A stretch of 64,000 bases of DNA. Source: an uncultured Methanobrevibacter sp. Its GTDB lineage: Archaea; Methanobacteriota; Methanobacteria; Methanobacteriales; Methanobacteriaceae. The translations under genes were made by a program, and so were the position numbers. The stretch lies in contig NZ_CACXXB010000003.1 of assembly GCF_902771435.1 (NCBI RefSeq), positions 1 to 64,000 of the forward strand, read 5' to 3'. Position 1 is the stretch's first letter. Each line of letters starts with the position of its first letter. Below are positions 1 through 64,000 of this stretch, in pieces. The notes beneath the pieces were generated by a model. It was not told the origin of the DNA and made no database searches. It worked only from the letters and a program-made list of their open reading frames with translations.

Positions 1-250
1 GGCAACTGCAGGATTTATTCTAGAAAAAGCAGGAGTTGACCCAAAAACAATAGGTTCAACTGTCTATAGGGGTGCACACCCTGGAGGAACCGCACCTATT
101 GGAAAAGTGGTTGACAGCAACCTGGAAACTGAAATGTCTAATTTATATGTCTGTGATGCAAGCGTATTGCCTATATCTCCCGGAAAACCGCCGATATTAA
201 CAATACTTGCATTATCTAAAAGACTTGCAGATTATTTAAAAAATAAGTAA
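1..250 (+). CDS. GMC-family FAD oxidoreductase, C-terminal end (5' partial)
   Basis: The window opens inside this gene. 82 C-terminal residues are read from base 2 to the TAA at 248-250. They show the C-terminal signature of glucose-methanol-choline oxidoreductases: HPGGTAPIG, then [11 protein letters not shown] and [20 protein letters not shown]. In this family that region carries the active-site His and packs against the FAD. Substrate cannot be told from this fragment; methanogen members are uncharacterised as far as I know. The next gene (pyrI) is on the opposite strand and converges on it with only 5 bases between the stops. Confidence 0.8.
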
Positions 251-255
251 GAAGA

Positions 256-735
256 TTATTCGAATTGTTTTTCGATATCTTCTGTTTTTATTAATTTTTC
301 ACAGTAATGGCACCTTACTACAGGAGGGTATCCCTGAATAACATTGAATACTGGTGTTATAGGCTCATTTTCATAATTTGTAATGCACTTTGGATTTGTA
401 CATTTGAGAATTGATGTGATCTTTTCAGGAAGTGCAATTTTATACTTTTTGACGGGTTCATAATTCCTGATAATATTGATGGTTGCTTTTGGAGCTATTA
501 AAGCAATCTGATTCAATTCCTGATAGCCCAGTTCCCTATTTTCGATTTTTAAAATATCCTTTCTTCCGATTTCACCTGATGAAACGTTCATAGCTATTGT
601 AACGTTTTTGACATCATCATCCGGAAGGCCTAAAACTTTTAAGATGTGCAGTGATTTGTTTGCAGCAATGTGGTCAATTACAGTGCCGTTTTCAATGGCT
701 TTGATTTTCAATTCGGATTTGTCCTTCATGTTCAT
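256..735 (-). CDS. pyrI: aspartate carbamoyltransferase regulatory chain
   Basis: 159 residues, the usual PyrI length. An N-terminal allosteric domain (about 1-100; starts [29 protein letters not shown]) is followed by a zinc domain with four Cys at 112, 117, 142 and 145 (CTNPKC and CHYC). Known role: binds nucleotides and zinc, and links catalytic PyrB trimers in the pyrimidine-pathway ATCase holoenzyme. No pyrB is in the window. It is the last gene of a minus-strand run (hisA, ribL, argC, flavodoxin, pyrI), 11 bases behind the flavodoxin gene. The start has an AAGGTAG-like ribosome site. Confidence 0.95.
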
Positions 736-746
736 TTAATCTACCT

Positions 747-1235
747 TCAATACATTCTCAAATCTTTCATTTCAATAATCACTTCTGTATCTTGCTCCAG
801 TTTTTCAGGACTTTTTCCTTTGGTGGCAATAGTAAAGCTTTCAATGACTCTGGCTCCACGCATTTTAACTTTTTCTTCTAGTCTTTTAATATTTGAATCG
901 CCACGGTTACCATCCATTGTAGCAAAGAGTATCACGTCTTTACCTCTTAAATTGCATCTGTCAATTATTGTCAGAATTGCAGGTGTTGGATTTCCAGACC
1001 ATGTTGGTGTTCCAAAATAGATTGTATCATAAGGTGTCAAATCAACACTTGCCGGAATAATATCTGTTTTTGTTTCTCTGAATGCATTAATGGAAGATAA
1101 CAGTTTATTTTTAAATCCTTCACGATTTTTCAAATCATGTATCTTCAGCAGGTCTGCTCTTAATTTTTTGGCCAGGGTTCTGGCTACCAGCTCTGTTGTT
1201 CCGCCCTGTGAATAAAAAATTATCAATGTCTTCAT
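747..1235 (-). CDS. flavodoxin family protein
   Basis: 162 residues with a flavodoxin fold: the first strand and FMN-phosphate loop read TLIIFYSQGGTTELVARTLAKKL, and FGTPTWSGNPTPAILTII matches the second FMN loop. Flavodoxins are small FMN electron carriers; in methanogens such proteins often stand in for ferredoxin or serve reductive biosynthesis, but the partner here is unknown. A strong ribosome site (AAGGAGA) precedes the ATG. It sits between argC and pyrI in the same orientation with short gaps, so it is probably co-transcribed. The neighbours do not reveal a specific reaction. Confidence 0.85.
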   Translation of the reverse strand: MKTLIIFYSQGGTTELVARTLAKKLRADLLKIHDLKNREGFKNKLLSSINAFRETKTDIIPASVDLTPYDTIYFGTPTWSGNPTPAILTIIDRCNLRGKDVILFATMDGNRGDSNIKRLEEKVKMRGARVIESFTIATKGKSPEKLEQDTEVIIEMKDLRMY

Positions 1236-1253
1236 TGTTTTTCTCCTTTTTCA

Positions 1254-2276
1254 TTAAGGATGGAGACCGAAGTGTGTTAAACCTAACTTCTCATCAATGC
1301 CAAGAATAATGTTCATGTTTTGTATGGCCTGACCGGATGCGCCTTTAACGAGATTGTCAATTGCTGAAAGCATTACCAATCTTCCGGTTTCATCTATTTC
1401 GAATCCACCGATGTGTACGAAGTTAGATCCTCTCACTGCACTTAAATGAGGTATTTCTCCATCGTCCATGAGTTTTATAAAGAACTCTTTACCGTATTCC
1501 TTTTCGTATAGTTTTCTGATTTCTTCAGGAGTAATATCTATATTTTCTTCATTTAAAAAGCTGTGGCTTGTAGTTTGAATTCCACGATTGACCGGAACCA
1601 GATGAGGTGTGAATGAAACTTTAACTCCTTCAAATCCTTTCAGTTCCTGTTGGATTTCGGACATGTGTCTGTGTGAAGATATCTTATATGGATTTACATT
1701 GTCTGCAATGTTTGGATAGTGTGTAGTTTTAGATGGATTTACTCCCGCACCGCTGACTCCTGTTTTGGAATCTATAACGATTCTTTCAACCAGGTCATTT
1801 TTAACCAGCGGATATGAAGATAGGATTGCACCTGTCGGGAAACACCCAGGGTTTGCCACAAGGTCTGCCTTTTTAATCTCGTCCCTGTACAGTTCAGGAA
1901 GTCCGAATGCTCCTTTATTTTCACTGTCGGTGTGTTCCATTCCATACCATTTTTCATACACTGCAGTGTCTCTGTATCTGTAGTCTCCACTTAAATCAAC
2001 TACTTTTGTACCGGTTTCCAATATTTCCGGAACAATTTTCATTGACGCACCGTGAGGTGTTGCTGTAAATACAACATCCACATCAAGTTCTGACGGACTT
2101 TTGTTTTCAAAAACAAGTCCTGAATCTCTTATTTGTGGGTGGATTTTATGTGCTGGTATTCCATCGTACTGTCTTGAGTTGATGTTTGTCACTTCAACTT
2201 CAGGATGGTTTGAAAGCATTCTTAAAAGTTCTCCACCGGTATATCCACTTGCTCCTATAATTGCTACTTTAAACAT
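1254..2276 (-). CDS. argC: N-acetyl-gamma-glutamyl-phosphate reductase
   Basis: 340 residues. The N-terminal NADP-binding motif is [14 protein letters not shown] (residues 8-21), and the catalytic Cys is C145 in [12 protein letters not shown], the thioester-forming residue of the ArgC/Asd superfamily. [12 protein letters not shown] stretch and a [18 protein letters not shown]-terminal motif are typical of ArgC. The enzyme reduces N-acetylglutamyl-5-phosphate to the semialdehyde in arginine synthesis. The start has a perfect AAGGAGG site 8 bases upstream. It lies 12 bases behind ribL in the minus-strand run. Confidence 0.97.
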
Positions 2277-2288
2277 TTCATTGCCTCC

Positions 2289-2753
2289 TTAATCGTCACA
2301 GTTATCTAATATTTTTCCTTCAAAGTTTGTTCTTCTAGCCTTTTTGATAATTTTGCAGCTGCTGTCAAGTTCACAATCGCGATATTTTTCAACTCGTATT
2401 GCTTTGGCCTTCAGGCCTCTTTTATCGATAGCAGCCTGTAATTTTGAAATATCATGGTTTTGGTCCGCACCTACGGTGATGATGTCCGGGTCAATTTCAT
2501 AAACGATTTTAAATACATCACCATTAGGGTCGCCAAGATATGCTTCATCTACGGGTTTTAACATTTTGATTAATTCCAGACGCTGATCCTCTCCAACAAT
2601 TGGAACTCTTTTTCTTCTCTCAACTGTTGAGTCACGCGCTACAACAACATAAAGTTTAGCATTTTCTCCACCAAGTTTCTTTGACTCTTCAAGATAAACG
2701 CCATGTCCTGGGTGGAGTATGTCGAATGTTCCGGTTGCCATTACTTTTTTCAT
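2289..2753 (-). CDS. ribL: archaeal FAD synthetase (nucleotidyltransferase)
   Basis: 154 residues of the cytidylyltransferase-like fold. The HxGH active site is H14-P-G-H17 (GTFDILHPGHGVYL), and the second nucleotide motif is lost or divergent, as usual in RibL. It matches archaeal RibL, which moves AMP from ATP to FMN to make FAD. The C-terminus carries Cys 127, 133 and 152; conserved C-terminal Cys residues are known in RibL and linked to redox sensitivity. Its place next to the flavodoxin gene suggests shared flavin economy. Other members of this fold (glycerol-3-phosphate or pantetheine-phosphate transferases) are less likely given the sequence match. Confidence 0.88.
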   Translation of the reverse strand: MKKVMATGTFDILHPGHGVYLEESKKLGGENAKLYVVVARDSTVERRKRVPIVGEDQRLELIKMLKPVDEAYLGDPNGDVFKIVYEIDPDIITVGADQNHDISKLQAAIDKRGLKAKAIRVEKYRDCELDSSCKIIKKARRTNFEGKILDNCDD

Positions 2754-2757
2754 TCAA

Positions 2758-3495
2758 TTACCTCTTTTGGTATTTTAAAGCTTCAGTCAAATCAATTTTA
2801 TTAGTGTAAAGTGCAGAACCGATTACAATTCCTTCCACACTGCTTTCGTTTAATTTTTTAATGTCATCTATTGTTGTGATTCCGCCTGAATATACAATAG
2901 GCAAATCAACAGATTTTTTAAGCTCTTCTACAGGTTCTGTGTAAAAACCGCCAAGAAGGCCTTCAACATCTACATTTGTAAATAAAATACTACCTGCCCC
3001 ATGATCCTTAAACTCCTGTGAGATTTCAGAGGGGCTTTTGTCAATCTTTTCCTGCCATCCTTTGATTACAACTTTGTTGTCCTTGCTGTCAAGTGAAATC
3101 ATGATTCTATCTGAGCCGTACTCGTCAGACAGTTCGGTTATGGTTTTTGGATTTTGTATTCCCATGGTCCCGATAATAAGCCTTTCAATGTCCAAATCCA
3201 ATAATTGGCGTGCATATTCTGTGCTTCTTATTCCGCCTCCGAGCTGGATTGGAACGCTGACTTCTTTTAGAATCTTTTTGATAATATCGAAGCTAGCCAC
3301 TCCATTTATTGTTCCGTCGAGGTCAATAACATGGATGTTTTTTGCTCCCAAGTCCTCCCAGTGTTTTGCAACAAGCTCAGGATTTTCTATTTCTACCATT
3401 TCACTTCCGGGTTCGCCTTGAACAAGTTGAACACACTTTCCATTCTTGATGTCAACAGCAGGCATCACTAACATTTCATCTTTTTTAAATGACAT
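2758..3495 (-). CDS. hisA: phosphoribosyl-formimino-AICAR ribonucleotide isomerase
   Basis: 245 residues, a (beta/alpha)8 barrel. PAVDIKNGKCVQLVQG holds the first catalytic Asp, IQLGGGIRS and VYSGGITTIDDI are the two phosphate-binding loops, and DRIMISLDSKD carries the second catalytic Asp. HisA opens the ribose ring of ProFAR (Amadori rearrangement) in histidine synthesis. It is the first gene of the minus-strand run and 4 bases from ribL. Upstream (3496-3574) is its probable promoter and then the decayed ABC ATPase on the other strand. No other his gene is present in the window. Confidence 0.96.
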   Translation of the reverse strand: MSFKKDEMLVMPAVDIKNGKCVQLVQGEPGSEMVEIENPELVAKHWEDLGAKNIHVIDLDGTINGVASFDIIKKILKEVSVPIQLGGGIRSTEYARQLLDLDIERLIIGTMGIQNPKTITELSDEYGSDRIMISLDSKDNKVVIKGWQEKIDKSPSEISQEFKDHGAGSILFTNVDVEGLLGGFYTEPVEELKKSVDLPIVYSGGITTIDDIKKLNESSVEGIVIGSALYTNKIDLTEALKYQKR

Positions 3496-3574
3496 TTATA
3501 TTTTTCCTGTAATATTTTATTATAATTTAACTATATGTTTTGAAATGTTTTATATGTATTGATTTCAATAGTAA

Positions 3575-4441
3575 ACAGTCATCATAGCCGAACATAAATT
3601 ATTCTTTTTAAGTGATGTTGTTGACAGGGTCATATTTCTTGAAAATGGCAAAATTACCAGGGAATGGTCCATTGAAGAATTTAAAAACATAGACCATAGA
3701 AGTTTCGGATTAAGGCAAATTGATCTTGATAATCTGACTTGCAAAAGAAAAGAATACTATTCCACACATAGTGAATTTTTAGAGCTAAGAAATTTCAAAT
3801 TTCACTATGGAGATACTCAGGTATTGGACATTGATGATGTCAAAATACCGAAAAATGAAATAATTGCTATCATTGGAAAAAATGGGGCTGGAAAATCAAC
3901 TTTTGCAAACTGCTTATGCGGTCTTAAAAAATCCTGCAAGGGTGAGCTTATTTTTGATGGAGAGCCGTTAAACAGGAAAGACCGTCTGAAAAAAACATAT
4001 ATGGTAATGCAGGATGTTAATCATCAGCTGTTCACTGAAAGCGTTCTTGATGAGGTGCTGCTGAGTATGGATGAGGAGGATGTTAGTCTGGCTGAAAACA
4101 TTCTTGAGAATCTTAACCTGATTCATCTAAAGGATGCTCATCCTATGGCATTGTCTGGTGGTGAAAAGCAGAGGGTAGCTATTGCATCTGCCATTGCATC
4201 TAAAAAGGAGATATTGATTTTTGATGAGCCAACTAGAGGGCTTGATTTAAAAAACATGATGAGAGTTTCTGAAAACTTGAAATATCTTCAAAATTTAGGG
4301 ATTACCTCATTCATCATAACTCTTGACTTTGAGTTGATTTGCGAGTCATGTTCTCATATCATACACTTGGATGATGGTAAGATAATAGGCAACTATAATG
4401 TTGATGATAAAAAATTAAGGGATTTCTTTTTGAATCAATAA
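3575..4441 (+). pseudogene. 5'-truncated two-domain ECF/cobalt-type ABC ATPase
   Basis: The frame is open from base 3575 (after stops at 3569 and 3572) to TAA at 4439-4441, but no proper start lies near 3575. The first residues, TVIIAEHKL then DRVIFLENGKI, match the H-loop and end of a first ABC domain, so about 200 N-terminal residues are missing. A full second domain follows: Walker A GKNGAGKST, signature LSGGEKQR, Walker B EILIFDEPTRGLD. Its H-loop reads IITLDFEL, with Leu where the catalytic His is expected. A translation restart at TTG 3824 would give 205 residues. No T or S component is adjacent. I call it a gene remnant of the EcfA family. Confidence 0.75.
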
Positions 4442-4534
4442 TTATTAAGGATATCTTCCATTATTTTTTTTTGCTTTTAATGTTAAAGCAGTTTTACAAT
4501 ACATTGCAATTTGACAAATCAAATGCAATTTCAT

Positions 4535-4558
4535 AAAATTTAGGCAAACCTAAATTTT
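4535..4558. promoter_or_regulatory. inverted repeat upstream of ABC/FtsX operon, possible DtxR-type operator
   Basis: Perfect 10-bp arms AAAATTTAGG and CCTAAATTTT around CAAA. The core TTTAGGCAAACCTAAA resembles the TTAGG...CCTAA boxes of DtxR/IdeR-type metal repressors. It ends 54 bases before the ATG of the ABC ATPase gene, close to the A+T-rich TATA region. It could also be a leader hairpin. The palindrome is seen; the regulator is inferred. Confidence 0.5.
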
Positions 4559-4612
4559 AAATAGTTTATTAACTATAAATTATAATAAATAAGATATAAG
4601 AAGGCAATATTA

Positions 4613-5317
4613 ATGAGTACAATTATTGAATTTAAAAATGTGAATAAGGAATATAAATCTGGGGATCACATTTTAAAAGCTATGGATAATGTCAATTTTA
4701 CAATTGACGAAGGTGAATTCGTTGTAATTTTAGGTCCGTCAGGTGCGGGTAAATCAACACTCCTGAACCTCCTTGGGGGCCTTGATACAGTTACCTCCGG
4801 TGAGATTGTCGTAAATAATTGTCATGTTGAAAACTTTGATGATAATCAGCTTACTTCTTACCGTGCTGAAAATGTAGGTTTTATTTTCCAGTTTTATAAC
4901 TTGATTCCAAATTTAACAGCTCTGGAGAATGTTGAGCTAATGAAGGATATTGTAGATGTGGATATCAATGGTTTGAATGTTCTGGATTCCGTTGGACTTA
5001 AGGATCATGCCAATCAGTTTCCGGCACAATTGTCTGGAGGAGAACAGCAAAGGGTATCCATTGCAAGAGCGGTAGCTAAACAGCCTACAATGCTTTTATG
5101 TGATGAGCCGACAGGAGCATTGGACTCAAAAACCGGTGTTTTAATTCTAAATCTGCTTCAGGATATGAGCAATAACAGGGGAACTACTGTTGTTATTGTA
5201 ACACACAACGCCATTTTGGCCGAAGCTGCAGATAAGGTAATCAGGATTAAAAACGGTCAGATAGAAAGTATTGTCGTCAATGAAAATCCTAAAAAGGTCG
5301 CCGAATTAGAATGGTGA
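4613..5317 (+). CDS. ABC transporter ATP-binding protein (MacB/LolD-type)
   Basis: 234 residues with all ABC motifs: Walker [10 protein letters not shown] (41-49), Q-loop [16 protein letters not shown], signature LSGGEQQR, Walker [13 protein letters not shown] and H-loop VIVTHN. The FQFYNL Q-loop and DEPTGALD place it in the MacB/LolD/FtsE group, which pairs with FtsX-like permeases and drives mechanical or export work rather than import. The permease gene follows 4 bases after its stop, so the two form one transporter. Promoter control may run through the inverted repeat at 4535-4558. The substrate is unknown. Confidence 0.92.
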
Positions 5318-5321
5318 GTTT

Positions 5322-7592
5322 ATGCTTGCAAAAAAGATGTTTAGAGACATCCGCAGGCACAAAACCCAATTCATATCTATTTTTTTAATGGCATTTTTAG
5401 GGGTATTTGTGTTTGCCGGTGTTGGCGGCGAATCAGTAGGTCTTGAAGTTAATGTGAATGATTTTTATGAAGAAACCAACTTGGCTGATGGATGGATTTA
5501 TTCGAATTACATCAACGACATGTTTTTAGACCAGGTTGATGTTTTGGGTCCGACCACTCAAATGGAAAGGCAGCTGGTTGTGGATTCGGTTGCGGATTTT
5601 GACAATGATCCCGATATCACACTTCACTTTGTGGAAAATAATACCATATCCAAGTTCTATTTAATTGACGGTGAAAAGTTGGATGTCAATGACAGTGATG
5701 GAGTATGGCTGGACAAAAGTTTTGCCGATGCCAAGGGCCTTAAAGTTGGAGACAACATCACCTTTGAATTTGGAAGCTATACCCTTGAAAAGGAAATTAA
5801 GGGAATAGGATATTCTCCGGAATATGTTTATCATGCATCCGCCTCTTCAGTAATACCTGACTTTAACAAAATAGGTTTTGCATATATGTCCTACAAGGCA
5901 TTTCCCGAAAGCAACGTTCCATATAATGTTTTGAATGTTAAATTTGATGGGTCTCCTGAAACCTATGGGGATTTATTGTCATATCATATGGACGGTTACT
6001 ACAATTCATTCGTTCCTCGCTCAGACCATACAAGCGTCAGCCAGTTTTCAGAAGAAATGGACCAGCACAAAATGATGGGGGATATTTTCCCGGTCGTGTT
6101 CATTCTGATTGCAATGCTGATTTTGCTTACAACCATGACAAGAATCATTGCACATCAAAGGACTCAAATAGGTATTCTAAAGGCTAGCGGATTTAAAAAT
6201 TCATCCATAATCTTGCATTATATCTCATATGGTTTCTGGCTGGTTTTGATAGGTTCCATATTGGGTTTGATTTTAGGTCCGATGACATTGCCTCAGCTCT
6301 TCTATCCTTCAATGAGTGCAACATACAAGCTGCCGTCATGGGATCCTGCATGGAGCATGAACTTTGTATATGTTGCCGCTTTGATGGTCATAATGTCACT
6401 TGCGGTTTCATATTATTCTGTTAAAAGCATTTCCGATGAAAAACCTGCAGATACAATAAGGCCAAAGACACCAAAGATTTCATCTACAGGGTTTATTGAA
6501 AGGTTTGGACTCTGGAGGCATCTTTCATTCAATGTTCGCTGGAACTATAGGGATGCAAAAAGAAACAAGTTCCGTGCACTGATGACAATCATTGGAGTTA
6601 TTGGATGCAGTGCACTGTTGGTTTGTGCATTTGGAATGTATGATGGAATGAATGACTTGAAGGAATGGGAATACAATCAGATTAATCATTATGATTCAAA
6701 ACTGGTAATAGAGGAAAATGCAACAACCTCCCAAATTGATGATGTGGTTAAGGAGATAAACGGTGACAAACTGATGGAATCTGCCATTGAGATAGAATCG
6801 GACAATGTCAAGAAGTCAGGTTCGCTATTGGTTTTAAATGACACTGATTTGGTAACTCCGACAGATTATGATTGGAACAAGGTTGATATCAAGGATAATG
6901 AGGTGTCAATATCACAAAAGATGGCTGACATGCTTGATGTTAAAGTGGGCGACACCGTAAAGTGGCATATTATGGGTTCGGATAAATGGGTCAATACAAA
7001 AATTGATAAGATTCATGCAGACCCGATATCACAAGGATTCATAATGTCTGCCGATAAGCTCGAGGATTTGGATTTAAATTACACTCCGACAAGCGTTGTA
7101 ACTGCCGAACATGTTAATAAGAGTTTTGATGGCGTAAAGGCTGCAAACTCAATGAAAGACATGACTTCCAGCTGGGATGAGCTGACAGAATCAATGTGGC
7201 TTTTAATCTACATACTGATATTCTTCGCTTCCCTTTTGGCGATAGTGGTATTGTATAACCTGGGATTATTGTCATTTACTGAAATTGAGCGTGAAATAGC
7301 TACATTAAAGGTTTTAGGGTTTAAAACAGGGGCTTTAAGAAAACTGCTGTTAACACAAAACCTCTGGTTTACAGCTATCGGATTCATATTGGGTCTGCCT
7401 GTCGGTTATATCATATTGAAGGTAATGTGGGAGTCATCCGGTGATTCATTTTACATATTGCCTTCAATAACAATCACAAACTTCCTTTTGACAGCTGTGA
7501 TAACATTCGCATTATCAATTCTTGTAAATCTGATGTTTTCACGTAAAATCAAGAAATTGGACATGGTGGAATCACTTAAAAGCGGTGAATAA
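5322..7592 (+). CDS. FtsX-like ABC permease
   Basis: 756 residues in two FtsX-type halves. TM1 spans about 16-36, followed by a large outside domain to about 250 and three TM segments to about 370. The pattern then repeats: TM near 420, outside domain, and three TMs from about 625 to 745. The cytoplasmic motif LSFTEIEREIATLKVLGFKTGALRKLLLTQN before the last TMs is the conserved FtsX/DUF214 coupling region. Its start follows a GGTGAG site overlapping the ATPase stop region. It is the partner of the preceding ATPase and a paralogue of the next permease gene. Export of a lipid-linked or envelope molecule is possible but not shown. Confidence 0.9.
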   Translation: MLAKKMFRDIRRHKTQFISIFLMAFLGVFVFAGVGGESVGLEVNVNDFYEETNLADGWIYSNYINDMFLDQVDVLGPTTQMERQLVVDSVADFDNDPDITLHFVENNTISKFYLIDGEKLDVNDSDGVWLDKSFADAKGLKVGDNITFEFGSYTLEKEIKGIGYSPEYVYHASASSVIPDFNKIGFAYMSYKAFPESNVPYNVLNVKFDGSPETYGDLLSYHMDGYYNSFVPRSDHTSVSQFSEEMDQHKMMGDIFPVVFILIAMLILLTTMTRIIAHQRTQIGILKASGFKNSSIILHYISYGFWLVLIGSILGLILGPMTLPQLFYPSMSATYKLPSWDPAWSMNFVYVAALMVIMSLAVSYYSVKSISDEKPADTIRPKTPKISSTGFIERFGLWRHLSFNVRWNYRDAKRNKFRALMTIIGVIGCSALLVCAFGMYDGMNDLKEWEYNQINHYDSKLVIEENATTSQIDDVVKEINGDKLMESAIEIESDNVKKSGSLLVLNDTDLVTPTDYDWNKVDIKDNEVSISQKMADMLDVKVGDTVKWHIMGSDKWVNTKIDKIHADPISQGFIMSADKLEDLDLNYTPTSVVTAEHVNKSFDGVKAANSMKDMTSSWDELTESMWLLIYILIFFASLLAIVVLYNLGLLSFTEIEREIATLKVLGFKTGALRKLLLTQNLWFTAIGFILGLPVGYIILKVMWESSGDSFYILPSITITNFLLTAVITFALSILVNLMFSRKIKKLDMVESLKSGE

Positions 7593-7634
7593 TGTTGCAG
7601 CTATCAATTGAATAGTGATAAAATCATTAAAAGG

Positions 7635-7675
7635 GCAACTTCAACTGTTACTTGGTGATTGATGGTTGAAGTTGC
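7635..7675. terminator. hairpin after the first FtsX permease
   Basis: Perfect 11-bp inverted repeat: arms GCAACTTCAAC (7635-7645) and GTTGAAGTTGC (7665-7675) with a 19-base loop, 43 bases after the permease stop. No clean T run follows, so it may be an RNA processing hairpin or a scar of rearrangement rather than a terminator. Confidence 0.35.
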
Positions 7676-7677
7676 TT

Positions 7678-7752
7678 CTACTTAAAATCAACATTAACGT
7701 CAGCTATTGTCCATTTGTTGTCAGATTTGATTCTTGGATATATATCACCATT
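7678..7752 (-). pseudogene. possible C-terminal coding remnant
   Basis: The 307 bases between the two permease genes hold the hairpin at 7635-7675 and, on the minus strand, a short open stretch ending in TAG (7678-7680). It reads ENGDIYPRIKSDNKWTIADVNVDFK, with an in-frame stop just upstream. The composition looks like the tail of a real protein rather than random A+T-rich DNA. I do not recognise the family. It may mark a gene lost when the permease pair formed. The rest of the gap (7760-7899) shows only A+T-rich promoter-like DNA. Confidence 0.25.
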
Positions 7753-7899
7753 TTCAATTTACTTCTTTTTTCCTAATCATTAATGTTAATGTTATTCTGC
7801 TTCCATATTCTTCAATCCTATTTGAATATTCTCTTTTTGGTGGAGGGTTCATTCAATTAAAAAATAGGTTTTTAATACATTGTTTTCAAATAGTATATT

Positions 7900-10158
7900 A
7901 TGTCACTTGCTCGAAAAATGCTGAGGGATATAAAAATCAATAAAACGCAATTCATAGCAATATTCCTAATGGCATTTTTAGGTATCTTTGCTTACTGCGG
8001 GATATGTGGAGAGTATTATGGGCTTGTTCAAACTTCAGATGCATATTATGAACAGACAAATATGGCTGATGGTTGGATTTACAATTCTAGTTTTGATAAT
8101 GTTTCAGTTGATAAGATAACTAAATTTGCAACTGAAACAGACAGGCAGGCTGTTGTTCAATCAGTTTGTGATTTGGAAAATAATCCTGATGTTAAGCTGC
8201 ACTTTGTTGAGAAGGGAACGATATCTAAATTCTATTCAACGGAAGGTGAAGAATTCAACGCATCTGATGAGGATGGAGTATGGCTTGACTGTCGTTTTGC
8301 AGAAAAACGCAATCTTAAAGTGGGTGACAATGTCACTTTTGAATTCAATAATCAGACGATTACAAAGGAAATTAGGGGCCTGGGTTATTCTCCGGAATAT
8401 GTTTATGAATCCTCGCCCAATTCTATAACTCCTGATTTTTCACAGATGGGATTCGCTTACCTTTCACATAATGTCTATCCGAATAATTTGGATTATGATA
8501 CGTTACTTGTAAAGTATAACTCATCGGATGGTGATTTTAAAAAGAAACTTGATGATTCATTAAGCTATCTGTCATTCACTAAAAAGGATGACCATCTCAG
8601 CGTTTCTAAATTTGCCGATGAAATGACACAGCACAAAATGATGGGTGATGTCTTCCCGATAGTATTTATTTTAGTGACTTTTCTATCGCTTCTCACAACA
8701 ATGACAAGAATAGTTACACTTCAGAGGACTCAAATCGGAATCCTGAAGGCTGTCGGGTATAGGGACAATACAATTATTCTGCATTACATTTGTTATGGAT
8801 TTTTCCCGGTTTTGGCAGGGGCATTTCTAGGATTGGTTACAGGACCAGTGATAATTCCAAGGATGTTTTATCCGACAATGGCTGCAACGTATAGTATGCC
8901 GGTCTGGAATCCGGGTTTTGATATGAGTTTTATCTATATTGCTGCATTGATGGTCGTATCATCAGTTTTTGTGACATATCTGTCATGTCGAAGAATTTCA
9001 AAGGAAAATCCCGCAAACACATTAAGGCCAAAGGCTCCAAATACTTCTTCAAACAGTTTCATAGAAAGGTCAAATCTCTGGAGGCATTTAAGCTTTAATC
9101 TACGTTGGAACTGGCGTGATGCAAAAAGAAATAAATTCAGAGCACTGATGGCCATTGTAGGCGTAATGGGATGTGTCGGACTTCTGATTGCTGCATTTGG
9201 AATGAATGATTGCATGGGCGAGCTTAAAACATGGGAATATGATGATATCAGTCATTACGAATCAAAACTGCTTCTTTCAAGCAATGCCAATCCCATGGAA
9301 CTGTATTACATATTGAATGATACCAACGGCAGCTTTATCATGCAGCAATCTATCGAAATCAAGACAAATGACATGGAAGACACGGTAACGCTTCTGGTTT
9401 CAAATAACACTGATCTTATATCATATACCAACAGCAATAGAGAACCGATTGAGATTAAGGAAGGAAATGTATCAATGTCAACCAAACTTGCCCAAAAGTT
9501 TAATTTAAGCATTGGCGATAGGATTCAGTGGCATATAGTTGGAAGCGATGATTGGGTAACTTCCAAAATAGGTCAAATTCATGCAGAACCCGTTTCACAA
9601 GGTCTGATTATGTCTCCTGACACCCTGGAGGATCAGGGATTGAATTTCACGCCAACAAATATTCTGACTCCTGAAAAATTCGGTGAAAAATTTGATTCAA
9701 TCAAATCCGTTTCCAGCATTGACTCACTTGAAAAGAGTTGGGACCAGATAACAACCTCTGCAATGATGATGGTTTATGTGGTGATAGTGGTAGCGGTTGC
9801 ACTTGCAGTTTTGGTTTTATATAATTTGGAAATACTGTCATTTACAGAAATGGAAAGGGAAATTGCAACATTGAAGGTTTTAGGCTTTAAAACAAAGGTT
9901 TTAAGAAAGCTGCTTTTGACTCAAAACCTGATTTTCACAGCTATTGGTTTTGTTTTGGGCATTCCATTAGGATTTTACTTCATGACCCTTATGATGAATG
10001 CGGCCGGAGATTCGCTTTACTATATTCCTAAACTGGCTTGGGGAAATATCCTGCTTTCTGCTTTTATAACCTTTACAATATCCATTGTGGTTAATTTGCT
10101 GTTTTCAGATAAGATAAATGATTTGAACATGGTTGAAGCATTAAAGAATGTTGAATAG
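7900..10158 (+). CDS. FtsX-like ABC permease, tandem paralogue
   Basis: 752 residues. It aligns along its full length with the preceding permease: both begin ARKMLRDIKINKTQFIAIFLMAFLGI / AKKMFRDIRRHKTQFISIFLMAFLGV, share ADGWIY and YSPEYVY, and end with LSFTEMEREIATLKVLGFKTKVLRKLLLTQN. The topology is the same, about eight TM segments and two large outside domains. It has no ATPase gene of its own, so it probably shares the one at 4613, as a heterodimer or an alternative homodimer. The start ATG at 7900 has no clear ribosome site. The 307-base gap before it makes a separate promoter likely. Confidence 0.88.
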   Translation: MSLARKMLRDIKINKTQFIAIFLMAFLGIFAYCGICGEYYGLVQTSDAYYEQTNMADGWIYNSSFDNVSVDKITKFATETDRQAVVQSVCDLENNPDVKLHFVEKGTISKFYSTEGEEFNASDEDGVWLDCRFAEKRNLKVGDNVTFEFNNQTITKEIRGLGYSPEYVYESSPNSITPDFSQMGFAYLSHNVYPNNLDYDTLLVKYNSSDGDFKKKLDDSLSYLSFTKKDDHLSVSKFADEMTQHKMMGDVFPIVFILVTFLSLLTTMTRIVTLQRTQIGILKAVGYRDNTIILHYICYGFFPVLAGAFLGLVTGPVIIPRMFYPTMAATYSMPVWNPGFDMSFIYIAALMVVSSVFVTYLSCRRISKENPANTLRPKAPNTSSNSFIERSNLWRHLSFNLRWNWRDAKRNKFRALMAIVGVMGCVGLLIAAFGMNDCMGELKTWEYDDISHYESKLLLSSNANPMELYYILNDTNGSFIMQQSIEIKTNDMEDTVTLLVSNNTDLISYTNSNREPIEIKEGNVSMSTKLAQKFNLSIGDRIQWHIVGSDDWVTSKIGQIHAEPVSQGLIMSPDTLEDQGLNFTPTNILTPEKFGEKFDSIKSVSSIDSLEKSWDQITTSAMMMVYVVIVVAVALAVLVLYNLEILSFTEMEREIATLKVLGFKTKVLRKLLLTQNLIFTAIGFVLGIPLGFYFMTLMMNAAGDSLYYIPKLAWGNILLSAFITFTISIVVNLLFSDKINDLNMVEALKNVE

Positions 10159-10216
10159 TGTTGGTATATATTGCAATTAAGCGAAAACGAATACAAATAA
10201 ATAAAATGTTGATAAT

Positions 10217-10939
10217 ATGAATCTTGAAGAGACAATATATAAAAGACGATCAATCAGAAAGTATGATGACAATCCATTAGAACAGGAAACATTGGATGAA
10301 ATAAGGGAATTCATAGGAGATATTCCGGTTTTAAATCCTGATATCAAATGGAGTTATGAAATTGTCGGACCTAAAAATGTGAAGACTTTAATGAGATGGA
10401 AGGCTCCCCATTATCTGCTGATATTTTCCGAACCTAAGCAGAACTATCTCCAAAACATAGGATTCATATTTCAGCAGGTCGATTTGTTTTTGCAAAGTAA
10501 GGGAATTGGTGCATGTTGGATTGGTGCGGGAAGCCCTAAAAATTATGAAAATCCAAATCCTGAACATGAATTTGTTATCATGTTGGCGTTCGGCAATCCT
10601 GTGGGAGAACTCTACAGAAATAATGATCAGTTCAAAAGGAAAAATTTGGATGAAATCTCAGATATTGCAGATGAAAGGCTGATTCCTGCGCGTCTTGCTC
10701 CATCTGCCGCAAACTCACAGACATGGTATTTTAAACATAATGATGATGGCAGTTATGATATTTACAGGAATAGGCGCAGGTTAAATCTGAATAGCAGGAT
10801 GGTCAACTGGAATAAGATAGATATTGGCATTGCATTGGCTCATCTCTATATCTCAAATAGGGACACTTTTGGATTTACATTGGATAAACCGCATAAAGAG
10901 CTAAAAGGTAAAGTTTTTGAAATGAGCTTTGTAATCTGA
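10217..10939 (+). CDS. nitroreductase-family flavoprotein
   Basis: 240 residues. The N-terminus ETIYKRRSIRKYDDNPLEQETLDEI is the classic nitroreductase FMN-binding start (RRSIRKY). The middle, QVDLFLQSKGIGACWIGAG, and the second half, RLAPSAANSQTWYF, fit the TM1586-like group with a second, permuted FMN-facing motif. These enzymes reduce varied substrates with NAD(P)H; a role cannot be assigned. It lies 58 bases after the second permease in the same direction and may share its transcript. The 107-base gap after it contains the terminator of the converging gene. Confidence 0.8.
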   Translation: MNLEETIYKRRSIRKYDDNPLEQETLDEIREFIGDIPVLNPDIKWSYEIVGPKNVKTLMRWKAPHYLLIFSEPKQNYLQNIGFIFQQVDLFLQSKGIGACWIGAGSPKNYENPNPEHEFVIMLAFGNPVGELYRNNDQFKRKNLDEISDIADERLIPARLAPSAANSQTWYFKHNDDGSYDIYRNRRRLNLNSRMVNWNKIDIGIALAHLYISNRDTFGFTLDKPHKELKGKVFEMSFVI

Positions 10940-11016
10940 ATCTGTTATTTTGCAAAATTAGAATATTGTCTTAAAATAAGCAGTTATTCATATTAAATTA
11001 ATAAATAAAAAAAGTT

Positions 11017-11041
11017 CTTTAAAGAAATAAATTCTTTAAAG
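11017..11041 (-). terminator. terminator of the DUF4012 gene
   Basis: Perfect 10-bp arms CTTTAAAGAA and TTCTTTAAAG around a 5-base loop. On the minus strand the hairpin comes 6 bases after the stop and is followed by a run of T. It may also serve the converging nitroreductase transcript. Confidence 0.6.
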
Positions 11042-11046
11042 ACAAG

Positions 11047-11763
11047 TTATGAAATTTTATCAATTCCTTTAGTAGCAAGTAATTTTGTAAAGGAACCTTG
11101 AGGTTGCATTACGATATTTCCTTTGGAATATTCATTTAATGCAGTTTGTACCATTTTGCTCTTCTTATCTGGATCTTTTGTAAGGTTTGCAATTACTTTT
11201 GCAAGCTCCATTACCGCATCTCCTCTGGACATGTTTCCTTCAACATTTTCGTTACCAGGATATCCTTGGTATGCATCGTTTTGACGAACCATGTCTACTG
11301 CACTGAGGTTGCTTACTTCTCCATTTACGTATATAGGCCTAACACTATCAAGAATGCTGTCTATACCTTCATCATAAAGAAGAACTACTGCATCAGAGTG
11401 CATTCCAGTATTTGCTTCAACGATTTCCTGAGCATAGCGCATACCTACATCAACACCGTCCCAAAGACAGTCGTGCATCATCATACGTCCGCCAAGCCCT
11501 CCAGGCGCCGGTTGTGTAGGGTGTGACATTCCACCAGGGTATACTGGAGTGTAATTTACCAATGATCCATTTTCTAAATGAATCATAAATGCCATATCTA
11601 CTCCACCATTGGACTGTTCGTATTTATCTGAAGCTAATACAAGAATATCCTTACTTTCGGAAGTCAAATCCGGAGTCATGAATAAAGCTCCTGCAATAAG
11701 AGTCCATATTCCAATAAGAATAACAACAAGGATAGCTATAATTAGTTTCTTTGATCTAGTCAT
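11047..11763 (-). CDS. DUF4012-like membrane-anchored protein
   Basis: 238 residues. One N-terminal membrane segment (about 7-29, KLIIAILVVILIGIWTLIAGALF) anchors an outside domain. ILVLASDKYEQSNGGVDMAFMIHLENG and DAVVLLYDEGIDSILDSVRPIYVNGE are typical of the DUF4012 family, distantly like LytR-CpsA-Psr proteins. The function of archaeal members is unknown; a cell-surface role is plausible because the bulk of the protein lies outside. It is a single gene with its own terminator (11017-11041), and an A+T-rich promoter region on the minus strand at about 11764-11850. Confidence in the domain name is moderate. Confidence 0.65.
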   Translation of the reverse strand: MTRSKKLIIAILVVILIGIWTLIAGALFMTPDLTSESKDILVLASDKYEQSNGGVDMAFMIHLENGSLVNYTPVYPGGMSHPTQPAPGGLGGRMMMHDCLWDGVDVGMRYAQEIVEANTGMHSDAVVLLYDEGIDSILDSVRPIYVNGEVSNLSAVDMVRQNDAYQGYPGNENVEGNMSRGDAVMELAKVIANLTKDPDKKSKMVQTALNEYSKGNIVMQPQGSFTKLLATKGIDKIS

Positions 11764-11904
11764 TTTTCAATTCCTATACATTTATTTCAATTAATAAAAT
11801 TATAGTTATATGGTTATATTTAAAAATTAAATTATATAAAGTTTCTTTATATTTACATAATTTAACCAAATTTTTAATATAATTAAATTACATAATGAAT
11901 TTTA

Positions 11905-11924
11905 ATGAAATGAGTTGATTTCAT
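11905..11924. promoter_or_regulatory. inverted repeat before the DUF2124 gene
   Basis: Arms ATGAAAT (11905-11911) and ATTTCAT (11918-11924) with a 6-base spacer, 31 bases before the chosen start at 11956. It may be an operator at the transcription start or a small leader hairpin; nothing decides between them. Confidence 0.3.
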
Positions 11925-11955
11925 AAGATTTGTTATGGAAATTAGGGGTGAAAAA

Positions 11956-12420
11956 ATGGAAGATGCTTATGAATGGAAAGGTTTGAACGGTCAATTGGTA
12001 ACATTCAAAAAGGAAGTTGGGGATGCTCAAAAAATCACTTATATTGGGTCTCCTGGAGTTTGCACTCCATTTGCAGAGTTTTTGGCTTATTCTGTAAGGG
12101 ATAAGGAAAATCTTTTCTTTCCTCTGCTGAATGTCGAAGAGTGTCATGAGTTTGAGTCCAAATCATATGCAATGGTTTTGAAGGATGAAGTTTCAGACCC
12201 TCATGGCTCTGATGTAGTTGTATTGCTTGGCGGTTTGTCAATGCCGAAATATGATGTGGACACAGAGAAGCTGAATGTACTGGTTAAAGATATTCTAAAA
12301 GAAGACGGTCGGATAATTGGAGTGTGCTTCATGGACATGTTTACTAAGGCTGGCTGGCTGGATAAGGTTGATTTCGATTGTGTCATCGATGGAACTTTAA
12401 TTGGGGTTGTTAAAAAATAA
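11956..12420 (+). CDS. DUF2124 family protein
   Basis: 154 residues from the ATG at 11956, which has a good AGGGGTGA site; an in-frame ATG at 11935 lacks one. The sequence (ITYIGSPGVCTPFAEFLAYSVRD, DVVVLLGGLSMPKYDVD, GRIIGVCFMDMFTKAGW) fits DUF2124, a small family confined mostly to methanogens. The repeating strand-loop-helix pattern suggests a Rossmann-like alpha/beta fold. Conserved Cys residues occur in GVCTP and GVCFMD. No function is known to me. It stands alone between a minus-strand gene and the cad locus. Confidence 0.6.
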   Translation: MEDAYEWKGLNGQLVTFKKEVGDAQKITYIGSPGVCTPFAEFLAYSVRDKENLFFPLLNVEECHEFESKSYAMVLKDEVSDPHGSDVVVLLGGLSMPKYDVDTEKLNVLVKDILKEDGRIIGVCFMDMFTKAGWLDKVDFDCVIDGTLIGVVKK

Positions 12421-12440
12421 TCCCTTATTATTTTTTTACA

Positions 12441-12499
12441 TTAACATATCACAATATCATGATATGACAACATTTAAATAGATTAACATATCATAATAT
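12441..12499. promoter_or_regulatory. promoter and paired operators of the cad operon
   Basis: The stretch TTAACATATCA-Y-AATAT occurs twice (12441-12457 and 12483-12499), 42 bp apart, about four helical turns. Each copy runs into an inverted repeat: ATATCATGATAT at 12454-12465, and ACATAT-N4-ATATGT ending at 12500. A TATA box (TTTAAATA, 12473-12480) lies between them. The layout fits an ArsR-family repressor that clamps its own promoter. The message would begin close to the start codon, so it may be nearly leaderless. Confidence 0.6.
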
Positions 12500-12516
12500 G
12501 TAAATATATAATATAT

Positions 12517-12900
12517 GTGATGAATATGGAAAATAATAATCTTGAAAACAAAAATGATGATATGTGTGAAATTTTCGACTCTCATGAGGATGTTGTCAGT
12601 CGTGTAAAGAAACGCATACCTAATGAAAATGAATTCTCTGAGTTATCCGAATTCTTTAAGATATTTGGAAACCCGACAAGATTAAAAATTATTTCCCTGC
12701 TTTCAATCGAAGACTTGTGTGTTTGCGATATCTGTGAGGCGCTTGACCTGAACCAGACTACTGTTTCAAATCAGTTAAGGATATTGCGTGCAAACAATAT
12801 TGTCAAATATCAGAAGGAAGGAAAAATGGCAAGATATTCCCTTACAGACCTTCACATAGAAATGATTTACAAAGTAGGTTTTGAACATATATTAGAATAA
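12517..12900 (+). CDS. cadC: ArsR/SmtB-family metal-sensing repressor (CadC-like)
   Basis: 127 residues from GTG 12517; ATG codons at 12520 and 12526 are equally possible because no ribosome site is visible. The winged helix reads FKIFGNPTRLKIISLLSIEDLCVCDICEALDLNQTTVSNQLRILRANNIV. LCVCDI is the helix-3 Cys pair of CadC/ArsR sensors, and the N-terminal CEIFDSHEDVV resembles CadC, where the first Cys joins the metal site; the second N-terminal Cys of CadC is replaced here (D21, with H23 nearby). It likely releases DNA on binding Cd, Zn or Pb. The P-type ATPase gene follows 18 bases on. Confidence 0.85.
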   Translation: MMNMENNNLENKNDDMCEIFDSHEDVVSRVKKRIPNENEFSELSEFFKIFGNPTRLKIISLLSIEDLCVCDICEALDLNQTTVSNQLRILRANNIVKYQKEGKMARYSLTDLHIEMIYKVGFEHILE

Positions 12901-12918
12901 TTTTTAATTGGTGATATA

Positions 12919-15435
12919 ATGGTAGAAAATAGGTGTTATGATTCGGATTGTAATGATGAAAATTGTCGCAATCCAGAACATTACAATTACATCTGTTTAG
13001 ATCCGAATTGTGATGAAATTCACTGTGAAAATCCAGAACATTATAACAAGCAGTTACTTAGAGATTATCAGGCGAAAACTGATTTCAGCGTACATGATCA
13101 TAGTGAAAAAATAGATTATGATGAAGATGTTGATTTAAAGATTTGTGGTTGTCCTGATTGTGCAGACGATGATGACCATGACCATGATCACGAGCATCAT
13201 GACCATGAGCATCATCATAATCATGACCACGATCACGAGCATGAGCATCATGACCATGAGCATCATCATAATCATGACCATGAAGAGGATGTTTGCACTG
13301 ATGATGATTGTGGTTGTCATGACCACGATCACGAGCATCATGACCATGAGCATGAGCATAATCATGACCATGAAGAGGATGTTTGCACTGATGATGATTG
13401 TGGTTGTCATGACCACGATCACGAGCATGAGCATGATGATGACCCTGAGATCCGTCTTTGTGGTTGTCCGGATTGTGCAGATGATGATGACCACGGGCAT
13501 GATCACGGCCATGACCACGGGCATGGTGATGGAGAATTATTGGCTGAAGGAAAACCATTGTTATCCAATAGGCCAATCCAGATAATCGTTGCTAGTGGTA
13601 TATTATTCGTTTTAGGACATGTTTTTGAATGGTTGTCATTCAGTCCGACAGTTGTAACCATAACTTATATGGTTGGAGCAGTTATTGCCGGTTATGAAAT
13701 AGCCATTTCAGCTTATAAATCATTAGTCAAAAGACACACTGTTGGTCCTGCAATGTTATTATCAATTGCATGTATTGCATCATTTATCATTGGACATCCT
13801 GAAGAAGGGGCTGCGGTCACTTTCCTGTATTATATTGCAGAATTTTTAGAAGACTATGCCGAACTCAGGGCTGGACGTTCAATTAAAGCTTTGATTGAAA
13901 TCGCTCCGGATACTGCAAGAGTCAAAGTCGGTGATAATGAAGAAGTTAGAAATGTTGACGATGTTAATATCGGTGATATTGTTATTGTAAAACCGGGGGA
14001 TAAAGTTCCTTTGGATGGTGAAGTTATTTCAGGTTCATCTTCAGTCAATCAGGCTTCCATTACTGGTGAAAGCGTTCCAGTTTTAAAGCAAGTCGGAGAT
14101 GATGTATTTTCCGGAACAGTTAATGAAGATGGATATATGGAAATTAGAGTCACAACAGCGGCCAAAGATTCAGTCATCTCAAAAATCGTTACTTTGGTAA
14201 AACGCTCACAGCTCAACAGATCAGAAACTGAAACTCTGGTTGAAAGGGTAGCTAAATACTACACTCCTGTAATGATGGTTGGTGCACTTTGCGTTGCATT
14301 TATTCCTCCATTGTTGTTTGGCCAGAACCTTACAGATTGGGTTTATAAGGCACTTTCACTGCTGGTAATTTCATGTCCATGCGCATTTTTAATTTCAACA
14401 CCTGTTGGAATGGTGTCAGCAATCACTTCAGCCACCAGAAACGGAGTCATTATCAAGGGAAGTTCATATGTTGAGGAAATGCGTAACGTTAAAGCTGTAA
14501 TATTTGATAAGACCGGTACTTTAACAGAGGGAAAACTGATATTGGATGAGGTTAATGTTTTGGATGAAAGTTATTCTGAGGAGGACATTGTCAGAATAGC
14601 TTCCGCCATGGAATCCGAATCTTCCCACCCTATCGCTCAGGCAATCGTGGAGTATGCTAATGAAAATAATATAGCTTTTGACACTGTTGATGAGTTTAAG
14701 AATGTCCCTGGAAAGGGTATCCTTGCCAACATTAACGGCGAGCAGTTTTATGCGGCAAATGAATCATTGATTGAAGGAAGCTCCTTTGACATTTCAAGGG
14801 ATGAGATTAATAGGTATACCTCTAAAGGAAATACTATTATATTCATAGGTAATGCTGAAAGGGTCATTGGTTTTATTACAGTATCCGATAAAATCAGAGA
14901 CAATGCTTCAGAAGTTATAAGTGATTTAAAACAGAGAGGTGTCGAAACCGTAATGCTTACTGGGGATAATAAAATGGCTGCCAATAAGGTTGCTTCAGAA
15001 ATAGGCATTCAACATGTTTTCTCAAATCTGCTTCCTGAAGATAAGTTGAATATCCTGGATACAATCAGAAACAAATTCGGTGATGTTGCAATGGTCGGTG
15101 ACGGCATTAATGATGCACCGGCATTGGCACGTGCAAATATTGGTATTGCAATGGGTGCAGCAGGTTCTGATGTAGCTATTGAAACAGCAGATGTGGCATT
15201 GATGCAGGACGATATATCAAAACTTCCGTATCTGTTCTCTTTAAGCCATAAAACAATGGGCATTATCAAACAAAACATTACTTTTGCAATCACTATTAAA
15301 TTATTATGTGCAATACTTGCTATATTGGGTATCATAACCTTGATGATGTCTGTTGGTGTTGGAGACCTTGGATTAACCCTTCTGGTTATTTTAAACTCCT
15401 TTAGAATTGGAATGGTGAAAGATCCACTATTCTAA
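12919..15435 (+). CDS. cadA: heavy-metal P1B-type ATPase with His-rich N-terminus
   Basis: 838 residues. The N-terminus has two Cx4Cx4Cx4H units (residues 6-21 and 26-41), then about 120 residues dominated by His and Asp (about 87-205) with CTDDDCGCHDHDHEH repeats and CGCPDCADDDD units. The standard core follows: TGES (382-385), the membrane metal motif SCPC (485-488), phosphorylated D530 in DKTGT, an SSHP motif, and GDGIND (727-732). CPC in helix 6 marks exporters of soft or borderline metals (Zn, Cd, Pb; Cu or Ag less likely without a CopA-type domain). It replaces the usual ferredoxin-like metal domain with a His sponge. Control is through the adjacent CadC-like repressor. Confidence 0.93.
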   Translation: MVENRCYDSDCNDENCRNPEHYNYICLDPNCDEIHCENPEHYNKQLLRDYQAKTDFSVHDHSEKIDYDEDVDLKICGCPDCADDDDHDHDHEHHDHEHHHNHDHDHEHEHHDHEHHHNHDHEEDVCTDDDCGCHDHDHEHHDHEHEHNHDHEEDVCTDDDCGCHDHDHEHEHDDDPEIRLCGCPDCADDDDHGHDHGHDHGHGDGELLAEGKPLLSNRPIQIIVASGILFVLGHVFEWLSFSPTVVTITYMVGAVIAGYEIAISAYKSLVKRHTVGPAMLLSIACIASFIIGHPEEGAAVTFLYYIAEFLEDYAELRAGRSIKALIEIAPDTARVKVGDNEEVRNVDDVNIGDIVIVKPGDKVPLDGEVISGSSSVNQASITGESVPVLKQVGDDVFSGTVNEDGYMEIRVTTAAKDSVISKIVTLVKRSQLNRSETETLVERVAKYYTPVMMVGALCVAFIPPLLFGQNLTDWVYKALSLLVISCPCAFLISTPVGMVSAITSATRNGVIIKGSSYVEEMRNVKAVIFDKTGTLTEGKLILDEVNVLDESYSEEDIVRIASAMESESSHPIAQAIVEYANENNIAFDTVDEFKNVPGKGILANINGEQFYAANESLIEGSSFDISRDEINRYTSKGNTIIFIGNAERVIGFITVSDKIRDNASEVISDLKQRGVETVMLTGDNKMAANKVASEIGIQHVFSNLLPEDKLNILDTIRNKFGDVAMVGDGINDAPALARANIGIAMGAAGSDVAIETADVALMQDDISKLPYLFSLSHKTMGIIKQNITFAITIKLLCAILAILGIITLMMSVGVGDLGLTLLVILNSFRIGMVKDPLF
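13171..13530 (+). repeat. tandem coding repeats for His/Asp-rich region
   Basis: The DNA for the His-rich domain is internally repeated. A segment beginning GAAGAGGATGTTTGCACTG occurs at about 13282 and again 90 bp later (13372), with nearly identical flanks, and CATGACCATGAGCATCATC also recurs. Such repeats can expand or contract in frame, changing the number of metal-binding units. Confidence 0.75.
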
Positions 15436-15497
15436 TTTTATTTTTTCTCTTTTTTTTAATTTTTTTTTTAGTTTTTGGCATTCTCACAATTATTCCT

Positions 15498-15637
15498 AAG
15501 TAATACTTTTTTCTTATTTAATCGTAATTTTTATATAGTCTTAAATTTATAATATTTAATTGTAATATCTTTATGGAAATAAGTATTACTTATTTCTTAA
15601 TTTTTTATAATTTAGTAATAACTAAAGCGATATTACT
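15498..15637. promoter_or_regulatory. control region of importer 1: three AAGTA-W-TACTT-type boxes
   Basis: The 242 bases before the first binding-protein gene hold three related sites. An exact AAGTAATACTT lies at 15498-15508, just upstream of a TATA box (TTTTTATATAG, about 15528-15538). A 21-bp perfect inverted repeat centred on AAGTATTACTT lies at 15576-15596. A split version, AGTAATA-N10-TATTACT, lies at 15614-15637. Two sites are downstream of the presumed start, which fits repression. The same box recurs at every unit of this locus. Confidence 0.7.
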
Positions 15638-15677
15638 TTTGATTGAATTTAAAATAATTTTTGATGAGGAATAAAAA

Positions 15678-17297
15678 ATGGAAACAAAATATATTATAGC
15701 GGCAGTTGTAGCTATTCTTGCAATCGTAGGTATAGGTGCAATTGCTATGGGGGGCGGAAACACTCAACATGCACCTAATGAATTAGTGGCATGTGTTGCT
15801 GCTCATGGTGAAGAACCTGAGTTCGGTTTTGACCCTATGCATGGTTGGGGATACCATGATTCCGGAACAGAACCACTTATACAAAGTACAATTCTCAAAA
15901 GGGATAAAGACAATAATTTCGTAAATGATTTAGCTACAAATTACACTGTTTCTAGTGATTTCAAAACTTACACAGTTGATATCCGTGATGATGTCAAGTT
16001 CACTGACGGTTCAAAATTAACAGCAAAAGATGTAGCATTTTCATATAATAAAGCTAAAGAATTAGGTGAAGGGGCAGATTTAAGTTCCATGAATAATGCA
16101 ACAGCAGAAGGAAATAAAGTTACATTCACTCTCAACAAATCCGATTCTACATTTATCAACAAATTGACTGATGTCGGAATCGTGCCTGAAGCAAATTACA
16201 AAGAAGATTCATACGGACAAAACCCAATCGGTTCAGGTCCTTATAAATTAGCTCAATGGGATAAAGGACAACAATTCATCTTGGAAAAAAATCCTGATTA
16301 CTATGGAAGGGAACCATACTTTGATAAGATAACTAACTTATTCTTAGATCCTGATGCAGCATTTGCTGCAGTTAAAAACGGTGATGTGGACATTGCTGAA
16401 GTACAACTTGCATATGCAAATGAAACAATTGACGGATACCACTTAGAATACTTCGATTCTATTGATGTACGTGGAATTTCATTACCAACACAAATGAATA
16501 CTGGAAACTTAAGTGAAGACAATGTCACTATCGGTAACAATGTAACCGGAGACCCAGCTATCAGGGAAGCGTTAAACATTGGTATTAACAGACAATCCTT
16601 ATTAGATGGTGCATTCAACGGATACGGTAATGTTTCATACAATGGTGTTGCAAGTCAATTACCTTGGGCGTTCGGATCCACATTTAACGACAGTCAAGTG
16701 GACCAAGCTAAAAAAGTTCTCTCCGATGCAGGTTGGAATGATACTAACGGTGATGGAATTGTAGAGAAAAACGGTACCAAAGCTGAATTTTCAGTATACT
16801 ATAATTCAAAAGCAACCGAAAGACAAGCAATTGCAGTAGCTGTTGCAGAACAAGCTAAAGAAATTGGTATTCAAATTAATCCTGTAGGTGGAAGCTGGGA
16901 TGATATCGACCCTAATATATACAGTCAAGGAGTAGTATGGGGATTCGGTTCAGCAGATCCATTTGAAATTGAGCACCAATATGATTCAAGAGTGGCTTGT
17001 GTAGGTTATGACAACTCTGAAGGTCTTAATGATTCTGAAGTGGACTCATTAATTGACCAAGCTATGACCCAAGATTTAAACAGTTCATACTCCACTTGGT
17101 CTCAAGCAGCTCAAAAAGCTACATCACACTATCCATACTTATGGATTGGTACTGTAGACTACACTTACTTTGTAAGTAATGATTTAGACATTTCCAACAG
17201 CACACACCTCATTTACCCACACGGTGGAGACATATGGGGTAACATATACGATTGGAAACGTGTTAATGAAACTTCAAACACAACTGCAAGTAAATAA
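15678..17297 (+). CDS. ABC importer 1 substrate-binding protein (DppA/NikA/CntA type)
   Basis: 539 residues. A hydrophobic N-terminal segment (about 5-25) with no lipobox Cys anchors it to the membrane. The SBP family 5 fold follows: EPEFGFDPMHGWGYH, PLIQSTILKRDKDN, DLATNYTVSSDFKTYTVDIRDDVKFTDGSKLTAKDVAFSYNKA, IGSGPYKLAQWDKGQQFILEKNPDYYG. Family 5 covers peptides, nickel and metal-opine complexes (NikA, CntA). About half its residues match the second binding protein at 26551. The regulon box and the linked nicotianamine synthase gene favour a metal-chelate ligand over peptides, but that is inference. Confidence 0.88.
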   Translation: METKYIIAAVVAILAIVGIGAIAMGGGNTQHAPNELVACVAAHGEEPEFGFDPMHGWGYHDSGTEPLIQSTILKRDKDNNFVNDLATNYTVSSDFKTYTVDIRDDVKFTDGSKLTAKDVAFSYNKAKELGEGADLSSMNNATAEGNKVTFTLNKSDSTFINKLTDVGIVPEANYKEDSYGQNPIGSGPYKLAQWDKGQQFILEKNPDYYGREPYFDKITNLFLDPDAAFAAVKNGDVDIAEVQLAYANETIDGYHLEYFDSIDVRGISLPTQMNTGNLSEDNVTIGNNVTGDPAIREALNIGINRQSLLDGAFNGYGNVSYNGVASQLPWAFGSTFNDSQVDQAKKVLSDAGWNDTNGDGIVEKNGTKAEFSVYYNSKATERQAIAVAVAEQAKEIGIQINPVGGSWDDIDPNIYSQGVVWGFGSADPFEIEHQYDSRVACVGYDNSEGLNDSEVDSLIDQAMTQDLNSSYSTWSQAAQKATSHYPYLWIGTVDYTYFVSNDLDISNSTHLIYPHGGDIWGNIYDWKRVNETSNTTASK

Positions 17298-17308
17298 TTA
17301 AATAGAAG

Positions 17309-17331
17309 ATGATTTATTTCATATAAATCAT
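17309..17331 (+). terminator. attenuating hairpin after binding-protein gene 1
   Basis: Perfect 9-bp arms ATGATTTAT and ATAAATCAT with a 5-base loop, followed at once by a run of T, 11 bases after the stop. Placed between the binding protein and the permeases, it probably lowers downstream expression so that binding protein is made in excess. Confidence 0.65.
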
Positions 17332-17367
17332 TTTTTTATTCTTTTTTTTTAAAAACAAATTTACGAG

Positions 17368-18363
17368 ATGATTAAAATTAACAATAAGAAATTAGCTAAG
17401 TTTTTAGGATTAAAAGCTATTAGATTACTAATTTTATTAATTGTTATTGCCGCAATAAGTTTTATAATGATACAATTATCTCCAATTGACCCTGTTAAAG
17501 CTTATCTTGGACAAAGAATTGTCAGTCAGGAACAAATAGCAATCATAGGTGAATATTGGGGTACAAATTTATCTTTAGGTGAAAGGGTATTTGGTTGGCT
17601 TCAAACTTTGGCATCCGGAAGCATGGGTTTTTCATTGATTTATAGGGTGCCTGTAACTGAAGTTATTGTTCAAAAATTCACAGCTTCATTAACTCTCATG
17701 GTGGTTTCATGGGTAATTTCTGCAATTGTCGGTTTTGGTTTAGGCGTAATTGCAGGTGCAAAAGAAGGCAGCTGGGCAGATAAGGCAATTAAAACTTACT
17801 GTTACATATTGCAGTCCACACCTACCTTTTGGATAGGATTAGTATTTTTAATGGTTTTCTCAGTGTACTTGGGTTGGTTCCCGATTGGTCTTTCGGTTCC
17901 GATTGGACAGTTATCCGACACAGTGACATTTTGGCAATGGTTGTATAGATTGATATTGCCTGCGATAACTTTAAGTATTGTAGGAATTGCTTCTCTTACA
18001 ATGTATACAAGAGATAAGCTTATCAGTGTAAAAAGAAGCGATTATTTCTTGTTTGCACAAGCTAGAGGTGAAAGTTTCTGGGGCATAATCAAAAATCACG
18101 GAATAAGAAATATTTTGCTTCCTGCAATCACAATTCAGTTCCTGTCATTCAATGAGTTATTCGGTGGAACAATTCTTGTCGAACAGGTTTTTGCATATCC
18201 TGGTATCGGTCAGGCAACAGTGGCTGCTGGTTTAAGGTCTGATGTCCCATTATTGCTTGGTATTGTTATTATCAGCGCCATTTTCGTATTTATGGGAAAC
18301 TTTATTGCTGATTTGATTTACCAATATGTCGATCCAAGATTAAGGAGTGAGGATGATGAGTGA
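17368..18363 (+). CDS. ABC importer 1 permease (DppB/NikB/CntB type)
   Basis: 331 residues with about six TM segments. TM1 (16-38) is followed by SPIDPVKAYLGQRIV and an outside loop, then TLMVVSWVISAIVGFGLGVIAG, FWIGLVFLMVFSVYLGWFPIG and the cytoplasmic coupling loop DYFLFAQARGESFWGIIKNHGIRNILLPAI, the EAA motif of binding-protein-dependent permeases. The end, FGGTILVEQVFAYPGIGQATV, is the DppB-family signature. It forms the channel with the next gene's product. The 70-base gap before it contains the attenuator hairpin. Confidence 0.92.
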   Translation: MIKINNKKLAKFLGLKAIRLLILLIVIAAISFIMIQLSPIDPVKAYLGQRIVSQEQIAIIGEYWGTNLSLGERVFGWLQTLASGSMGFSLIYRVPVTEVIVQKFTASLTLMVVSWVISAIVGFGLGVIAGAKEGSWADKAIKTYCYILQSTPTFWIGLVFLMVFSVYLGWFPIGLSVPIGQLSDTVTFWQWLYRLILPAITLSIVGIASLTMYTRDKLISVKRSDYFLFAQARGESFWGIIKNHGIRNILLPAITIQFLSFNELFGGTILVEQVFAYPGIGQATVAAGLRSDVPLLLGIVIISAIFVFMGNFIADLIYQYVDPRLRSEDDE

Positions 18364-19207
18364 ACTTCCATGGTATAATAGGGGATTGTTCAGTTCTTTA
18401 AACTTAAGGCAAAAAACACTTTTGACTATAGGACTTACAGGATTTGTTTTACTAATTATTTTCATTAGCGGATGGATGATTGATGCTAATTTACCTACTG
18501 ACTTTACCATAAAAATGAAACCTCCGTCATTTGAACATCCTTTTGGGACTGACTGGATGGGTAGAGACATGTTCATCAGAACATTGAAAGGTTTAAGTTT
18601 AAGTATTATGATTGGTTTGGCCGCTTCAGTTCTTTCCAGTATAATAGCTACAATCTTAGCTTTTATTGCAAGTATGAACAAGTTTTGTGATGAATTTGTG
18701 TCCTGGTTAATCGATTTGTTTGCATCAATACCTCATATCCTATTGATTATGATGATATCTATCGGATTGGGTAAAGGGGCATTTGGTGTAATGATGGCAG
18801 TTGCATTTACCCACTGGGTAAACCTGACAAGGGTGCTCAGAGCTGAAGTATTGCAAATCAATACTTCTGAATATGTTGCATTATCTAAAAGATTTGGTAA
18901 AAGCAAATTATGGATTGCCAGACAGCATATTTTGCCTTTGGTGTTGTCTCAGATATTTGTAGGAACATTATTGGTGTTCCCGCATGCGATTATGCACGAG
19001 TCAAGTGTAACATTCCTAGGATTTGGTTTATCACCACACGAACCGGCAATTGGTATAATATTGTCTGAATCAATGACCTATCTTGCAATGGGCGCTTGGT
19101 GGTTGGCATTCTTCCCAGGTCTTGCATTATTGATAGTTGTACTGTTGTTTGATATCATAGGGGATAATTTAAAACGACTGGTGGATCCTTCACAGGCAAA
19201 TAACTAG
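18353..19207 (+). CDS. ABC importer 1 permease (DppC/NikC/CntC type)
   Basis: 284 residues from ATG 18353, chosen for its AAGGAG site; GTG 18347 and ATG 18356 are alternatives. The gene overlaps the previous one by 11 bases. The N-terminal membrane segment and HPFGTDWMGRDMFIRTLKGLSLSIMIGLAAS are the OppC-type signature. SEYVALSKRFGKSKLWIARQHILPLVLSQI is the EAA coupling motif, and ESSVTFLGFGLSPHEPAIGIILSES closes the last TMs. About five or six TM segments. It pairs with the previous permease. Confidence 0.92.
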   Translation: MMSELPWYNRGLFSSLNLRQKTLLTIGLTGFVLLIIFISGWMIDANLPTDFTIKMKPPSFEHPFGTDWMGRDMFIRTLKGLSLSIMIGLAASVLSSIIATILAFIASMNKFCDEFVSWLIDLFASIPHILLIMMISIGLGKGAFGVMMAVAFTHWVNLTRVLRAEVLQINTSEYVALSKRFGKSKLWIARQHILPLVLSQIFVGTLLVFPHAIMHESSVTFLGFGLSPHEPAIGIILSESMTYLAMGAWWLAFFPGLALLIVVLLFDIIGDNLKRLVDPSQANN

Positions 19208-19219
19208 ATTGGTGATATT

Positions 19220-20167
19220 ATGGGAAATTTATTAGAAGTAAATAATTTATCTATATCCTTTACGCAATATGTTCAGGGACTGAACAGGCATGATTTAAAG
19301 GTAATATCCGATTTGACAATTGATGTTGATGAAGGGGAAATAGTCGCCGTATTGGGTTCCAGCGGTTCTGGTAAAAGTCTTTTGGCTCATTCAATCTTAG
19401 GCATTTTACCTTACAATGCTCATGTTACCGGTGAGATTAGATATGAGGGGGAAGTTTTAAATCAGGAGTTGAAGGAAAAATTAAGGGGTAAGGAAATCTG
19501 TTTAATACCTCAGTCAGTAAATTTCTTAGACCCCCTTATGAAGGTTTCCGAACAGGCAATCGGTGAATGCAAGGATGAAAAGGAACATGCCGAGAAAAAA
19601 ATAAAGCAAAGAGAAATTTTCGCCAAATACGGTTTGGATGAAAGTGTTGATGATTTATATCCCTTTGAATTGTCCGGAGGAATGGCCAGAAAAGTATTAC
19701 TGTCTACCGCATTAATTGGTGATCCAAAGTTATTGATTGCTGATGAACCAACACCAGGTCTTGATAAAAAGAGTGTTGAAGAGACAATCGCTGATATTAA
19801 AAACCTAAAGGAAAACGGTAAAGGTGTTCTTTTAATTACTCACGAAATTGATGTGGCATTAAAAACAGCAGATAGGATTGCAATATTTTATTCAGGATAC
19901 GTAATCGAAATCAATAAAGTAGAAAACTTCAGAAATGCGGATAATCTATTGCATCCATACACTAAAGCCTTAATTAATTCACTTCCAAGAAACGGTTTTC
20001 ATCTTACTGAAGGTGTTCAGCCACTTGATGAGGTTTCAGGATGTCCTTACTGGGAAAATTGTCCGATTCGCATAGATAAATGCGAGAAAACCAAACCTGA
20101 GTTGGTTGAGCATAATGGTGTAATGATTAGATGTTTCAATTTCAAGGAGGTTAATGATGGATCTTAA
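19220..20167 (+). CDS. ABC importer 1 ATPase (DppD/NikD/CntD type)
   Basis: 315 residues. Walker A GSSGSGKS (about 51-58), Q-loop LIPQSVNFLDPL, signature LSGGMARK, Walker B LLIADEPTPGLD and H-loop LLITHEID. The C-terminal extension has four Cys (SGCPYWENCPIRIDKCEKTKPEL and RCF), as in Opp/Dpp/Nik ATPases where such Cys clusters may bind metal. The start follows GGTGA. It is closely similar to the ATPase at 23852, both opening with LLxVxNLSISFxQYxxGLNxxDLKVI. It works with the short ATPase that overlaps its 3' end. Confidence 0.93.
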   Translation: MGNLLEVNNLSISFTQYVQGLNRHDLKVISDLTIDVDEGEIVAVLGSSGSGKSLLAHSILGILPYNAHVTGEIRYEGEVLNQELKEKLRGKEICLIPQSVNFLDPLMKVSEQAIGECKDEKEHAEKKIKQREIFAKYGLDESVDDLYPFELSGGMARKVLLSTALIGDPKLLIADEPTPGLDKKSVEETIADIKNLKENGKGVLLITHEIDVALKTADRIAIFYSGYVIEINKVENFRNADNLLHPYTKALINSLPRNGFHLTEGVQPLDEVSGCPYWENCPIRIDKCEKTKPELVEHNGVMIRCFNFKEVNDGS

Positions 20168-20768
20168 AGCGAACAATATCTCTTTTTCATATAATAAGAA
20201 GAGACAAATATTGAAGGATGTTTCATTATCTCTTAACAGCAATCAAATCATAGGTCTGATTGGAGATAGTGGTAGCGGCAAATCCACTTTATGTAAAATA
20301 TTATCCGGCCATATCACTCATTATGGTGGAGAGGTGACAATTGATGGTAAAAAAATACCTGATAAGGATTTTTATCCTGTGCAATTAATTTTCCAGCATC
20401 CAGAAAAGACAATGAATCCTAAATGGAAGATGAATAAAGTGTTAAATGAATCATGGAATCCTCCTAAAGATTTAAAAGATACTTTCGGTTTAAAAGATTC
20501 CTGGTTAACTCGTTGGCCTAATGAACTTTCCGGTGGAGAATTGCAACGTTTCAGTATATTGAGGGCTCTTAATCCAAAAACAAGATTTATCATTGCAGAT
20601 GAGATTTCCACTATGCTTGATGCCGTAACTCAAGTGCAAATATGGGAGGCTCTCATTAATCATTGTAAATCCAATAATATTGGTATATTGGCTGTTAGCC
20701 ATGATGAAGAGCTGCTGAATGTATTGTGTGATGATATTTTACTTTTCAATGAAATAAATAATCTCTAA
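20157..20768 (+). CDS. ABC importer 1 ATPase (NikE/CntF type, short)
   Basis: 203 residues from ATG 20157, placed 6 bases after AAGGAGG; ATG 20154 is closer to it. Walker A GDSGSGKST, signature LSGGELQR, Walker B FIIADEISTMLD and H-loop AVSHDEE. It stops right after the nucleotide-binding domain and lacks the C-terminal extension of DppF. This matches NikE/CntF-like ATPases of metal importers better than peptide ATPases. It overlaps the previous gene by 11 bases. The paralogue is at 23248. The stop codon lies inside the arm of a terminator hairpin. Confidence 0.9.
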   Translation: MDLKANNISFSYNKKRQILKDVSLSLNSNQIIGLIGDSGSGKSTLCKILSGHITHYGGEVTIDGKKIPDKDFYPVQLIFQHPEKTMNPKWKMNKVLNESWNPPKDLKDTFGLKDSWLTRWPNELSGGELQRFSILRALNPKTRFIIADEISTMLDAVTQVQIWEALINHCKSNNIGILAVSHDEELLNVLCDDILLFNEINNL

Positions 20769-20803
20769 AATTGAATTACTGTCCTGTAATTTAATTTTGA
20801 GAT
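20761..20803 (+). terminator. terminator at the end of importer operon 1
   Basis: A long imperfect stem (arms 20761-20779 and 20786-20803, mostly paired, loop TGTCCT) is followed by a T-rich run. It covers the stop codon of the last ATPase gene and separates it from the MATE gene 66 bases on. Confidence 0.7.
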
Positions 20804-20868
20804 ATTTTTTCTTTTTTTCTTTTGTTAAATAATTAATTTTATATTTGAAAAAATTTTAATAATTACTT

Positions 20869-22239
20869 ATGTTAAGTGATGATTCAGCTAATAGTGTAGA
20901 TTTAATGCTTCAAAATCCCAAAAAAGCATTAATAAGAATGTCTATACCTCTGATAATTTCATTGATTATTACTAGCTTTTATAATTTGATAGATGCATTC
21001 TGGGTGTCCGGTCTTGGAGCCGATGCACTTGCGGGTGTCGGATTTTTCACACCGATTTTCATGATTCTTGTAGGTTTTGGAAATGGTTTGGGTTCTGGTG
21101 CCGCTTTTGCTTTGTCAAAATATCTCGGTGAGGACAACAAACCAAAGGCTGATAATGCTTCTGTCCATTCTATTTTAATTGACATTGTCGTTTCATTAAT
21201 TATGACTGTGCTGCTTTTGCTTTCATTAAATCCGATTTTAAATGCAATGGGTGCCGGCCAGACCATCGGATATGCAACAGATTATGGTGTAATAATCATT
21301 CTTGGTTCTGTTTTCATAATCTTTTCAAATGCTTTATATGGTATATTTAGGGGGGAAGGTGATACTACCCGTCCGATGTATGCAATGATTGCATCCGCTG
21401 TTTTAAACATGATTTTGGACCCTATTTTCATTTACACTTTAAACTTCGGAGTTAAGGGAGCGGCCATTGCAACTATAATGTCCTCAATATTTGTTATTTT
21501 GATATTGTTATACTGGTTTTATATCAAAAAAGACACTTATTTGAAGCCAAATATGGTCAATTTCAAATTTAAAGGGGATATTTCTAAAGATATTGTTAAA
21601 GTAGGAATTCCGGCAAGCATTCAACTTTTAAATAATGCATTTTTTGCAGCGGTTTTCTCAGCGCTCCTGACATATGTCGGCTCAACGGATTCTGTGGCGG
21701 TTTATTCGACAGGATGGAGAATAGTGACAATCGGAACAACACCTCTTCTAGCTATTGGAACAGCATTGATCAGCGTTATTGCAGCAAATTATGGTGCTCA
21801 GAAATATGGTAATATTCAAATAGCTCACAGGTATGCGATGAAGGTATCGATTGTCATTGCATGTATTGTTGCAGTTCTCACTAATGTTTTTGCGGGAGAT
21901 ATTGCATCTGTATTTGCATCAAGCGGCAGCAGTGTCAGAATTGCTTCAGAGCTCACCAGCTTTCTTTCATGGATTGTAATCTACTATCCTACAATGGCGG
22001 TTGGAGTTGCATCAACTTATGTGTTCCAGGGAATCGGAAAAGGAATAACTGCAATGTTTCAGACAATTATGAGGGAAACAGGCTTTACAATATTTTTCGC
22101 AGTTTTATTGGGTGTTGTTCTTGGATATGGCGTATGGGGAGCCTGGATGGGAATTGTTTTGGGCGAAGTTGTCTCAAACAACATTACCATGGTTTGGGCC
22201 GACCTGCAAATTAAAAGATTGATGAATAACCACAATTGA
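20869..22239 (+). CDS. MATE-family efflux transporter
   Basis: 456 residues with about twelve TM segments. It starts PKKALIRMSIPLIISLIITSFYNLIDAFWVSGLGADALAGVGFFTPIFMI, the usual MATE first helices, and has the YGIFRGEGDTTRPMYAMIASAVLNMILDPIFIY signature between TM4 and TM6. MATE proteins push organic cations and secondary metabolites out using H+ or Na+. Between a metal-chelate importer operon and a nicotianamine synthase gene, it is the best candidate exporter of the metallophore, like MFS-type CntE in staphylopine loci. No ribosome site is visible at the ATG, and a terminator precedes the gene, so it may have its own near-leaderless transcript or rely on read-through. Confidence 0.9.
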   Translation: MLSDDSANSVDLMLQNPKKALIRMSIPLIISLIITSFYNLIDAFWVSGLGADALAGVGFFTPIFMILVGFGNGLGSGAAFALSKYLGEDNKPKADNASVHSILIDIVVSLIMTVLLLLSLNPILNAMGAGQTIGYATDYGVIIILGSVFIIFSNALYGIFRGEGDTTRPMYAMIASAVLNMILDPIFIYTLNFGVKGAAIATIMSSIFVILILLYWFYIKKDTYLKPNMVNFKFKGDISKDIVKVGIPASIQLLNNAFFAAVFSALLTYVGSTDSVAVYSTGWRIVTIGTTPLLAIGTALISVIAANYGAQKYGNIQIAHRYAMKVSIVIACIVAVLTNVFAGDIASVFASSGSSVRIASELTSFLSWIVIYYPTMAVGVASTYVFQGIGKGITAMFQTIMRETGFTIFFAVLLGVVLGYGVWGAWMGIVLGEVVSNNITMVWADLQIKRLMNNHN

Positions 22240-22391
22240 ACAATGTCTTTAATGAAAGATGACTTAAATTATTTTCATGAATCCTATTAGGTTTCCAGTT
22301 TGGTGAATGATTATTTAATTTTAATGGCTAGGATTTCATTTTTCAAGTGATTGGTTATTTTTGATGTATAGGTGATGGTATTTAGAGAAAG
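22240..22391. other. gap between converging genes
   Basis: 152 A+T-rich bases between the converging MATE and nicotianamine synthase genes. I see no gene, clear hairpin terminator or regulon box here. Confidence 0.5.
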
Positions 22392-23213
22392 TTATTCTAT
22401 TTTTCTGATTAAAACAGAAGTGTTGTTGGTTTTGCCTGATGGCAACATCATGACTTCCTTGTGGAAACCTCTTGTATCCTTATCAAGAACAGGTGAGTAT
22501 AAAATTGCTCTCATTCCTGTGTAGGTTCTGTAAATTACCGGCGTATTCTCATCAACATATTCCCAGATATTTGCAAAGACCCTATCTTTAGGTTCCGCCA
22601 ATGCGGCAACCATCAATATGTCATATTCCAAATCTTTGATTGCTGTTTCATCACCGACAACAATTTTGATATCATTTTCAAGACCCAATCTTTTTAAAAC
22701 TTTCACTGATAGTTCGGCGACATCTGCCTGTTGTTCTATGCCTATACATTTGCAGCCGAATACTTTGTTGAACATTATCAAAGTTAATGGCAATGGTCCT
22801 GAGCCCAAAAATACAAAGGTTTTTTCTTCATTGAATTTAGCTAATTTACTTTCATTTTCAACAAGGCCGATATATCTGTCATAAAAATGGAAGGAATCCA
22901 AGGTTTCAACGGGATTATCTGATTCTAAAATTTTTAGGGCATTTTCGGTTTCCAGTCTTGCACCGATATAGACATAAAATTTTCTGATTAATTTTAGTGC
23001 CTTATTCATTTTTTCATCATCTAAAATATGCTTTGCAGAATCAAAATCAATAGTCTTATCGTGTGCAATTATTTCTACATCATCCAATATTTCAATGATT
23101 TCATCTATATTGATGTCATCCAACTTTGAATTTCCGTATTTGTCCAAATCCCCATAGGCAGATAATTTATTTGCGATTTCTTCAAGTTTTCCCCAATATT
23201 TATAACAGCTCAT
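22392..23213 (-). CDS. nicotianamine synthase (thermonicotianamine-type)
   Basis: 273 residues from ATG 23213, preceded by AGGTGA; the upstream ATG 23228 has no ribosome site. It matches archaeal nicotianamine synthase (the Methanothermobacter enzyme) along its length: SCYKYWGKLEEIANKL, IDFDSAKHILDDEKMNKALKLIRKFYV, the SAM-site FVFLGSGPLPLTLIMF, GIEQQADVAELSVKVLKRLGL, VGDETAI, MVAALAEPKDRVF, VIYRTYTGMRAILYSPV and LPSGKTNNTSVLI. The family moves aminocarboxypropyl groups from SAM onto each other or onto glutamate, giving metal chelators. It is third in a minus-strand unit after two importer ATPases. A generic methyltransferase label would be wrong, since the family does not transfer methyl. 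Confidence 0.93.
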   Translation of the reverse strand: MSCYKYWGKLEEIANKLSAYGDLDKYGNSKLDDINIDEIIEILDDVEIIAHDKTIDFDSAKHILDDEKMNKALKLIRKFYVYIGARLETENALKILESDNPVETLDSFHFYDRYIGLVENESKLAKFNEEKTFVFLGSGPLPLTLIMFNKVFGCKCIGIEQQADVAELSVKVLKRLGLENDIKIVVGDETAIKDLEYDILMVAALAEPKDRVFANIWEYVDENTPVIYRTYTGMRAILYSPVLDKDTRGFHKEVMMLPSGKTNNTSVLIRKIE

Positions 23214-23247
23214 ATTTTCACCTAACATTAAGGTAATTCAATTATAT

Positions 23248-23862
23248 TTAAATGTTATTGATATCTTTCAGATATATCTTTTCATCACAGATTGTTTCAA
23301 CTAGAGGCATGTCGTGACTTACGAGAATGAATCCCATTTTTCTTTCTTTCACAATTTTTAACACAGAATCTATGATTTGCACCTGTGTAATTGCATCAAG
23401 CATTGTTGTCATTTCGTCAGCTATTAAAAATTTTGTATTTGGGTTTAGCGATCTTACGACAGAAAACCTTTGAAGTTCTCCACCTGATAATTCCTGCGGA
23501 AATCTTGTCAGCCATGATTTCTGAATACCGAACTCCTTTAGAATATCATCAGGCACGTCCCATGATTCTTTCAAAACTTGTTCCATTTTCCATTTTGGAT
23601 TCATTACCTTTTCAGGGTGCTGATAAATTAATTGCACAGGTTTAAATCCTTTTTTGGGAAGAGGTTTTCCATCTAGGGTCACGTTGCCTTCGTATTTTGG
23701 AATATATCCGGATAATATTTTACACAGTGTTGATTTTCCGCTTCCACTATCTCCAATCAAACCAATAACCTTATTGCTGTCCAGTTCGAGATTAACGTCT
23801 TTTAGCAAATATTTTTTAGCGGAAGGATATTTGAATGTAATGTTTTCTGCTTTAAGTTTCAT
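23248..23862 (-). CDS. ABC importer 2 ATPase (NikE/CntF type, short)
   Basis: 204 residues; near twin of the ATPase at 20157. Walker A GDSGSGKST, Q-loop LIYQHPEKVMNPKWKM, signature LSGGELQR, Walker B FLIADEMTTMLD and H-loop VSHDM. It also ends right after the nucleotide-binding domain. It overlaps the preceding gene (23852) by 11 bases and is followed 34 bases later by the nicotianamine synthase gene, so one transcript carries chelator synthesis and uptake power. The matching permeases are on the plus strand at 28229 and 29211. Confidence 0.9.
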   Translation of the reverse strand: MKLKAENITFKYPSAKKYLLKDVNLELDSNKVIGLIGDSGSGKSTLCKILSGYIPKYEGNVTLDGKPLPKKGFKPVQLIYQHPEKVMNPKWKMEQVLKESWDVPDDILKEFGIQKSWLTRFPQELSGGELQRFSVVRSLNPNTKFLIADEMTTMLDAITQVQIIDSVLKIVKERKMGFILVSHDMPLVETICDEKIYLKDINNI

Positions 23863-24811
23863 TTTCTACACCTTCTTCATATTTAAAGCATCTTACTTTT
23901 TTCTTTCCAAGGTCAATTAGTTCAGGCCTTTCGTCCTTGCATCTGTCAAATCTCATTTCGCATCTGTCATAATATGGACAGCCCTGTGATATTTCCCCAT
24001 GCAATGGCTGATGTCCTTTGATTAATTCAAACCCGTTTGCAGGAAGTGCTTTGTACAATGCTTTTGTGTATGGGTGAAGCAAGTTTTCACCATCTCCTGA
24101 AAAGTCTTTGTTTTCTGCAATTTCGATTACAAATCCTGAATAGAAAATTCCAATCCTGTCGGCGATTTCCAGTGCTGCATGAATATCGTGTGTGATGAGA
24201 AGAACGCCTACTCCGTCTTCTTTCATATGTTTAAAATGATTTAATGTTTCTATTACTGTTTTTTCGTCAAGTCCTGGTGTCGGTTCGTCTGCAACAACAA
24301 GTTTGGGATTTGATAGGAGTGCGGTTGAAACAAGTACTCTTCTGGCCATTCCTCCGGATAATTGAAATGGATACATTTCATCCACTTCGGGGCCAAGATT
24401 ATAATGTTCAAAGATTTCCCTTTGTTTTATTTTCTTTTCTTTTTTTTCTGCATCGTTTTCGGTATTTCCTATGGCTTGGTCTGAGATTTTCATCAACGGA
24501 TCTAGGAAGTTCACAGATTGTGGAATTAAAGCAATTTCCTTTCCTCTGAGTTCCTCTTTGTCCTCTTGGGATAGTTCTTTTCCTTTGTATTTAATTTTTC
24601 CATTTTGCCTTGCATTTTCAGGAAGTATTCCAAAAATCGCATGGGCAAGCAAACTCTTTCCGGAACCACTTGAACCTAAAACTGCTAAAATTTCACCTTC
24701 AGATATATCTAAAGTTAAATCAGTGATGACTTTTAAATCCCTTTGATTTAATCCCTTTGTATATTGTATAAATGAAATTGAAACATTTTCTACATCTAAT
24801 AATTTTTCCAT
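23852..24811 (-). CDS. ABC importer 2 ATPase (DppD/NikD/CntD type)
   Basis: 319 residues, paralogue of the ATPase at 19220. Walker A GSSGSGKS, Q-loop LIPQSVNFLDPLMKISDQAIG, signature LSGGMARR, Walker B LVVADEPTPGLDEKT and H-loop LITHDIH. The C-terminal Cys cluster is CPYYDRCEMRFDRCKDERPEL plus RCF. It is the first gene of the minus-strand unit (this, 23248, nicotianamine synthase), divergent from the acetyltransferase gene at 24957. The shared 145-base control region contains regulon boxes. Confidence 0.92.
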   Translation of the reverse strand: MEKLLDVENVSISFIQYTKGLNQRDLKVITDLTLDISEGEILAVLGSSGSGKSLLAHAIFGILPENARQNGKIKYKGKELSQEDKEELRGKEIALIPQSVNFLDPLMKISDQAIGNTENDAEKKEKKIKQREIFEHYNLGPEVDEMYPFQLSGGMARRVLVSTALLSNPKLVVADEPTPGLDEKTVIETLNHFKHMKEDGVGVLLITHDIHAALEIADRIGIFYSGFVIEIAENKDFSGDGENLLHPYTKALYKALPANGFELIKGHQPLHGEISQGCPYYDRCEMRFDRCKDERPELIDLGKKKVRCFKYEEGVENET

Positions 24812-24896
24812 TAAATCACCTTTTGGACTCTGAATGATAACTTTTAAATATTAATTTGTACTTTATTAATATTAAAGTTATTCAAAATGATTAAAA

Positions 24897-24939
24897 AAGT
24901 ATTACTAATTACATAAATTTAAGCATAAGTGTAATACTT
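24897..24939. promoter_or_regulatory. divergent control region with two regulon boxes
   Basis: AAGTATTACTA (24897-24907) and a relaxed copy ending TAATACTT (24927-24939) lie between the minus-strand ATPase/nicotianamine synthase unit and the plus-strand acetyltransferase gene. A TATA-like ATAAATTTA lies between the boxes, and the second falls about where the acetyltransferase transcript should begin. Confidence 0.6.
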
Positions 24940-24956
24940 TTTATTATGGTGTTTTT

Positions 24957-25517
24957 ATGAAGGTCACTATTAGAGAGTTAACCGATGATTCTACAGAGAT
25001 TATTAATGTTCAAAAGTTTTTATTTTCCATGATAAAACAGGAATTTGGATATGATTATGTTCCTGAGTGGCATCAGGACATTGTAAATATGGATGAATAT
25101 TATGTTTCTCCAAAAAGGAATAATTTTTTTGTTGCCTATACTGAAACCGGTGAAATCATTGCAACAATTGGAATAAGAGCTTATGATAAGGACTTTCCTG
25201 AATTCAGGCATTTGTATTCAAATGATGCCACTTCAAGCATATGGAGGCTGTTTGTTGATAGGAGATGTCGCCGCTGCGGTTTGGCTTCAAAAATGTTCAG
25301 CATAGCAGAGAATTTTGCATATGAAGCGGGTTTTGACAATATCTATTTGCATACTCATAAAACACTGCCCGGTGCATTGGAGTATTGGACAAAAATGGGC
25401 TTTGTTGTGGCATTGGATTCTAATGATGAACTTGAAACAGTTCATATGGATAAAAAAATAGTTGGTTTAGACATTAACCCATTGGCCAATGATTATTCAT
25501 ATGCGGTAAAATTATAA
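24957..25517 (+). CDS. GNAT-family acetyltransferase 1
   Basis: 186 residues with a GNAT fold. The acetyl-CoA pocket motif A reads SIWRLFVDRRCRRCGLASKMFSIAENFAYEAGF (the RxxGxA pyrophosphate loop is present as RRCGLA), followed by IYLHTHKTLPGALEYWTKMGFV (motif B). A paralogue lies at 30127; the two share NNFFVAY/SNFFIAA, IATIGIRAYDKDF/VATAAIRPYDRDF, SIWRL and YLHTH. The gene is divergent from the nicotianamine synthase unit and shares its regulon boxes. I infer that it acylates the chelator, a precursor or a rival ligand; the family alone does not tell. Confidence 0.85.
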   Translation: MKVTIRELTDDSTEIINVQKFLFSMIKQEFGYDYVPEWHQDIVNMDEYYVSPKRNNFFVAYTETGEIIATIGIRAYDKDFPEFRHLYSNDATSSIWRLFVDRRCRRCGLASKMFSIAENFAYEAGFDNIYLHTHKTLPGALEYWTKMGFVVALDSNDELETVHMDKKIVGLDINPLANDYSYAVKL

Positions 25518-26204
25518 TTTTTTAATATATTTTTGGGTATGGGGGCAGGCAAAGATGCACTTTCCACATACCGTATCCGGTTTTCCCAAATTTTCTTCAG
25601 ATACCATTAATGCATATTTTTCACATTTTTTATCATCGTAAAAGTCATTTCTTTTTAAGGTATAGTTCCATTCCCTTCCGCTTATTGCTCCTCCAAGGCA
25701 TGCGTCCCGGCATTCCATACATTTTCCGCATCTTGATTTGAGTATTGGCTTTCCAACTTCAAGGGGAGCATCTGTCAGGACGGATGATAATCTAAGTGCT
25801 GATCCGTAATCTTTTGTTGTAAATAATGCTGATTTGCCAATCCATCCTAGGCCTGCACGTGTAGCTATTGTCTTGTGAGGCAGTTCAAATGAATTGAATT
25901 CTCCAAAATCAGTTCCCAATCTCTTTTTTGTCTGTGCATAAGCATTATATCCATTATCTATTAAAAATTCCTCACATTTCATTCCAAGAGCATCTAATCG
26001 GGTATTTAAACTGACCAATTCATTAACATATTCTTGGGTTGGTGCATTTTCCATGTTTCGTATAATCTCTTTGGGATAGGTTATATAGAATACAACTCCT
26101 TTTTTTAATTCGGGTCGTGGTGTGAAATTGGTGATATCGGCATATCCCACTTCCGTTGCACCGTTTTTTAATAGATATTTTTTAAGTTTAAGAGATAGAG
26201 CCAT
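25512..26204 (-). CDS. QueG-like iron-sulfur protein
   Basis: 230 residues, shorter than bacterial QueG (about 300-380). An N-terminal alpha/beta part (EVGYADITNF, KKGVVFYITYPKEII, TIATRAGLGWIGKSALFTTKDYGSALRLSSVLTDAPL) matches the epoxyqueuosine reductase group. Two 4Fe-4S motifs follow, CGKCMECRDAC and CGKCIFACPHTQ, each completed by other Cys. Bacterial QueG uses cobalamin; archaea make archaeosine and not queuosine, so the archaeal substrate is unclear. A regulon box lies 39 bases upstream of its start, linking it to the metal locus. The stop overlaps the end of the converging acetyltransferase gene by 6 bases. Confidence 0.8.
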   Translation of the reverse strand: MALSLKLKKYLLKNGATEVGYADITNFTPRPELKKGVVFYITYPKEIIRNMENAPTQEYVNELVSLNTRLDALGMKCEEFLIDNGYNAYAQTKKRLGTDFGEFNSFELPHKTIATRAGLGWIGKSALFTTKDYGSALRLSSVLTDAPLEVGKPILKSRCGKCMECRDACLGGAISGREWNYTLKRNDFYDDKKCEKYALMVSEENLGKPDTVCGKCIFACPHTQKYIKKL

Positions 26205-26550
26205 GGCAGAATATTTGAATGCAATATTATTTAAATTTAAGGAAAGTATTACTTTTGATTATATTTCTATTTTCTTTTTGTCTAAAATGATGATTTATAA
26301 TTTTGAGAAATGTAATATTTTTTTATAATGTTATTTTCCAATGTTTATTTTTTAATTTAATTTTTTTTAAAATAGATTCAAATTCAAATAAATTTTAAAA
26401 GTAATAAATACATTTTTATACATACATTTTAAAAATAATATTGATATTAAAATAATTTTAAAAAGTATTACTTTATAAGCAATTTTTAACTAAAAAGTAT
26501 TACTTTTATTTTAATATGCTTAATAATATTTATGGAAATGGTGAAAAGTT
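26205..26550. promoter_or_regulatory. divergent control region with three regulon boxes
   Basis: 346 bases without a gene. AAAGTATTACTTT at 26243-26255 sits upstream of the TATA-like region of the QueG-like gene. Exact AAGTATTACTT copies at 26463-26473 and 26495-26505 are 32 bp apart (about three turns) and flank a TATA box (TTTATAAG, 26472-26479) of the second binding-protein gene. A partial copy (AAAAGTAATAAATAC) lies near 26397. The rest is A+T-rich. Confidence 0.75.
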
Positions 26551-28173
26551 ATGGAAAAGAAAACAATGATGATTATAGGTGCTGTCGCAGCAATCATTGT
26601 TGTTGCTGTTGCCGCTTTTGCATTGATGGGAGGTTCAAATGATAGTGACCCTACCCATTTAACCGTAGCAGCTCACAGTAACATCAAAGAACCTGAATCC
26701 GGTTTCAACCCGCTTACCGGTTGGGGATGCGGACACCAAAACTATAATCCGTTGGTACAAAGCTGTTTATTTAAAACAGATAAAAACGGAACAATTGTTC
26801 CAGATTTAGCTACTGGTTATTCAATCAGTAGCGATGGTAAAACATGGACTGTAAACTTAAGAAACGATGTTAAATTCTCAGACAATTCAACATTCAATGC
26901 TAAAGATGTTGAAACCACATTCAACACTGCTAAAAAAACCGAAACCGACTTGGATTTAACAAATCTCGCAAATGTAACTGCTAAAAATGATACCTGTGTT
27001 GAATTTAATTTAGTCGAACCAAGATCAACATTTATTTACGATTTAAGATATGTTGGTATTGTGCCTGAAGAATATGATAACAACACTTATGGCCAAAACC
27101 CTATCGGTACCGGACCTTACGTATTGGACCACTGGGACAAAGGTCAACAGGCTATTTTCAAAGTAAATGATAATTACTATGGTGATAAACCATACTTCAC
27201 TCAAATTACCTTATTATTCCCTGAAGAATCTACCTGGTTAGAACTCGCTAAATCAGGTCAAGTGGATGTAGTGCCTGTTGCAACTTCTGCATTAAACCAA
27301 TCTGTTGACGGATATCAGTTTGTTGAAAAATCTGCAGGTAGGGCACAAGGTGTATCCTTCCCTTATCTTGAAGATACAGGTAATGTAACCAACCAAAGCG
27401 GTTGGAAAATTGGTAACAACGTAACTGCTGATAAGGCTATCAGAGAAGCGTTAAACGTCGGTGTTGACCGTCAAAAAATGTGTGACGAAATATTCTCAGG
27501 ACATGCTTCTCCGGAATACACCAGTGTAGATACAAGAGACTATGCTAACAATGCTTCCAAAGTTCAAGACGGAAATGTGACCCATGCAAAACAAATCTTA
27601 AGTGAAGCTGGTTGGAACGATACTGATGGTGATGGAATCGTAGAGAAAAACGGTACAAAAGCATCATTTGATTTATACTACCCTCCAGACTATCTTGACA
27701 GACAATCTTTATCCACCGTATTTGCTGAACAAGCAAAAGAAATTGGAATTGAAGTAAACCTCAAAGGTGCTGATTGGGATACAATTTATGCTAATATGTA
27801 CAGCTCTGCTGCATTAATGCAACAAACCTCTCCAGACCCATATAAATCCATCTATCAGCAATACCACAGTAAAGATGCTGATGAATTCTATATGAACCCT
27901 GGTTTATATAACAATTCTGAATCTGATAAATTGATGGAAGATGCTATGCATTCAACAGATTTAAATGCTTCTGATGCATTATGGGCTCAATCCGCTTTGG
28001 TTAACAACGGAGGATGGGGTCCTGCTGGAGATGCTCCATTTGCATGGCTTGTAAACTATGACTACAACTATTTCATCAAAAATGGAATTGACATCGGCGA
28101 ACAACCTGACGGTTTAGGAAATGATATTTTAATTAACATCTGTGATTGGACAAGAACCAATTCCACAGCATAA
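26551..28173 (+). CDS. ABC importer 2 substrate-binding protein (DppA/NikA/CntA type)
   Basis: 540 residues. The N-terminal membrane anchor (about 5-27) has no lipobox Cys. The SBP family 5 body reads EPESGFNPLTGWGCGHQNYNPLVQSCLFKTDKNG, DLATGYSISSDGKTWTVNLRNDVKFSDNSTFNAKDV, IGTGPYVLDHWDKGQQAIFKVNDNYYG and VDRQKM. It has the same length and layout as the binding protein at 15678 but differs in the pocket regions, so the two probably prefer different metal-chelate forms or metals. A GGTGAA site precedes the ATG. The A+T-rich tail before the permease (28174-28228) has T runs that may attenuate expression. Confidence 0.88.
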   Translation: MEKKTMMIIGAVAAIIVVAVAAFALMGGSNDSDPTHLTVAAHSNIKEPESGFNPLTGWGCGHQNYNPLVQSCLFKTDKNGTIVPDLATGYSISSDGKTWTVNLRNDVKFSDNSTFNAKDVETTFNTAKKTETDLDLTNLANVTAKNDTCVEFNLVEPRSTFIYDLRYVGIVPEEYDNNTYGQNPIGTGPYVLDHWDKGQQAIFKVNDNYYGDKPYFTQITLLFPEESTWLELAKSGQVDVVPVATSALNQSVDGYQFVEKSAGRAQGVSFPYLEDTGNVTNQSGWKIGNNVTADKAIREALNVGVDRQKMCDEIFSGHASPEYTSVDTRDYANNASKVQDGNVTHAKQILSEAGWNDTDGDGIVEKNGTKASFDLYYPPDYLDRQSLSTVFAEQAKEIGIEVNLKGADWDTIYANMYSSAALMQQTSPDPYKSIYQQYHSKDADEFYMNPGLYNNSESDKLMEDAMHSTDLNASDALWAQSALVNNGGWGPAGDAPFAWLVNYDYNYFIKNGIDIGEQPDGLGNDILINICDWTRTNSTA

Positions 28174-28228
28174 ATATTCTTTCCTTTTTTATTTTTTTTT
28201 TAAAAATTTTTAAAGGGGGTTTACTTCA

Positions 28229-29218
28229 TTGAATAAACAGAAAATAGCTAAATATTTTGGTTTCAAATTAGTACGTTTTATTATATTGATGATTGCTGTT
28301 GCAATATTTAGTTTTATTTTATTAGATTTATCCCCTATTGATCCGGTTAGTGCTTATCTAAAAGGTGCTGCGGTATCTGAAGCACAAAGACAAATTTTAC
28401 AGCAGTATTTCGGCACTAATGTTCCTCTGCCGACAAAAATCTATCACTGGCTATTGGATTTGATTCAGGGCAATCTGGGAACTTCGTTGATATATCGTGC
28501 TCCTGTTATTGATGTTATTTTTGAAAAATTCACTGCTTCTGTTGTGTTAATGGCAATTTCATGGATATTGAGTGGTGTTTTAGGTTTTATTTTAGGAGTA
28601 TTGGCCGGTAAAAATAAAGGGTCATGGATTGATAAAGCGGTTAAGGTTTATTGTTATGCAATTCAATCTGCTCCGTCCTTTTGGGTTGGAATGCTTATTT
28701 TAATGGTATTTTCAGTTTATTTAGGATGGTTCCCAATAGGATTTGGTGTTCCTATTGGTGTTAGAAGTACCGATGCAACATTTATGGAGTGGGCAACAAG
28801 GCTTGTTCTTCCTACATTAACTTTGAGTTTAGTTGGTCTGGCACCGATTGCAATGTACACACGTAATGAATTGGTTCAGGTTTTATCTTCTGATTATGTG
28901 TTGTTTGCAAAATCCAGAGGTGAAAAAGGTTGGGATTTAGTGGTAAATCACGGTATTAGAAATATAATGCTTCCTGCAATTACATTACAGTTCTTATCAT
29001 TCAGTGAACTGTTCGGTGGTGCAGTACTTGTTGAGCAGGTATTTTCCTATCCGGGTATTGGTCAAACTGCAGTAGCTGCAGGTCTTCAAAATGATGTGCC
29101 TCTGTTTTTGGGAATTGTTATTTTCAGTGCAATATTTGTATTTGTAGGTAACCTGCTTGCGGATATTTCATATTACTTCATAGACCCTAGAATCAAGGAG
29201 AGTGAGTTCAGTGATTAG
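28229..29218 (+). CDS. ABC importer 2 permease (DppB/NikB/CntB type)
   Basis: 329 residues from a TTG start with a strong AAAGGGGG site 9 bases upstream. It matches the permease at 17368 throughout: SPIDPVSAYLKGAAV, VLMAISWILSGVLGFILGVLAG, FWVGMLILMVFSVYLGWFPIGFGVPIG, coupling loop DYVLFAKSRGEKGWDLVVNHGIRNIMLPAITLQFLSFSELFGG, and LVEQVFSYPGIGQTAV. About six TM segments. No ATPase gene follows in this operon; the ATPases encoded on the minus strand at 23248-24811 are the natural partners. Confidence 0.92.
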   Translation: MNKQKIAKYFGFKLVRFIILMIAVAIFSFILLDLSPIDPVSAYLKGAAVSEAQRQILQQYFGTNVPLPTKIYHWLLDLIQGNLGTSLIYRAPVIDVIFEKFTASVVLMAISWILSGVLGFILGVLAGKNKGSWIDKAVKVYCYAIQSAPSFWVGMLILMVFSVYLGWFPIGFGVPIGVRSTDATFMEWATRLVLPTLTLSLVGLAPIAMYTRNELVQVLSSDYVLFAKSRGEKGWDLVVNHGIRNIMLPAITLQFLSFSELFGGAVLVEQVFSYPGIGQTAVAAGLQNDVPLFLGIVIFSAIFVFVGNLLADISYYFIDPRIKESEFSD

Positions 29219-30068
29219 AAAACAGAAAGCAGATGATAAAAAACAATGGTTTTTATACTCTGCAAATCTCAGAACAAAAACTCTTGTTATTATTGCAATA
29301 TCCATAATAGTTATTGTATCAATATTCGTTTCCGGATATTTCATAAGGGATATTCCGTCAAACTTTGCCAGTGCAAATCAGATGCCTTCCCTAGAGCATC
29401 TTTTCGGTACCGATTGGATGGGAAGGGACATGTTTCAGCGAACAATCGCAGGACTTGGATTAAGTATTATGGTAGGTTTCATCGCATCTGCAGTAAGTAC
29501 CTGCATTTCTGTAATTTTAGGATTATTTTCAAGTTTCAACAGGTTTGCAGATGAGTTTGTTGCAGGAATCATTGATTTATTCGGTTCAATTCCTCATATT
29601 CTCTTAATCATTCTTGTTTCCATCATGTTCGGTGGTGGAGTATATGGTGTTATTATGGGGGTAGGTTTAACTCACTGGACACCTCTTGCAAGGGTTTTAA
29701 GATCTGAAGTAAAGGAAATCAGAACCAAGGAATATATTCATTTGGCAGAAAATCTAGGAAAATCTAAGGTATGGATTGCACTTAAGCACATATTGCCTTT
29801 GGTTGTATCCCAAATTATTGTTGGGGTAATTTTAATGTTTCCACATGCAATTATGCACGAAGCGGCAATTACATTTTTAGGATTTGGATTGCCTCCTCAT
29901 GAGCCTGCAATTGGTGTGATATTGTCAGAATCCATGCACTACTTATCTTCAGGATATTGGTGGCTAGCATTTTACCCTGGTGTATCTTTACTGCTTGTGG
30001 TCTTGTTATTTGACCTGATTGGGGAAAATGTTGAAAAATTGCTCAATCCTGAAACTGCTCAGGAATAA
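29211..30068 (+). CDS. ABC importer 2 permease (DppC/NikC/CntC type)
   Basis: 285 residues if it starts at GTG 29211, ten bases after AAGGAG; GTG 29202 is another in-frame option but sits against the ribosome site. OppC-type signature HLFGTDWMGRDMFQRTIAGLGLSIMVGFIAS, EAA coupling motif KEYIHLAENLGKSKVWIALKHILPLVVSQI, and AAITFLGFGLPPHEPAIGVILSES. Close paralogue of the permease at 18353. The gene overlaps the upstream permease by 8 bases. Confidence 0.9.
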   Translation: MIRKQKADDKKQWFLYSANLRTKTLVIIAISIIVIVSIFVSGYFIRDIPSNFASANQMPSLEHLFGTDWMGRDMFQRTIAGLGLSIMVGFIASAVSTCISVILGLFSSFNRFADEFVAGIIDLFGSIPHILLIILVSIMFGGGVYGVIMGVGLTHWTPLARVLRSEVKEIRTKEYIHLAENLGKSKVWIALKHILPLVVSQIIVGVILMFPHAIMHEAAITFLGFGLPPHEPAIGVILSESMHYLSSGYWWLAFYPGVSLLLVVLLFDLIGENVEKLLNPETAQE

Positions 30069-30088
30069 GAGAAATTTAAATATTTCTC
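30069..30088 (+). terminator. terminator after importer 2 permeases
   Basis: Arms GAGAAAT and ATTTCTC with a 6-base loop, right after the stop codon, followed by a long T-rich run. It lies between the permease gene and the second acetyltransferase gene. Confidence 0.65.
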
Positions 30089-30126
30089 TTTTTATTTTAT
30101 TTTTTTTTTTAAATTTTAGTGATATC

Positions 30127-30630
30127 ATGAATATTGAAATTAGAGAAATCAAGAAAGATGAATCTGAAATAAATGCTGTTAAAGATTTTTTATTCAGTCA
30201 GATACATAAAGAGTATCATATAGGTCCAACTCCAAAATTTCACTATGATATTTTTGATTTGGAGGATTATTACATTGTACCTGCTAAAAGCAATTTCTTT
30301 ATAGCTGCTGACGGCGGAAAAATCGTTGCAACTGCTGCTATAAGGCCTTACGATAGGGATTTTGAATTTTTCAGGGGAATTTATACTCCGGAAGATACTG
30401 CAAGCATATGGAGATTGATGGTGGATAGGAATTACAGAAGAAATGGTATTGCAGGAGTCCTTGTTGAACTTTTGGAGAATTTTGCCAGAGATGAGGGTTA
30501 TAGTCGGATATACCTGCATACTCACAGATATCTTGAAGCGGGCCTCCCGTTTTGGAAGTCTGCAGGATTTGAAATAACTGTTGAGGAAGACGACTATGAT
30601 GAAACAACTCATATGGTGAAATATCTTTGA
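30127..30630 (+). CDS. GNAT-family acetyltransferase 2
   Basis: 167 residues from ATG 30127. A longer frame from 30019 overlaps the permease and is discarded. Motif A reads SIWRLMVDRNYRRNGIAGVLVELLENFARDEGY (RRNGIA loop) and motif B IYLHTHRYLEAGLPFWKSAGFEI. Paralogue of the acetyltransferase at 24957; each is linked to one transport unit. A terminator precedes it, so it is either read through from the importer or has its own start. Substrate unknown; acylation of the chelator or its precursor is my inference from context. Confidence 0.85.
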   Translation: MNIEIREIKKDESEINAVKDFLFSQIHKEYHIGPTPKFHYDIFDLEDYYIVPAKSNFFIAADGGKIVATAAIRPYDRDFEFFRGIYTPEDTASIWRLMVDRNYRRNGIAGVLVELLENFARDEGYSRIYLHTHRYLEAGLPFWKSAGFEITVEEDDYDETTHMVKYL

Positions 30631-30676
30631 TATTTTCCTAAAAACTTATTTTATATAGAATTAAATATTATAACTG

Positions 30677-31537
30677 ATGAAACGAACAGCACTTAAAATC
30701 GGATATATCGGAACTAATTTTCATGGCTTTCAAAGACAGCCTAATCTGAGGACAGTCGAAGAGGAGCTGATTTATCATTTGCGCAAGCTTGACTACATTG
30801 ACGACTTGAAAAAGTCCAGATTCAGAATTGCCGGCAGAACCGATGCGGGAGTTCACAGCTTGGGCAATGTGATAAGTTTTCAGTCTGAAAAAGAGGTGAG
30901 GGTGAATGAAATCAACAATTCCTTGCCTGATGACATTCAGATTCTTGCAAGTGCTCCTGTAAGGTATGCATTCAAACCCAGATATGCTCAAATGAGACAG
31001 TACCGATACATGCTATTCGATGATTTGGATATAGACAAACTCAGGGAATGTGCTGAAGTGTTTAAGGGAACACACAACTTCACCAATTTTACAAAGCGCT
31101 ATCAAAAAACAACCACCAGAACAATTGACGATATTAAAATCACTGAAGTGGATTTGGAGGACTATCATAAAAGGGAGTTTCCTAATCTTCATGATACTCT
31201 CTCTCCAATATTTGTGGATATCTATGGGGAGTCCTTTTTATGGAATATGGTTAGGAAAATGATGAGGGTGTTCATTGATGTTGCCAGGGATAAGATGAGC
31301 TTGGATGAAGTGGAAAGATTGCTGAATCCTGGTGAAGACGAACCGAGAGCCTACATCAAAGTCACTGAACCGGATTATTTAATTCTGATGGACATACAGT
31401 ATGACGGCATTAAATTCACATATGATGATTATGCCTGCGAGAGATTCAGACGTGATTTGGTGGCATCTTTGGGAAACCTTCAAAAAAGATACGCCATTCG
31501 TGAATCGATGATAAAAAGTTTGGCTGATTTGCATTAA
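30677..31537 (+). CDS. truA: tRNA pseudouridine(38-40) synthase
   Basis: 286 residues. The catalytic Asp is D56 in FRIAGRTDAGVHSLGNVISF. The N-terminal LKIGYIGTNFHGFQRQPN and later FTNFTKRY and FLWNMVRKMMRVFIDVARDKM are TruA hallmarks. It makes pseudouridine at positions 38-40 of the anticodon arm. A TATA box (TTTATATA) lies about 25 bases before the ATG and no ribosome site is seen, so the message is probably leaderless. It lies outside the metal locus. Confidence 0.95.
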   Translation: MKRTALKIGYIGTNFHGFQRQPNLRTVEEELIYHLRKLDYIDDLKKSRFRIAGRTDAGVHSLGNVISFQSEKEVRVNEINNSLPDDIQILASAPVRYAFKPRYAQMRQYRYMLFDDLDIDKLRECAEVFKGTHNFTNFTKRYQKTTTRTIDDIKITEVDLEDYHKREFPNLHDTLSPIFVDIYGESFLWNMVRKMMRVFIDVARDKMSLDEVERLLNPGEDEPRAYIKVTEPDYLILMDIQYDGIKFTYDDYACERFRRDLVASLGNLQKRYAIRESMIKSLADLH

Positions 31538-31664
31538 CATTAAATATTTGGTTTTGTAATATGTTCATTTTGCATAAGTCATTTTATAACTAGCTAATTT
31601 TAATCTTTTTTTCATTAAAATTATTTAAACTATTTAAGTTAATATATTAATTGAGGGAGTATTT

Positions 31665-32987
31665 ATGAAAATAGCAACTATTTTAGGCACAAGGCCGGAG
31701 ATTATTAAGATGGCCCCCATTATAGCTGAGATTAATAAGAGGGGCATCAATCAGATAGTTTTACATACCGGTCAGCATTATGATAAGGAAATGTCAGATA
31801 ACTTCTTCAGGGATTTGGAAATTCCTGCTCCCGATTACAATATTCAAGTGGGATCAGGCACCCACGGCAGACAAACAGGTCTTATGATGAAGGGCATTGA
31901 AGAGATATTGGTGGAGGAAAAACCTGATATTGTCCTTGTTCAGGGAGATACCAATGCTGTTCTTGCAGGAGCTCTTGTCTGTGCCAAACTGCATATTGCT
32001 ATAGGTCATGTTGAAGCGGGACTCAGGTCATTTGATGTAACAATGCCTGAAGAAATAAACAGAAGGGTTGCAGATGTCTGCTCATTGATGTATTTCATTC
32101 CAACAGAGGAATCTGCAGTCAATCTTTTGGCGGAAGGCTTTTCAAGAAAAAATTTGTTCATAACCGGAAATACTGTTGTAGATGCCTGTTTCAGACACTT
32201 GGAAATAGCTGAAAAAAGAGGTTTTGAAGAGGAATCCCTTAAAACATTAGATATTGACAGTATGGATAACATTTTAACTTTAACAATGCACAGGGCAGAA
32301 AATGTGGATGTTGAAGAAAGAGTTAGAAATATTATCTCAGCCTTGAAGGAATTGAGCGATATGAACATTATTTTCCCGATCCATCCGAGAACCAAACACA
32401 CTCTTGAAAACTTTGGACTGTTTGATGAGTTAAACAATCTGGACCATGTTCACATTGTAAGGCCTATCGGTTATCTTGATTTCCTGCTTTTAACCTCAAA
32501 ATCAACTTTGATATTAACAGACTCCGGAGGTCTTCAGGAAGAGGCAATAACCCTTGATATTCCTGCATTGACATTAAGGTACAATACAGAAAGGCCTGAG
32601 ACAGTAACTGCCGGAGGAAATATATTGGTTGGAGCCAATAAGGATGCGATTCTGGAAAATGCAAACAGAATATTAAATGACAGTGAATTTGCAGACAGGA
32701 TGAAAAATGCCGTAAACCCATACGGTCAGGGTGATGCGGCGGTAAAAACTGTTGACGCAATAGAGAAATACTACAGGGAAGGCAATTTAAACATTGCTGC
32801 TCCGGAAGATATTATGGACTCATTTTCAAGAAAAATGGCAAAAATAGACATTGACATCACTGTCAGAGAATTCGAAGAGGCTGAAAATGGACTTATTCAT
32901 ATGGTCTTTGACGGCGAAAAAATGAGGTTCCCAACAGACGAATTAAACTTAAAAGGAATGATGATTACTTATGACAAACGAGAATGA
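31665..32987 (+). CDS. wecB: UDP-N-acetylglucosamine 2-epimerase with C-terminal extension
   Basis: 440 residues against about 365-380 for usual WecB. The GT-B-like epimerase core is clear: [90 protein letters not shown] and [30 protein letters not shown]. It makes UDP-ManNAc for surface glycans. The extra C-terminal 65 residues or so ([25 protein letters not shown] onward) are not part of the catalytic fold as I know it. The 3' end overlaps mfnD by 17 bases. Confidence 0.92.
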
Positions 32988-34059
32988 TTCAATTTTGGTA
33001 TTTGAATATTTCACCGCTTCAGGTGAAAAGGACAAGTGTATAATTTCAGAAGCCGAAGCATTGATATTTGCACTTTTAGATGATTTGGCAGATTTGAAAA
33101 AGGACGTGATTTTAAATAAATCATATGAAAATGCCGTGAAGGATTTCGATAATGTAAATCCTATTCTAATTGAAGGAGATGTTGTTGATTGGCTCAAAGA
33201 CAATGCTGCACAGTTTAAAAAAGCTATTTTTATATCTGCAGAAAACAATAACAACTTATACAACATCACAAAAATCCTTGAGGAAAATGACGTAAAAACA
33301 TATACCTCAACAGCTGAGGCATGCTTCAAATCATCCGACAAATCAGAATCTTACGAAGCGCTTTATGATGCGGTTCCACAACCTAGAACATTCAGATTCA
33401 AAATAGATCCAAAAGGCTACTGGAAAAGAGCCATTGAACATTTATATGAGAAATGGCAAGCCGAAGATCCTTTAACAAAATTGAAAATCATCATAAAACC
33501 GCTGATTGGAGTGGACTGTGAAGACATTGTTGTCATTGAAGACATTGGCGATTTGACACTTGATTTGGATAAGATATTCGTTCCAGGCTCAAGAGTCATT
33601 GTCCAGGAATTCATTGAAGGAACCGATGTCAGCGTAAGCCTGATATCTGACGGTAAAACAGCAATACCAATCAGTCTTAATGAACAGTTTGTTGAGCTTA
33701 AGGATGATAAAGGAACTTATCTTGGTGGAAAATTACCGTTTGAAAGCAAATACAAAGATGAAGCTTTTGAAATAGCTAAAAAAGCAGTTGAATCAATTGA
33801 TGGGCTGAAAGGTTTTGTCGGTGTTGACCTAATCATAAATGCGGATGAAAAGGACGTATATTCCGTATATCTTTTGGAAATAAATTCAAGATTCACCACT
33901 CCATATGTGGGATTAAAGCAAATCGCCAACTTCAACATTGGAAAAACCATTGTGGACCTGCTTGACGGCGAAATTGCCATTGATGAGATTGATGTGTCTT
34001 TGGACGGTGAAGTTGAATTTAAAAAATCCGGAGATAATCTGGAAATAAGGAGAATCTAA
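32971..34059 (+). CDS. mfnD: ATP-grasp tyramine-glutamate ligase (MfnD-like)
   Basis: 362 residues. ATP-grasp elements: a lysine-rich strand [20 protein letters not shown], the hinge [20 protein letters not shown], and metal-binding residues in [34 protein letters not shown]. This pattern matches MfnD, which joins glutamate to tyramine through its gamma-carboxyl in methanofuran synthesis. The next gene (mfnF) is the enzyme that uses gamma-glutamyltyramine, which supports the call. The gene overlaps the end of wecB and is 1 base from mfnF, so the three are translated together. Other small ATP-grasp ligases are the alternative. Confidence 0.8.
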
Positions 34060-34060
34060 G

Positions 34061-35083
34061 ATGAAAGTAGCTGGATTTGATATTGGCGGTGCAAACACTG
34101 ACCTTGCAGTAATCGACTTTGAAGGAGATAAAATAGAAAACATTGAAGTTGATTTCGCATATCTTCCGATGTGGAGCAATAACGATGATTTATCTGAAGT
34201 TCTTGTGGAACTGATTGAAAACATCTGTCCTGTATCCGAAATCGATGCGGTCGGAATTTCAATGACTGCCGAACTTGTCGATGCATACGATACAAAAAAG
34301 GATGGGGTTCTGGATGTTGTAAGAAAATGCGAAGAAACTTTTGACTGTCCTACAGCTTATGTTGGAGTGGATGGAATGATTTCAAGGGATGAAATTGAAC
34401 AGACTCCTCTTAAGGCAGCTGCGGCCAATTGGATTGCAACAGCCCAAATTGCAACATTAATATCAGACAATTGCATTTTCATTGACACAGGAAGTACAAC
34501 AACTGACATCATACCAATCAAGGACGGTAAGGAATGTGCAATCGGCAAATCTGACTTTGACAGATCCGCTACCGGTGAGTTGGTGTATACCGGAACATTA
34601 AGGACAAATCTTGCAAGCTTTCTGGACAAGGTTCAATTGAATGGAAAGGAATATAGGGTTGCATCAGAATTGTTTGCACAGACTGCAGATGTCTACACTG
34701 TTTTGGATTTGATAAATCCTGAAGATTATGTCTGCGATACCTTTGACGGCGAAGGAAAATCAAAAACAGATTGTGCAAAAAGAATTGCCCGTGTTGTCTG
34801 CGCTGATTTGGAGATGCTGTCCATGGATGACATAGTCGAGATGTCAAGATTCATCCATCAAAAGCAGATTGAACAGATTGCTGATGGCCTAAAACAGGTT
34901 GCGGATACTCAGAATCTGGATTTAATCGTCACAACAGGTTTGGGTAAGGACATTTTGGATAAACCGGCAGCAGAGCTTTTAGGACTGCAAGTCAAATCCA
35001 TGGGAGATATTCTAACAGATGAAGAATGCGTAGTTGCACCTGCCGTTGGAACTGCAGTGATGATGAACAAATACTTAAGTTAA
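34061..35083 (+). CDS. mfnF: methanofuran biosynthesis protein MfnF (COG1548)
   Basis: 340 residues with an actin/hydantoinase-like nucleotide fold: VAGFDIGGANTDLAVIDF (phosphate 1), IDAVGISMTAELVDAY, CIFIDTGSTTTDIIPIKDG (phosphate 2) and IVTTGLGKDILDKPAAELL. This is the COG1548 group, once labelled H4MPT-linked C1 transfer protein, now known in Methanocaldococcus as the enzyme condensing the furan pyrophosphate with gamma-glutamyltyramine. Methanofuran is the first C1 carrier of CO2 reduction to methane. An AAGGAGA site precedes the ATG, and the gene follows mfnD directly. Confidence 0.85.
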   Translation: MKVAGFDIGGANTDLAVIDFEGDKIENIEVDFAYLPMWSNNDDLSEVLVELIENICPVSEIDAVGISMTAELVDAYDTKKDGVLDVVRKCEETFDCPTAYVGVDGMISRDEIEQTPLKAAAANWIATAQIATLISDNCIFIDTGSTTTDIIPIKDGKECAIGKSDFDRSATGELVYTGTLRTNLASFLDKVQLNGKEYRVASELFAQTADVYTVLDLINPEDYVCDTFDGEGKSKTDCAKRIARVVCADLEMLSMDDIVEMSRFIHQKQIEQIADGLKQVADTQNLDLIVTTGLGKDILDKPAAELLGLQVKSMGDILTDEECVVAPAVGTAVMMNKYLS

Positions 35084-35122
35084 ATGGGTGTATCCTACAC
35101 TCAAAAATATCTTTTTTTTTAG

Positions 35123-35683
35123 TTAATACCAAACATCTTTCAGGCCAAGTAAATATGCGCCGGTATTTGCCAACAGATGAATGATTAATGTTAGCACAAT
35201 AGCCATCACGATGAATACCCAATCCAGTTTCACGACAAATGAAACAAGAATCAGTGCAACTATCAAAAAGTCCAGCTGATCTAGGAGTGGAGCAGGTTTT
35301 CCCCTTCCGATTCCAAGTCTTCTTTTTAGAAAACTGCCAAGTGCATCGCCTAAAAGCGCACCAAAACCAAGCAGGAATCCAATAAGTATTCCTTCACTGA
35401 CATTTGTAATTATAGGTGTTGTAATAAATTGTCCAAAATTAGATAGTATATATGGAGCAGCCAATCCTTGGAGGGTTCCAGTAATAATTCCAATAATGGT
35501 CCCTCCAATAAGACCTTTCCATGTTACTCCGTCACCAATCCAGCGAACTCCATTTTTGTCTGATTTTCCAAAATCAACAGGCATTCCTCCGCCGAACAGC
35601 AATCCTGCACCGTTTGAAAAATATGCCGGCAGGATAAAGTACAGTGTTAAAACACATGTGACCAGAATCATTTGAATATCCAT
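35123..35683 (-). CDS. carS: CDP-archaeol synthase
   Basis: 186 residues with about four or five TM segments. YFILPAYFSNGAGLLFGGGMPVDFG, GDGVTWKGLIGGTIIG, FGALLGDALGSFLKRRLGIGRGKPAPLLDQLDFLIVALI are the CarS signature (the CDP-alcohol-forming motif with Asp residues and the G-rich loop). It moves CMP from CTP to the unsaturated archaetidic acid precursor, giving CDP-archaeol for polar head attachment. It converges with mfnF (39-base gap) and diverges from the tetraether synthase gene, putting two archaeal lipid steps around one 150-base control region. Confidence 0.93.
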   Translation of the reverse strand: MDIQMILVTCVLTLYFILPAYFSNGAGLLFGGGMPVDFGKSDKNGVRWIGDGVTWKGLIGGTIIGIITGTLQGLAAPYILSNFGQFITTPIITNVSEGILIGFLLGFGALLGDALGSFLKRRLGIGRGKPAPLLDQLDFLIVALILVSFVVKLDWVFIVMAIVLTLIIHLLANTGAYLLGLKDVWY

Positions 35684-35833
35684 TTAATTTTATGCTCCGT
35701 ATAGTTGCTTGTTTTAATATATTGTTCAAAGTAGTATATATTAATTAAGTTTAAATATTACATTAAGTTAAATATATAATATTATGTAAGTTTATGCTAA
35801 TAATATTTTTATTGTTAGTAGTGGGTGATTTGA

Positions 35834-37336
35834 TTGAAATTTAAAGATACTAAAAGTTTATGTCCAGAGTGTGGCAAGACTCTTGATGCTGAGGTTTTCA
35901 GTAAAGACGGTAAAGTTTTCATCAAAAAAACTTGTGACGAGCACGGAGAGTTCATAAACACTTACTGGGGAGATGAAGAATTATATAAAAGGGCTGAAAA
36001 ATTTACTCCATCAATTACATCTGTTGATAACCCTTCCGTTGATGATGTTACAAGTTGTCCGGATAACTGCGGGTTATGTTCAAAACATGAGACTTCAACT
36101 GTTTTAGGATTAATTGATGTAACCAACAGATGTAACTTAAGATGTCCAGTTTGCTTTGCCAATGCGGCAGCTGCAGGATATAAATATGAACCTTCACAGG
36201 ATGAGATAAGGCAAATGCTTAAAAATTTAAGGAATTTAAAACCTCATCCATGTCTTGCTATTCAATATGCCGGTGGAGAGCCTACTGTCAGAAAGGACAT
36301 TGTTGAACTTGTTGCAATGGCAAAAGAAGAAGGATTTACTCATGTTCAAATAGCAACAAACGGTTTAAGATTGGCCAGAAAGGAAGAATTGGCTAAAGAT
36401 TTAAAAGAAGCTGGATGTAATACAATTTATTTGGCGTTTGATGGTGTAACTCCAGAACCTTACATTAACAACAGGGGTAAGGATTTGCTTCCATTTAAAT
36501 TGGATGCGATTGAAAACTGTAGAAAAGCAGGATTGGGCGTTGTATTGGTACCTACATTAATCAAAGGAATCAATGATCACCAAGTCGGCGATATAATCAA
36601 ATTTGCATTTGACAATAATGACATAATTTATGGGGTTAACTTCCAACCTGTTTCATTTGCTGGAAGAACTCCTGCCGATGAAGTGGAAGAGCAAAGAATC
36701 ACAATTTCTGATTTCGTCGACATTGTTGAAGAGGTATCCGACGGTCAGGTATCCTCATCTTCATTTTATCCGCCATCATTTGTCGAGCCTATTGCTGAAA
36801 TCATTTCCCGTCTGGATGGTGAAGAGTCACCTAAAGTTACTCTGAACTGCCACCAGCATTGTGGAATTGCAACTTACGTGTTCAGAGAAAAAACAGAGGG
36901 CGACGGTAAGGATAAACTAATCCCAATTACTGATTTCATTGATGTCGAACGCTTGTTCAATAAATTGAGTGAATATAATGAAAAACTTGAGCAGGGCAAA
37001 TTCGGCTCTCATAAGAGGGTTTTAGCAGGTTTAACTGGAAACCTTCCTAAAATGGTTCACCCTAGCAAAACTCCTGAAGACTTGGACATTGTCAAAGTTT
37101 TAGTGAATGTATTTGCTAAGGGAGATTATGACGCATTGGGAGCATTTTCCAAAGATGCAATGCTTATCTCATGTATGCACTTCATGGATCCATTCAACTT
37201 TGACGTTGACAGGGTTAAAAAATGTGTTATTCATTATGCAACCCCTGACGGCAGAATCATACCGTTCTGTACCATGAATTCAAAATATCGTCAGGCAGTA
37301 GAACAGAAATTTGCAAAACCTTTAAAACAGAAATAA
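35834..37336 (+). CDS. tes: radical SAM tetraether lipid synthase (Tes)
   Basis: 500 residues from a TTG with GGTGAT upstream. An N-terminal rubredoxin-like zinc part (CPECGKTLDAEVF, KKTCDEHGEF) is followed by CPDNCGLCSKH, the radical SAM motif CNLRCPVCF (about 99-107), IQYAGGEPTVRKDI, and C-terminal Cys motifs (NCHQHCG, SCMHF, PFCTMN). This order fits the Methanocaldococcus Tes enzyme, which couples two archaeol chains into tetraether or macrocyclic lipids and has several Fe-S clusters. Its place opposite carS supports a lipid role. Other radical SAM enzymes of similar layout are possible but less likely. Confidence 0.87.
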   Translation: MKFKDTKSLCPECGKTLDAEVFSKDGKVFIKKTCDEHGEFINTYWGDEELYKRAEKFTPSITSVDNPSVDDVTSCPDNCGLCSKHETSTVLGLIDVTNRCNLRCPVCFANAAAAGYKYEPSQDEIRQMLKNLRNLKPHPCLAIQYAGGEPTVRKDIVELVAMAKEEGFTHVQIATNGLRLARKEELAKDLKEAGCNTIYLAFDGVTPEPYINNRGKDLLPFKLDAIENCRKAGLGVVLVPTLIKGINDHQVGDIIKFAFDNNDIIYGVNFQPVSFAGRTPADEVEEQRITISDFVDIVEEVSDGQVSSSSFYPPSFVEPIAEIISRLDGEESPKVTLNCHQHCGIATYVFREKTEGDGKDKLIPITDFIDVERLFNKLSEYNEKLEQGKFGSHKRVLAGLTGNLPKMVHPSKTPEDLDIVKVLVNVFAKGDYDALGAFSKDAMLISCMHFMDPFNFDVDRVKKCVIHYATPDGRIIPFCTMNSKYRQAVEQKFAKPLKQK

Positions 37337-37370
37337 TTTAATTTTCAAATCACCAAAAAACTTATTTTCA

Positions 37371-37391
37371 GTATTTGGGCTTCCCAAATAC
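37371..37391 (+). terminator. terminator after tes
   Basis: Perfect 9-bp arms GTATTTGGG and CCCAAATAC around CTT, 34 bases after the stop, followed by an A+T-rich tract with a T run. Confidence 0.65.
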
Positions 37392-37434
37392 TCCAATATT
37401 TTTTATAATTCAATTATTCTTATTAGTGATATAA

Positions 37435-37920
37435 ATGGATATTATCAAAGGAAAAACATGGACTTTCGGAGAGAATATAGACACTGATGTAATCATTCCC
37501 GGAAGATATTTAAGAACATTCAATCCTCAGGATTTAGCGGATCACGTGCTTGAAGGTGAAAGGCCGGATTTCACAAAAAATGTTGAGAAAGGAGACATTA
37601 TCGTTGCCGATGAAAACTTTGGCTGCGGCTCATCAAGGGAACAGGCACCGGTGGCTATTAAAACTGCAGGTGTTGATGCGATTGTTGCCAAATCATTTGC
37701 AAGGATTTTTTACAGAAATGCAATCAACATAGGCCTTCCGGTCATCGTATCTGACATCGAAGCAAAAGACGGGGATGTCCTAAGCATTGATTTGTCTGAA
37801 GGGATATTGGTTAATGAAACTACAAACGAATCAAAAACATTCGAACCCTTCAAGGAATTCATGTTGGAAATTTTGGAAGATGAAGGATTGGTAAACCATT
37901 ATTTAAAGAATAAGGAATAA
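37435..37920 (+). CDS. hacB: homoaconitase-type small subunit
   Basis: 161 residues, the small (swivel) subunit of two-part aconitase-family enzymes: [48 protein letters not shown] and [20 protein letters not shown]. The substrate loop reads YLRT (residues about 28-31). In methanogens YLRT has been tied to homoaconitase (2-oxosuberate route to coenzyme B), whereas isopropylmalate isomerase has hydrophobic residues in the loop, so I favour HacB/AksE over LeuD. The large subunit is not in the window. The downstream gene is 22 bases away in the same direction. Confidence 0.82.
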
Positions 37921-37942
37921 TTTTCATAACTGAGGGATTAAG

Positions 37943-38563
37943 ATGGAATGTCCGATTTGCGGTAGCGATGAAATAGAAATTTTAAACTCAAAACAAAAAT
38001 CATCAAAGAAGAAATTTATTGAGGAATACCTGTTAAGATGCGAAGAATGCCAACATGTTTTTAAAGATGTTGTCTCCCTTAAAAAGCCTCAACCTTATAG
38101 ATTAATTATCTCAGAGCAGGATAAGTCTCACAAAACAACCATTGACCTGTCACCAAGTGATGAACTTGAAGTAGGGGATGTTTTACTTTCAGAATTGGGT
38201 CAGGTTGAAGTGACAAGCATTGAAGTTGGCGACACCAGAGTCAACAAGGCAAAAATTGAAGATATTGACACCATATGGGCCAATTCTATTGAAATTCCGG
38301 CAAGAATAGGATTTTCTGTAGATTTGCATGGTGAAGTTGACTCCTATAAGCTGGACCTTGAAAGGGATTTTGAAATAGCTCCGGGCGATGTCGTAAAAAT
38401 TGACAAGCACATCGTCAAAGTGCATGTCGTTAAGACTCAGGAAAGAAAGCTCACTTCAGGCTTTGCAAAGGCAAATGTCATTACAAGGGTTTATTCCAAA
38501 CCGGTCAAATTCAATAATTATGACTATGATTTAACCAAATACATTTTCAAAAAGACAAAATAG
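37943..38563 (+). CDS. HVO_0476-family zinc-ribbon protein
   Basis: 206 residues. An N-terminal zinc ribbon (CPICGSDEIEIL at residue 3, then CEECQHVF) is followed by an all-beta region rich in Val, Asp and Glu (LSPSDELEVGDVLLSELGQVEVTSIEVGDTRVNKAKIEDIDTIWA). The pattern matches the archaeal COG1326/HVO_0476 zinc-finger family, whose role is unknown; the ribbon suggests nucleic-acid or transcription contact. It lies between hacB and the methylthiotransferase gene with 22- and 7-base gaps, so it is likely in one operon with them. A GAGGG site precedes the ATG. Confidence 0.7.
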   Translation: MECPICGSDEIEILNSKQKSSKKKFIEEYLLRCEECQHVFKDVVSLKKPQPYRLIISEQDKSHKTTIDLSPSDELEVGDVLLSELGQVEVTSIEVGDTRVNKAKIEDIDTIWANSIEIPARIGFSVDLHGEVDSYKLDLERDFEIAPGDVVKIDKHIVKVHVVKTQERKLTSGFAKANVITRVYSKPVKFNNYDYDLTKYIFKKTK

Positions 38564-38570
38564 TGAAATA

Positions 38571-39845
38571 ATGAAAGTTTATATTGAAACATACGGATGT
38601 ACCTTTAACAAGGCGGATTCACAAATCATTGCAGGCGTTTTATGCCAAAATGAAATCGATATTGTTGATGATATTGATGATGCGGATGTCATTATAGTGA
38701 ATACCTGCTATGTTAAGCTTCCTACAGAAAACAAGGTCACCTATAAAATACAGAAAATTCAGGAGAAATATCCGGATAAGAAAATCATTGTCAGCGGATG
38801 CATGGTGGAAATCGATCCTGAGAAATTAGACAAGATAGGACCTGACTGTTCCTGGATAGGACCTCACCAGTTGAATAAGGCAGCGGATGTTGTCAATGCC
38901 ACATACTGTGGTGATGTTGTCCGAGAATGTGGATTTTCAAAGGAAAGCAAAGTGGGTGTTCCAAAATTGTCTGACGGAAGTTTGATTCATATAATTCAAA
39001 TTTGTGAGGGGTGTTTGGGTGCATGCACATTTTGTTGCACTCGTTTTGCACGTGGCCCTCTAAACAGCTATCCGATTGCAGATATTGTAGCAGAAGCAAG
39101 GGAAGCTATTGAAAATGGCGCATGTGAAATTCAGCTCACTGCCCAGGATACTGCAGCATTCGGCCGTGACAGTGGTGAAAAACTGTCTGATTTAATTAAA
39201 GAAGTGGCCAATCTGGAGGGAGATTTCCGTATACGTGTTGGAATGATGCATCCTAAAAACATTTTAAATCAAGTCGATGAAATAATCGATGCGATGAAAC
39301 ATCCGAAGGTATATAATTTCATTCATTTGCCTATACAATCAGGCAGTGATAAGGTTTTATCCGAGATGAGAAGGGGTCACACAATCGAACAGTATTTGGA
39401 TATTGTGGAAAAATTCAAAACCGAAATTCCAGACATGACTCTTGCCGTCGATATTATTGTGGGATATCCGACAGAAACAGATGATGATTTTGACATGACA
39501 GTTGAACTCTTGGAAAAAATAAAGCCAAGCCTTATTCACCTGTCAAAATATCAGCACAGAAAAGGTGCAATTTCATCTTCACTTAAAGAGATTTCTCCTG
39601 ACGTCATGAAGAAAAGATCCAAATATTTATCACAAATCAAATCTGAAATTACTGAAGAGGAAAATAAATTGCTGGTTGGAACCACTCAAAATGTATTGGT
39701 TGTTGAAAAAGGTTCTAAAGGAGGATTCATAGCAAAAACGGATTCATATATTCCGGTAATTGTAGATAGTGTTGAGTTAGGATCTTTTGTAAATGTAAAA
39801 ATTACTGAGGCAACTGCAACATACCTTAAAAGTGAATTGCTATAA
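38571..39845 (+). CDS. tRNA t6A37 methylthiotransferase (MtaB/CDKAL1 type)
   Basis: 424 residues in the three-part methylthiotransferase layout. The N-terminal UPF0004 domain has Cys in ETYGCTFNKADSQI, VNTCYVK and VSGCMVEI; the radical SAM core has CEGCLGACTFC; the TRAM tail is about 365-424. This archaeal and eukaryotic class adds a methylthio group to t6A37 of ANN-decoding tRNAs. The N-terminal and radical SAM Cys triplets are complete, so two Fe-S clusters are expected. Last gene of the hacB group. Confidence 0.93.
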   Translation: MKVYIETYGCTFNKADSQIIAGVLCQNEIDIVDDIDDADVIIVNTCYVKLPTENKVTYKIQKIQEKYPDKKIIVSGCMVEIDPEKLDKIGPDCSWIGPHQLNKAADVVNATYCGDVVRECGFSKESKVGVPKLSDGSLIHIIQICEGCLGACTFCCTRFARGPLNSYPIADIVAEAREAIENGACEIQLTAQDTAAFGRDSGEKLSDLIKEVANLEGDFRIRVGMMHPKNILNQVDEIIDAMKHPKVYNFIHLPIQSGSDKVLSEMRRGHTIEQYLDIVEKFKTEIPDMTLAVDIIVGYPTETDDDFDMTVELLEKIKPSLIHLSKYQHRKGAISSSLKEISPDVMKKRSKYLSQIKSEITEEENKLLVGTTQNVLVVEKGSKGGFIAKTDSYIPVIVDSVELGSFVNVKITEATATYLKSELL

Positions 39846-40050
39846 ATGAAATTTTTTTATTTATTTATGTTCTTATTTTCATATTTTCACCTAATTTTTA
39901 TCCTTTAATTTTATATAATATTAGTATTTTTCACTGATTTTCAAAAGCATATTAGAACAGTTGATGTACTAAAATATAGGCGATTATTATTGGTTTTTAC
40001 CGATACCTTTATATAGTATTTTGTACTATCTTTTAATTGGAGGTGTAATA

Positions 40051-40225
40051 ATGAGTGAATTACCAATCGCACCAGTCGGTCGTATCTTAAAAAATGCTGG
40101 CGCACAAAGAATTAGTGATGATGCAAAAATTGCATTAGCTGAAGCATTAAAAAGCTGTTAATTTCGCACGCCACGCTGGTAGAAAAACTGTAAAAGCTGA
40201 AGATATCAAATTAGCAATCAAATAG
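40051..40225 (+). pseudogene. archaeal histone gene broken by a deletion and frameshift
   Basis: The ATG at 40051 follows a good GGAGGTG site and a TATA box (TTTATATAG, about 40010-40018). The first 33 codons read as an archaeal histone: [17 protein letters not shown], then [14 protein letters not shown]. The frame then ends in a stop at 40159-40161 after 36 residues. The other half is present in a shifted frame to TAG 40223-40225: [12 protein letters not shown], then TVKAEDIKLAIK. Compared with a 67-residue histone, about nine residues of the central helix (26 bases) are missing at about 40150. The shortened product cannot form a normal histone fold. Other intact copies would be expected elsewhere in the genome. 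Confidence 0.85.
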
Positions 40226-40273
40226 ATTCGTTAATTAAGTTATTTTCAAAAAAAGCTTTTTAGAATAAAATCT

Positions 40274-40295
40274 ATTGGCCATTTCTTTGGTCAAT
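40274..40295 (+). terminator. terminator after the histone pseudogene
   Basis: Arms ATTGGCC and GGTCAAT (one G-T pair) with an 8-base loop, followed by eight or more T. The signal is intact although the gene is broken. Confidence 0.6.
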
Positions 40296-40357
40296 TTTTT
40301 TTATTTTTAAAATTTTATTTTATTGTTTTACCACTTGTTCTATTAATTTAAGAAAAG

Positions 40358-40366
40358 TTTATATAT
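40358..40366 (+). promoter_or_regulatory. TATA box for the tRNA genes
   Basis: TTTATATAT lies 31-39 bases before tRNA-Val, the usual archaeal spacing. The two tRNA genes are 3 bases apart and probably share this promoter. Confidence 0.6.
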
Positions 40367-40396
40367 TACTTGTTTCATATATTAGAATGTTGTATA

Positions 40397-40468
40397 GGAC
40401 CGGTGGTCTAGGGGTATGATTCCTCTTTGACGTGGAGGAGATCACGAGTTCGAATCTCGTTCGGTCCA
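40397..40468 (+). tRNA. tRNA-Val (anticodon GAC)
   Basis: 72 bases. The acceptor arm GGACCGG pairs with TCGGTCC (one G-T), discriminator A. The anticodon stem CCTCT/GGAGG holds the loop TTGACGT with anticodon GAC, and the T arm is ACGAG-TTCGAAT-CTCGT. No intron. The 3' CCA is not encoded. Confidence 0.95.
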
Positions 40469-40471
40469 TAT

Positions 40472-40544
40472 GCCATGTTAGTTCAGATGGGAGAACGCTA
40501 GACTGAAGATCTAGATGTCGCTGGTTCAAGTCCGGCACATGGCA
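40472..40544 (+). tRNA. tRNA-Phe (anticodon GAA)
   Basis: 73 bases. The acceptor arm GCCATGT pairs perfectly with ACATGGC, discriminator A. The anticodon stem CTAGA/TCTAG encloses CTGAAGA with anticodon GAA. A standard GGTTCAAGTCC T loop is present. No intron and no encoded CCA. It follows tRNA-Val after 3 bases. Confidence 0.95.
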
Positions 40545-40655
40545 TTTCTTTTACTTATTTTCTTGATATTTTTTTAAAATCAGATTATTTTTTCTTTAAT
40601 TTCAAATGGTGATTTTTTTTTAAAAAAAGAAGTTTGGATTAAATGGATAAACCAT

Positions 40656-41393
40656 CTAATCTTTTTTGGTTAAGGTAATAGGTTTTGGGGTTACTTGAGT
40701 GTTTTCTCTTAAGTCCTTATATCTTTTAACGATTTCATAACCTTGGTCGCTTCCAAGCTTGTCTGCTCCTGCAGTTATAATCTGGTTTGCATTTTTATAG
40801 TCGTTAATGCCGCCGAAGATTTCAATCTTGATTTTTGGAGCATGTTTTTGGAAGATGTTAATGTCATTCACATTTTCGTAGATGTGGTTAGGTGTCATGA
40901 ATCCTGTTGATGTTTTTACGTAATCGGCTCCTGCAATCTCTGCGGCCTTGGCTGCATTTGCCTTTTCATAGTCTTCCAGTGCTTTGGTTTCAATAATGAC
41001 CTTTAGGGTCTTATCGCCGATTGCTTCTTTAATCTGTTTGATTTCATCTTCTATTAATGAGTATTTTTCATCTTTCAGGTGGCTTAGGTTGAGAACCATT
41101 TCGATTTCATCGGCTCCGCTTTCTACCAATGCAATCGCTTCAGCCTTTTTGGTTTCGCCATCTTCGAAACCTAATGGAAATCCGACAACGCTTCCGATTT
41201 TAATGTCTGTTTCATCCAAAACTTCTTTTGCTAATGAAACGTATGTTGGTGAGACAACTACTGAGTTGAAATTCAATTCTTTTGCTTTTTCAAGAAATTC
41301 TCTCATTTCTCCTTCAGTAATCATGTTATTTAAGTTTGTGTAGTTAATGTAACTAGCTAATTCGCTTGAATTTTTAATATTATAACCTACCAT
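40656..41393 (-). CDS. deoC: deoxyribose-phosphate aldolase
   Basis: 245 residues, a TIM barrel. SVVGFPLGFEDGETKKAEA is the first DeoC motif, EIEMVLNLSHLKDEKY holds the proton-relay region, and the Schiff-base Lys is in GADYVKTSTGFMTPNHIYENV. The second active-site Lys region reads IKIEIFGGINDYKNANQIITAGADKLGSD, where the usual K(A/S)xGG is changed to EIFGG, so catalysis may differ slightly. It splits deoxyribose-5-phosphate into acetaldehyde and glyceraldehyde-3-phosphate. Single gene with its own palindromic promoter at 41421-41434. Confidence 0.88.
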   Translation of the reverse strand: MVGYNIKNSSELASYINYTNLNNMITEGEMREFLEKAKELNFNSVVVSPTYVSLAKEVLDETDIKIGSVVGFPLGFEDGETKKAEAIALVESGADEIEMVLNLSHLKDEKYSLIEDEIKQIKEAIGDKTLKVIIETKALEDYEKANAAKAAEIAGADYVKTSTGFMTPNHIYENVNDINIFQKHAPKIKIEIFGGINDYKNANQIITAGADKLGSDQGYEIVKRYKDLRENTQVTPKPITLTKKD

Positions 41394-41420
41394 ATTACCA
41401 CTCTCTTATTTGTTAGTATG

Positions 41421-41434
41421 TATACGAACGTATA
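41421..41434 (-). promoter_or_regulatory. palindrome at the deoC promoter
   Basis: TATACG-AA-CGTATA is a perfect inverted repeat 28 bases upstream of the deoC ATG. It overlaps the A+T-rich TATATA promoter element, as expected for a repressor site. The regulator is unknown. Confidence 0.45.
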
Positions 41435-41446
41435 TAAATATTTTTT

Positions 41447-43111
41447 CTATATTATTTTCTTTTTCATGTAAGGTCCTACTTTTTCATATCCGAACTTGCG
41501 GTAGTAGTTTCTGGAGCCTATTCCGCTGATGATGGCCACTTCTTCATATCCCCTGTCAATGGATATGTTTTCGGCTTCTTTTAGAAGTTTTTCACCAAAT
41601 CCTGTGTGCTGGCCAATTTCAGGATTTTTGTCTCCGATTTTTATCATGTTTCCATAAACGTGCAGCTCACGTACAAGTGAGGTCTTGTCTGTGATTTCGT
41701 CTCTGAAATGATTTTTGGATGGGAAACGCAATCTTAAAAATCCTGCAATGCTTTCCTCATTGACATCTTCAATGGATAGGAAATTTTCCTCACCTTCACA
41801 GGCAATGTATTTTTCCCTAAAGAGATCATATTCGTCCAGGCCGTATTGCCTTGATGTCTTTTTGTGCCCGATTTCTCTGCATCTTATGCATTGGCAGTCA
41901 ACATGCTTTTCGGCAAGTTTGTTGTAGACGAGCTCTCCGAGGTTGGATTTTTTAACGCCCGCTTCTATAAGGGTTGCTGGAATGTCCCGTTGGATTCTCA
42001 TGGTTCTCACCCATTTTGGAAGAATCTCCTTAACCTTTGCAATCAGTTCAACGGCCTGCTCATCAGTGTATGGTGAATATTCTCCCCTTTGCCAAAGGTC
42101 ATATAATTCACTTCCCTTCGTAACGAGGCAGGGGTAAATCTTAAGCATGTCCGGTTTGAAATTCTCATCGCTGAAAAGCCGTTTAAACATTTTCAAATCC
42201 TCCGCTTCATCTACAAAAAGCCCTGGCATCATATGCATTGCCACTTTTATTGCAGAGTCTCTCAGAAGCTGGTTGGCTTCAATGACGTCAGCTATTGTAT
42301 GGCCCCTTTTTATCCTTTCATACATTTCATCGGATAGGGTTTGAACGCCAAGCTCCACTCTTGTGACTCCAAAGTCAAGCATTCTGTTGATATGTGGCTT
42401 TTTACAGTAATCAGGGCGTGTTTCAAATGTCATTCCAACGCATCTTACTTTTGAATTTTCGTTTGCTTTTTGAACATCGCTGATTAAGACATAGTCGTTT
42501 GGAGGGTATGTCTTCAAAACGCCGCTTTCAAAGCCCCTTATTTCATCAGAATCAAGGTTGTATTCAAAGTTATCCGGTTTGTTTTCAATAATCAGTCCGA
42601 AATCTGTCATTGCCTTCAGGCATTGTGAGACAAACCATTCCTGATAGCATAAATCTCTTGACGGGAATGTGCCTCCCATGATAATCAGCTCCACCTTATC
42701 GATAGGGTGTCCGATTTGCTTAAGCTGCTTCAGGCGGTTGAAACATTGGATGTATGGGTGAAATTCATACATTCTTCCTCTAAGTGCAGCCGGCTCTTCA
42801 CCGGTATAGCTTGGAGGAGCTATTTCACTCTCCGGACAATAGAAACATCTTCCATGAGGACATTTATGAGGATGACACATTACTGCAACGATTGCAACGC
42901 CTGACATTGTTCTTGTAGGTTTTTTCTTTAAAATCCCCGAAACGATTTCCTTCTCTTCAGGTGTTGCGAATTTTAAGATATCGGCATTGCTCATGAATTT
43001 CGATAATTTTAAATCACGGCAAAGCTGTCTTTTTTCAACTTCAAGATCACGTCGAGTAGATATTTTTCCATCCAATATGTCTTCGATAATTATTCGACAT
43101 GCTTTTTGCAT
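41447..43111 (-). CDS. elp3: tRNA uridine(34) modification enzyme Elp3
   Basis: 554 residues from ATG 43111, which has AGGTGA upstream; the frame extends to 43132 without a ribosome site. The radical SAM domain has [15 protein letters not shown] and [11 protein letters not shown], then [12 protein letters not shown] and [21 protein letters not shown]. The C-terminal GNAT domain (about 480-554) ends [48 protein letters not shown]. Archaeal Elp3 alone adds carboxymethyl groups at U34 of tRNA using acetyl-CoA and SAM. Single gene, divergent from the PRC-barrel gene. Confidence 0.95.
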
Positions 43112-43219
43112 TTTTTCACCTTTTAATTTCAAATAGTTAATTTTATATAAAGGTTTAATTTAAATACTTAATGCTTTATAATAATTATTATAATACAATT
43201 TATTTAGTAGGTGAAAAAT

Positions 43220-43492
43220 ATGAAAATTAGAGAATTTTTAGGTTCTACAGTATTAGACAAAAATGCAAATGAAGTAGGAAAAGTTGACAATGTTGAGTTC
43301 AACCCAGAAGATGGTAAAATCGAAAAAATTACTTTAACCTTACAAAAAAATATCTTCTCCAAAGATGAACTTGAAATTGACTTTGATGATGTAGCTACTA
43401 TCGGTGCATATGTCATTTTAAACAAAGAAATTCCTAAACATGAAGAAAAAGTAGAAGCTACTATTGAAATTGAAGAAGACGAAGAAGAATAA
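43220..43492 (+). CDS. PRC-barrel domain protein
   Basis: 90 residues. The start is ATG 43220 behind AGGTGA; the GTG at 43211 is part of that ribosome site. KIREFLGSTVLDKNANEVGKVDNVEFNPEDGKIEKITL is the PRC-barrel beta fold found in methanogen small proteins, in RimM and in photosynthetic reaction centre H subunits. The end is very acidic (EIEEDEEE). In archaea such proteins have been linked to cell division and RNA metabolism; the role here is unknown. The next gene follows 17 bases later. Confidence 0.85.
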   Translation: MKIREFLGSTVLDKNANEVGKVDNVEFNPEDGKIEKITLTLQKNIFSKDELEIDFDDVATIGAYVILNKEIPKHEEKVEATIEIEEDEEE

Positions 43493-43509
43493 ACATAAAA
43501 GGTAATATT

Positions 43510-43809
43510 ATGGCTTTTGATGCAAGAGATAAAGAAATTGCTCTTGATTCACATGTCAGATATGTTGATACAGGAACCATAGGTAAGGTTCTTGATATTA
43601 AAACCACTGATGGTGTCGATTGGGTTAGAATCGACAAAACTGACTTATGGTATCGTGCCAGTCTGGTCGAAGTTCTCGATGATAAGGACTTAAATAAAAG
43701 ATTCGATGACAGAGGCGATGGCGAGCTCGATATCGAAGCACTCAAAGAAAAGGCAGAAAAACTGGAAAACATGCAAATGGATTCCAGCGTTGCCGAAGGT
43801 GGGGGTTAA
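43510..43809 (+). CDS. DUF2098 family protein
   Basis: 99 residues. The region SHVRYVDTGTIGKVLDIKTTDGVDWVRIDKTDLWYRASLVEVLDD is the DUF2098 core, a small beta domain found in methanogens. The tail (about 70-99) is charged and helical. Function unknown. Its 17-base link to the PRC-barrel gene suggests a two-gene operon of small beta-fold proteins. It converges with the helicase gene; the 24-base gap holds only a short T-rich tract. Confidence 0.75.
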   Translation: MAFDARDKEIALDSHVRYVDTGTIGKVLDIKTTDGVDWVRIDKTDLWYRASLVEVLDDKDLNKRFDDRGDGELDIEALKEKAEKLENMQMDSSVAEGGG

Positions 43810-43833
43810 ACCCGCCTTACTTATTTCTTTTTT

Positions 43834-45903
43834 TTAATTATTTACAAACAACTTAATCTTTTCGGCAAGTTTAGGGCCGATTCCTTCGATATTTTGCAGT
43901 TCTTTTTCTGAAACACCACTCAAATCGTCGCCGAAGATTTCAACGACTTTTCTAGCTCTTTTTCTACCCAGCCTTTTAACGCCGACAACCAGAGGTATGA
44001 TGTCGTCCTTGACTCCGTAATAGAGTCTTGCAGACAGGATGTCAAAGTCCCTTAAATTGGAATAGTTTCCTAAAACTTCGGCGGTGTTTTTGGCAAACCT
44101 GACAAGTCTTGACGCCTCATAGGCTGATCTTCTGGTTGAAGCGGAATATACGTTGTATTTGTTTTCTATTTCATATTCGCTTCTCTCACCAATCCATTCA
44201 ATCAGTGAAACTGTTGTGGCTTCAGGGTTTCCTATATCGACTGCAAACAGTCCGACTTCAGATAATTTGTCCCGTACTGGATCTTTTGATTTTCTTCCCT
44301 TAAATGAAATCAGCGGCAAATCAGGAGTTTCTGCCAGGGCATATATGAACTCTTCGGTGTTCATTTCACTCATGGTTGAGATGTATTCCTTGATTTTAAC
44401 TGCGGTTTCAACACTGTAATTTGACCTTGCAATAAGATTTCCAAAGTCTGTTGTCTTAAGGCCTTCAGGTGTGGCTCTTATTATTCCGTTGTGAAGCAGG
44501 AAGCTCAATGCATTTTCAAGCTCATACTTTAAGCTTTCCTCTGCAAAAAATGACATTGAAGGATTGTTGTTCATCTGATAACCGTATAATGTTTTTGAGA
44601 AAAAATCGGTCAGGTCATTTAAATCCTTTGAAAGGGTGGAAGCGATTTGCGCTATAATCTGTCTGTAGATTGCATCCTTGTTGTCGACCAGTTTGGAGTT
44701 GGTCAGCTCGATTTCACCTTCAACATAGTATTCCTGCAGATTTTGGGCTTCGTCCATTGTTTTGGCAATGAGATATGAATATCCGACATCGTCATACTGC
44801 GGCCTTCCTGCCCTTCCTGACATCTGCTCGTAGTCAAAGACAGGAATCGGCTGAGGACCGTTGCTTGTCCAGCGTGTATGGTCTCTGATAACGACAGTTT
44901 TTGAAGGCAGATTGACTCCATACATTAAACTTGGTGTTGCAGTTATCATCAGAATGTTTCCTTTTCTGAATTCATCCTCAATGATTTCCTTTTGCTCATT
45001 GAACAGTCCCGCATGGTGGAATGCAACTCCCTTTTCGGCCGCTTCAGCCAGCTTGACGCATGTTGAGGTTGGAAGTGATCCCTTCTTTTTCGGAACTTCA
45101 AGCAGCTTTTGAGCAACTTCCTTGAATGCTTCCCTTTGCTTTACATTGATTTTCTTGTTGATTTTTCCTGAAACGTAAGTTGCCAGGCTTTCGGTAAATC
45201 TTCTGGTTGATACAAATGCAAGGGCCTGGGACTTGTCTTTTATAGCCTTTTCAATTACTTTGACAATAACGTCATTCTTGTTTTTGGTGTTGAACATCTC
45301 GGCGTCCAATACTTCCTTGTTGAGAGGAACTGGCCTGTAGTCGTGTTCCACGCATGTGCCCTCAAGCCATCCTTCGATTTCTTCTATATTTCTCAAAGTA
45401 GCAGAAAGCGCAATAATTCTCATTGAAGGATTGATTATTTTGGCTCTTGTTATTGCAGCTTCAAGTGTCGGACCTCTTGTGAATTCCCCAATCATGTGGA
45501 ATTCATCAATTATTAGGGTATCAACATCCCTCAGGTTGTCCCATGAAAATCTTGTAAGGGCGTCAAAGGATTCAAAAACCATGACGGACAGGTCTGCACT
45601 GCCGGGGTGTTTTCCAACTCTTATGCCGTGTTCTTCAAATGCCTTGAACTCCTTCACCTTTTCATTTTGTATTGAAAGGAGAGGCGCTGCATAAACTGCC
45701 TTTCCACCATTCAATATGGTTTTGAGTGCAGGAAGCACTCCCAAAACAGTTTTTCCACTTGCTGTTGGAATGCAAATGATGTAGTTTGAGTTGTCATCCA
45801 GATATCCAGATTCAATCACTGCCTTTTGAGCGGGATTAAACTCTTCAATGTAGGGATAAGCGCTGTTAATTATTGTTTTAATATCATCTGGTAAATTTTC
45901 CAT
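43834..45903 (-). CDS. Ski2-type superfamily 2 helicase (Hel308-like)
   Basis: 689 residues from ATG 45903 (frame open to TTG 45912). Helicase motifs: FNPAQKAVI (Q motif), IPTASGKTVLG (I), TLIIDEFHMIGE (II, DEFH in place of the DEIH of classical Hel308), LSATLRNIEEIEGWL (III), FVSTRRFTE, ATPSLMYGVNLPSKTVVI, and EQMSGRAGRPQYDDVG (VI). A helix-hairpin-helix at the end (ELQNIEGIGPKLAEKIKLF) fits Hel308 domain 5. Hel308 unwinds stalled forks; this looks like a methanogen paralogue with a changed motif II. Single gene on the minus strand. Confidence 0.87.
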   Translation of the reverse strand: MENLPDDIKTIINSAYPYIEEFNPAQKAVIESGYLDDNSNYIICIPTASGKTVLGVLPALKTILNGGKAVYAAPLLSIQNEKVKEFKAFEEHGIRVGKHPGSADLSVMVFESFDALTRFSWDNLRDVDTLIIDEFHMIGEFTRGPTLEAAITRAKIINPSMRIIALSATLRNIEEIEGWLEGTCVEHDYRPVPLNKEVLDAEMFNTKNKNDVIVKVIEKAIKDKSQALAFVSTRRFTESLATYVSGKINKKINVKQREAFKEVAQKLLEVPKKKGSLPTSTCVKLAEAAEKGVAFHHAGLFNEQKEIIEDEFRKGNILMITATPSLMYGVNLPSKTVVIRDHTRWTSNGPQPIPVFDYEQMSGRAGRPQYDDVGYSYLIAKTMDEAQNLQEYYVEGEIELTNSKLVDNKDAIYRQIIAQIASTLSKDLNDLTDFFSKTLYGYQMNNNPSMSFFAEESLKYELENALSFLLHNGIIRATPEGLKTTDFGNLIARSNYSVETAVKIKEYISTMSEMNTEEFIYALAETPDLPLISFKGRKSKDPVRDKLSEVGLFAVDIGNPEATTVSLIEWIGERSEYEIENKYNVYSASTRRSAYEASRLVRFAKNTAEVLGNYSNLRDFDILSARLYYGVKDDIIPLVVGVKRLGRKRARKVVEIFGDDLSGVSEKELQNIEGIGPKLAEKIKLFVNN

Positions 45904-46030
45904 TTTAATCAATAGAATTTATTTTTCTTATATATATTAAAAGTTTCCAGAGAGCATTTGAAAAGTATTCGTGGTAACTGTTATATATAACAAATAATAA
46001 AATACTTATAAAAATAAAGGAGTTTATAAA

Positions 46031-46294
46031 ATGGCAATTAAAGTAGAAGTATTTTCAACAAACTCTTGTCCACATTGTCCTGCAGCAATTGATGCTGCTC
46101 AAGTAGCTAAAGATAAATTAGGTGATGCTATCGATGTAGAAATATTCAAAATCGATGAAAGCATGGAAAACAGACAAAAAGCAATAGATTATCAAATCAT
46201 GGCTGTCCCTACAATCGTAATCGATGGTGAAGTTACATTTGTTGGAGCACCTATGGCTGATGAACTTATTCAAGAACTGGAATCTAAATTGTAG
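46031..46294 (+). CDS. thioredoxin/glutaredoxin-like protein (CPHC)
   Basis: 87 residues with a thioredoxin fold. The active site is CPHC near residue 13 (FSTNSCPHCPAAIDAAQVAKDKLG), and the cis-Pro is in MAVPTIVIDGEVTFVGAP. It is like the small methanogen thioredoxins of the MJ0307/MTH type, which reduce protein disulfides. Strong AAAGGAG site before the ATG. A T-rich 27-base gap separates it from cbiD in the same direction. Confidence 0.92.
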   Translation: MAIKVEVFSTNSCPHCPAAIDAAQVAKDKLGDAIDVEIFKIDESMENRQKAIDYQIMAVPTIVIDGEVTFVGAPMADELIQELESKL

Positions 46295-46321
46295 ATTCTC
46301 TCTTTTTATTCTTTTTTTAAA

Positions 46322-47398
46322 ATGACTGATGATAATTATACTGGAGTTACAACAGGAACAGTAGCTACAGCCTGTTCTCTTGCGGCTTTGGATGCAATCT
46401 TGGAAAGTCCTGATATTGCATGTGTTAAAGTCGAAACTCCCAAAAAGACATTGGATATCATCATTGACGAGTGCAAGCTATTGTCACCAAACAAGGCGCA
46501 GGCCACCGCTCACAAAAATCCATACAATGATCCTGACGTTACTGTAAACCTGGATATCATTGCAACTGTGGAGCTTTTTGATGGGACTTCTGAAAAATCC
46601 AATATAATCATTACCGGAGGAGTGGGTGTTGGTAAAATCACAAAGCCTGGCCTTCAGATTCCCGTTGGGGAATATGCAATAAATCCGGGTCCCCGCAAAA
46701 TGATTTTTAAAAATTTATGCGATAAAATTCCAGACGGTAAAACGGCTAAGGTTACAATTTCCATTCCGGAAGGTGTGGAGATTGCCAGAAAAACCATGAA
46801 TCCCAAATTGGGGATTGTCGGAGGAATATCCGTTCTTGGAACAACAGGGATTGCAAGGTCAATGTCAAGTGATGCCTATAAGAATTCCATAGTCACCCAA
46901 ATCGATGTTGCCCTAGCTTCAGGAATTGAAGATCTGGTTTTTGTTCCGGGAAACATTGGAGAAAAATTAGCTATAAAAGATTTGGGAATTGGTAAAGAGC
47001 AGATTATTCAGACAGGTAATTTTGTAGGATTCATGTTTGAAGAGGCTGAAAAAAGAGGTGTCAAGAAATTCACTTACTTCGGACATATGGGTAAGCTGAT
47101 AAAAGTTGCCGGAGGAATATTTGACACAAAACATGCCGTTGCCGACGGCAGACGTGAGATTATGGTTACTCATGCGGCTCTTTGCGGTGCAGATAGGAAA
47201 TCTCTCGAAAGGCTGTTCGATTCAAAAACAACCGATGATATGATGGATATCTTAAACGATATCAATTTGTCTGTGGAAGTTTCAAATAGCATTGCTTCCG
47301 CAATTCATGAAAGATGTATGCAGCGTTTTGATTTGGATTTGAATGTGATTCTGGTTGATATGGAAGGAAATTATCTAAACAGTAACATGAAAAAATAA
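46322..47398 (+). CDS. cbiD: cobalt-precorrin-5B C1-methyltransferase
   Basis: 358 residues. GVTTGTVATACSLAALDAI is the CbiD glycine/Thr-rich N-terminus. IITGGVGVGKITKPGLQIPVGEYAINPGPRKMI and TMNPKLGIVGGISVLGTTGIARSMSSDAYKNSI are family hallmarks. It methylates C1 in the anaerobic corrin pathway. Together with cbiZ (60021) it shows that the organism makes and salvages corrinoids, needed for methyl transfer in methanogenesis. No ribosome site is visible at the ATG, and a T run precedes it. Confidence 0.95.
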   Translation: MTDDNYTGVTTGTVATACSLAALDAILESPDIACVKVETPKKTLDIIIDECKLLSPNKAQATAHKNPYNDPDVTVNLDIIATVELFDGTSEKSNIIITGGVGVGKITKPGLQIPVGEYAINPGPRKMIFKNLCDKIPDGKTAKVTISIPEGVEIARKTMNPKLGIVGGISVLGTTGIARSMSSDAYKNSIVTQIDVALASGIEDLVFVPGNIGEKLAIKDLGIGKEQIIQTGNFVGFMFEEAEKRGVKKFTYFGHMGKLIKVAGGIFDTKHAVADGRREIMVTHAALCGADRKSLERLFDSKTTDDMMDILNDINLSVEVSNSIASAIHERCMQRFDLDLNVILVDMEGNYLNSNMKK

Positions 47399-47432
47399 GG
47401 TGATGTTAATTAGTTAACATCCGTTTCCAAAC

Positions 47433-48293
47433 TCAATTTAATTTATTTTTTTGCTGATTATTATTGCTGTATTCGAGTAGTCTTCCGACATGGCGTGTTT
47501 CAAAGAACATATCCTTTTTAGCCATGATTATAATAATTGTAACCACTGTTATTACTATTGTCTCCAGGCACTTTGTCTCTGGAGTTAACGCTATTTTCTC
47601 CTGCATGAAATTGACGAAGAAATGGAATATCATGCAAGCTAATATCGAACGGTCGCTTTCAAGATAGACCCATGTAATGACAAATCCCATAGGGATTCCG
47701 CTCACAAAAAAGTTAATCACATAAAGAGGATTCACCATAAGTCCTGCCTGATAGGTTCCTGAAATAAATATTAAAGGAAAATGCCAGAAAGACCATAGCA
47801 CACCAAAAATCATGGATTCCCAAAACCAGTTCATATAGTTACCGATTGAATCCTCACAGTATCCTTTCCATCCCACCTCTTCAATTATCGAAGCGATTGT
47901 AATGGTGATAAATGCTCCTGCTATTCCAACACCAGTAAAGGAAAAGTTTTCAGTCAATGAAAACTGGTCAAGTGACTGTCCAAAGAGAAGCGACAGCAAA
48001 ATAGAACAGACTATTACAATCGCAAATACAATCACGGCCCAAACTACATTAAGCCATTTTACTTTGTAAAAGCCGATAATCTTATTCTTAAAGTCTTGCT
48101 TAAGCGCATCTGATTTTGACGCCATAATGAAAACTGTAGACACAATAGCTGGAGCCATGAGACCTATCAGCATGAGTAATGGACTGATGCTTTCTGGCAA
48201 AAAGATTGCCGGAATCCAAAATATCCAGGTAAAAAGATATGCCAGGGCAAAAAATTGAACTGGTTTATATTTGTAGTTTCCGGTATTGCTCAC
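47433..48293 (-). CDS. CPBP-family intramembrane metalloprotease
   Basis: 286 residues with about eight TM segments. The protease motifs are EEVGWKGYCEDS (the EExxxR-like motif, with the Arg position changed), FWHFPLIF and a later TWVYLESDRSILACMIFHFFVN containing the final His. CPBP (Abi/Rce1) proteases process prenylated or peptide substrates or give self-immunity. It starts at GTG 48293, overlapping the stop of the TetR gene (GTGA), so the two are translationally coupled and the TetR protein probably controls both. Confidence 0.85.
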   Translation of the reverse strand: MSNTGNYKYKPVQFFALAYLFTWIFWIPAIFLPESISPLLMLIGLMAPAIVSTVFIMASKSDALKQDFKNKIIGFYKVKWLNVVWAVIVFAIVIVCSILLSLLFGQSLDQFSLTENFSFTGVGIAGAFITITIASIIEEVGWKGYCEDSIGNYMNWFWESMIFGVLWSFWHFPLIFISGTYQAGLMVNPLYVINFFVSGIPMGFVITWVYLESDRSILACMIFHFFVNFMQEKIALTPETKCLETIVITVVTIIIIMAKKDMFFETRHVGRLLEYSNNNQQKNKLN

Positions 48294-48904
48294 TCGGCTG
48301 CCTCCATATCACTTTTATCAATCAGTTCATAAATGAAACTCATTGTTCCATTCTCTGCCCCGAGAAGTTTTTCAGTCATGTCTATGAAGACGGAAATGTC
48401 TCGTTCACTAAATGAACCTTCATTAAAGGTACCATCGCTGATGATAAGGAGCATCTTAACACGTTCAGTTATATTGTCGCATTCAAAGATGCCTTCATTT
48501 ACTCCCTCTTTTATAACTTCAGATAAAAGTGGAGTAATAACAGAAATCAATTTTTTTCTGACTTTGTGGTGCATTAACACGTTTTCCGGCTGGAAAAGGG
48601 CATTCTTTATGGGTTGTTCTGCTTCGGTGGGCTTCATCGATGTAATCATCATGACTATTTTTTGAGGTACTGGAATATCCATTGCGATAATCTGCTCTGC
48701 CGTTTTGGTCTCACTATCGATCATCATGTCTATGACCTCTTCAAGCATCTGTTCTTTACTTTGGAAATGGTAGTAGTATGTGCCTTTAGCTATTTGCGCC
48801 CTTTCTATGATTTCGTCAACGCTGGTATTCTCATATCCCTGTGTGAGAAACATATCATATGCTATCTTTAACAACTCTTTTTTCCTTTTTTCGCCTTTTT
48901 TCAT
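48290..48904 (-). CDS. TetR/AcrR-family repressor
   Basis: 204 residues from ATG 48904 with GGAGG upstream (the frame extends to 48916). The N-terminal HTH reads KELLKIAYDMFLTQGYENTSVDEIIERAQIAKGTYYYHFQSKEQMLEEVIDMMI, the standard TetR recognition helix (KGTYYYHF). The C-terminal ligand domain is variable (SMKPTEAEQPIKNALFQPENVLMHHKVRKKLIS). It sits first in a two-gene operon with the CPBP protease. A matching palindrome (CGACTA-T-TAGTCG) lies upstream at 48979-48991. Confidence 0.92.
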   Translation of the reverse strand: MKKGEKRKKELLKIAYDMFLTQGYENTSVDEIIERAQIAKGTYYYHFQSKEQMLEEVIDMMIDSETKTAEQIIAMDIPVPQKIVMMITSMKPTEAEQPIKNALFQPENVLMHHKVRKKLISVITPLLSEVIKEGVNEGIFECDNITERVKMLLIISDGTFNEGSFSERDISVFIDMTEKLLGAENGTMSFIYELIDKSDMEAAE

Positions 48905-48978
48905 AGTTGCCTCCAAAAATAAATCCTCGGTTGGTTTTTATATTATAAATTAACATCATATTCTTGTCATTTATTTTT

Positions 48979-48991
48979 CGACTATTAGTCG
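48979..48991. promoter_or_regulatory. palindrome, probable TetR operator
   Basis: CGACTA-T-TAGTCG is a perfect 13-bp palindrome 75 bases upstream of the TetR gene start, and stands out as G+C-rich in A+T-rich DNA. A minus-strand TATA-like stretch (TTATAATATAAAA, about 48936-48948) lies between it and the gene. The rest of the 282-base gap to the glycosyltransferase gene is A+T-rich with no feature I can support. Confidence 0.5.
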
Positions 48992-49186
48992 GTTTTTTAG
49001 TTTTTAATTCTAATTTGAAAATTATACTATATAAATATTTTCACTAGGATTTAATGGTAGGTGATGATTGGATTATCTCAATTTGTAGATGTGAGGTGGT
49101 TCAACATTGATTTTTAGTAATTTTAGGATATTTATTTAAACAATAACTGTATAAAATAGTATTATAATTAGTGGAGAATTTATTTT

Positions 49187-50266
49187 ATGAAAATAGCAAT
49201 GGTTGGTCAATTTCCGCCTCATGTTGGCGGTGTGGGTGTTCATATACACACTTTATCAAAGGAACTTGTAAAACAGGGTCATGAAGTTTATGTAATCACA
49301 TATCCTCATAAAAATATTCAGGATATTGATGGTATTCATGTAATAGGAACTAAAGGTCTTAACATTCCAGGTGTAAGAGGTTTGATGTTTAAGAAGAATG
49401 CCAAAAAGGCATTGGAAAACCTTTTGGAAAAGGAAGACATTGACATTATACACGGTCATTACCTGTTTCCTGCCGGAGCGGCTGCTGTGGAAGTTGGAAA
49501 TGACCACAAAATAAAGACATATGTCACTGCACACGGTTCTGACATGTTTGAAGTGTATAAGAAACAACCTATTATGCGTTCCACTTTAAAAAATGTATTG
49601 AAAAAGGCTGATGTTGTTCTTGCAGTCAGCAATGCATTAAGACATGAAATCATAGCCACAGGTGTTTCAGGCATTTCTGATAAGACCAGGTTATCCTGGA
49701 ATTCTGTCGACATCGACAAGTTTTCACCCGACACTAACGACTCCTTCAAAAAGGAATTCCGTCTTGAGGACAAACCTATTGTTCTTTTTGTAGGCAATTT
49801 AATCAAAAGGAAAAACGTGGAATCATTGCTTGAAGCTAAAAAAATCGCTTATGGCGATTATTATCTTGTTGTGGTTGGTGATGGGCCGTTATATAAAAAG
49901 CTCAAAAAGAAGGTCGAGGAGGAAAATATTCGTGACGTGATTTTCACAGGTTCCAGAACTGATGTTGAAAACATCATTCCGAGCTGTGACGTTTTGGTCC
50001 TGCCTTCATTTTCTGAAAGTTTCGGTTTGGTTTTAATTGAAGCTTTGGCCTGCGGCAAGCCTGTAATCGGAAGTAATGTCGGTGGAATAACTGAAATAAT
50101 AACTGATGATGTTGGTTTGCTGGTAAATCCTGATAAGATTTCATCCATTGCCAGTGCAATCGATAATGTAATCACTGATGATGAATTAAGAAAGTTTTTA
50201 TCATCTAATGCACGAGAAAGAGCAATAGACTTTTCTAAAGTTAATATTCCTTATGATGAGGTTTAA
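49187..50266 (+). CDS. GT4-family glycosyltransferase
   Basis: 359 residues of the GT-B fold. The N-terminal acceptor domain starts KIAMVGQFPPHVGGVGVHIHTLSKELVKQGHEVYVIT, and the donor domain has LFVGNLIKRKNVESLLEA, VVVGDGPLYKKL and the E-x7-E motif PSFSESFGLVLIEALACGKPVIGSNVGGI. GT4 retaining transferases build surface glycans or glycolipids; donor and acceptor are unknown. GGAGA precedes the ATG. The shikimate kinase gene starts 2 bases after its stop, so they are co-transcribed though not functionally linked in an obvious way. Confidence 0.9.
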   Translation: MKIAMVGQFPPHVGGVGVHIHTLSKELVKQGHEVYVITYPHKNIQDIDGIHVIGTKGLNIPGVRGLMFKKNAKKALENLLEKEDIDIIHGHYLFPAGAAAVEVGNDHKIKTYVTAHGSDMFEVYKKQPIMRSTLKNVLKKADVVLAVSNALRHEIIATGVSGISDKTRLSWNSVDIDKFSPDTNDSFKKEFRLEDKPIVLFVGNLIKRKNVESLLEAKKIAYGDYYLVVVGDGPLYKKLKKKVEEENIRDVIFTGSRTDVENIIPSCDVLVLPSFSESFGLVLIEALACGKPVIGSNVGGITEIITDDVGLLVNPDKISSIASAIDNVITDDELRKFLSSNARERAIDFSKVNIPYDEV

Positions 50267-50268
50267 AA

Positions 50269-51135
50269 ATGAAAAAAACTGTCAAATCTCCAGGTTCAGC
50301 AACAATTATAAATGCCATTGCAACAGGTTTCGGCTCCGCATTTGGTATTGGTTTGGATATAAAATGTGAGGCTAAAACAACCAATAATTCTATTTCATGT
50401 GCCAATGATGTTGGAGCGGACGATTCCCTCATGAAACTGTGTGTCGAAAAGGTTTTCAGGCATTACAGCATTGATGAAAATGAATTCGGCATTGATTTGA
50501 AAACCCACTCCACCCTGCCGATGGCGTCAGGTCTGTCAAGCAGCAGCGCTTCCTCAAATGCAATTGTCAAGGTTGTCTCTTCAATTGTCAGTGAAGAGTT
50601 TAATCTAGATCCTTTAAGCGATTTGGAAGTGATTAATATGGCGATTGACGCATCACTGGACGCAGGAGTTACAATCACAGGATCATTTGACGATGCAACT
50701 GCTTCATATTTTGGTGGAGTTGTGGTGACTGACAACAGGAATAGGGAATTCATCATACAGGAAAAAATGCAGGATTATCCCATTTTGGTTTACATGCCAA
50801 ATTTCCATTCAAAATCCGGAGACTCAAATCCTGAGAGAATGAAACTGCTTGCCCCACTGGTAGAAACAGCATTTGGTTTTGCAAGACAGAAAGACTATTT
50901 CAAAGCTCTCAATTTAAATGGTCTGATTTATTCTGCAACATTGGGTTTTGATTCGACAATAGCTATCGATGCTCTCGAGGCAGGTGCAATCGCTTCAGGC
51001 CTGTCAGGTACTGGTTCTTCATTTGTAGCCATCGTCGGTGAGGATTCGATTGATGATGTTAAGCAGGCATGGCAGAAATATGAGGGAAATGTTCTGGAAA
51101 CCAGAGTTGACAATGACGGTTGTGTTCTGTTATAG
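50269..51135 (+). CDS. aroK: archaeal shikimate kinase (GHMP type)
   Basis: 288 residues. The GHMP kinase ATP loop reads THSTLPMASGLSSSSASSNAI (about 80-100), and LSGTGSSFVAIVGED is the C-terminal GHMP motif. Archaea use this GHMP-family enzyme in place of bacterial AroK to phosphorylate shikimate on the way to chorismate. The chorismate mutase gene follows 113 bases later in the same direction, which supports the assignment. Confidence 0.93.
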   Translation: MKKTVKSPGSATIINAIATGFGSAFGIGLDIKCEAKTTNNSISCANDVGADDSLMKLCVEKVFRHYSIDENEFGIDLKTHSTLPMASGLSSSSASSNAIVKVVSSIVSEEFNLDPLSDLEVINMAIDASLDAGVTITGSFDDATASYFGGVVVTDNRNREFIIQEKMQDYPILVYMPNFHSKSGDSNPERMKLLAPLVETAFGFARQKDYFKALNLNGLIYSATLGFDSTIAIDALEAGAIASGLSGTGSSFVAIVGEDSIDDVKQAWQKYEGNVLETRVDNDGCVLL

Positions 51136-51248
51136 AAAATTTCAACCATATTATTTTTGAATCATTTTTATTTGGAATAAGCATATACTTTATATAGTAG
51201 GATAATAATAAATTATATTATTATCATTATTATCAATTTGGTGATTTT

Positions 51249-51590
51249 TTGACAGGTAATTATGAAATGAAAACTTTTAATAATCAACAGGAAGCTGAAG
51301 ATCTTCTCAAAAAATCCAGAATTCGCATTGATGAAATTGATAATGAATTATTTGATTTAATTTCTCAAAGGACATCCCTTGCAAATGAAATTGCTCTTGC
51401 CAAGGATTATCTTGGAATGCCAATTTTTGATAAATCCAGGGAAGAGGAAGTTCATAGAAAAGTTGATGCGCTTTGTGAAGAATTAGGTCTTGATGTTGAT
51501 GTTGTTGATCAAATCGTAGACATGCTAACTATATTAAGCAAGAATGAGCAGAAAAAAATTTTAAGGAGGAATGTTAATGGGCAATATTAG
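51249..51590 (+). CDS. chorismate mutase (AroQ type)
   Basis: 113 residues from a TTG preceded by GGTGAT, or 107 from ATG 51267. Three-helix AroQ fold: [50 protein letters not shown] holds the active-site Arg/Lys residues. It turns chorismate into prephenate for Phe and Tyr. The 3' end overlaps the S17e start by 14 bases, a tight link between an aromatic-pathway enzyme and a ribosomal protein. Confidence 0.92.
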
Positions 51591-51774
51591 AACTTCATTT
51601 GTTAAACGTTTAGCAAAAGAACTTATTGAAACTCATCCTGGTGTTTTCACTACTAGTTTTGATGAAAATAAAGTATTAGTACAAGAATACTCAACTGTAA
51701 GTACTAAACATTTAAGAAATAAAATTGCTGGATATGTTACAAGGCTTGTAAGGTTACAACAAACCCAAGAATAA
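51577..51774 (+). CDS. rps17e: 30S ribosomal protein S17e
   Basis: 65 residues from ATG 51577, six bases after AAGGAGGA; the ATG at 51571 abuts that site. [58 protein letters not shown] is the S17e family throughout. This small-subunit protein is found only in archaea and eukaryotes. The ribosome site lies within the chorismate mutase gene. The 214-base gap after it is T-rich with no gene and no riboswitch I can recognise before lysC. Confidence 0.95.
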
Positions 51775-51988
51775 GCTTTTTATCATATTTTTTTACTACT
51801 TTTTTTATTATACTTTTTATTTTGTTTTGAATTTTTATATTTTTGTATAAATTTTTTAATTTTTACTTTTGAATATATTTAATTTTTTTAGCCATATTTT
51901 AGTTAAAAGTTTATTAATATGGTTAGATATAAATATATATTAATATTTTTGTTTATTCGAAAATATAGTTTTGAAATAGGTGAATTTA

Positions 51989-53209
51989 ATGGATTTAATA
52001 GTAGCGAAATTTGGAGGAACCTCGGTTGGAGATGGTTCCAGAATAAAAAAAGCGGCGCAGTCCGTAGTAAATGAGTATATGAAAGGTAATCAGGTAGTAG
52101 TTGTAGTTTCTGCAGTCAATAAGACTACCGATGAATTAATTGGATTGTCCAATGATGCAATTGGTTCAAGTTTGACTGACAGGCAGAAGGCAGAAATTAT
52201 GGCTATGGGAGAATTAACCAGTGCTAGGGTATTCTCAGCAACTATTGAATCATTAGGAGTAAAGTCCGAATTCATTGATCCGTATAATGATTTATGGCCG
52301 ATAATCACTGATTCCAATTCTCTTGAAGCGAAAATTGATTTCAGCTCTACAAACAAAAAAATCAGTGGTATTGAAGACCTTATTAATCAGGGTATTATTC
52401 CTGTTATTTGCGGATTTTTAGGAAAAGGACCTAGCGGTGAAATCACAACTTTGGGAAGAGGTGGAAGTGACATCTCAGCATTTTTAATAGGTCATTGCCT
52501 TAATGCAAATGAAGTTATTATCGTCACTGATGTTGAAGGGGTAATGTCTACTGACCCTAATAAAATAGAAGAGGCAGAACTGCTTGAAGAGATATCAGTC
52601 GAAGAAATGAGGGATTTGGCAACACACGGTGCACAGGTTCTCCATCCTCATGCATTAAAATATAAAGATCCATTAATAAGTGCAAAAATTATCAATTTCG
52701 CTCACGGCGATTTAAGTACAAGGGGTACTCGTATCACTGGTCCTTTTGAAGGCGATATTCTGAAATCAGTATCACTTTACAAGGATCCTATTTCACTCAT
52801 AGTTCTTGTCGGTGAGGCTATGCTTAAAAAGGTAGGACTTCTTGCTGACATAACAGGTTGTCTTGCAAAGAATAACATTAATATTTTCGGAATTTCTGCA
52901 GGTCAAAATTCTATTACAATATTCATAAACAAGAAAGATGCAGAACTTGGTTATCATCTTTTACATAATCTGGTAGTGGAAACTGATATATTGAGTTCCC
53001 TATCATTAGGCAGGGACACTGGAATGATTACTTTAGTCAGTCCAGACATTATCGAAACCCCAGGAATTATTTCAGGTATTACAGAACCACTCAGAAAAAA
53101 TAACATTAACATTGTTGAAATCACATCATCTCAAACAGCAGTCGTATTGTTTGTTGATTGGGAAGATGGTGAAAAAGCATGCGATTTAGTTAACGAGGTT
53201 TTAAAATGA
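51989..53209 (+). CDS. lysC: aspartate kinase
   Basis: 406 residues from ATG 51989 behind AGGTGA (the GTG at 51980 is part of that site). The amino-acid kinase domain has [40 protein letters not shown] and [14 protein letters not shown]. Two C-terminal ACT domains (from about 265: [34 protein letters not shown] and [37 protein letters not shown]) give feedback sensing by lysine or threonine. First gene of lysC-dapA-dapB-asd. Confidence 0.97.
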
Positions 53210-54099
53210 AATTTGAAGGAACATACGTTGCAATGGTAACTCCTTTCGATAAAAACAAAAATATTGATGAGGAAGGATTCAGATCCAACATCAACTATTT
53301 AATCGATCAGGGAGTAGATGGATTAGTTGGAGCAGGAACCACAGGTGAATCCGCTACACTTACTCATGACGAACATAAAAGAGTCATTGAAATTTTAGTG
53401 GATGAAGTTGATGGAAGAGTTCAGACAGTCGCTGGAACAGGAAGTAATGCTACTTCTGAAGCAATTTCACTTACTAAGTTTTCTGTTGATGTAGGTGCTG
53501 ATGCAGCATTATTGATTACTCCATATTACAACAAACCGCAACAACATGCTTTGGTTGACCATTACAGCACTGTTGCTGCAAATTGTGATATTCCAATCAT
53601 CGCATATAATGTACCATCACGTACAGGAAGCGATATTGCAGTTGAAACTGCAGTCGAGCTTGCAAAAGTCGATGGTGTTGATGCTCTTAAAGAAGCAAGC
53701 GGAAGTGTTGATAAAGTGTCTGACATTTACAGGGCACTCTGCAGAGATGGAGTTGAAGATGATTTGGACATTCTTTCCGGTGAGGATTCACTTACATTAC
53801 CTCTAATGGCCGTAGGTGCAACAGGTGTAATAAGTGCGTCTGCAAACATTGATGCAAAAAGAATGGTTCTAATGGTCAACAGTATTTTAAATGATGATTA
53901 CACAAGGGCATTCGAGCTTCACTATGAAATGCTTGATGTCATAAGGGCTCTTTTCATTGAAAGTAACCCGGTTCCGGTAAAAACCGCAATGAACCTTATG
54001 GGTCTTCCTTCAGGACCACTTAGACAACCTTTATGTGAAATGTTGGATGATGATTTGGAAATTCTTAAAAAAGCATTAAAAGAGTCTAATTTAATTTAA
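53206..54099 (+). CDS. dapA: 4-hydroxy-tetrahydrodipicolinate synthase
   Basis: 297 residues, (beta/alpha)8 barrel. [58 protein letters not shown] is the DapA N-terminus, [11 protein letters not shown] carries the catalytic Tyr, and the Schiff-base Lys is in [10 protein letters not shown]. It condenses pyruvate with aspartate semialdehyde. The ATG overlaps the lysC stop (ATGA), so the two are translationally coupled. Confidence 0.97.
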
Positions 54100-54111
54100 G
54101 TTGGTATTATT

Positions 54112-54933
54112 ATGATTAAAGTCGCAGTAACTGGAGCTGCTGGAAGAATGGGCTCCGGTATTATTAGAAAAATTACAGAGCAGGATGATATGGAAGTAGT
54201 TGCTGCCATTGAAATGCCTAACACTTCTCTTGCAGGAAAAGATGCAGGTCTTCAGGCTGGAATTGATGAATTAGGCGTTAAAATTGTCGGTGCTGAAAAA
54301 TTGGAAGAGATTTTAAAAGCATCTGGTGCAGAGGTATTGGTTGATTTCACCATTGCTCCTGCAGCGGTCAATGCAATTAAAGTGGCTACTTCATGTGGAG
54401 TGAACGTTGTTGTGGGAACCACTGGGTTTACTGATGAACAAATGGCTGAAAACATTAAAAACGTTAAGGAAAACAATGTTGGTGCTGTAATTTCATCCAA
54501 CATGGCTATTGGTGTAAATGTTTTCTTCAACACTCTTAAGAAATTGGCTCCACTTTTATATGATTATGACATTGAAATAATTGAAGCACATCACAACCAG
54601 AAAAAGGATGCTCCTTCCGGAACTGCCATGACTGCATTTGAAGTTATTGCAAAAGAATTGGACCGTGATCCTGAAGAGGTTGGTGTTTACGGAAGAAAAG
54701 GCCTTGTCGGCAAAAGGACTTCTGAAGAAATAGGAGTTCATGCAGTTCGTGGTGGAGACATTGTCGGAGACCACACAGTAATGTTTGTCGGTGATGGTGA
54801 AAGATTGGAAGTCAAACACCAGGCACATACAAGAGAAGTATTCATTGCAGGTGTCATCAGAGCTATCAGGTATGTTCCTACTGCTCAAAAAGGTGTTGTC
54901 AGCAGTATGAATGATGTTTTAGGATTAGAATAG
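54112..54933 (+). CDS. dapB: 4-hydroxy-tetrahydrodipicolinate reductase
   Basis: 273 residues. The NAD(P)-binding loop VAVTGAAGRMGSGIIRKI, VDFTIAPAAVNAIKVA, the GTTGF motif and the DapB signature EIIEAHHNQKKDAPSGTAM (catalytic His-His and Lys) are all present. It reduces the DapA product. It starts 13 bases after dapA and ends 9 bases before asd. Confidence 0.97.
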   Translation: MIKVAVTGAAGRMGSGIIRKITEQDDMEVVAAIEMPNTSLAGKDAGLQAGIDELGVKIVGAEKLEEILKASGAEVLVDFTIAPAAVNAIKVATSCGVNVVVGTTGFTDEQMAENIKNVKENNVGAVISSNMAIGVNVFFNTLKKLAPLLYDYDIEIIEAHHNQKKDAPSGTAMTAFEVIAKELDRDPEEVGVYGRKGLVGKRTSEEIGVHAVRGGDIVGDHTVMFVGDGERLEVKHQAHTREVFIAGVIRAIRYVPTAQKGVVSSMNDVLGLE

Positions 54934-54942
54934 GTGATTAAT

Positions 54943-55992
54943 ATGGTTAATGTAGGAGTACTTGGAGCTACCGGAATGGTAGGTCAAAGATTTATCAAAT
55001 TACTTGAAAACCACCCGGATTTTGAGGTTACAGCTTTGGCTGCATCTTCACGTTCTGCCGGTAAAAGATATGAGGATGCAACAACTTGGTATTTGGATAG
55101 TGAGATGCCTGAATCCGTAAAGGACATTAAAGTTATTGAAACTAATCCTGAAGCAATGGATAATGATGTTGATATTGTATTTTCTTCATTGCCTGCGGAT
55201 TTTGCATTGACTGTTGAAAAGGAATATGCAAAAGATTATGTTGTCGCAAGTAATGCCAGTGCACACAGGATGAAGAAAAACATTCCATTAGTGATTCCTG
55301 AAGTAAATCCTGAGTGCTTAGACATGATCGATGCTCAACAAAAGGAAAATGATTGGGATGGATTCATTGTAACCAATCCTAATTGTTCAACTATTGCTTT
55401 GGCTTTAACATTAAAACCTATTGTTGATAATTTTGATGTTGAATCCGTAAGAGTATCAACAATGCAAGCAGTATCTGGTGCAGGTTATAATGGGGTTCCT
55501 TCCATGGCTATTGTCGATAATCTTGTTCCTTTCATTGGTAGTGAAGAAGAAAAAATGGAAAGCGAATCACTATATCTGCTGGGTTCATTTGATGGTAATG
55601 ATGTAGTTAGAGCCAATTTCAAATTAAGCGCATCCTGTCATAGAGTACCTGTTATTGATGGTCATACTGAAGCGGTATTTATTGAGTTGGCTGATGACTT
55701 TGACATTGCTGATGTCAGTGACAAAATGGCAAACTTCAAAGGTTTGCCACAAGAACTAAATCTGTTCTCAGCTCCTGAAAATCCAGTAATTGTTAAAGAA
55801 GAGGAAGACAGGCCACAACCTAGAATGGACAGAAATGCAAGTAATGGTATGGCTGTTACTGTTGGCAGATTAAGAAAAGACCAAGCATTTGATAACAGTT
55901 TCAAATATGTTCTTGTTGGACATAACACCATTCGTGGAGCCGCTGGAGCTTCAATATTAAATGCTGAATTAATTAATGATAAAATACTTTAA
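54943..55992 (+). CDS. asd: aspartate-semialdehyde dehydrogenase
   Basis: 349 residues from ATG 54943 behind AGGTGAT. The NADP loop is VGVLGATGMVGQRFIKLL, the catalytic Cys is in VTNPNCSTIALAL, and the substrate-binding region SASCHRVPVIDGHTEAVFIEL contains the active-site His and Arg. This is the archaeal/fungal type. It makes the branch-point semialdehyde for lysine, threonine and methionine, completing a four-gene set in pathway-relevant order. The T-rich tail after the stop has no clear hairpin. Confidence 0.97.
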   Translation: MVNVGVLGATGMVGQRFIKLLENHPDFEVTALAASSRSAGKRYEDATTWYLDSEMPESVKDIKVIETNPEAMDNDVDIVFSSLPADFALTVEKEYAKDYVVASNASAHRMKKNIPLVIPEVNPECLDMIDAQQKENDWDGFIVTNPNCSTIALALTLKPIVDNFDVESVRVSTMQAVSGAGYNGVPSMAIVDNLVPFIGSEEEKMESESLYLLGSFDGNDVVRANFKLSASCHRVPVIDGHTEAVFIELADDFDIADVSDKMANFKGLPQELNLFSAPENPVIVKEEEDRPQPRMDRNASNGMAVTVGRLRKDQAFDNSFKYVLVGHNTIRGAAGASILNAELINDKIL

Positions 55993-56222
55993 TTTTATCA
56001 ATTTTTTTCTTCTATTTTTTTTAATTTTTTTTATTTTTCCCATCTGTTTTCTTATTGTTTTTATTTTCTTTTTTTGGTTTGTTTAAGGGTTTAATTTAAA
56101 TAGTATAAAATAAATAATTTATAGCAAGGAATTATATTGTACAAAATATCGAAATACTCAAATTCATAAATTTTCAATAATTTGAAATTGATATTGGGAT
56201 AAAATTTAAACTAAGGGATAGA

Positions 56223-57947
56223 ATGGAAATAGGAATTGATGCTGAAAAGGATACTCTACAATCTTTAATTCGGTCTTGCCTATTGGAGCTTAATAAGTTG
56301 AAATTGGAATTAACTCAACTTGAAGTTGAAAAAGCTAATGATAATACTCCATTAAGGATTAAAGAACTCGAAAAAGACATTGTAGAAAAAGAGAAAGAAG
56401 TTTCTGTTATTAAGTTCAAAGCGGAAGATGAAATCAATCTTTTGAAAAGACAACTCGAAGAAAAAGACAGTTTAATCAAAAATCAGGAAGACAGGATTTA
56501 TGAATTAGATTATGTCAATAATTCTCTTGATGAAATAAAAGAATATTTTGCTGAACAATTGAGGGATTATAAGAAAAAAGAGTTGGCTGAAGTTAACGAA
56601 AGGTTAAATGAATCCTTTAAGAGTGTTGCTGAAAAGGATGCTCAAATTATTTCTCTTTCAAGAACAATTGATGAGTATAAAATCAAGGTCATAAAACTGG
56701 AGAATAACGTAGAGTCCAAAACCCAGATTTTGGAACTTGAAAAGCAGCTTGAACTTAAAAACAATGAACTTGCTATAAAAGACAATGAAATTTCTCAAAA
56801 GGACACTCAGCTTGAGGTCTTAGTAGAAAATACAATTCCTAAAGATGATTATATTAATCTTCAGACTAATTTTGAATCCAAGATGAATGAGATGAATACT
56901 GAGATTGCAGATTTAAAAGAAAATACTATCCCTAAAAAAGAATATTTCAATCTCCAATCTCAATACGAATCTGAAATTGTTAAGTTGGATCAACAAATTA
57001 ATACCCTTAAGGAAATTTCCGTTCCTAAAGATGAATATCTCACACTACAAACCAATTTGGAAACAGAATTGGCATCAAAAGATGAGCAAATTGAGTATTT
57101 AAAAGAGAAAACTGTTCCTCGTGAAGATTTTGTTGCTCTTCAATCTAAATGTGAATCTGAATTGGCATCAAAAGATGAGCAAATTGAGTATTTGAAAGAG
57201 AAAACTGTTCCTCGTGAAGATTTCATTGACCTTCAATCCAAATTTGGATCTGAATTGGCATCAAAAGATGAGCAAATTGAGTATTTGAAAGAGAAAACTG
57301 TTCCTCGTGAAGATTTTGTTGCTCTTCAATCTAAGTGTGAATCTGAATTGGCATCAAAAGATGAGCAAATTGAGTATTTGAAAGAGAAAACTGTTCCTCG
57401 TGAAGATTTTGTTGCTCTTCAATCTAAGTGTGAATCAGAATTGTCTTCAAAAGATAAAGAAATTTCTTCTAAAGATAAAGAAATCGAGTATTTAAAAGAG
57501 AAAACTGTTCCTCGTGAAGATTTCATCCAACTTCAATCTAAATGTGAATCAGAATTGGCATCTAAAAATAATCAAATTGAGTATTTGAAAGAGAAAACTG
57601 TTCCTCGTGAAGACTTTGTCACTCTTCAAACCAAATTGGAAGGTCAAATCGCTGCTAAAGAAAATGAGCTTGAATATTTAAAAGAGAAAACTGTTTCTCG
57701 TGAAGATTTCATCCAACTTCAATCTGAAATCAAATTAAAAGAGGATGAGCTCAAATACTTAAAACAGCAGACTGTTCCTCGTGAAGATTATATGGCTCTT
57801 CAAAATGAGTTGAACAGGAAAAATGATAAAATCAAAAGATTGGAAGAAATTAATACTTTCTTCAATGAGCTTCAAGAAGAACAGGAAGCTTATGATACAA
57901 TCGAAAGGACTCCTCCTTTCAGGTTAGAGAAAAAACAACATAGATAA
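56223..57947 (+). CDS. repetitive coiled-coil protein of unknown function
   Basis: 574 residues, almost all helical and charged, with no signal peptide or membrane segment. After a non-repeated coiled coil (1-200) come eleven repeats marked by (T/S)(V/I)(P/S)(R/K)(E/D/K)(D/E)(F/Y), followed by xxLQ. The spacing is mostly 31 residues: three early divergent copies with IPK/VPK, then near-identical ones of the type ELASKDEQIEYLKEKTVPRED. One interval carries 7 extra residues (SSKDKEI doubled) and the last is shorter. The Pro in each unit should kink the coiled coil, giving a segmented rod. I do not recognise a family. Ribosome site AAGGGAT. The gene is flanked by a promoter-like A+T region and a terminator. 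Confidence 0.8.
   Translation: MEIGIDAEKDTLQSLIRSCLLELNKLKLELTQLEVEKANDNTPLRIKELEKDIVEKEKEVSVIKFKAEDEINLLKRQLEEKDSLIKNQEDRIYELDYVNNSLDEIKEYFAEQLRDYKKKELAEVNERLNESFKSVAEKDAQIISLSRTIDEYKIKVIKLENNVESKTQILELEKQLELKNNELAIKDNEISQKDTQLEVLVENTIPKDDYINLQTNFESKMNEMNTEIADLKENTIPKKEYFNLQSQYESEIVKLDQQINTLKEISVPKDEYLTLQTNLETELASKDEQIEYLKEKTVPREDFVALQSKCESELASKDEQIEYLKEKTVPREDFIDLQSKFGSELASKDEQIEYLKEKTVPREDFVALQSKCESELASKDEQIEYLKEKTVPREDFVALQSKCESELSSKDKEISSKDKEIEYLKEKTVPREDFIQLQSKCESELASKNNQIEYLKEKTVPREDFVTLQTKLEGQIAAKENELEYLKEKTVSREDFIQLQSEIKLKEDELKYLKQQTVPREDYMALQNELNRKNDKIKRLEEINTFFNELQEEQEAYDTIERTPPFRLEKKQHR
57060..57700 (+). repeat. 93-bp tandem coding repeats
   Basis: The DNA encoding the later 31-residue units is nearly identical from copy to copy. 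AAAACTGTTCCTCGTGAAGA recurs at 93-bp steps (for example about 57108 and 57201) with few silent changes. Such recent homogenisation points to ongoing duplication or recombination in frame. Confidence 0.85.
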
Positions 57948-57983
57948 ATTTAAATTCCTTTTATTGGAATTGGTTTTTGAGTC

Positions 57984-58008
57984 AAAATGAGACTAATCAT
58001 CTCATTTT
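57984..58008 (+). terminator. terminator after the coiled-coil gene
   Basis: Perfect 9-bp arms AAAATGAGA and TCTCATTTT around a 7-base loop, followed by T-rich DNA, 36 bases after the stop. Confidence 0.7.
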
Positions 58009-58228
58009 TCTTTCTATTTTTTTTAGTTTCATTATTTTTCATATGAGTATCTACATGTGTCTGTCAGTTTAATATTTTTTAGCGCCTTACTATGATATAA
58101 TTCATTACTCGTCGGATAATTTTAACAAACTCTGATGTTAATGTTAAAATAATTGTGTGTAAATGTGAGTATTATTGCACTTGTTTTCCCTTCGATTTTT
58201 TGCAATGTTATTTTTCTTACTTTAATTT

Positions 58229-58255
58229 ACTTTATACCATAAAGTATTTATATAA
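58229..58255 (+). promoter_or_regulatory. thermosome promoter with upstream palindrome
   Basis: The 420-base gap before the thermosome gene holds the previous terminator, then A+T-rich DNA, then this site. ACTTTAT-ACC-ATAAAGT (58229-58245) is a perfect inverted repeat directly abutting a TATA box (ATTTATATAA, 58246-58255). It covers the BRE position where TFB binds, so a repressor here would block initiation. The leader would be about 90 bases. Resemblance to a heat-shock operator is inferred from the gene it controls. Confidence 0.55.
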
Positions 58256-58367
58256 CCTTAAACTCATGTATTAAGTAGAAAGGTTTTGTCAACACTATAA
58301 CTTGTTTTCTCATGTTGATGTTTAAACTGATCTAATTATTTATAAAATTAAAAAAAGGTGATTATTT

Positions 58368-59978
58368 ATGGCACAAGGACAACCAATTTTTATTTTACCT
58401 GAAGGTACTAACAGGTCTGTCGGTAGAGATGCACAAAGAAATAACATTTTAGCTGGTAAAGTATTAGCTGAAACTGTAAGAACTACTTTAGGTCCAAAAG
58501 GTATGGACAAAATGTTAGTTGACGGACTTGGAGACATTGTCGTAACCAACGACGGTGTAACAATCTTAAAAGAAATGGATATTGAACATCCAGCAGCAAA
58601 AATGCTCGTAGAAGTAGCAAAAACCCAAGAAGACGAAGTTGGAGACGGAACTACTACTGCAGTTATCATTGCTGGAGAATTATTAAAAAAATCCGAAGGA
58701 TTACTCGACTCTGACATTCACCCAACAATCATAGCTATGGGATACAGAAAAGCAGCAGAAAAAGCACAAGAAATCTTAGATGAAATCGCAATCGATGATG
58801 TAGATTCTGAAGTATTATTAAAAGTAGCTATGACTGCTATGACTGGTAAAGGAACTGAAGCAGCACGTGAACCATTAGCAAAATTAATCGTAGATGCTGT
58901 TGAAGCTGTAGCAGATGAAGATGGCGTTGACATCGACAACATTAAAATCGAGAAAAAAGACGGAGCTGTTGTTGAAGAATCCAACTTAGTTGAAGGTGTA
59001 ATTGTAGACAAAGAAAGAGTACACCCTGGTATGCCATCCGAAATCAAAGATGCAAAAATCGCATTAATCAACACTCCATTAGAAGTTAAAGAAACTGAAA
59101 TGGATGCTGAAATCACAATTACTGACCCTGCTCAAATGCAAGCTTTCATCGAACAAGAAGAAAAAATGGTCAGAGACATGGTTGACAAAATCGTTGATGC
59201 TGGTGCAAACGTATTATTCGCACAAAAAGGTATCGATGACTTAGCACAACACTACTTATCCAAATCAGGCGTTTTAGCTGTAAGAAGAGTTAAAAAATCT
59301 GACATCGAAAAATTATCCAGAGCAACTGGCGCAAGCGTCATCACCAATTTAGATGACTTAACTCCAGAAGACTTAGGTAATGCAGGCATTGTCGAAGAAA
59401 GAAAAATCTCCGGTGAAGAAATGATCTTCGTAGAAGAATGCAGCGGAGCTAAATCCGTAACATTATTCGTAAGAGGAAGTACCAAACACATCGTAGATGA
59501 AATCGTAAGAGCAATCGAAGATGCAATCGGTGTTGTAGCAGCTACCGTAGAAGACGACCAAGTTGTTGCTGGTGGAGGAGCTCCTGAAATCGCAATGGCT
59601 AAAAAACTCAAAGACTACGCAGAATCCATTTCTGGCAGAGAACAATTAGCTGTAAACGCATTTGCAGAAGCTTTAGAAATCGTACCTAAAACCTTAGCTG
59701 AAAACGCAGGTTTAGACAGCATCGACTCCTTAGTAGACTTAAGAGCAGCACAAGAAGACTCATTCTACATGGGATTAGATGTATTCACTGGTGAAGTAGC
59801 AGACATGAAAGAAGCTGGCGTAATTGAACCAAAACGTGTCAAAAAACAAGCTATCCAATCTGCTTCCGAAGCAGCTGAAATGATTTTAAGAATCGATGAT
59901 GTCATTGCATCAACCAAAGGCCCTGAAGACATGGGTATGGACCCATCCATGGGCGGCGGAATGCCTCCAATGATGTAA
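58368..59978 (+). CDS. ths: thermosome subunit (group II chaperonin)
   Basis: 536 residues. [74 protein letters not shown] and [16 protein letters not shown] are the ATP-site motifs of group II chaperonins; the C-terminus is the usual Gly/Met tail ([14 protein letters not shown]). It forms a double-ring protein-folding machine. Codon use is strikingly C-rich at synonymous sites relative to neighbours, as expected for a highly expressed gene. GGTGAT precedes the ATG. Confidence 0.97.
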
Positions 59979-59982
59979 ATTT

Positions 59983-60005
59983 AAAGAAATTTTCATAATT
60001 TCTTT
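59983..60005 (+). terminator. terminator after the thermosome gene
   Basis: Perfect 9-bp arms AAAGAAATT and AATTTCTTT around TTCAT, followed by a long T run just after the stop. It ends 15 bases before cbiZ. Confidence 0.7.
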
Positions 60006-60020
60006 TCTTTTTTTATTTTT

Positions 60021-61025
60021 ATGAAAGACAGACTATTTTTCCTATCATCAGTTGATGATGAAATATATTATCTGAAAGATACTATTTTTGTTAAATTTAA
60101 TGTTAAGCGTAACGGAATTTCCACCTCCAAGTTAAATGGAGGATTTTCCAACAACTTCAAAAGCGTTTTTAACCATCATTTATCTCAGGAAAATATTGAT
60201 TATCTGGAAAACCATGATGTTGGTGATTATCTAATTCAGCATTGCTGGTCATTAAATATTGATTCTTCTTATTCAACCGGTTTGACCACTCTTGCTAGAA
60301 TGAAAAACGTGAGTATTGTAACAAAATCGTTTAAAAGTTTGGAAGTTGTTGCATTGACGACTGCGGGAGTTAGAACAAATGCAGTAAGGGCAGGTGATCC
60401 TGCAGCATATTATGAGGAAAACGGCAGGTTCGGCACAATAAACACGATTATTTTAATTAATGCTCATTTGGAATATGAAACATTGCTTGAAGCGTTCATG
60501 ACTGCAACCGAAGCGAAAACAGTTGCATTGAATGATTTGAAGATTCCATCACAGTACTCTAACGGCTATGCAACTGGAACAGGAACAGACGGTTTGTGCA
60601 TATTTTCCAATCTGGAATCTGACAATACTCTGACAAATGCTGGAAAGCACTCCAAATTGGGGGAGTTGATTGCAAGTGCTGTTTGTGAATCCATTAAAAA
60701 GGCAGTTAAAAAACAGGTTTGGATATCTGAAAAATCACAATCAAATGCATTGGTTAGACTAAATCGTTATACCTTGGATATCAATGAGTTTTATGATAAT
60801 CTGGATTGCGATAAAGAGGAATTTATTAGGCTATTGCAAAAGGATATGAAAAAACAGGATAATGTAGCAATTACAACTTCAATTTTAAACCTGATTGATG
60901 AATTTGAAAATAATTTGATTGAAAAAGAAGTGGCATTTAACCTTGCATGCTTTATAAAAGAAAATTGTGAAAGTTATCCTATAAGAAGTTTATTGGAATA
61001 TTGGATTAACTATTTTATTGATTAA
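60021..61025 (+). CDS. cbiZ: adenosylcobinamide amidohydrolase
   Basis: 334 residues. The CbiZ core is unmistakable: VVALTTAGVRTNAVRAGDPAAYYEENGRFGTINTIILINAHLEYETLLEAFMTATEAKTVALNDLKIPSQYSNGYATGTGTDGLCIF. It removes the aminopropanol side chain of salvaged cobinamide, letting archaea reuse corrinoids scavenged from bacteria. A C-terminal part of about 100 residues (from KKQVWISEKSQSNALVRLN) is longer than the minimal CbiZ domain and unassigned. No ribosome site precedes the ATG, and the thermosome terminator is immediately upstream. Confidence 0.92.
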   Translation: MKDRLFFLSSVDDEIYYLKDTIFVKFNVKRNGISTSKLNGGFSNNFKSVFNHHLSQENIDYLENHDVGDYLIQHCWSLNIDSSYSTGLTTLARMKNVSIVTKSFKSLEVVALTTAGVRTNAVRAGDPAAYYEENGRFGTINTIILINAHLEYETLLEAFMTATEAKTVALNDLKIPSQYSNGYATGTGTDGLCIFSNLESDNTLTNAGKHSKLGELIASAVCESIKKAVKKQVWISEKSQSNALVRLNRYTLDINEFYDNLDCDKEEFIRLLQKDMKKQDNVAITTSILNLIDEFENNLIEKEVAFNLACFIKENCESYPIRSLLEYWINYFID

Positions 61026-61217
61026 CAAATTCGAATAATCTTCAATTCGCTATTTCTCAGTTTATTGGGTATATTTTTTATATTATTTTTTTGAACAGAT
61101 ATAGGCATACATAAATTTCTAATAATATAAATGATAAAATAAAATATTGATGATTAATTAGAAAGTATAAATATTTTATAAAATATAAATTAATTATACT
61201 CTGGGGAGGTTTTATTA

Positions 61218-62072
61218 GTGGGGAACACATTGGATAAAAACAATTTCTTAAATTTTCAAGATGACCTTAAGTTTTTAATTAACTCTGAAATTCGTTTGAA
61301 AATTTTAGGATGTTTATATAACTCTTCGGCATCAATTAAAGAAATAGAAGAAAAAACCGGCTATAGCTATAGTTCTATACTTGATAATATTAATAAACTG
61401 GAACAAAGAAAATTTATTTACAGTATTGATGACAAATTTTATTTATTCAATAAAACAAAGATTAAATTAACTAATGTGCTTTATTTTAACAAAGCATGCA
61501 CTTTTTTAAAAGAAAAATCTGATTTTTTAAATTATTCTCTTATAGATATTAATATTGATACCATTAAAGATTTATCTGCATTTGAGGGATCTAAATTAAT
61601 CGAATCCAATAATGTTGATTTATTTAAAGCTACTGAAATTTTTCAACGTTCATTGATGGGATTTAAATTTTTAAAAGGAATATTTCCTTATTTCCATCCA
61701 AAACATGATGATATTATAAGCTATTGGATTGATAATGATTGTACTGTTGAATTGATTCTTCCCGATGAGGTTTCCGAAGCTGTAAAAAATTTTATTAAAG
61801 ATTATGTGCCTAAAAGTCCAAACATTAAAAATAAATTTGTCAAATTAAAACCTAATGACTGCAATATTCAATTTGCATTCACAGTTTCTGATAAATGTTT
61901 GGTACTGGCGTTTTATACTAAAAATGGGGAGTTCAATCAAAATGCGGTTATCACTTCCACTAGTCAAGAGGCTATCGAATTCGGATTGAAACTTTTTGAT
62001 GAATATGAAAAATTATGCGGGGATTATGTTTCATTAGAAGACATTATTTATCCAAACGGCAGGGGGGAATGA
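61218..62072 (+). CDS. winged-helix regulator, FilR1-like (first of a pair)
   Basis: 284 residues from GTG 61218 with GGGGAGG upstream. The N-terminal winged helix reads FLINSEIRLKILGCLYNSSASIKEIEEKTGYSYSSILDNINKLEQRKFI. The C-terminal domain (about 130-270: FPYFHPKHDDIISYWIDNDCTVELILPDEVSEAV, NIQFAFTVSDKCLVLAFYTKNGEF) matches the FilR1/DUF1724 domain of methanogen regulators. The target is unknown. Its stop overlaps the start of a paralogous gene (ATGA), so the two proteins are made together and may form a heterodimer. Confidence 0.8.
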   Translation: MGNTLDKNNFLNFQDDLKFLINSEIRLKILGCLYNSSASIKEIEEKTGYSYSSILDNINKLEQRKFIYSIDDKFYLFNKTKIKLTNVLYFNKACTFLKEKSDFLNYSLIDINIDTIKDLSAFEGSKLIESNNVDLFKATEIFQRSLMGFKFLKGIFPYFHPKHDDIISYWIDNDCTVELILPDEVSEAVKNFIKDYVPKSPNIKNKFVKLKPNDCNIQFAFTVSDKCLVLAFYTKNGEFNQNAVITSTSQEAIEFGLKLFDEYEKLCGDYVSLEDIIYPNGRGE

Positions 62073-62893
62073 TTATTAGCTCCAATTTTTTTGATGAAAA
62101 TAGCAATTTAAGTGATTTTAATTATCTAAAATTTATTCTTTCATCTGAAACAAGATTAAAATTATTGCTTAGTTTATATGAATCCAGTAAAACTGTTAAA
62201 GAACTTGAATCAGAGTTCAATAGAAAATCAGGGAATATTTCTAGAGGGCTAAACGATTTGAAATCTTGTAAATTTATTACACGTTTGCCGAATAGGCAAT
62301 ATGCTGTTACATCAATAGGTTTTTTATTTGCAAAGAATTTACAAAACCTATCATCTAATTTTGATAATATTGACAATCAAGAGAGATTTTGGGAAGACCA
62401 TGCTATTAAATCAATACCGAATCGTTTTTTAAAAGACATTTCTTCCTTTAGCGGGGTTTCATCTGTAAAGTCCAATATCACAGAATTCGCTAAGCCTATA
62501 AATGTATATCTGGAAAATATAAAGGAATCTACAGATATCTGTATGATTTTGCCGGTATTTTCAAAGATTTTCATGGATTCAATATATGAAGCTTTAATTG
62601 ACCATGAAGGGCATTTGGATTTATTAACTGCTAAAACAATTTATGATTTAATTGTCAAATCCGATTCTGATAATTATTTCAAGGCATTGGTTCGGGATAA
62701 AAAGATTGATTATTATATTGTTGAAGATCTGTCAAATATCTTTTTTACTGTCTCTGACAAGTTTGCATCAATATTTTTATTTTATGATGATTCTGTCTTT
62801 GATAATTCTGAAATGCTTTTAGTTGATGAAGAATCTGGTATTGATGATGCTTATAGGTTCTATTATTCTTATAAAAATTATATTTTGAAATAA
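62069..62893 (+). CDS. winged-helix regulator, FilR1-like (second of a pair)
   Basis: 274 residues from ATG 62069; a longer frame from 62015 overlaps the first gene and is discarded. The winged helix reads LKFILSSETRLKLLLSLYESSKTVKELESEFNRKSGNISRGLNDLKSCKFITRL, and the FilR1-type sensor domain contains VYLENIKESTDICMILPVFSKIFMDSIYEALIDH and DYYIVEDLSNIFFTVSDKFASIFLFYDDSVFD. Same layout as its neighbour with considerable divergence, as for an old duplication. It precedes the alcohol dehydrogenase gene by about 520 bases and may or may not control it. Confidence 0.8.
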   Translation: MIISSNFFDENSNLSDFNYLKFILSSETRLKLLLSLYESSKTVKELESEFNRKSGNISRGLNDLKSCKFITRLPNRQYAVTSIGFLFAKNLQNLSSNFDNIDNQERFWEDHAIKSIPNRFLKDISSFSGVSSVKSNITEFAKPINVYLENIKESTDICMILPVFSKIFMDSIYEALIDHEGHLDLLTAKTIYDLIVKSDSDNYFKALVRDKKIDYYIVEDLSNIFFTVSDKFASIFLFYDDSVFDNSEMLLVDEESGIDDAYRFYYSYKNYILK

Positions 62894-63417
62894 TTTTTTT
62901 ATTTTTTTTATTCGTTTTTTTTTTAAAATTATCTTTTTTTCACTGATATGAATATATTAATTTTATATCATCAACATGAATTTTTTGCATCAACATGAAT
63001 TTTTTACATCAACTCATAATCATGAAATTTAATTTTAATTTTTTAATTCAATCATCTATTTTCATTGGCTCTGTGAATTTTTTGCATATTTTTTAGTATT
63101 TTTATTTTCATATAAATTAAAATCACTCTAATAAAAAATTATCAAGATTCCTTAAAAATATTATTTAATCTATATTTATCTAGTAATACTAAAAATTTAC
63201 GTGGTTAAGTAGTAACTTTTATATATGGGGCTTGTAATATATTAAAATAGAAAACATTTGTATTCTATTTAGTTATTTCTAAATTAACATGTTTTTAATC
63301 ATGTTTTTTAATGAAATACGTGTTTGGAGGGGTTATTTATAAACATTTTTTGTTTATATTTCCTTATTTTTCCACTTAAATTTTATATGAATGTTTTAAT
63401 TAAAAGAGGTGAAAAAA
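62894..63417. promoter_or_regulatory. long intergenic region and adh leader
   Basis: 524 bases without a gene. It has a T-rich tract after the regulator pair, then two exact 19-bp direct repeats at 62969-63006 plus a partial third copy. A box-like palindrome TAGTA-A-TACTA (63181-63191) follows, and a TATA box (TTTTATATA, 63217-63225). The leader would be about 170 bases with two hairpins: AACATG/CATGTT (63286-63305, followed by T6) and TATAAACA/TGTTTATA around T5 (63338-63358). The strong AGAGGTGA site before ATG 63418 follows. Confidence 0.55.
62969..63013. repeat. 19-bp direct repeats
   Basis: Two back-to-back 19-bp units starting CATCAACATGAA and ending in six T plus one base (62969-62987, 62988-63006), then a partial third copy (CATCAAC, 63007-63013). 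They lie just after the regulator pair; they may be binding sites or replication slippage products. Too few and too short for a CRISPR. Confidence 0.6.
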
Positions 63418-64000
63418 ATGGCAACTTTTAAAGGATTTGCAATGAAAAGACTCAATGAAATCGGATGGGTAGAAAAAGAAGTTCCTGAATGTGGACCAAT
63501 GGATGCAATCATTAAACCAACTTGTGTATCTCCATGTACTTCCGATATCCACACTGTATGGGAAGGTGCTATCGGTGACAGAAGAGACATGATTTTAGGT
63601 CACGAAGCTGTTGGTGAAGTTGTTCAAGTAGGTGACATGGTTAAAAAATTCAAACCTGGTGACCGTGTAATTGTTCCTGCTATTACTCCTGACTGGGATG
63701 ATGAAGCAGCACAAAGAGGATTCCCATCTCAAACAACCGAACCTCTCGGTGGTTGGAAATTCTCCAACTTCAAAGACGGTGTATTCGGTGAAAGATTCCA
63801 CGTAAACATGGCAGACGCAAACTTAACATTCATCCCTGACGGATTATCCGATGAAGGTGCATGTATGTTAACCGACATGTGGTCTACCGGTATGATGGGT
63901 TCCGAAAACGCAGACATTCCTTTAGGTGGATCTGTATTAGTTATCGGTATTGGTGCTGTAGGTCTTTCCGCTATTGCTGGTGCTAAATGTTTAGGTGCAG
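63418..64000 (+). CDS. adh: zinc-dependent alcohol dehydrogenase (3' partial)
   Basis: The first 194 residues are in the window, and the frame runs off the right edge. KPTCVSPCTSDIHTVWEGAIGDRRDMILGHEAVGEVVQVGDMVKKFKPGDRVIVPAITPDW is the zinc-binding part of medium-chain dehydrogenases, with Cys in CTSD and His-Glu in GHE as catalytic zinc ligands. GGSVLVIGIGAVGLSAIAGAKCLGA is the start of the NADP fold. It resembles the tetrameric NADP-dependent secondary alcohol dehydrogenases (Thermoanaerobacter-like) that let some methanogens oxidise alcohols and feed F420/NADP pools. Codon use suggests high expression. The long structured leader is described separately. Confidence 0.9.
   Translation, partial: MATFKGFAMKRLNEIGWVEKEVPECGPMDAIIKPTCVSPCTSDIHTVWEGAIGDRRDMILGHEAVGEVVQVGDMVKKFKPGDRVIVPAITPDWDDEAAQRGFPSQTTEPLGGWKFSNFKDGVFGERFHVNMADANLTFIPDGLSDEGACMLTDMWSTGMMGSENADIPLGGSVLVIGIGAVGLSAIAGAKCLGA

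Follow-up and report, generated by a model that had tools for sequence, protein, structure and literature searches.

Paralogous GNAT acetyltransferases accompany a nicotianamine synthase and Opp/Nik-type importers in a Methanobrevibacter genome and may act on a nickel ligand

The window, a stretch of 64,000 nucleotides from an uncultured Methanobrevibacter sp., carries two paralogous GNAT acetyltransferase genes (GNAT1 and GNAT2) among genes for a nicotianamine synthase (NAS), two Opp/Nik-type importers and a MATE exporter. The genes and promoter elements are located as follows.

15498–15591, two boxes upstream of importer 1 (motif scan)
15678–20768, plus strand, importer 1 (solute-binding protein SBP1, permeases B and C, ATPases D and F)
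20869–22239, plus strand, MATE exporter (PF01554, 175 bits)
22392–23213, minus strand, NAS, orthologue of MtNAS (thermonicotianamine synthase; PF03059, 80.3 bits; PDB 3fpe, E 9.5e-89)
23248–23862, minus strand, Opp/Nik-type ATPase F of the NAS unit (model matches)
23852–24811, minus strand, Opp/Nik-type ATPase D of the NAS unit (oligo_HPY domain; NikD, OppD and CntD-F models below their cut-offs)
24899–24937, double box GTATTAC-N25-GTAATAC between ATPase D and GNAT1, common to GNAT1 and the ATPase D–ATPase F–NAS unit
24957–25517, plus strand, GNAT1, the family copy divergent to the NAS/ATPase unit (186 aa; PF00583; AlphaFold mean pLDDT 90)
25512–26204, minus strand, 4Fe-4S protein (Fer4), convergent with GNAT1 (PF13484; distant similarity to QueG and reductive dehalogenases)
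26244–26254, single box upstream of the 4Fe-4S gene (motif scan)
26463–26505, double box upstream of SBP2 (motif scan)
26551–28173, plus strand, SBP2, the NikA/CntA-like solute-binding protein of importer 2 (PF00496, 235 bits)
28229–29218, plus strand, importer 2 permease B (family models)
29202–30068, plus strand, importer 2 permease C (family models)
30127–30630, plus strand, GNAT2, the importer-linked duplicate behind permease C (167 aa; PF00583)

Read from GNAT1, the order is the convergent 4Fe-4S gene, SBP2, permease B, permease C and GNAT2, while ATPase D, ATPase F and NAS form a divergent unit on the minus strand. ATPase F probably serves importer 2, because in relatives such as L158, L159 and L102 ATPases come downstream of SBP2 and its permeases. 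These positions agree with the original prediction, which placed GNAT1 divergent to the synthase unit under a common box and GNAT2 at the end of importer 2, after its permeases. The accompanying claim of one GNAT per transport unit fails, since importer 1 has none. A long T-rich stretch (30068–30127) separates permease C from GNAT2, so that co-transcription of GNAT2 is not certain. The MATE protein is a possible export route. Elsewhere in the window, 12517–15435 encodes an ArsR-type regulator and, after it, a P-type ATPase whose N-terminal region is very rich in His and Asp, and 11047–11763 a DUF4012 protein; similar-looking ORFs of 239 aa adjoin solitary GNATs in L143 and L145.

Both acetyltransferases pass the Pfam cut-off of 20.7 bits for Acetyltransf_1 (GNAT1 50.9 bits, GNAT2 67 bits) and are 44% identical over 166 residues; a whole-genome search finds no third member of the family. 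The acetyl-CoA loop (RRCGLA in GNAT1, RRNGIA in GNAT2) and the YLHTH motif are intact in each, as had been noted beforehand, and loop and fold together place the proteins in the GNAT superfamily (for the GNAT1 model, matches to many GNATs reach probability 1.00). NCBIfam supplies no family name, with no match for GNAT1 and sub-threshold matches only for GNAT2. Reading the acceptor from the structure was attempted and abandoned: the AlphaFold model of GNAT1 is confident, its Foldseek neighbours are generic GNATs (~12–21% identity), and with so generic a fold and the best solved structure only ~19% identical the structure does not name the acceptor. Eleven residues (H39, D41, Y49, R74, D77, R97, E118, Y130, L131, T133 and W144) are invariant over 53 diverse family members and common to GNAT1 and GNAT2. 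D41, Y49, R74, D77, R97 and E118 would suit a small charged acceptor. This constancy, seen between the two paralogues and among genera, sits poorly with the suggestion that the enzymes create self-specific versions of a chelator. In principle the target could instead be a protein, a regulator or nickel enzyme acetylated in nickel starvation, with the linkage to NAS reflecting shared regulation only. We consider this improbable; the closest curated or solved models do include RimI, Naa50 and Ard1 types, but GNAT2 scores 25 bits with the RimI model TIGR01575 against a cut-off of 86.4.

The window NAS aligns over nearly its full length with PDB 3fpe, the structure of MtNAS crystallised with thermonicotianamine. 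It belongs with the NAS-like aminobutanoyl transferases (PF03059) and lies below the CntL equivalog (35.9 bits vs 350). SBP2 scores 178 bits with NikA and 137 bits with CntA, both under the equivalog cut-offs. The 4Fe-4S protein, whose matches to TIGR00276 and TIGR02486 are sub-threshold, is encoded beside GNAT1 in relatives as well; in one of these (L117, genome G036) a second Fer4 homologue occupies the place that GNAT2 has in its relatives.

The promoters of the locus share a sequence element. Scanning the window for AAGTATTACTT yields 14 sites where 2.1 would be expected, most of which fall within the promoters of SBP1, GNAT1/NAS, Fer4 and SBP2. In relatives GTAWTAC, often paired at 32 bp, lies upstream of 67 of 78 GNATs (150 sites vs 3.5 expected under a first-order Markov null). 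Neither GNAT2 nor the MATE and TruA genes have a clear excess of boxes in relatives; GNAT2 lacks its own box here and in all 13 relatives (0 of 13), and MATE has one in 1 of 16. This genome has six copies of the exact double box (reversed control pattern, 0), preceding two hmd genes, a cbiM gene, a CobN-like gene, GNAT1/NAS and Fer4/SBP2, and genome G043 has four, ahead of hmd and hmdC, cbiM, SBP2 and GNAT1. Transcription of hmd and levels of Hmd rise under nickel limitation (PMC3087415 and PMC12350162). On the strength of these target genes we infer that the box is nickel-responsive, and nickel is the likely metal of the GNAT/NAS system. The link to hmd is lineage-limited, the double box (one mismatch allowed) being found in 8 of 24 hmd promoters against 0.02 expected. 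Some box matches in other genomes (L272 and L284) lie away from metal genes. A link of the box to cobalt was also considered and dropped: by a hand count of a small sample, the double box is in 0 of 14 listed promoters of cbiM genes with products starting MHIMEG and in 2 of 4 of those with products starting MHIPDG. Among GNATs remote from both NAS and importer the box is still frequent, a point in favour of a protein target.

The GNAT family is present in 112 of 152 genomes of the phylum. Within the taxonomic family (139 genomes), 104 have GNAT relatives and 95 have PF03059 matches. At least 30 of the 93 genomes with NAS have a GNAT within ~2 kb of it, a lower bound counted from the matches listed; about two thirds have no listed GNAT within that distance, and most of these have one elsewhere. 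The two genes may be divergent, convergent or co-directional. Gene maps show bare NAS–GNAT pairs with no adjoining Opp importer in several genera, NAS–GNAT–importer runs in genomes of group g9, and GNATs beside importers without NAS. The GNAT1–Fer4–SBP2–permease B–permease C–GNAT2 module of the window recurs with a spacing of ~5.1 kb. In the Methanothermobacter-type genomes (f2 g18) GNAT is divergent from and adjacent to NAS in 8 of 8 examined. The translated NAS of two of them (L127 and L128) is, compared by eye, the 3fpe sequence, so the adjacency includes a genome encoding the crystallised MtNAS. In two others (L129:9417–10219 and L130:9735–10534) NAS is split into two overlapping ORFs, which looks like a frameshift, and the GNAT keeps its place next to it. 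Two further NAS genes are irregular: that of G042 is split in two by a 401-aa ORF on the opposite strand (L091:5563–7800), and that of a fen euryarchaeote MAG, which has CbiM and NikR genes for neighbours, has a frame that looks broken (L228:5560–8308).

GNAT presence tracks that of NAS or an Opp-type importer. A GNAT is found in 77 of 80 genomes with NAS and SBP, in 18 of 25 with SBP only (several of them complete assemblies), in 8 of 15 with NAS only and in 1 of 19 with neither, counts that ignore shared ancestry and assembly incompleteness and rest on an SBP search that also captures importer 1-type proteins. The sole exception in the last class (G115) encodes ATPases of an importer next to its GNATs. 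Counting against action on a ligand are the 10 NAS genomes that have no GNAT and the 15 of 90 mapped GNATs with neither NAS nor importer within three genes. The repeated pairing of GNAT with NAS or importer in varied arrangements, a bacterial MAG included, is more than shared regulation of a protein-modifying enzyme requires.

In the tree, built by a quick method with SH-aLRT as the only support, GNAT2 falls in one clade of 14 importer-linked rows (SH-aLRT 100); GNAT1-type rows form a separate clade, and NAS-adjacent members are scattered over the tree. We propose that GNAT1 is the ancestral general copy and GNAT2 a duplicate that became established behind the importer 2 genes. Some GNATs inactivate amine toxins, and the position of GNAT2 beside an importer would fit an enzyme that disarms toxic or rival compounds entering by that route. 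This explanation appears highly improbable, given the bare NAS–GNAT pairs with no adjoining importer and the single set of conserved residues throughout the family.

Outside the archaea, a Peptococcaceae MAG (L177) with an archaeal-type NAS has a strong match to the GNAT family (profile A1, E 1.1e-41). The end of its NAS contig and the start of its GNAT contig share 119 identical bases, and the overlap puts the GNAT ~187 bp downstream of NAS in the same direction; joining two MAG contigs in this way gives good, not final, evidence of a pair. CbiM, CbiQ and an ATPase are encoded upstream of NAS, the G+C content is 57–61%, and the GNAT keeps most of the invariant residues, with D replacing H39. 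The association of this GNAT family with archaeal NAS, which the original prediction proposed to look for, is found in several genera, in two archaeal families and in one bacterial MAG. In Syntrophaceticus schinkii (L165) and a Syntrophomonadaceae MAG (L166) an archaeal-type NAS is likewise followed by a GNAT; these were rejected as family members, the A1 profile having no match in either genome, and belong to a different family. Desulfosarcina cetonica (L234:9980–12586) has two tandem NAS-like ORFs; the ORFs after them look, by eye, like a D-amino-acid or racemase-type enzyme.

The accounts of MtNAS consulted describe the synthase alone and do not mention an adjacent acetyltransferase. Loci of the Cnt/staphylopine type share with the window an NAS-like enzyme, permeases and ATPases of the Opp type, and a binding protein that here is related to NikA and CntA at scores below their cut-offs; they differ in that here the NAS is of the archaeal class and has a recurrent GNAT partner, and the CntM dehydrogenase (PF10100) was found in 0 of 60 genomes of the order, in a search run without a positive control. 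The original prediction held that known opine loci have no such enzyme; in fact, acetyltransferases (PF13673, PF00583 or PF13302) are predicted in some CntM clusters and with Vibrio CntM2 pairs, and further modification of the zincophore has been suggested (PMC7438024). Downstream of NAS in one Methanothermobacter-type locus (L123) are an FmdE-like protein, CobN and a predicted DUF2162 transporter, possibly the CobN1 and MTBMA_c10530 that, according to PMC12350162, are upregulated with NikR1 in nickel-limited Methanothermobacter. A literature search, with many subscription papers outside its reach, found no report of archaeal NAS–GNAT pairing, no paper on N-acetylnicotianamine and none connecting Methanobrevibacter with nicotianamine and nickel.

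Thermonicotianamine arises when two aminocarboxypropyl groups are transferred to glutamate, which by our reasoning leaves one primary amine. This amine may be likened to the position on which CntM acts in opine pathways, and its acetylation could either cap the ligand or weaken its grip on the metal. Capping would make the GNAT the last enzyme of ligand synthesis, acetylating the terminal amine in the position of CntM, perhaps before export by MATE. The third enzyme of opine pathways condenses the intermediate with a keto acid (PMC7438024), and the search for PF10100, run without a positive control, gave no match in 60 genomes of the order. The NAS–GNAT pair without an adjoining Opp importer looks ancestral, and bare pairs fit capping and release equally well. 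What separates the two is the retention of GNAT in the importer-bearing genomes that have no NAS, some of them complete: this speaks for an enzyme that works on ligand in the cytoplasm, whether made or imported, and against capping as a biosynthetic step alone. The tree, too, ties GNAT2 to the importer rather than to NAS. Release is therefore ranked first and capping second, and we judge capping to be rather unlikely. Of the metallophore role that had been suggested for the pair, association with the ligand system is strengthened by linkage, co-occurrence and the shared box, and pure biosynthetic tailoring is weakened.

Release of nickel is the reading that we tentatively prefer, at a little under an even chance: GNAT1 and GNAT2 would be N-acetyltransferases of a nickel-acquisition regulon that act on a thermonicotianamine-type ligand. 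NAS would make the chelator from glutamate and SAM, and the cytoplasm would receive the ligand, or its nickel complex, either from this synthesis or by uptake through the Opp/Nik-type importers. The GNAT would acetylate the cytoplasmic ligand, most plausibly at the free primary amine, and the consequent loss of metal affinity would free the nickel and retire the ligand.

More broadly, and with somewhat greater reserve, a dedicated acetyltransferase may be an ancient part of nicotianamine-type nickel acquisition in archaea, unloading or capping both self-made and scavenged thermonicotianamine as part of a regulon for nickel starvation whose mark is GTAWTAC boxes spaced at 32 bp. The same literature search found no account of how methanogens use MtNAS or thermonicotianamine; the GNAT, the metal importers and a box common to hmd and cbiM bring a role of NAS in nickel supply within reach of direct tests. 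Should the ligand prove to be the substrate of the GNAT, an acetylation step would be added to the nicotianamine-type metallophores and a route for unloading nickel suggested. Genomes that have importer and GNAT without NAS would be candidate scavengers of a ligand made by their neighbours.
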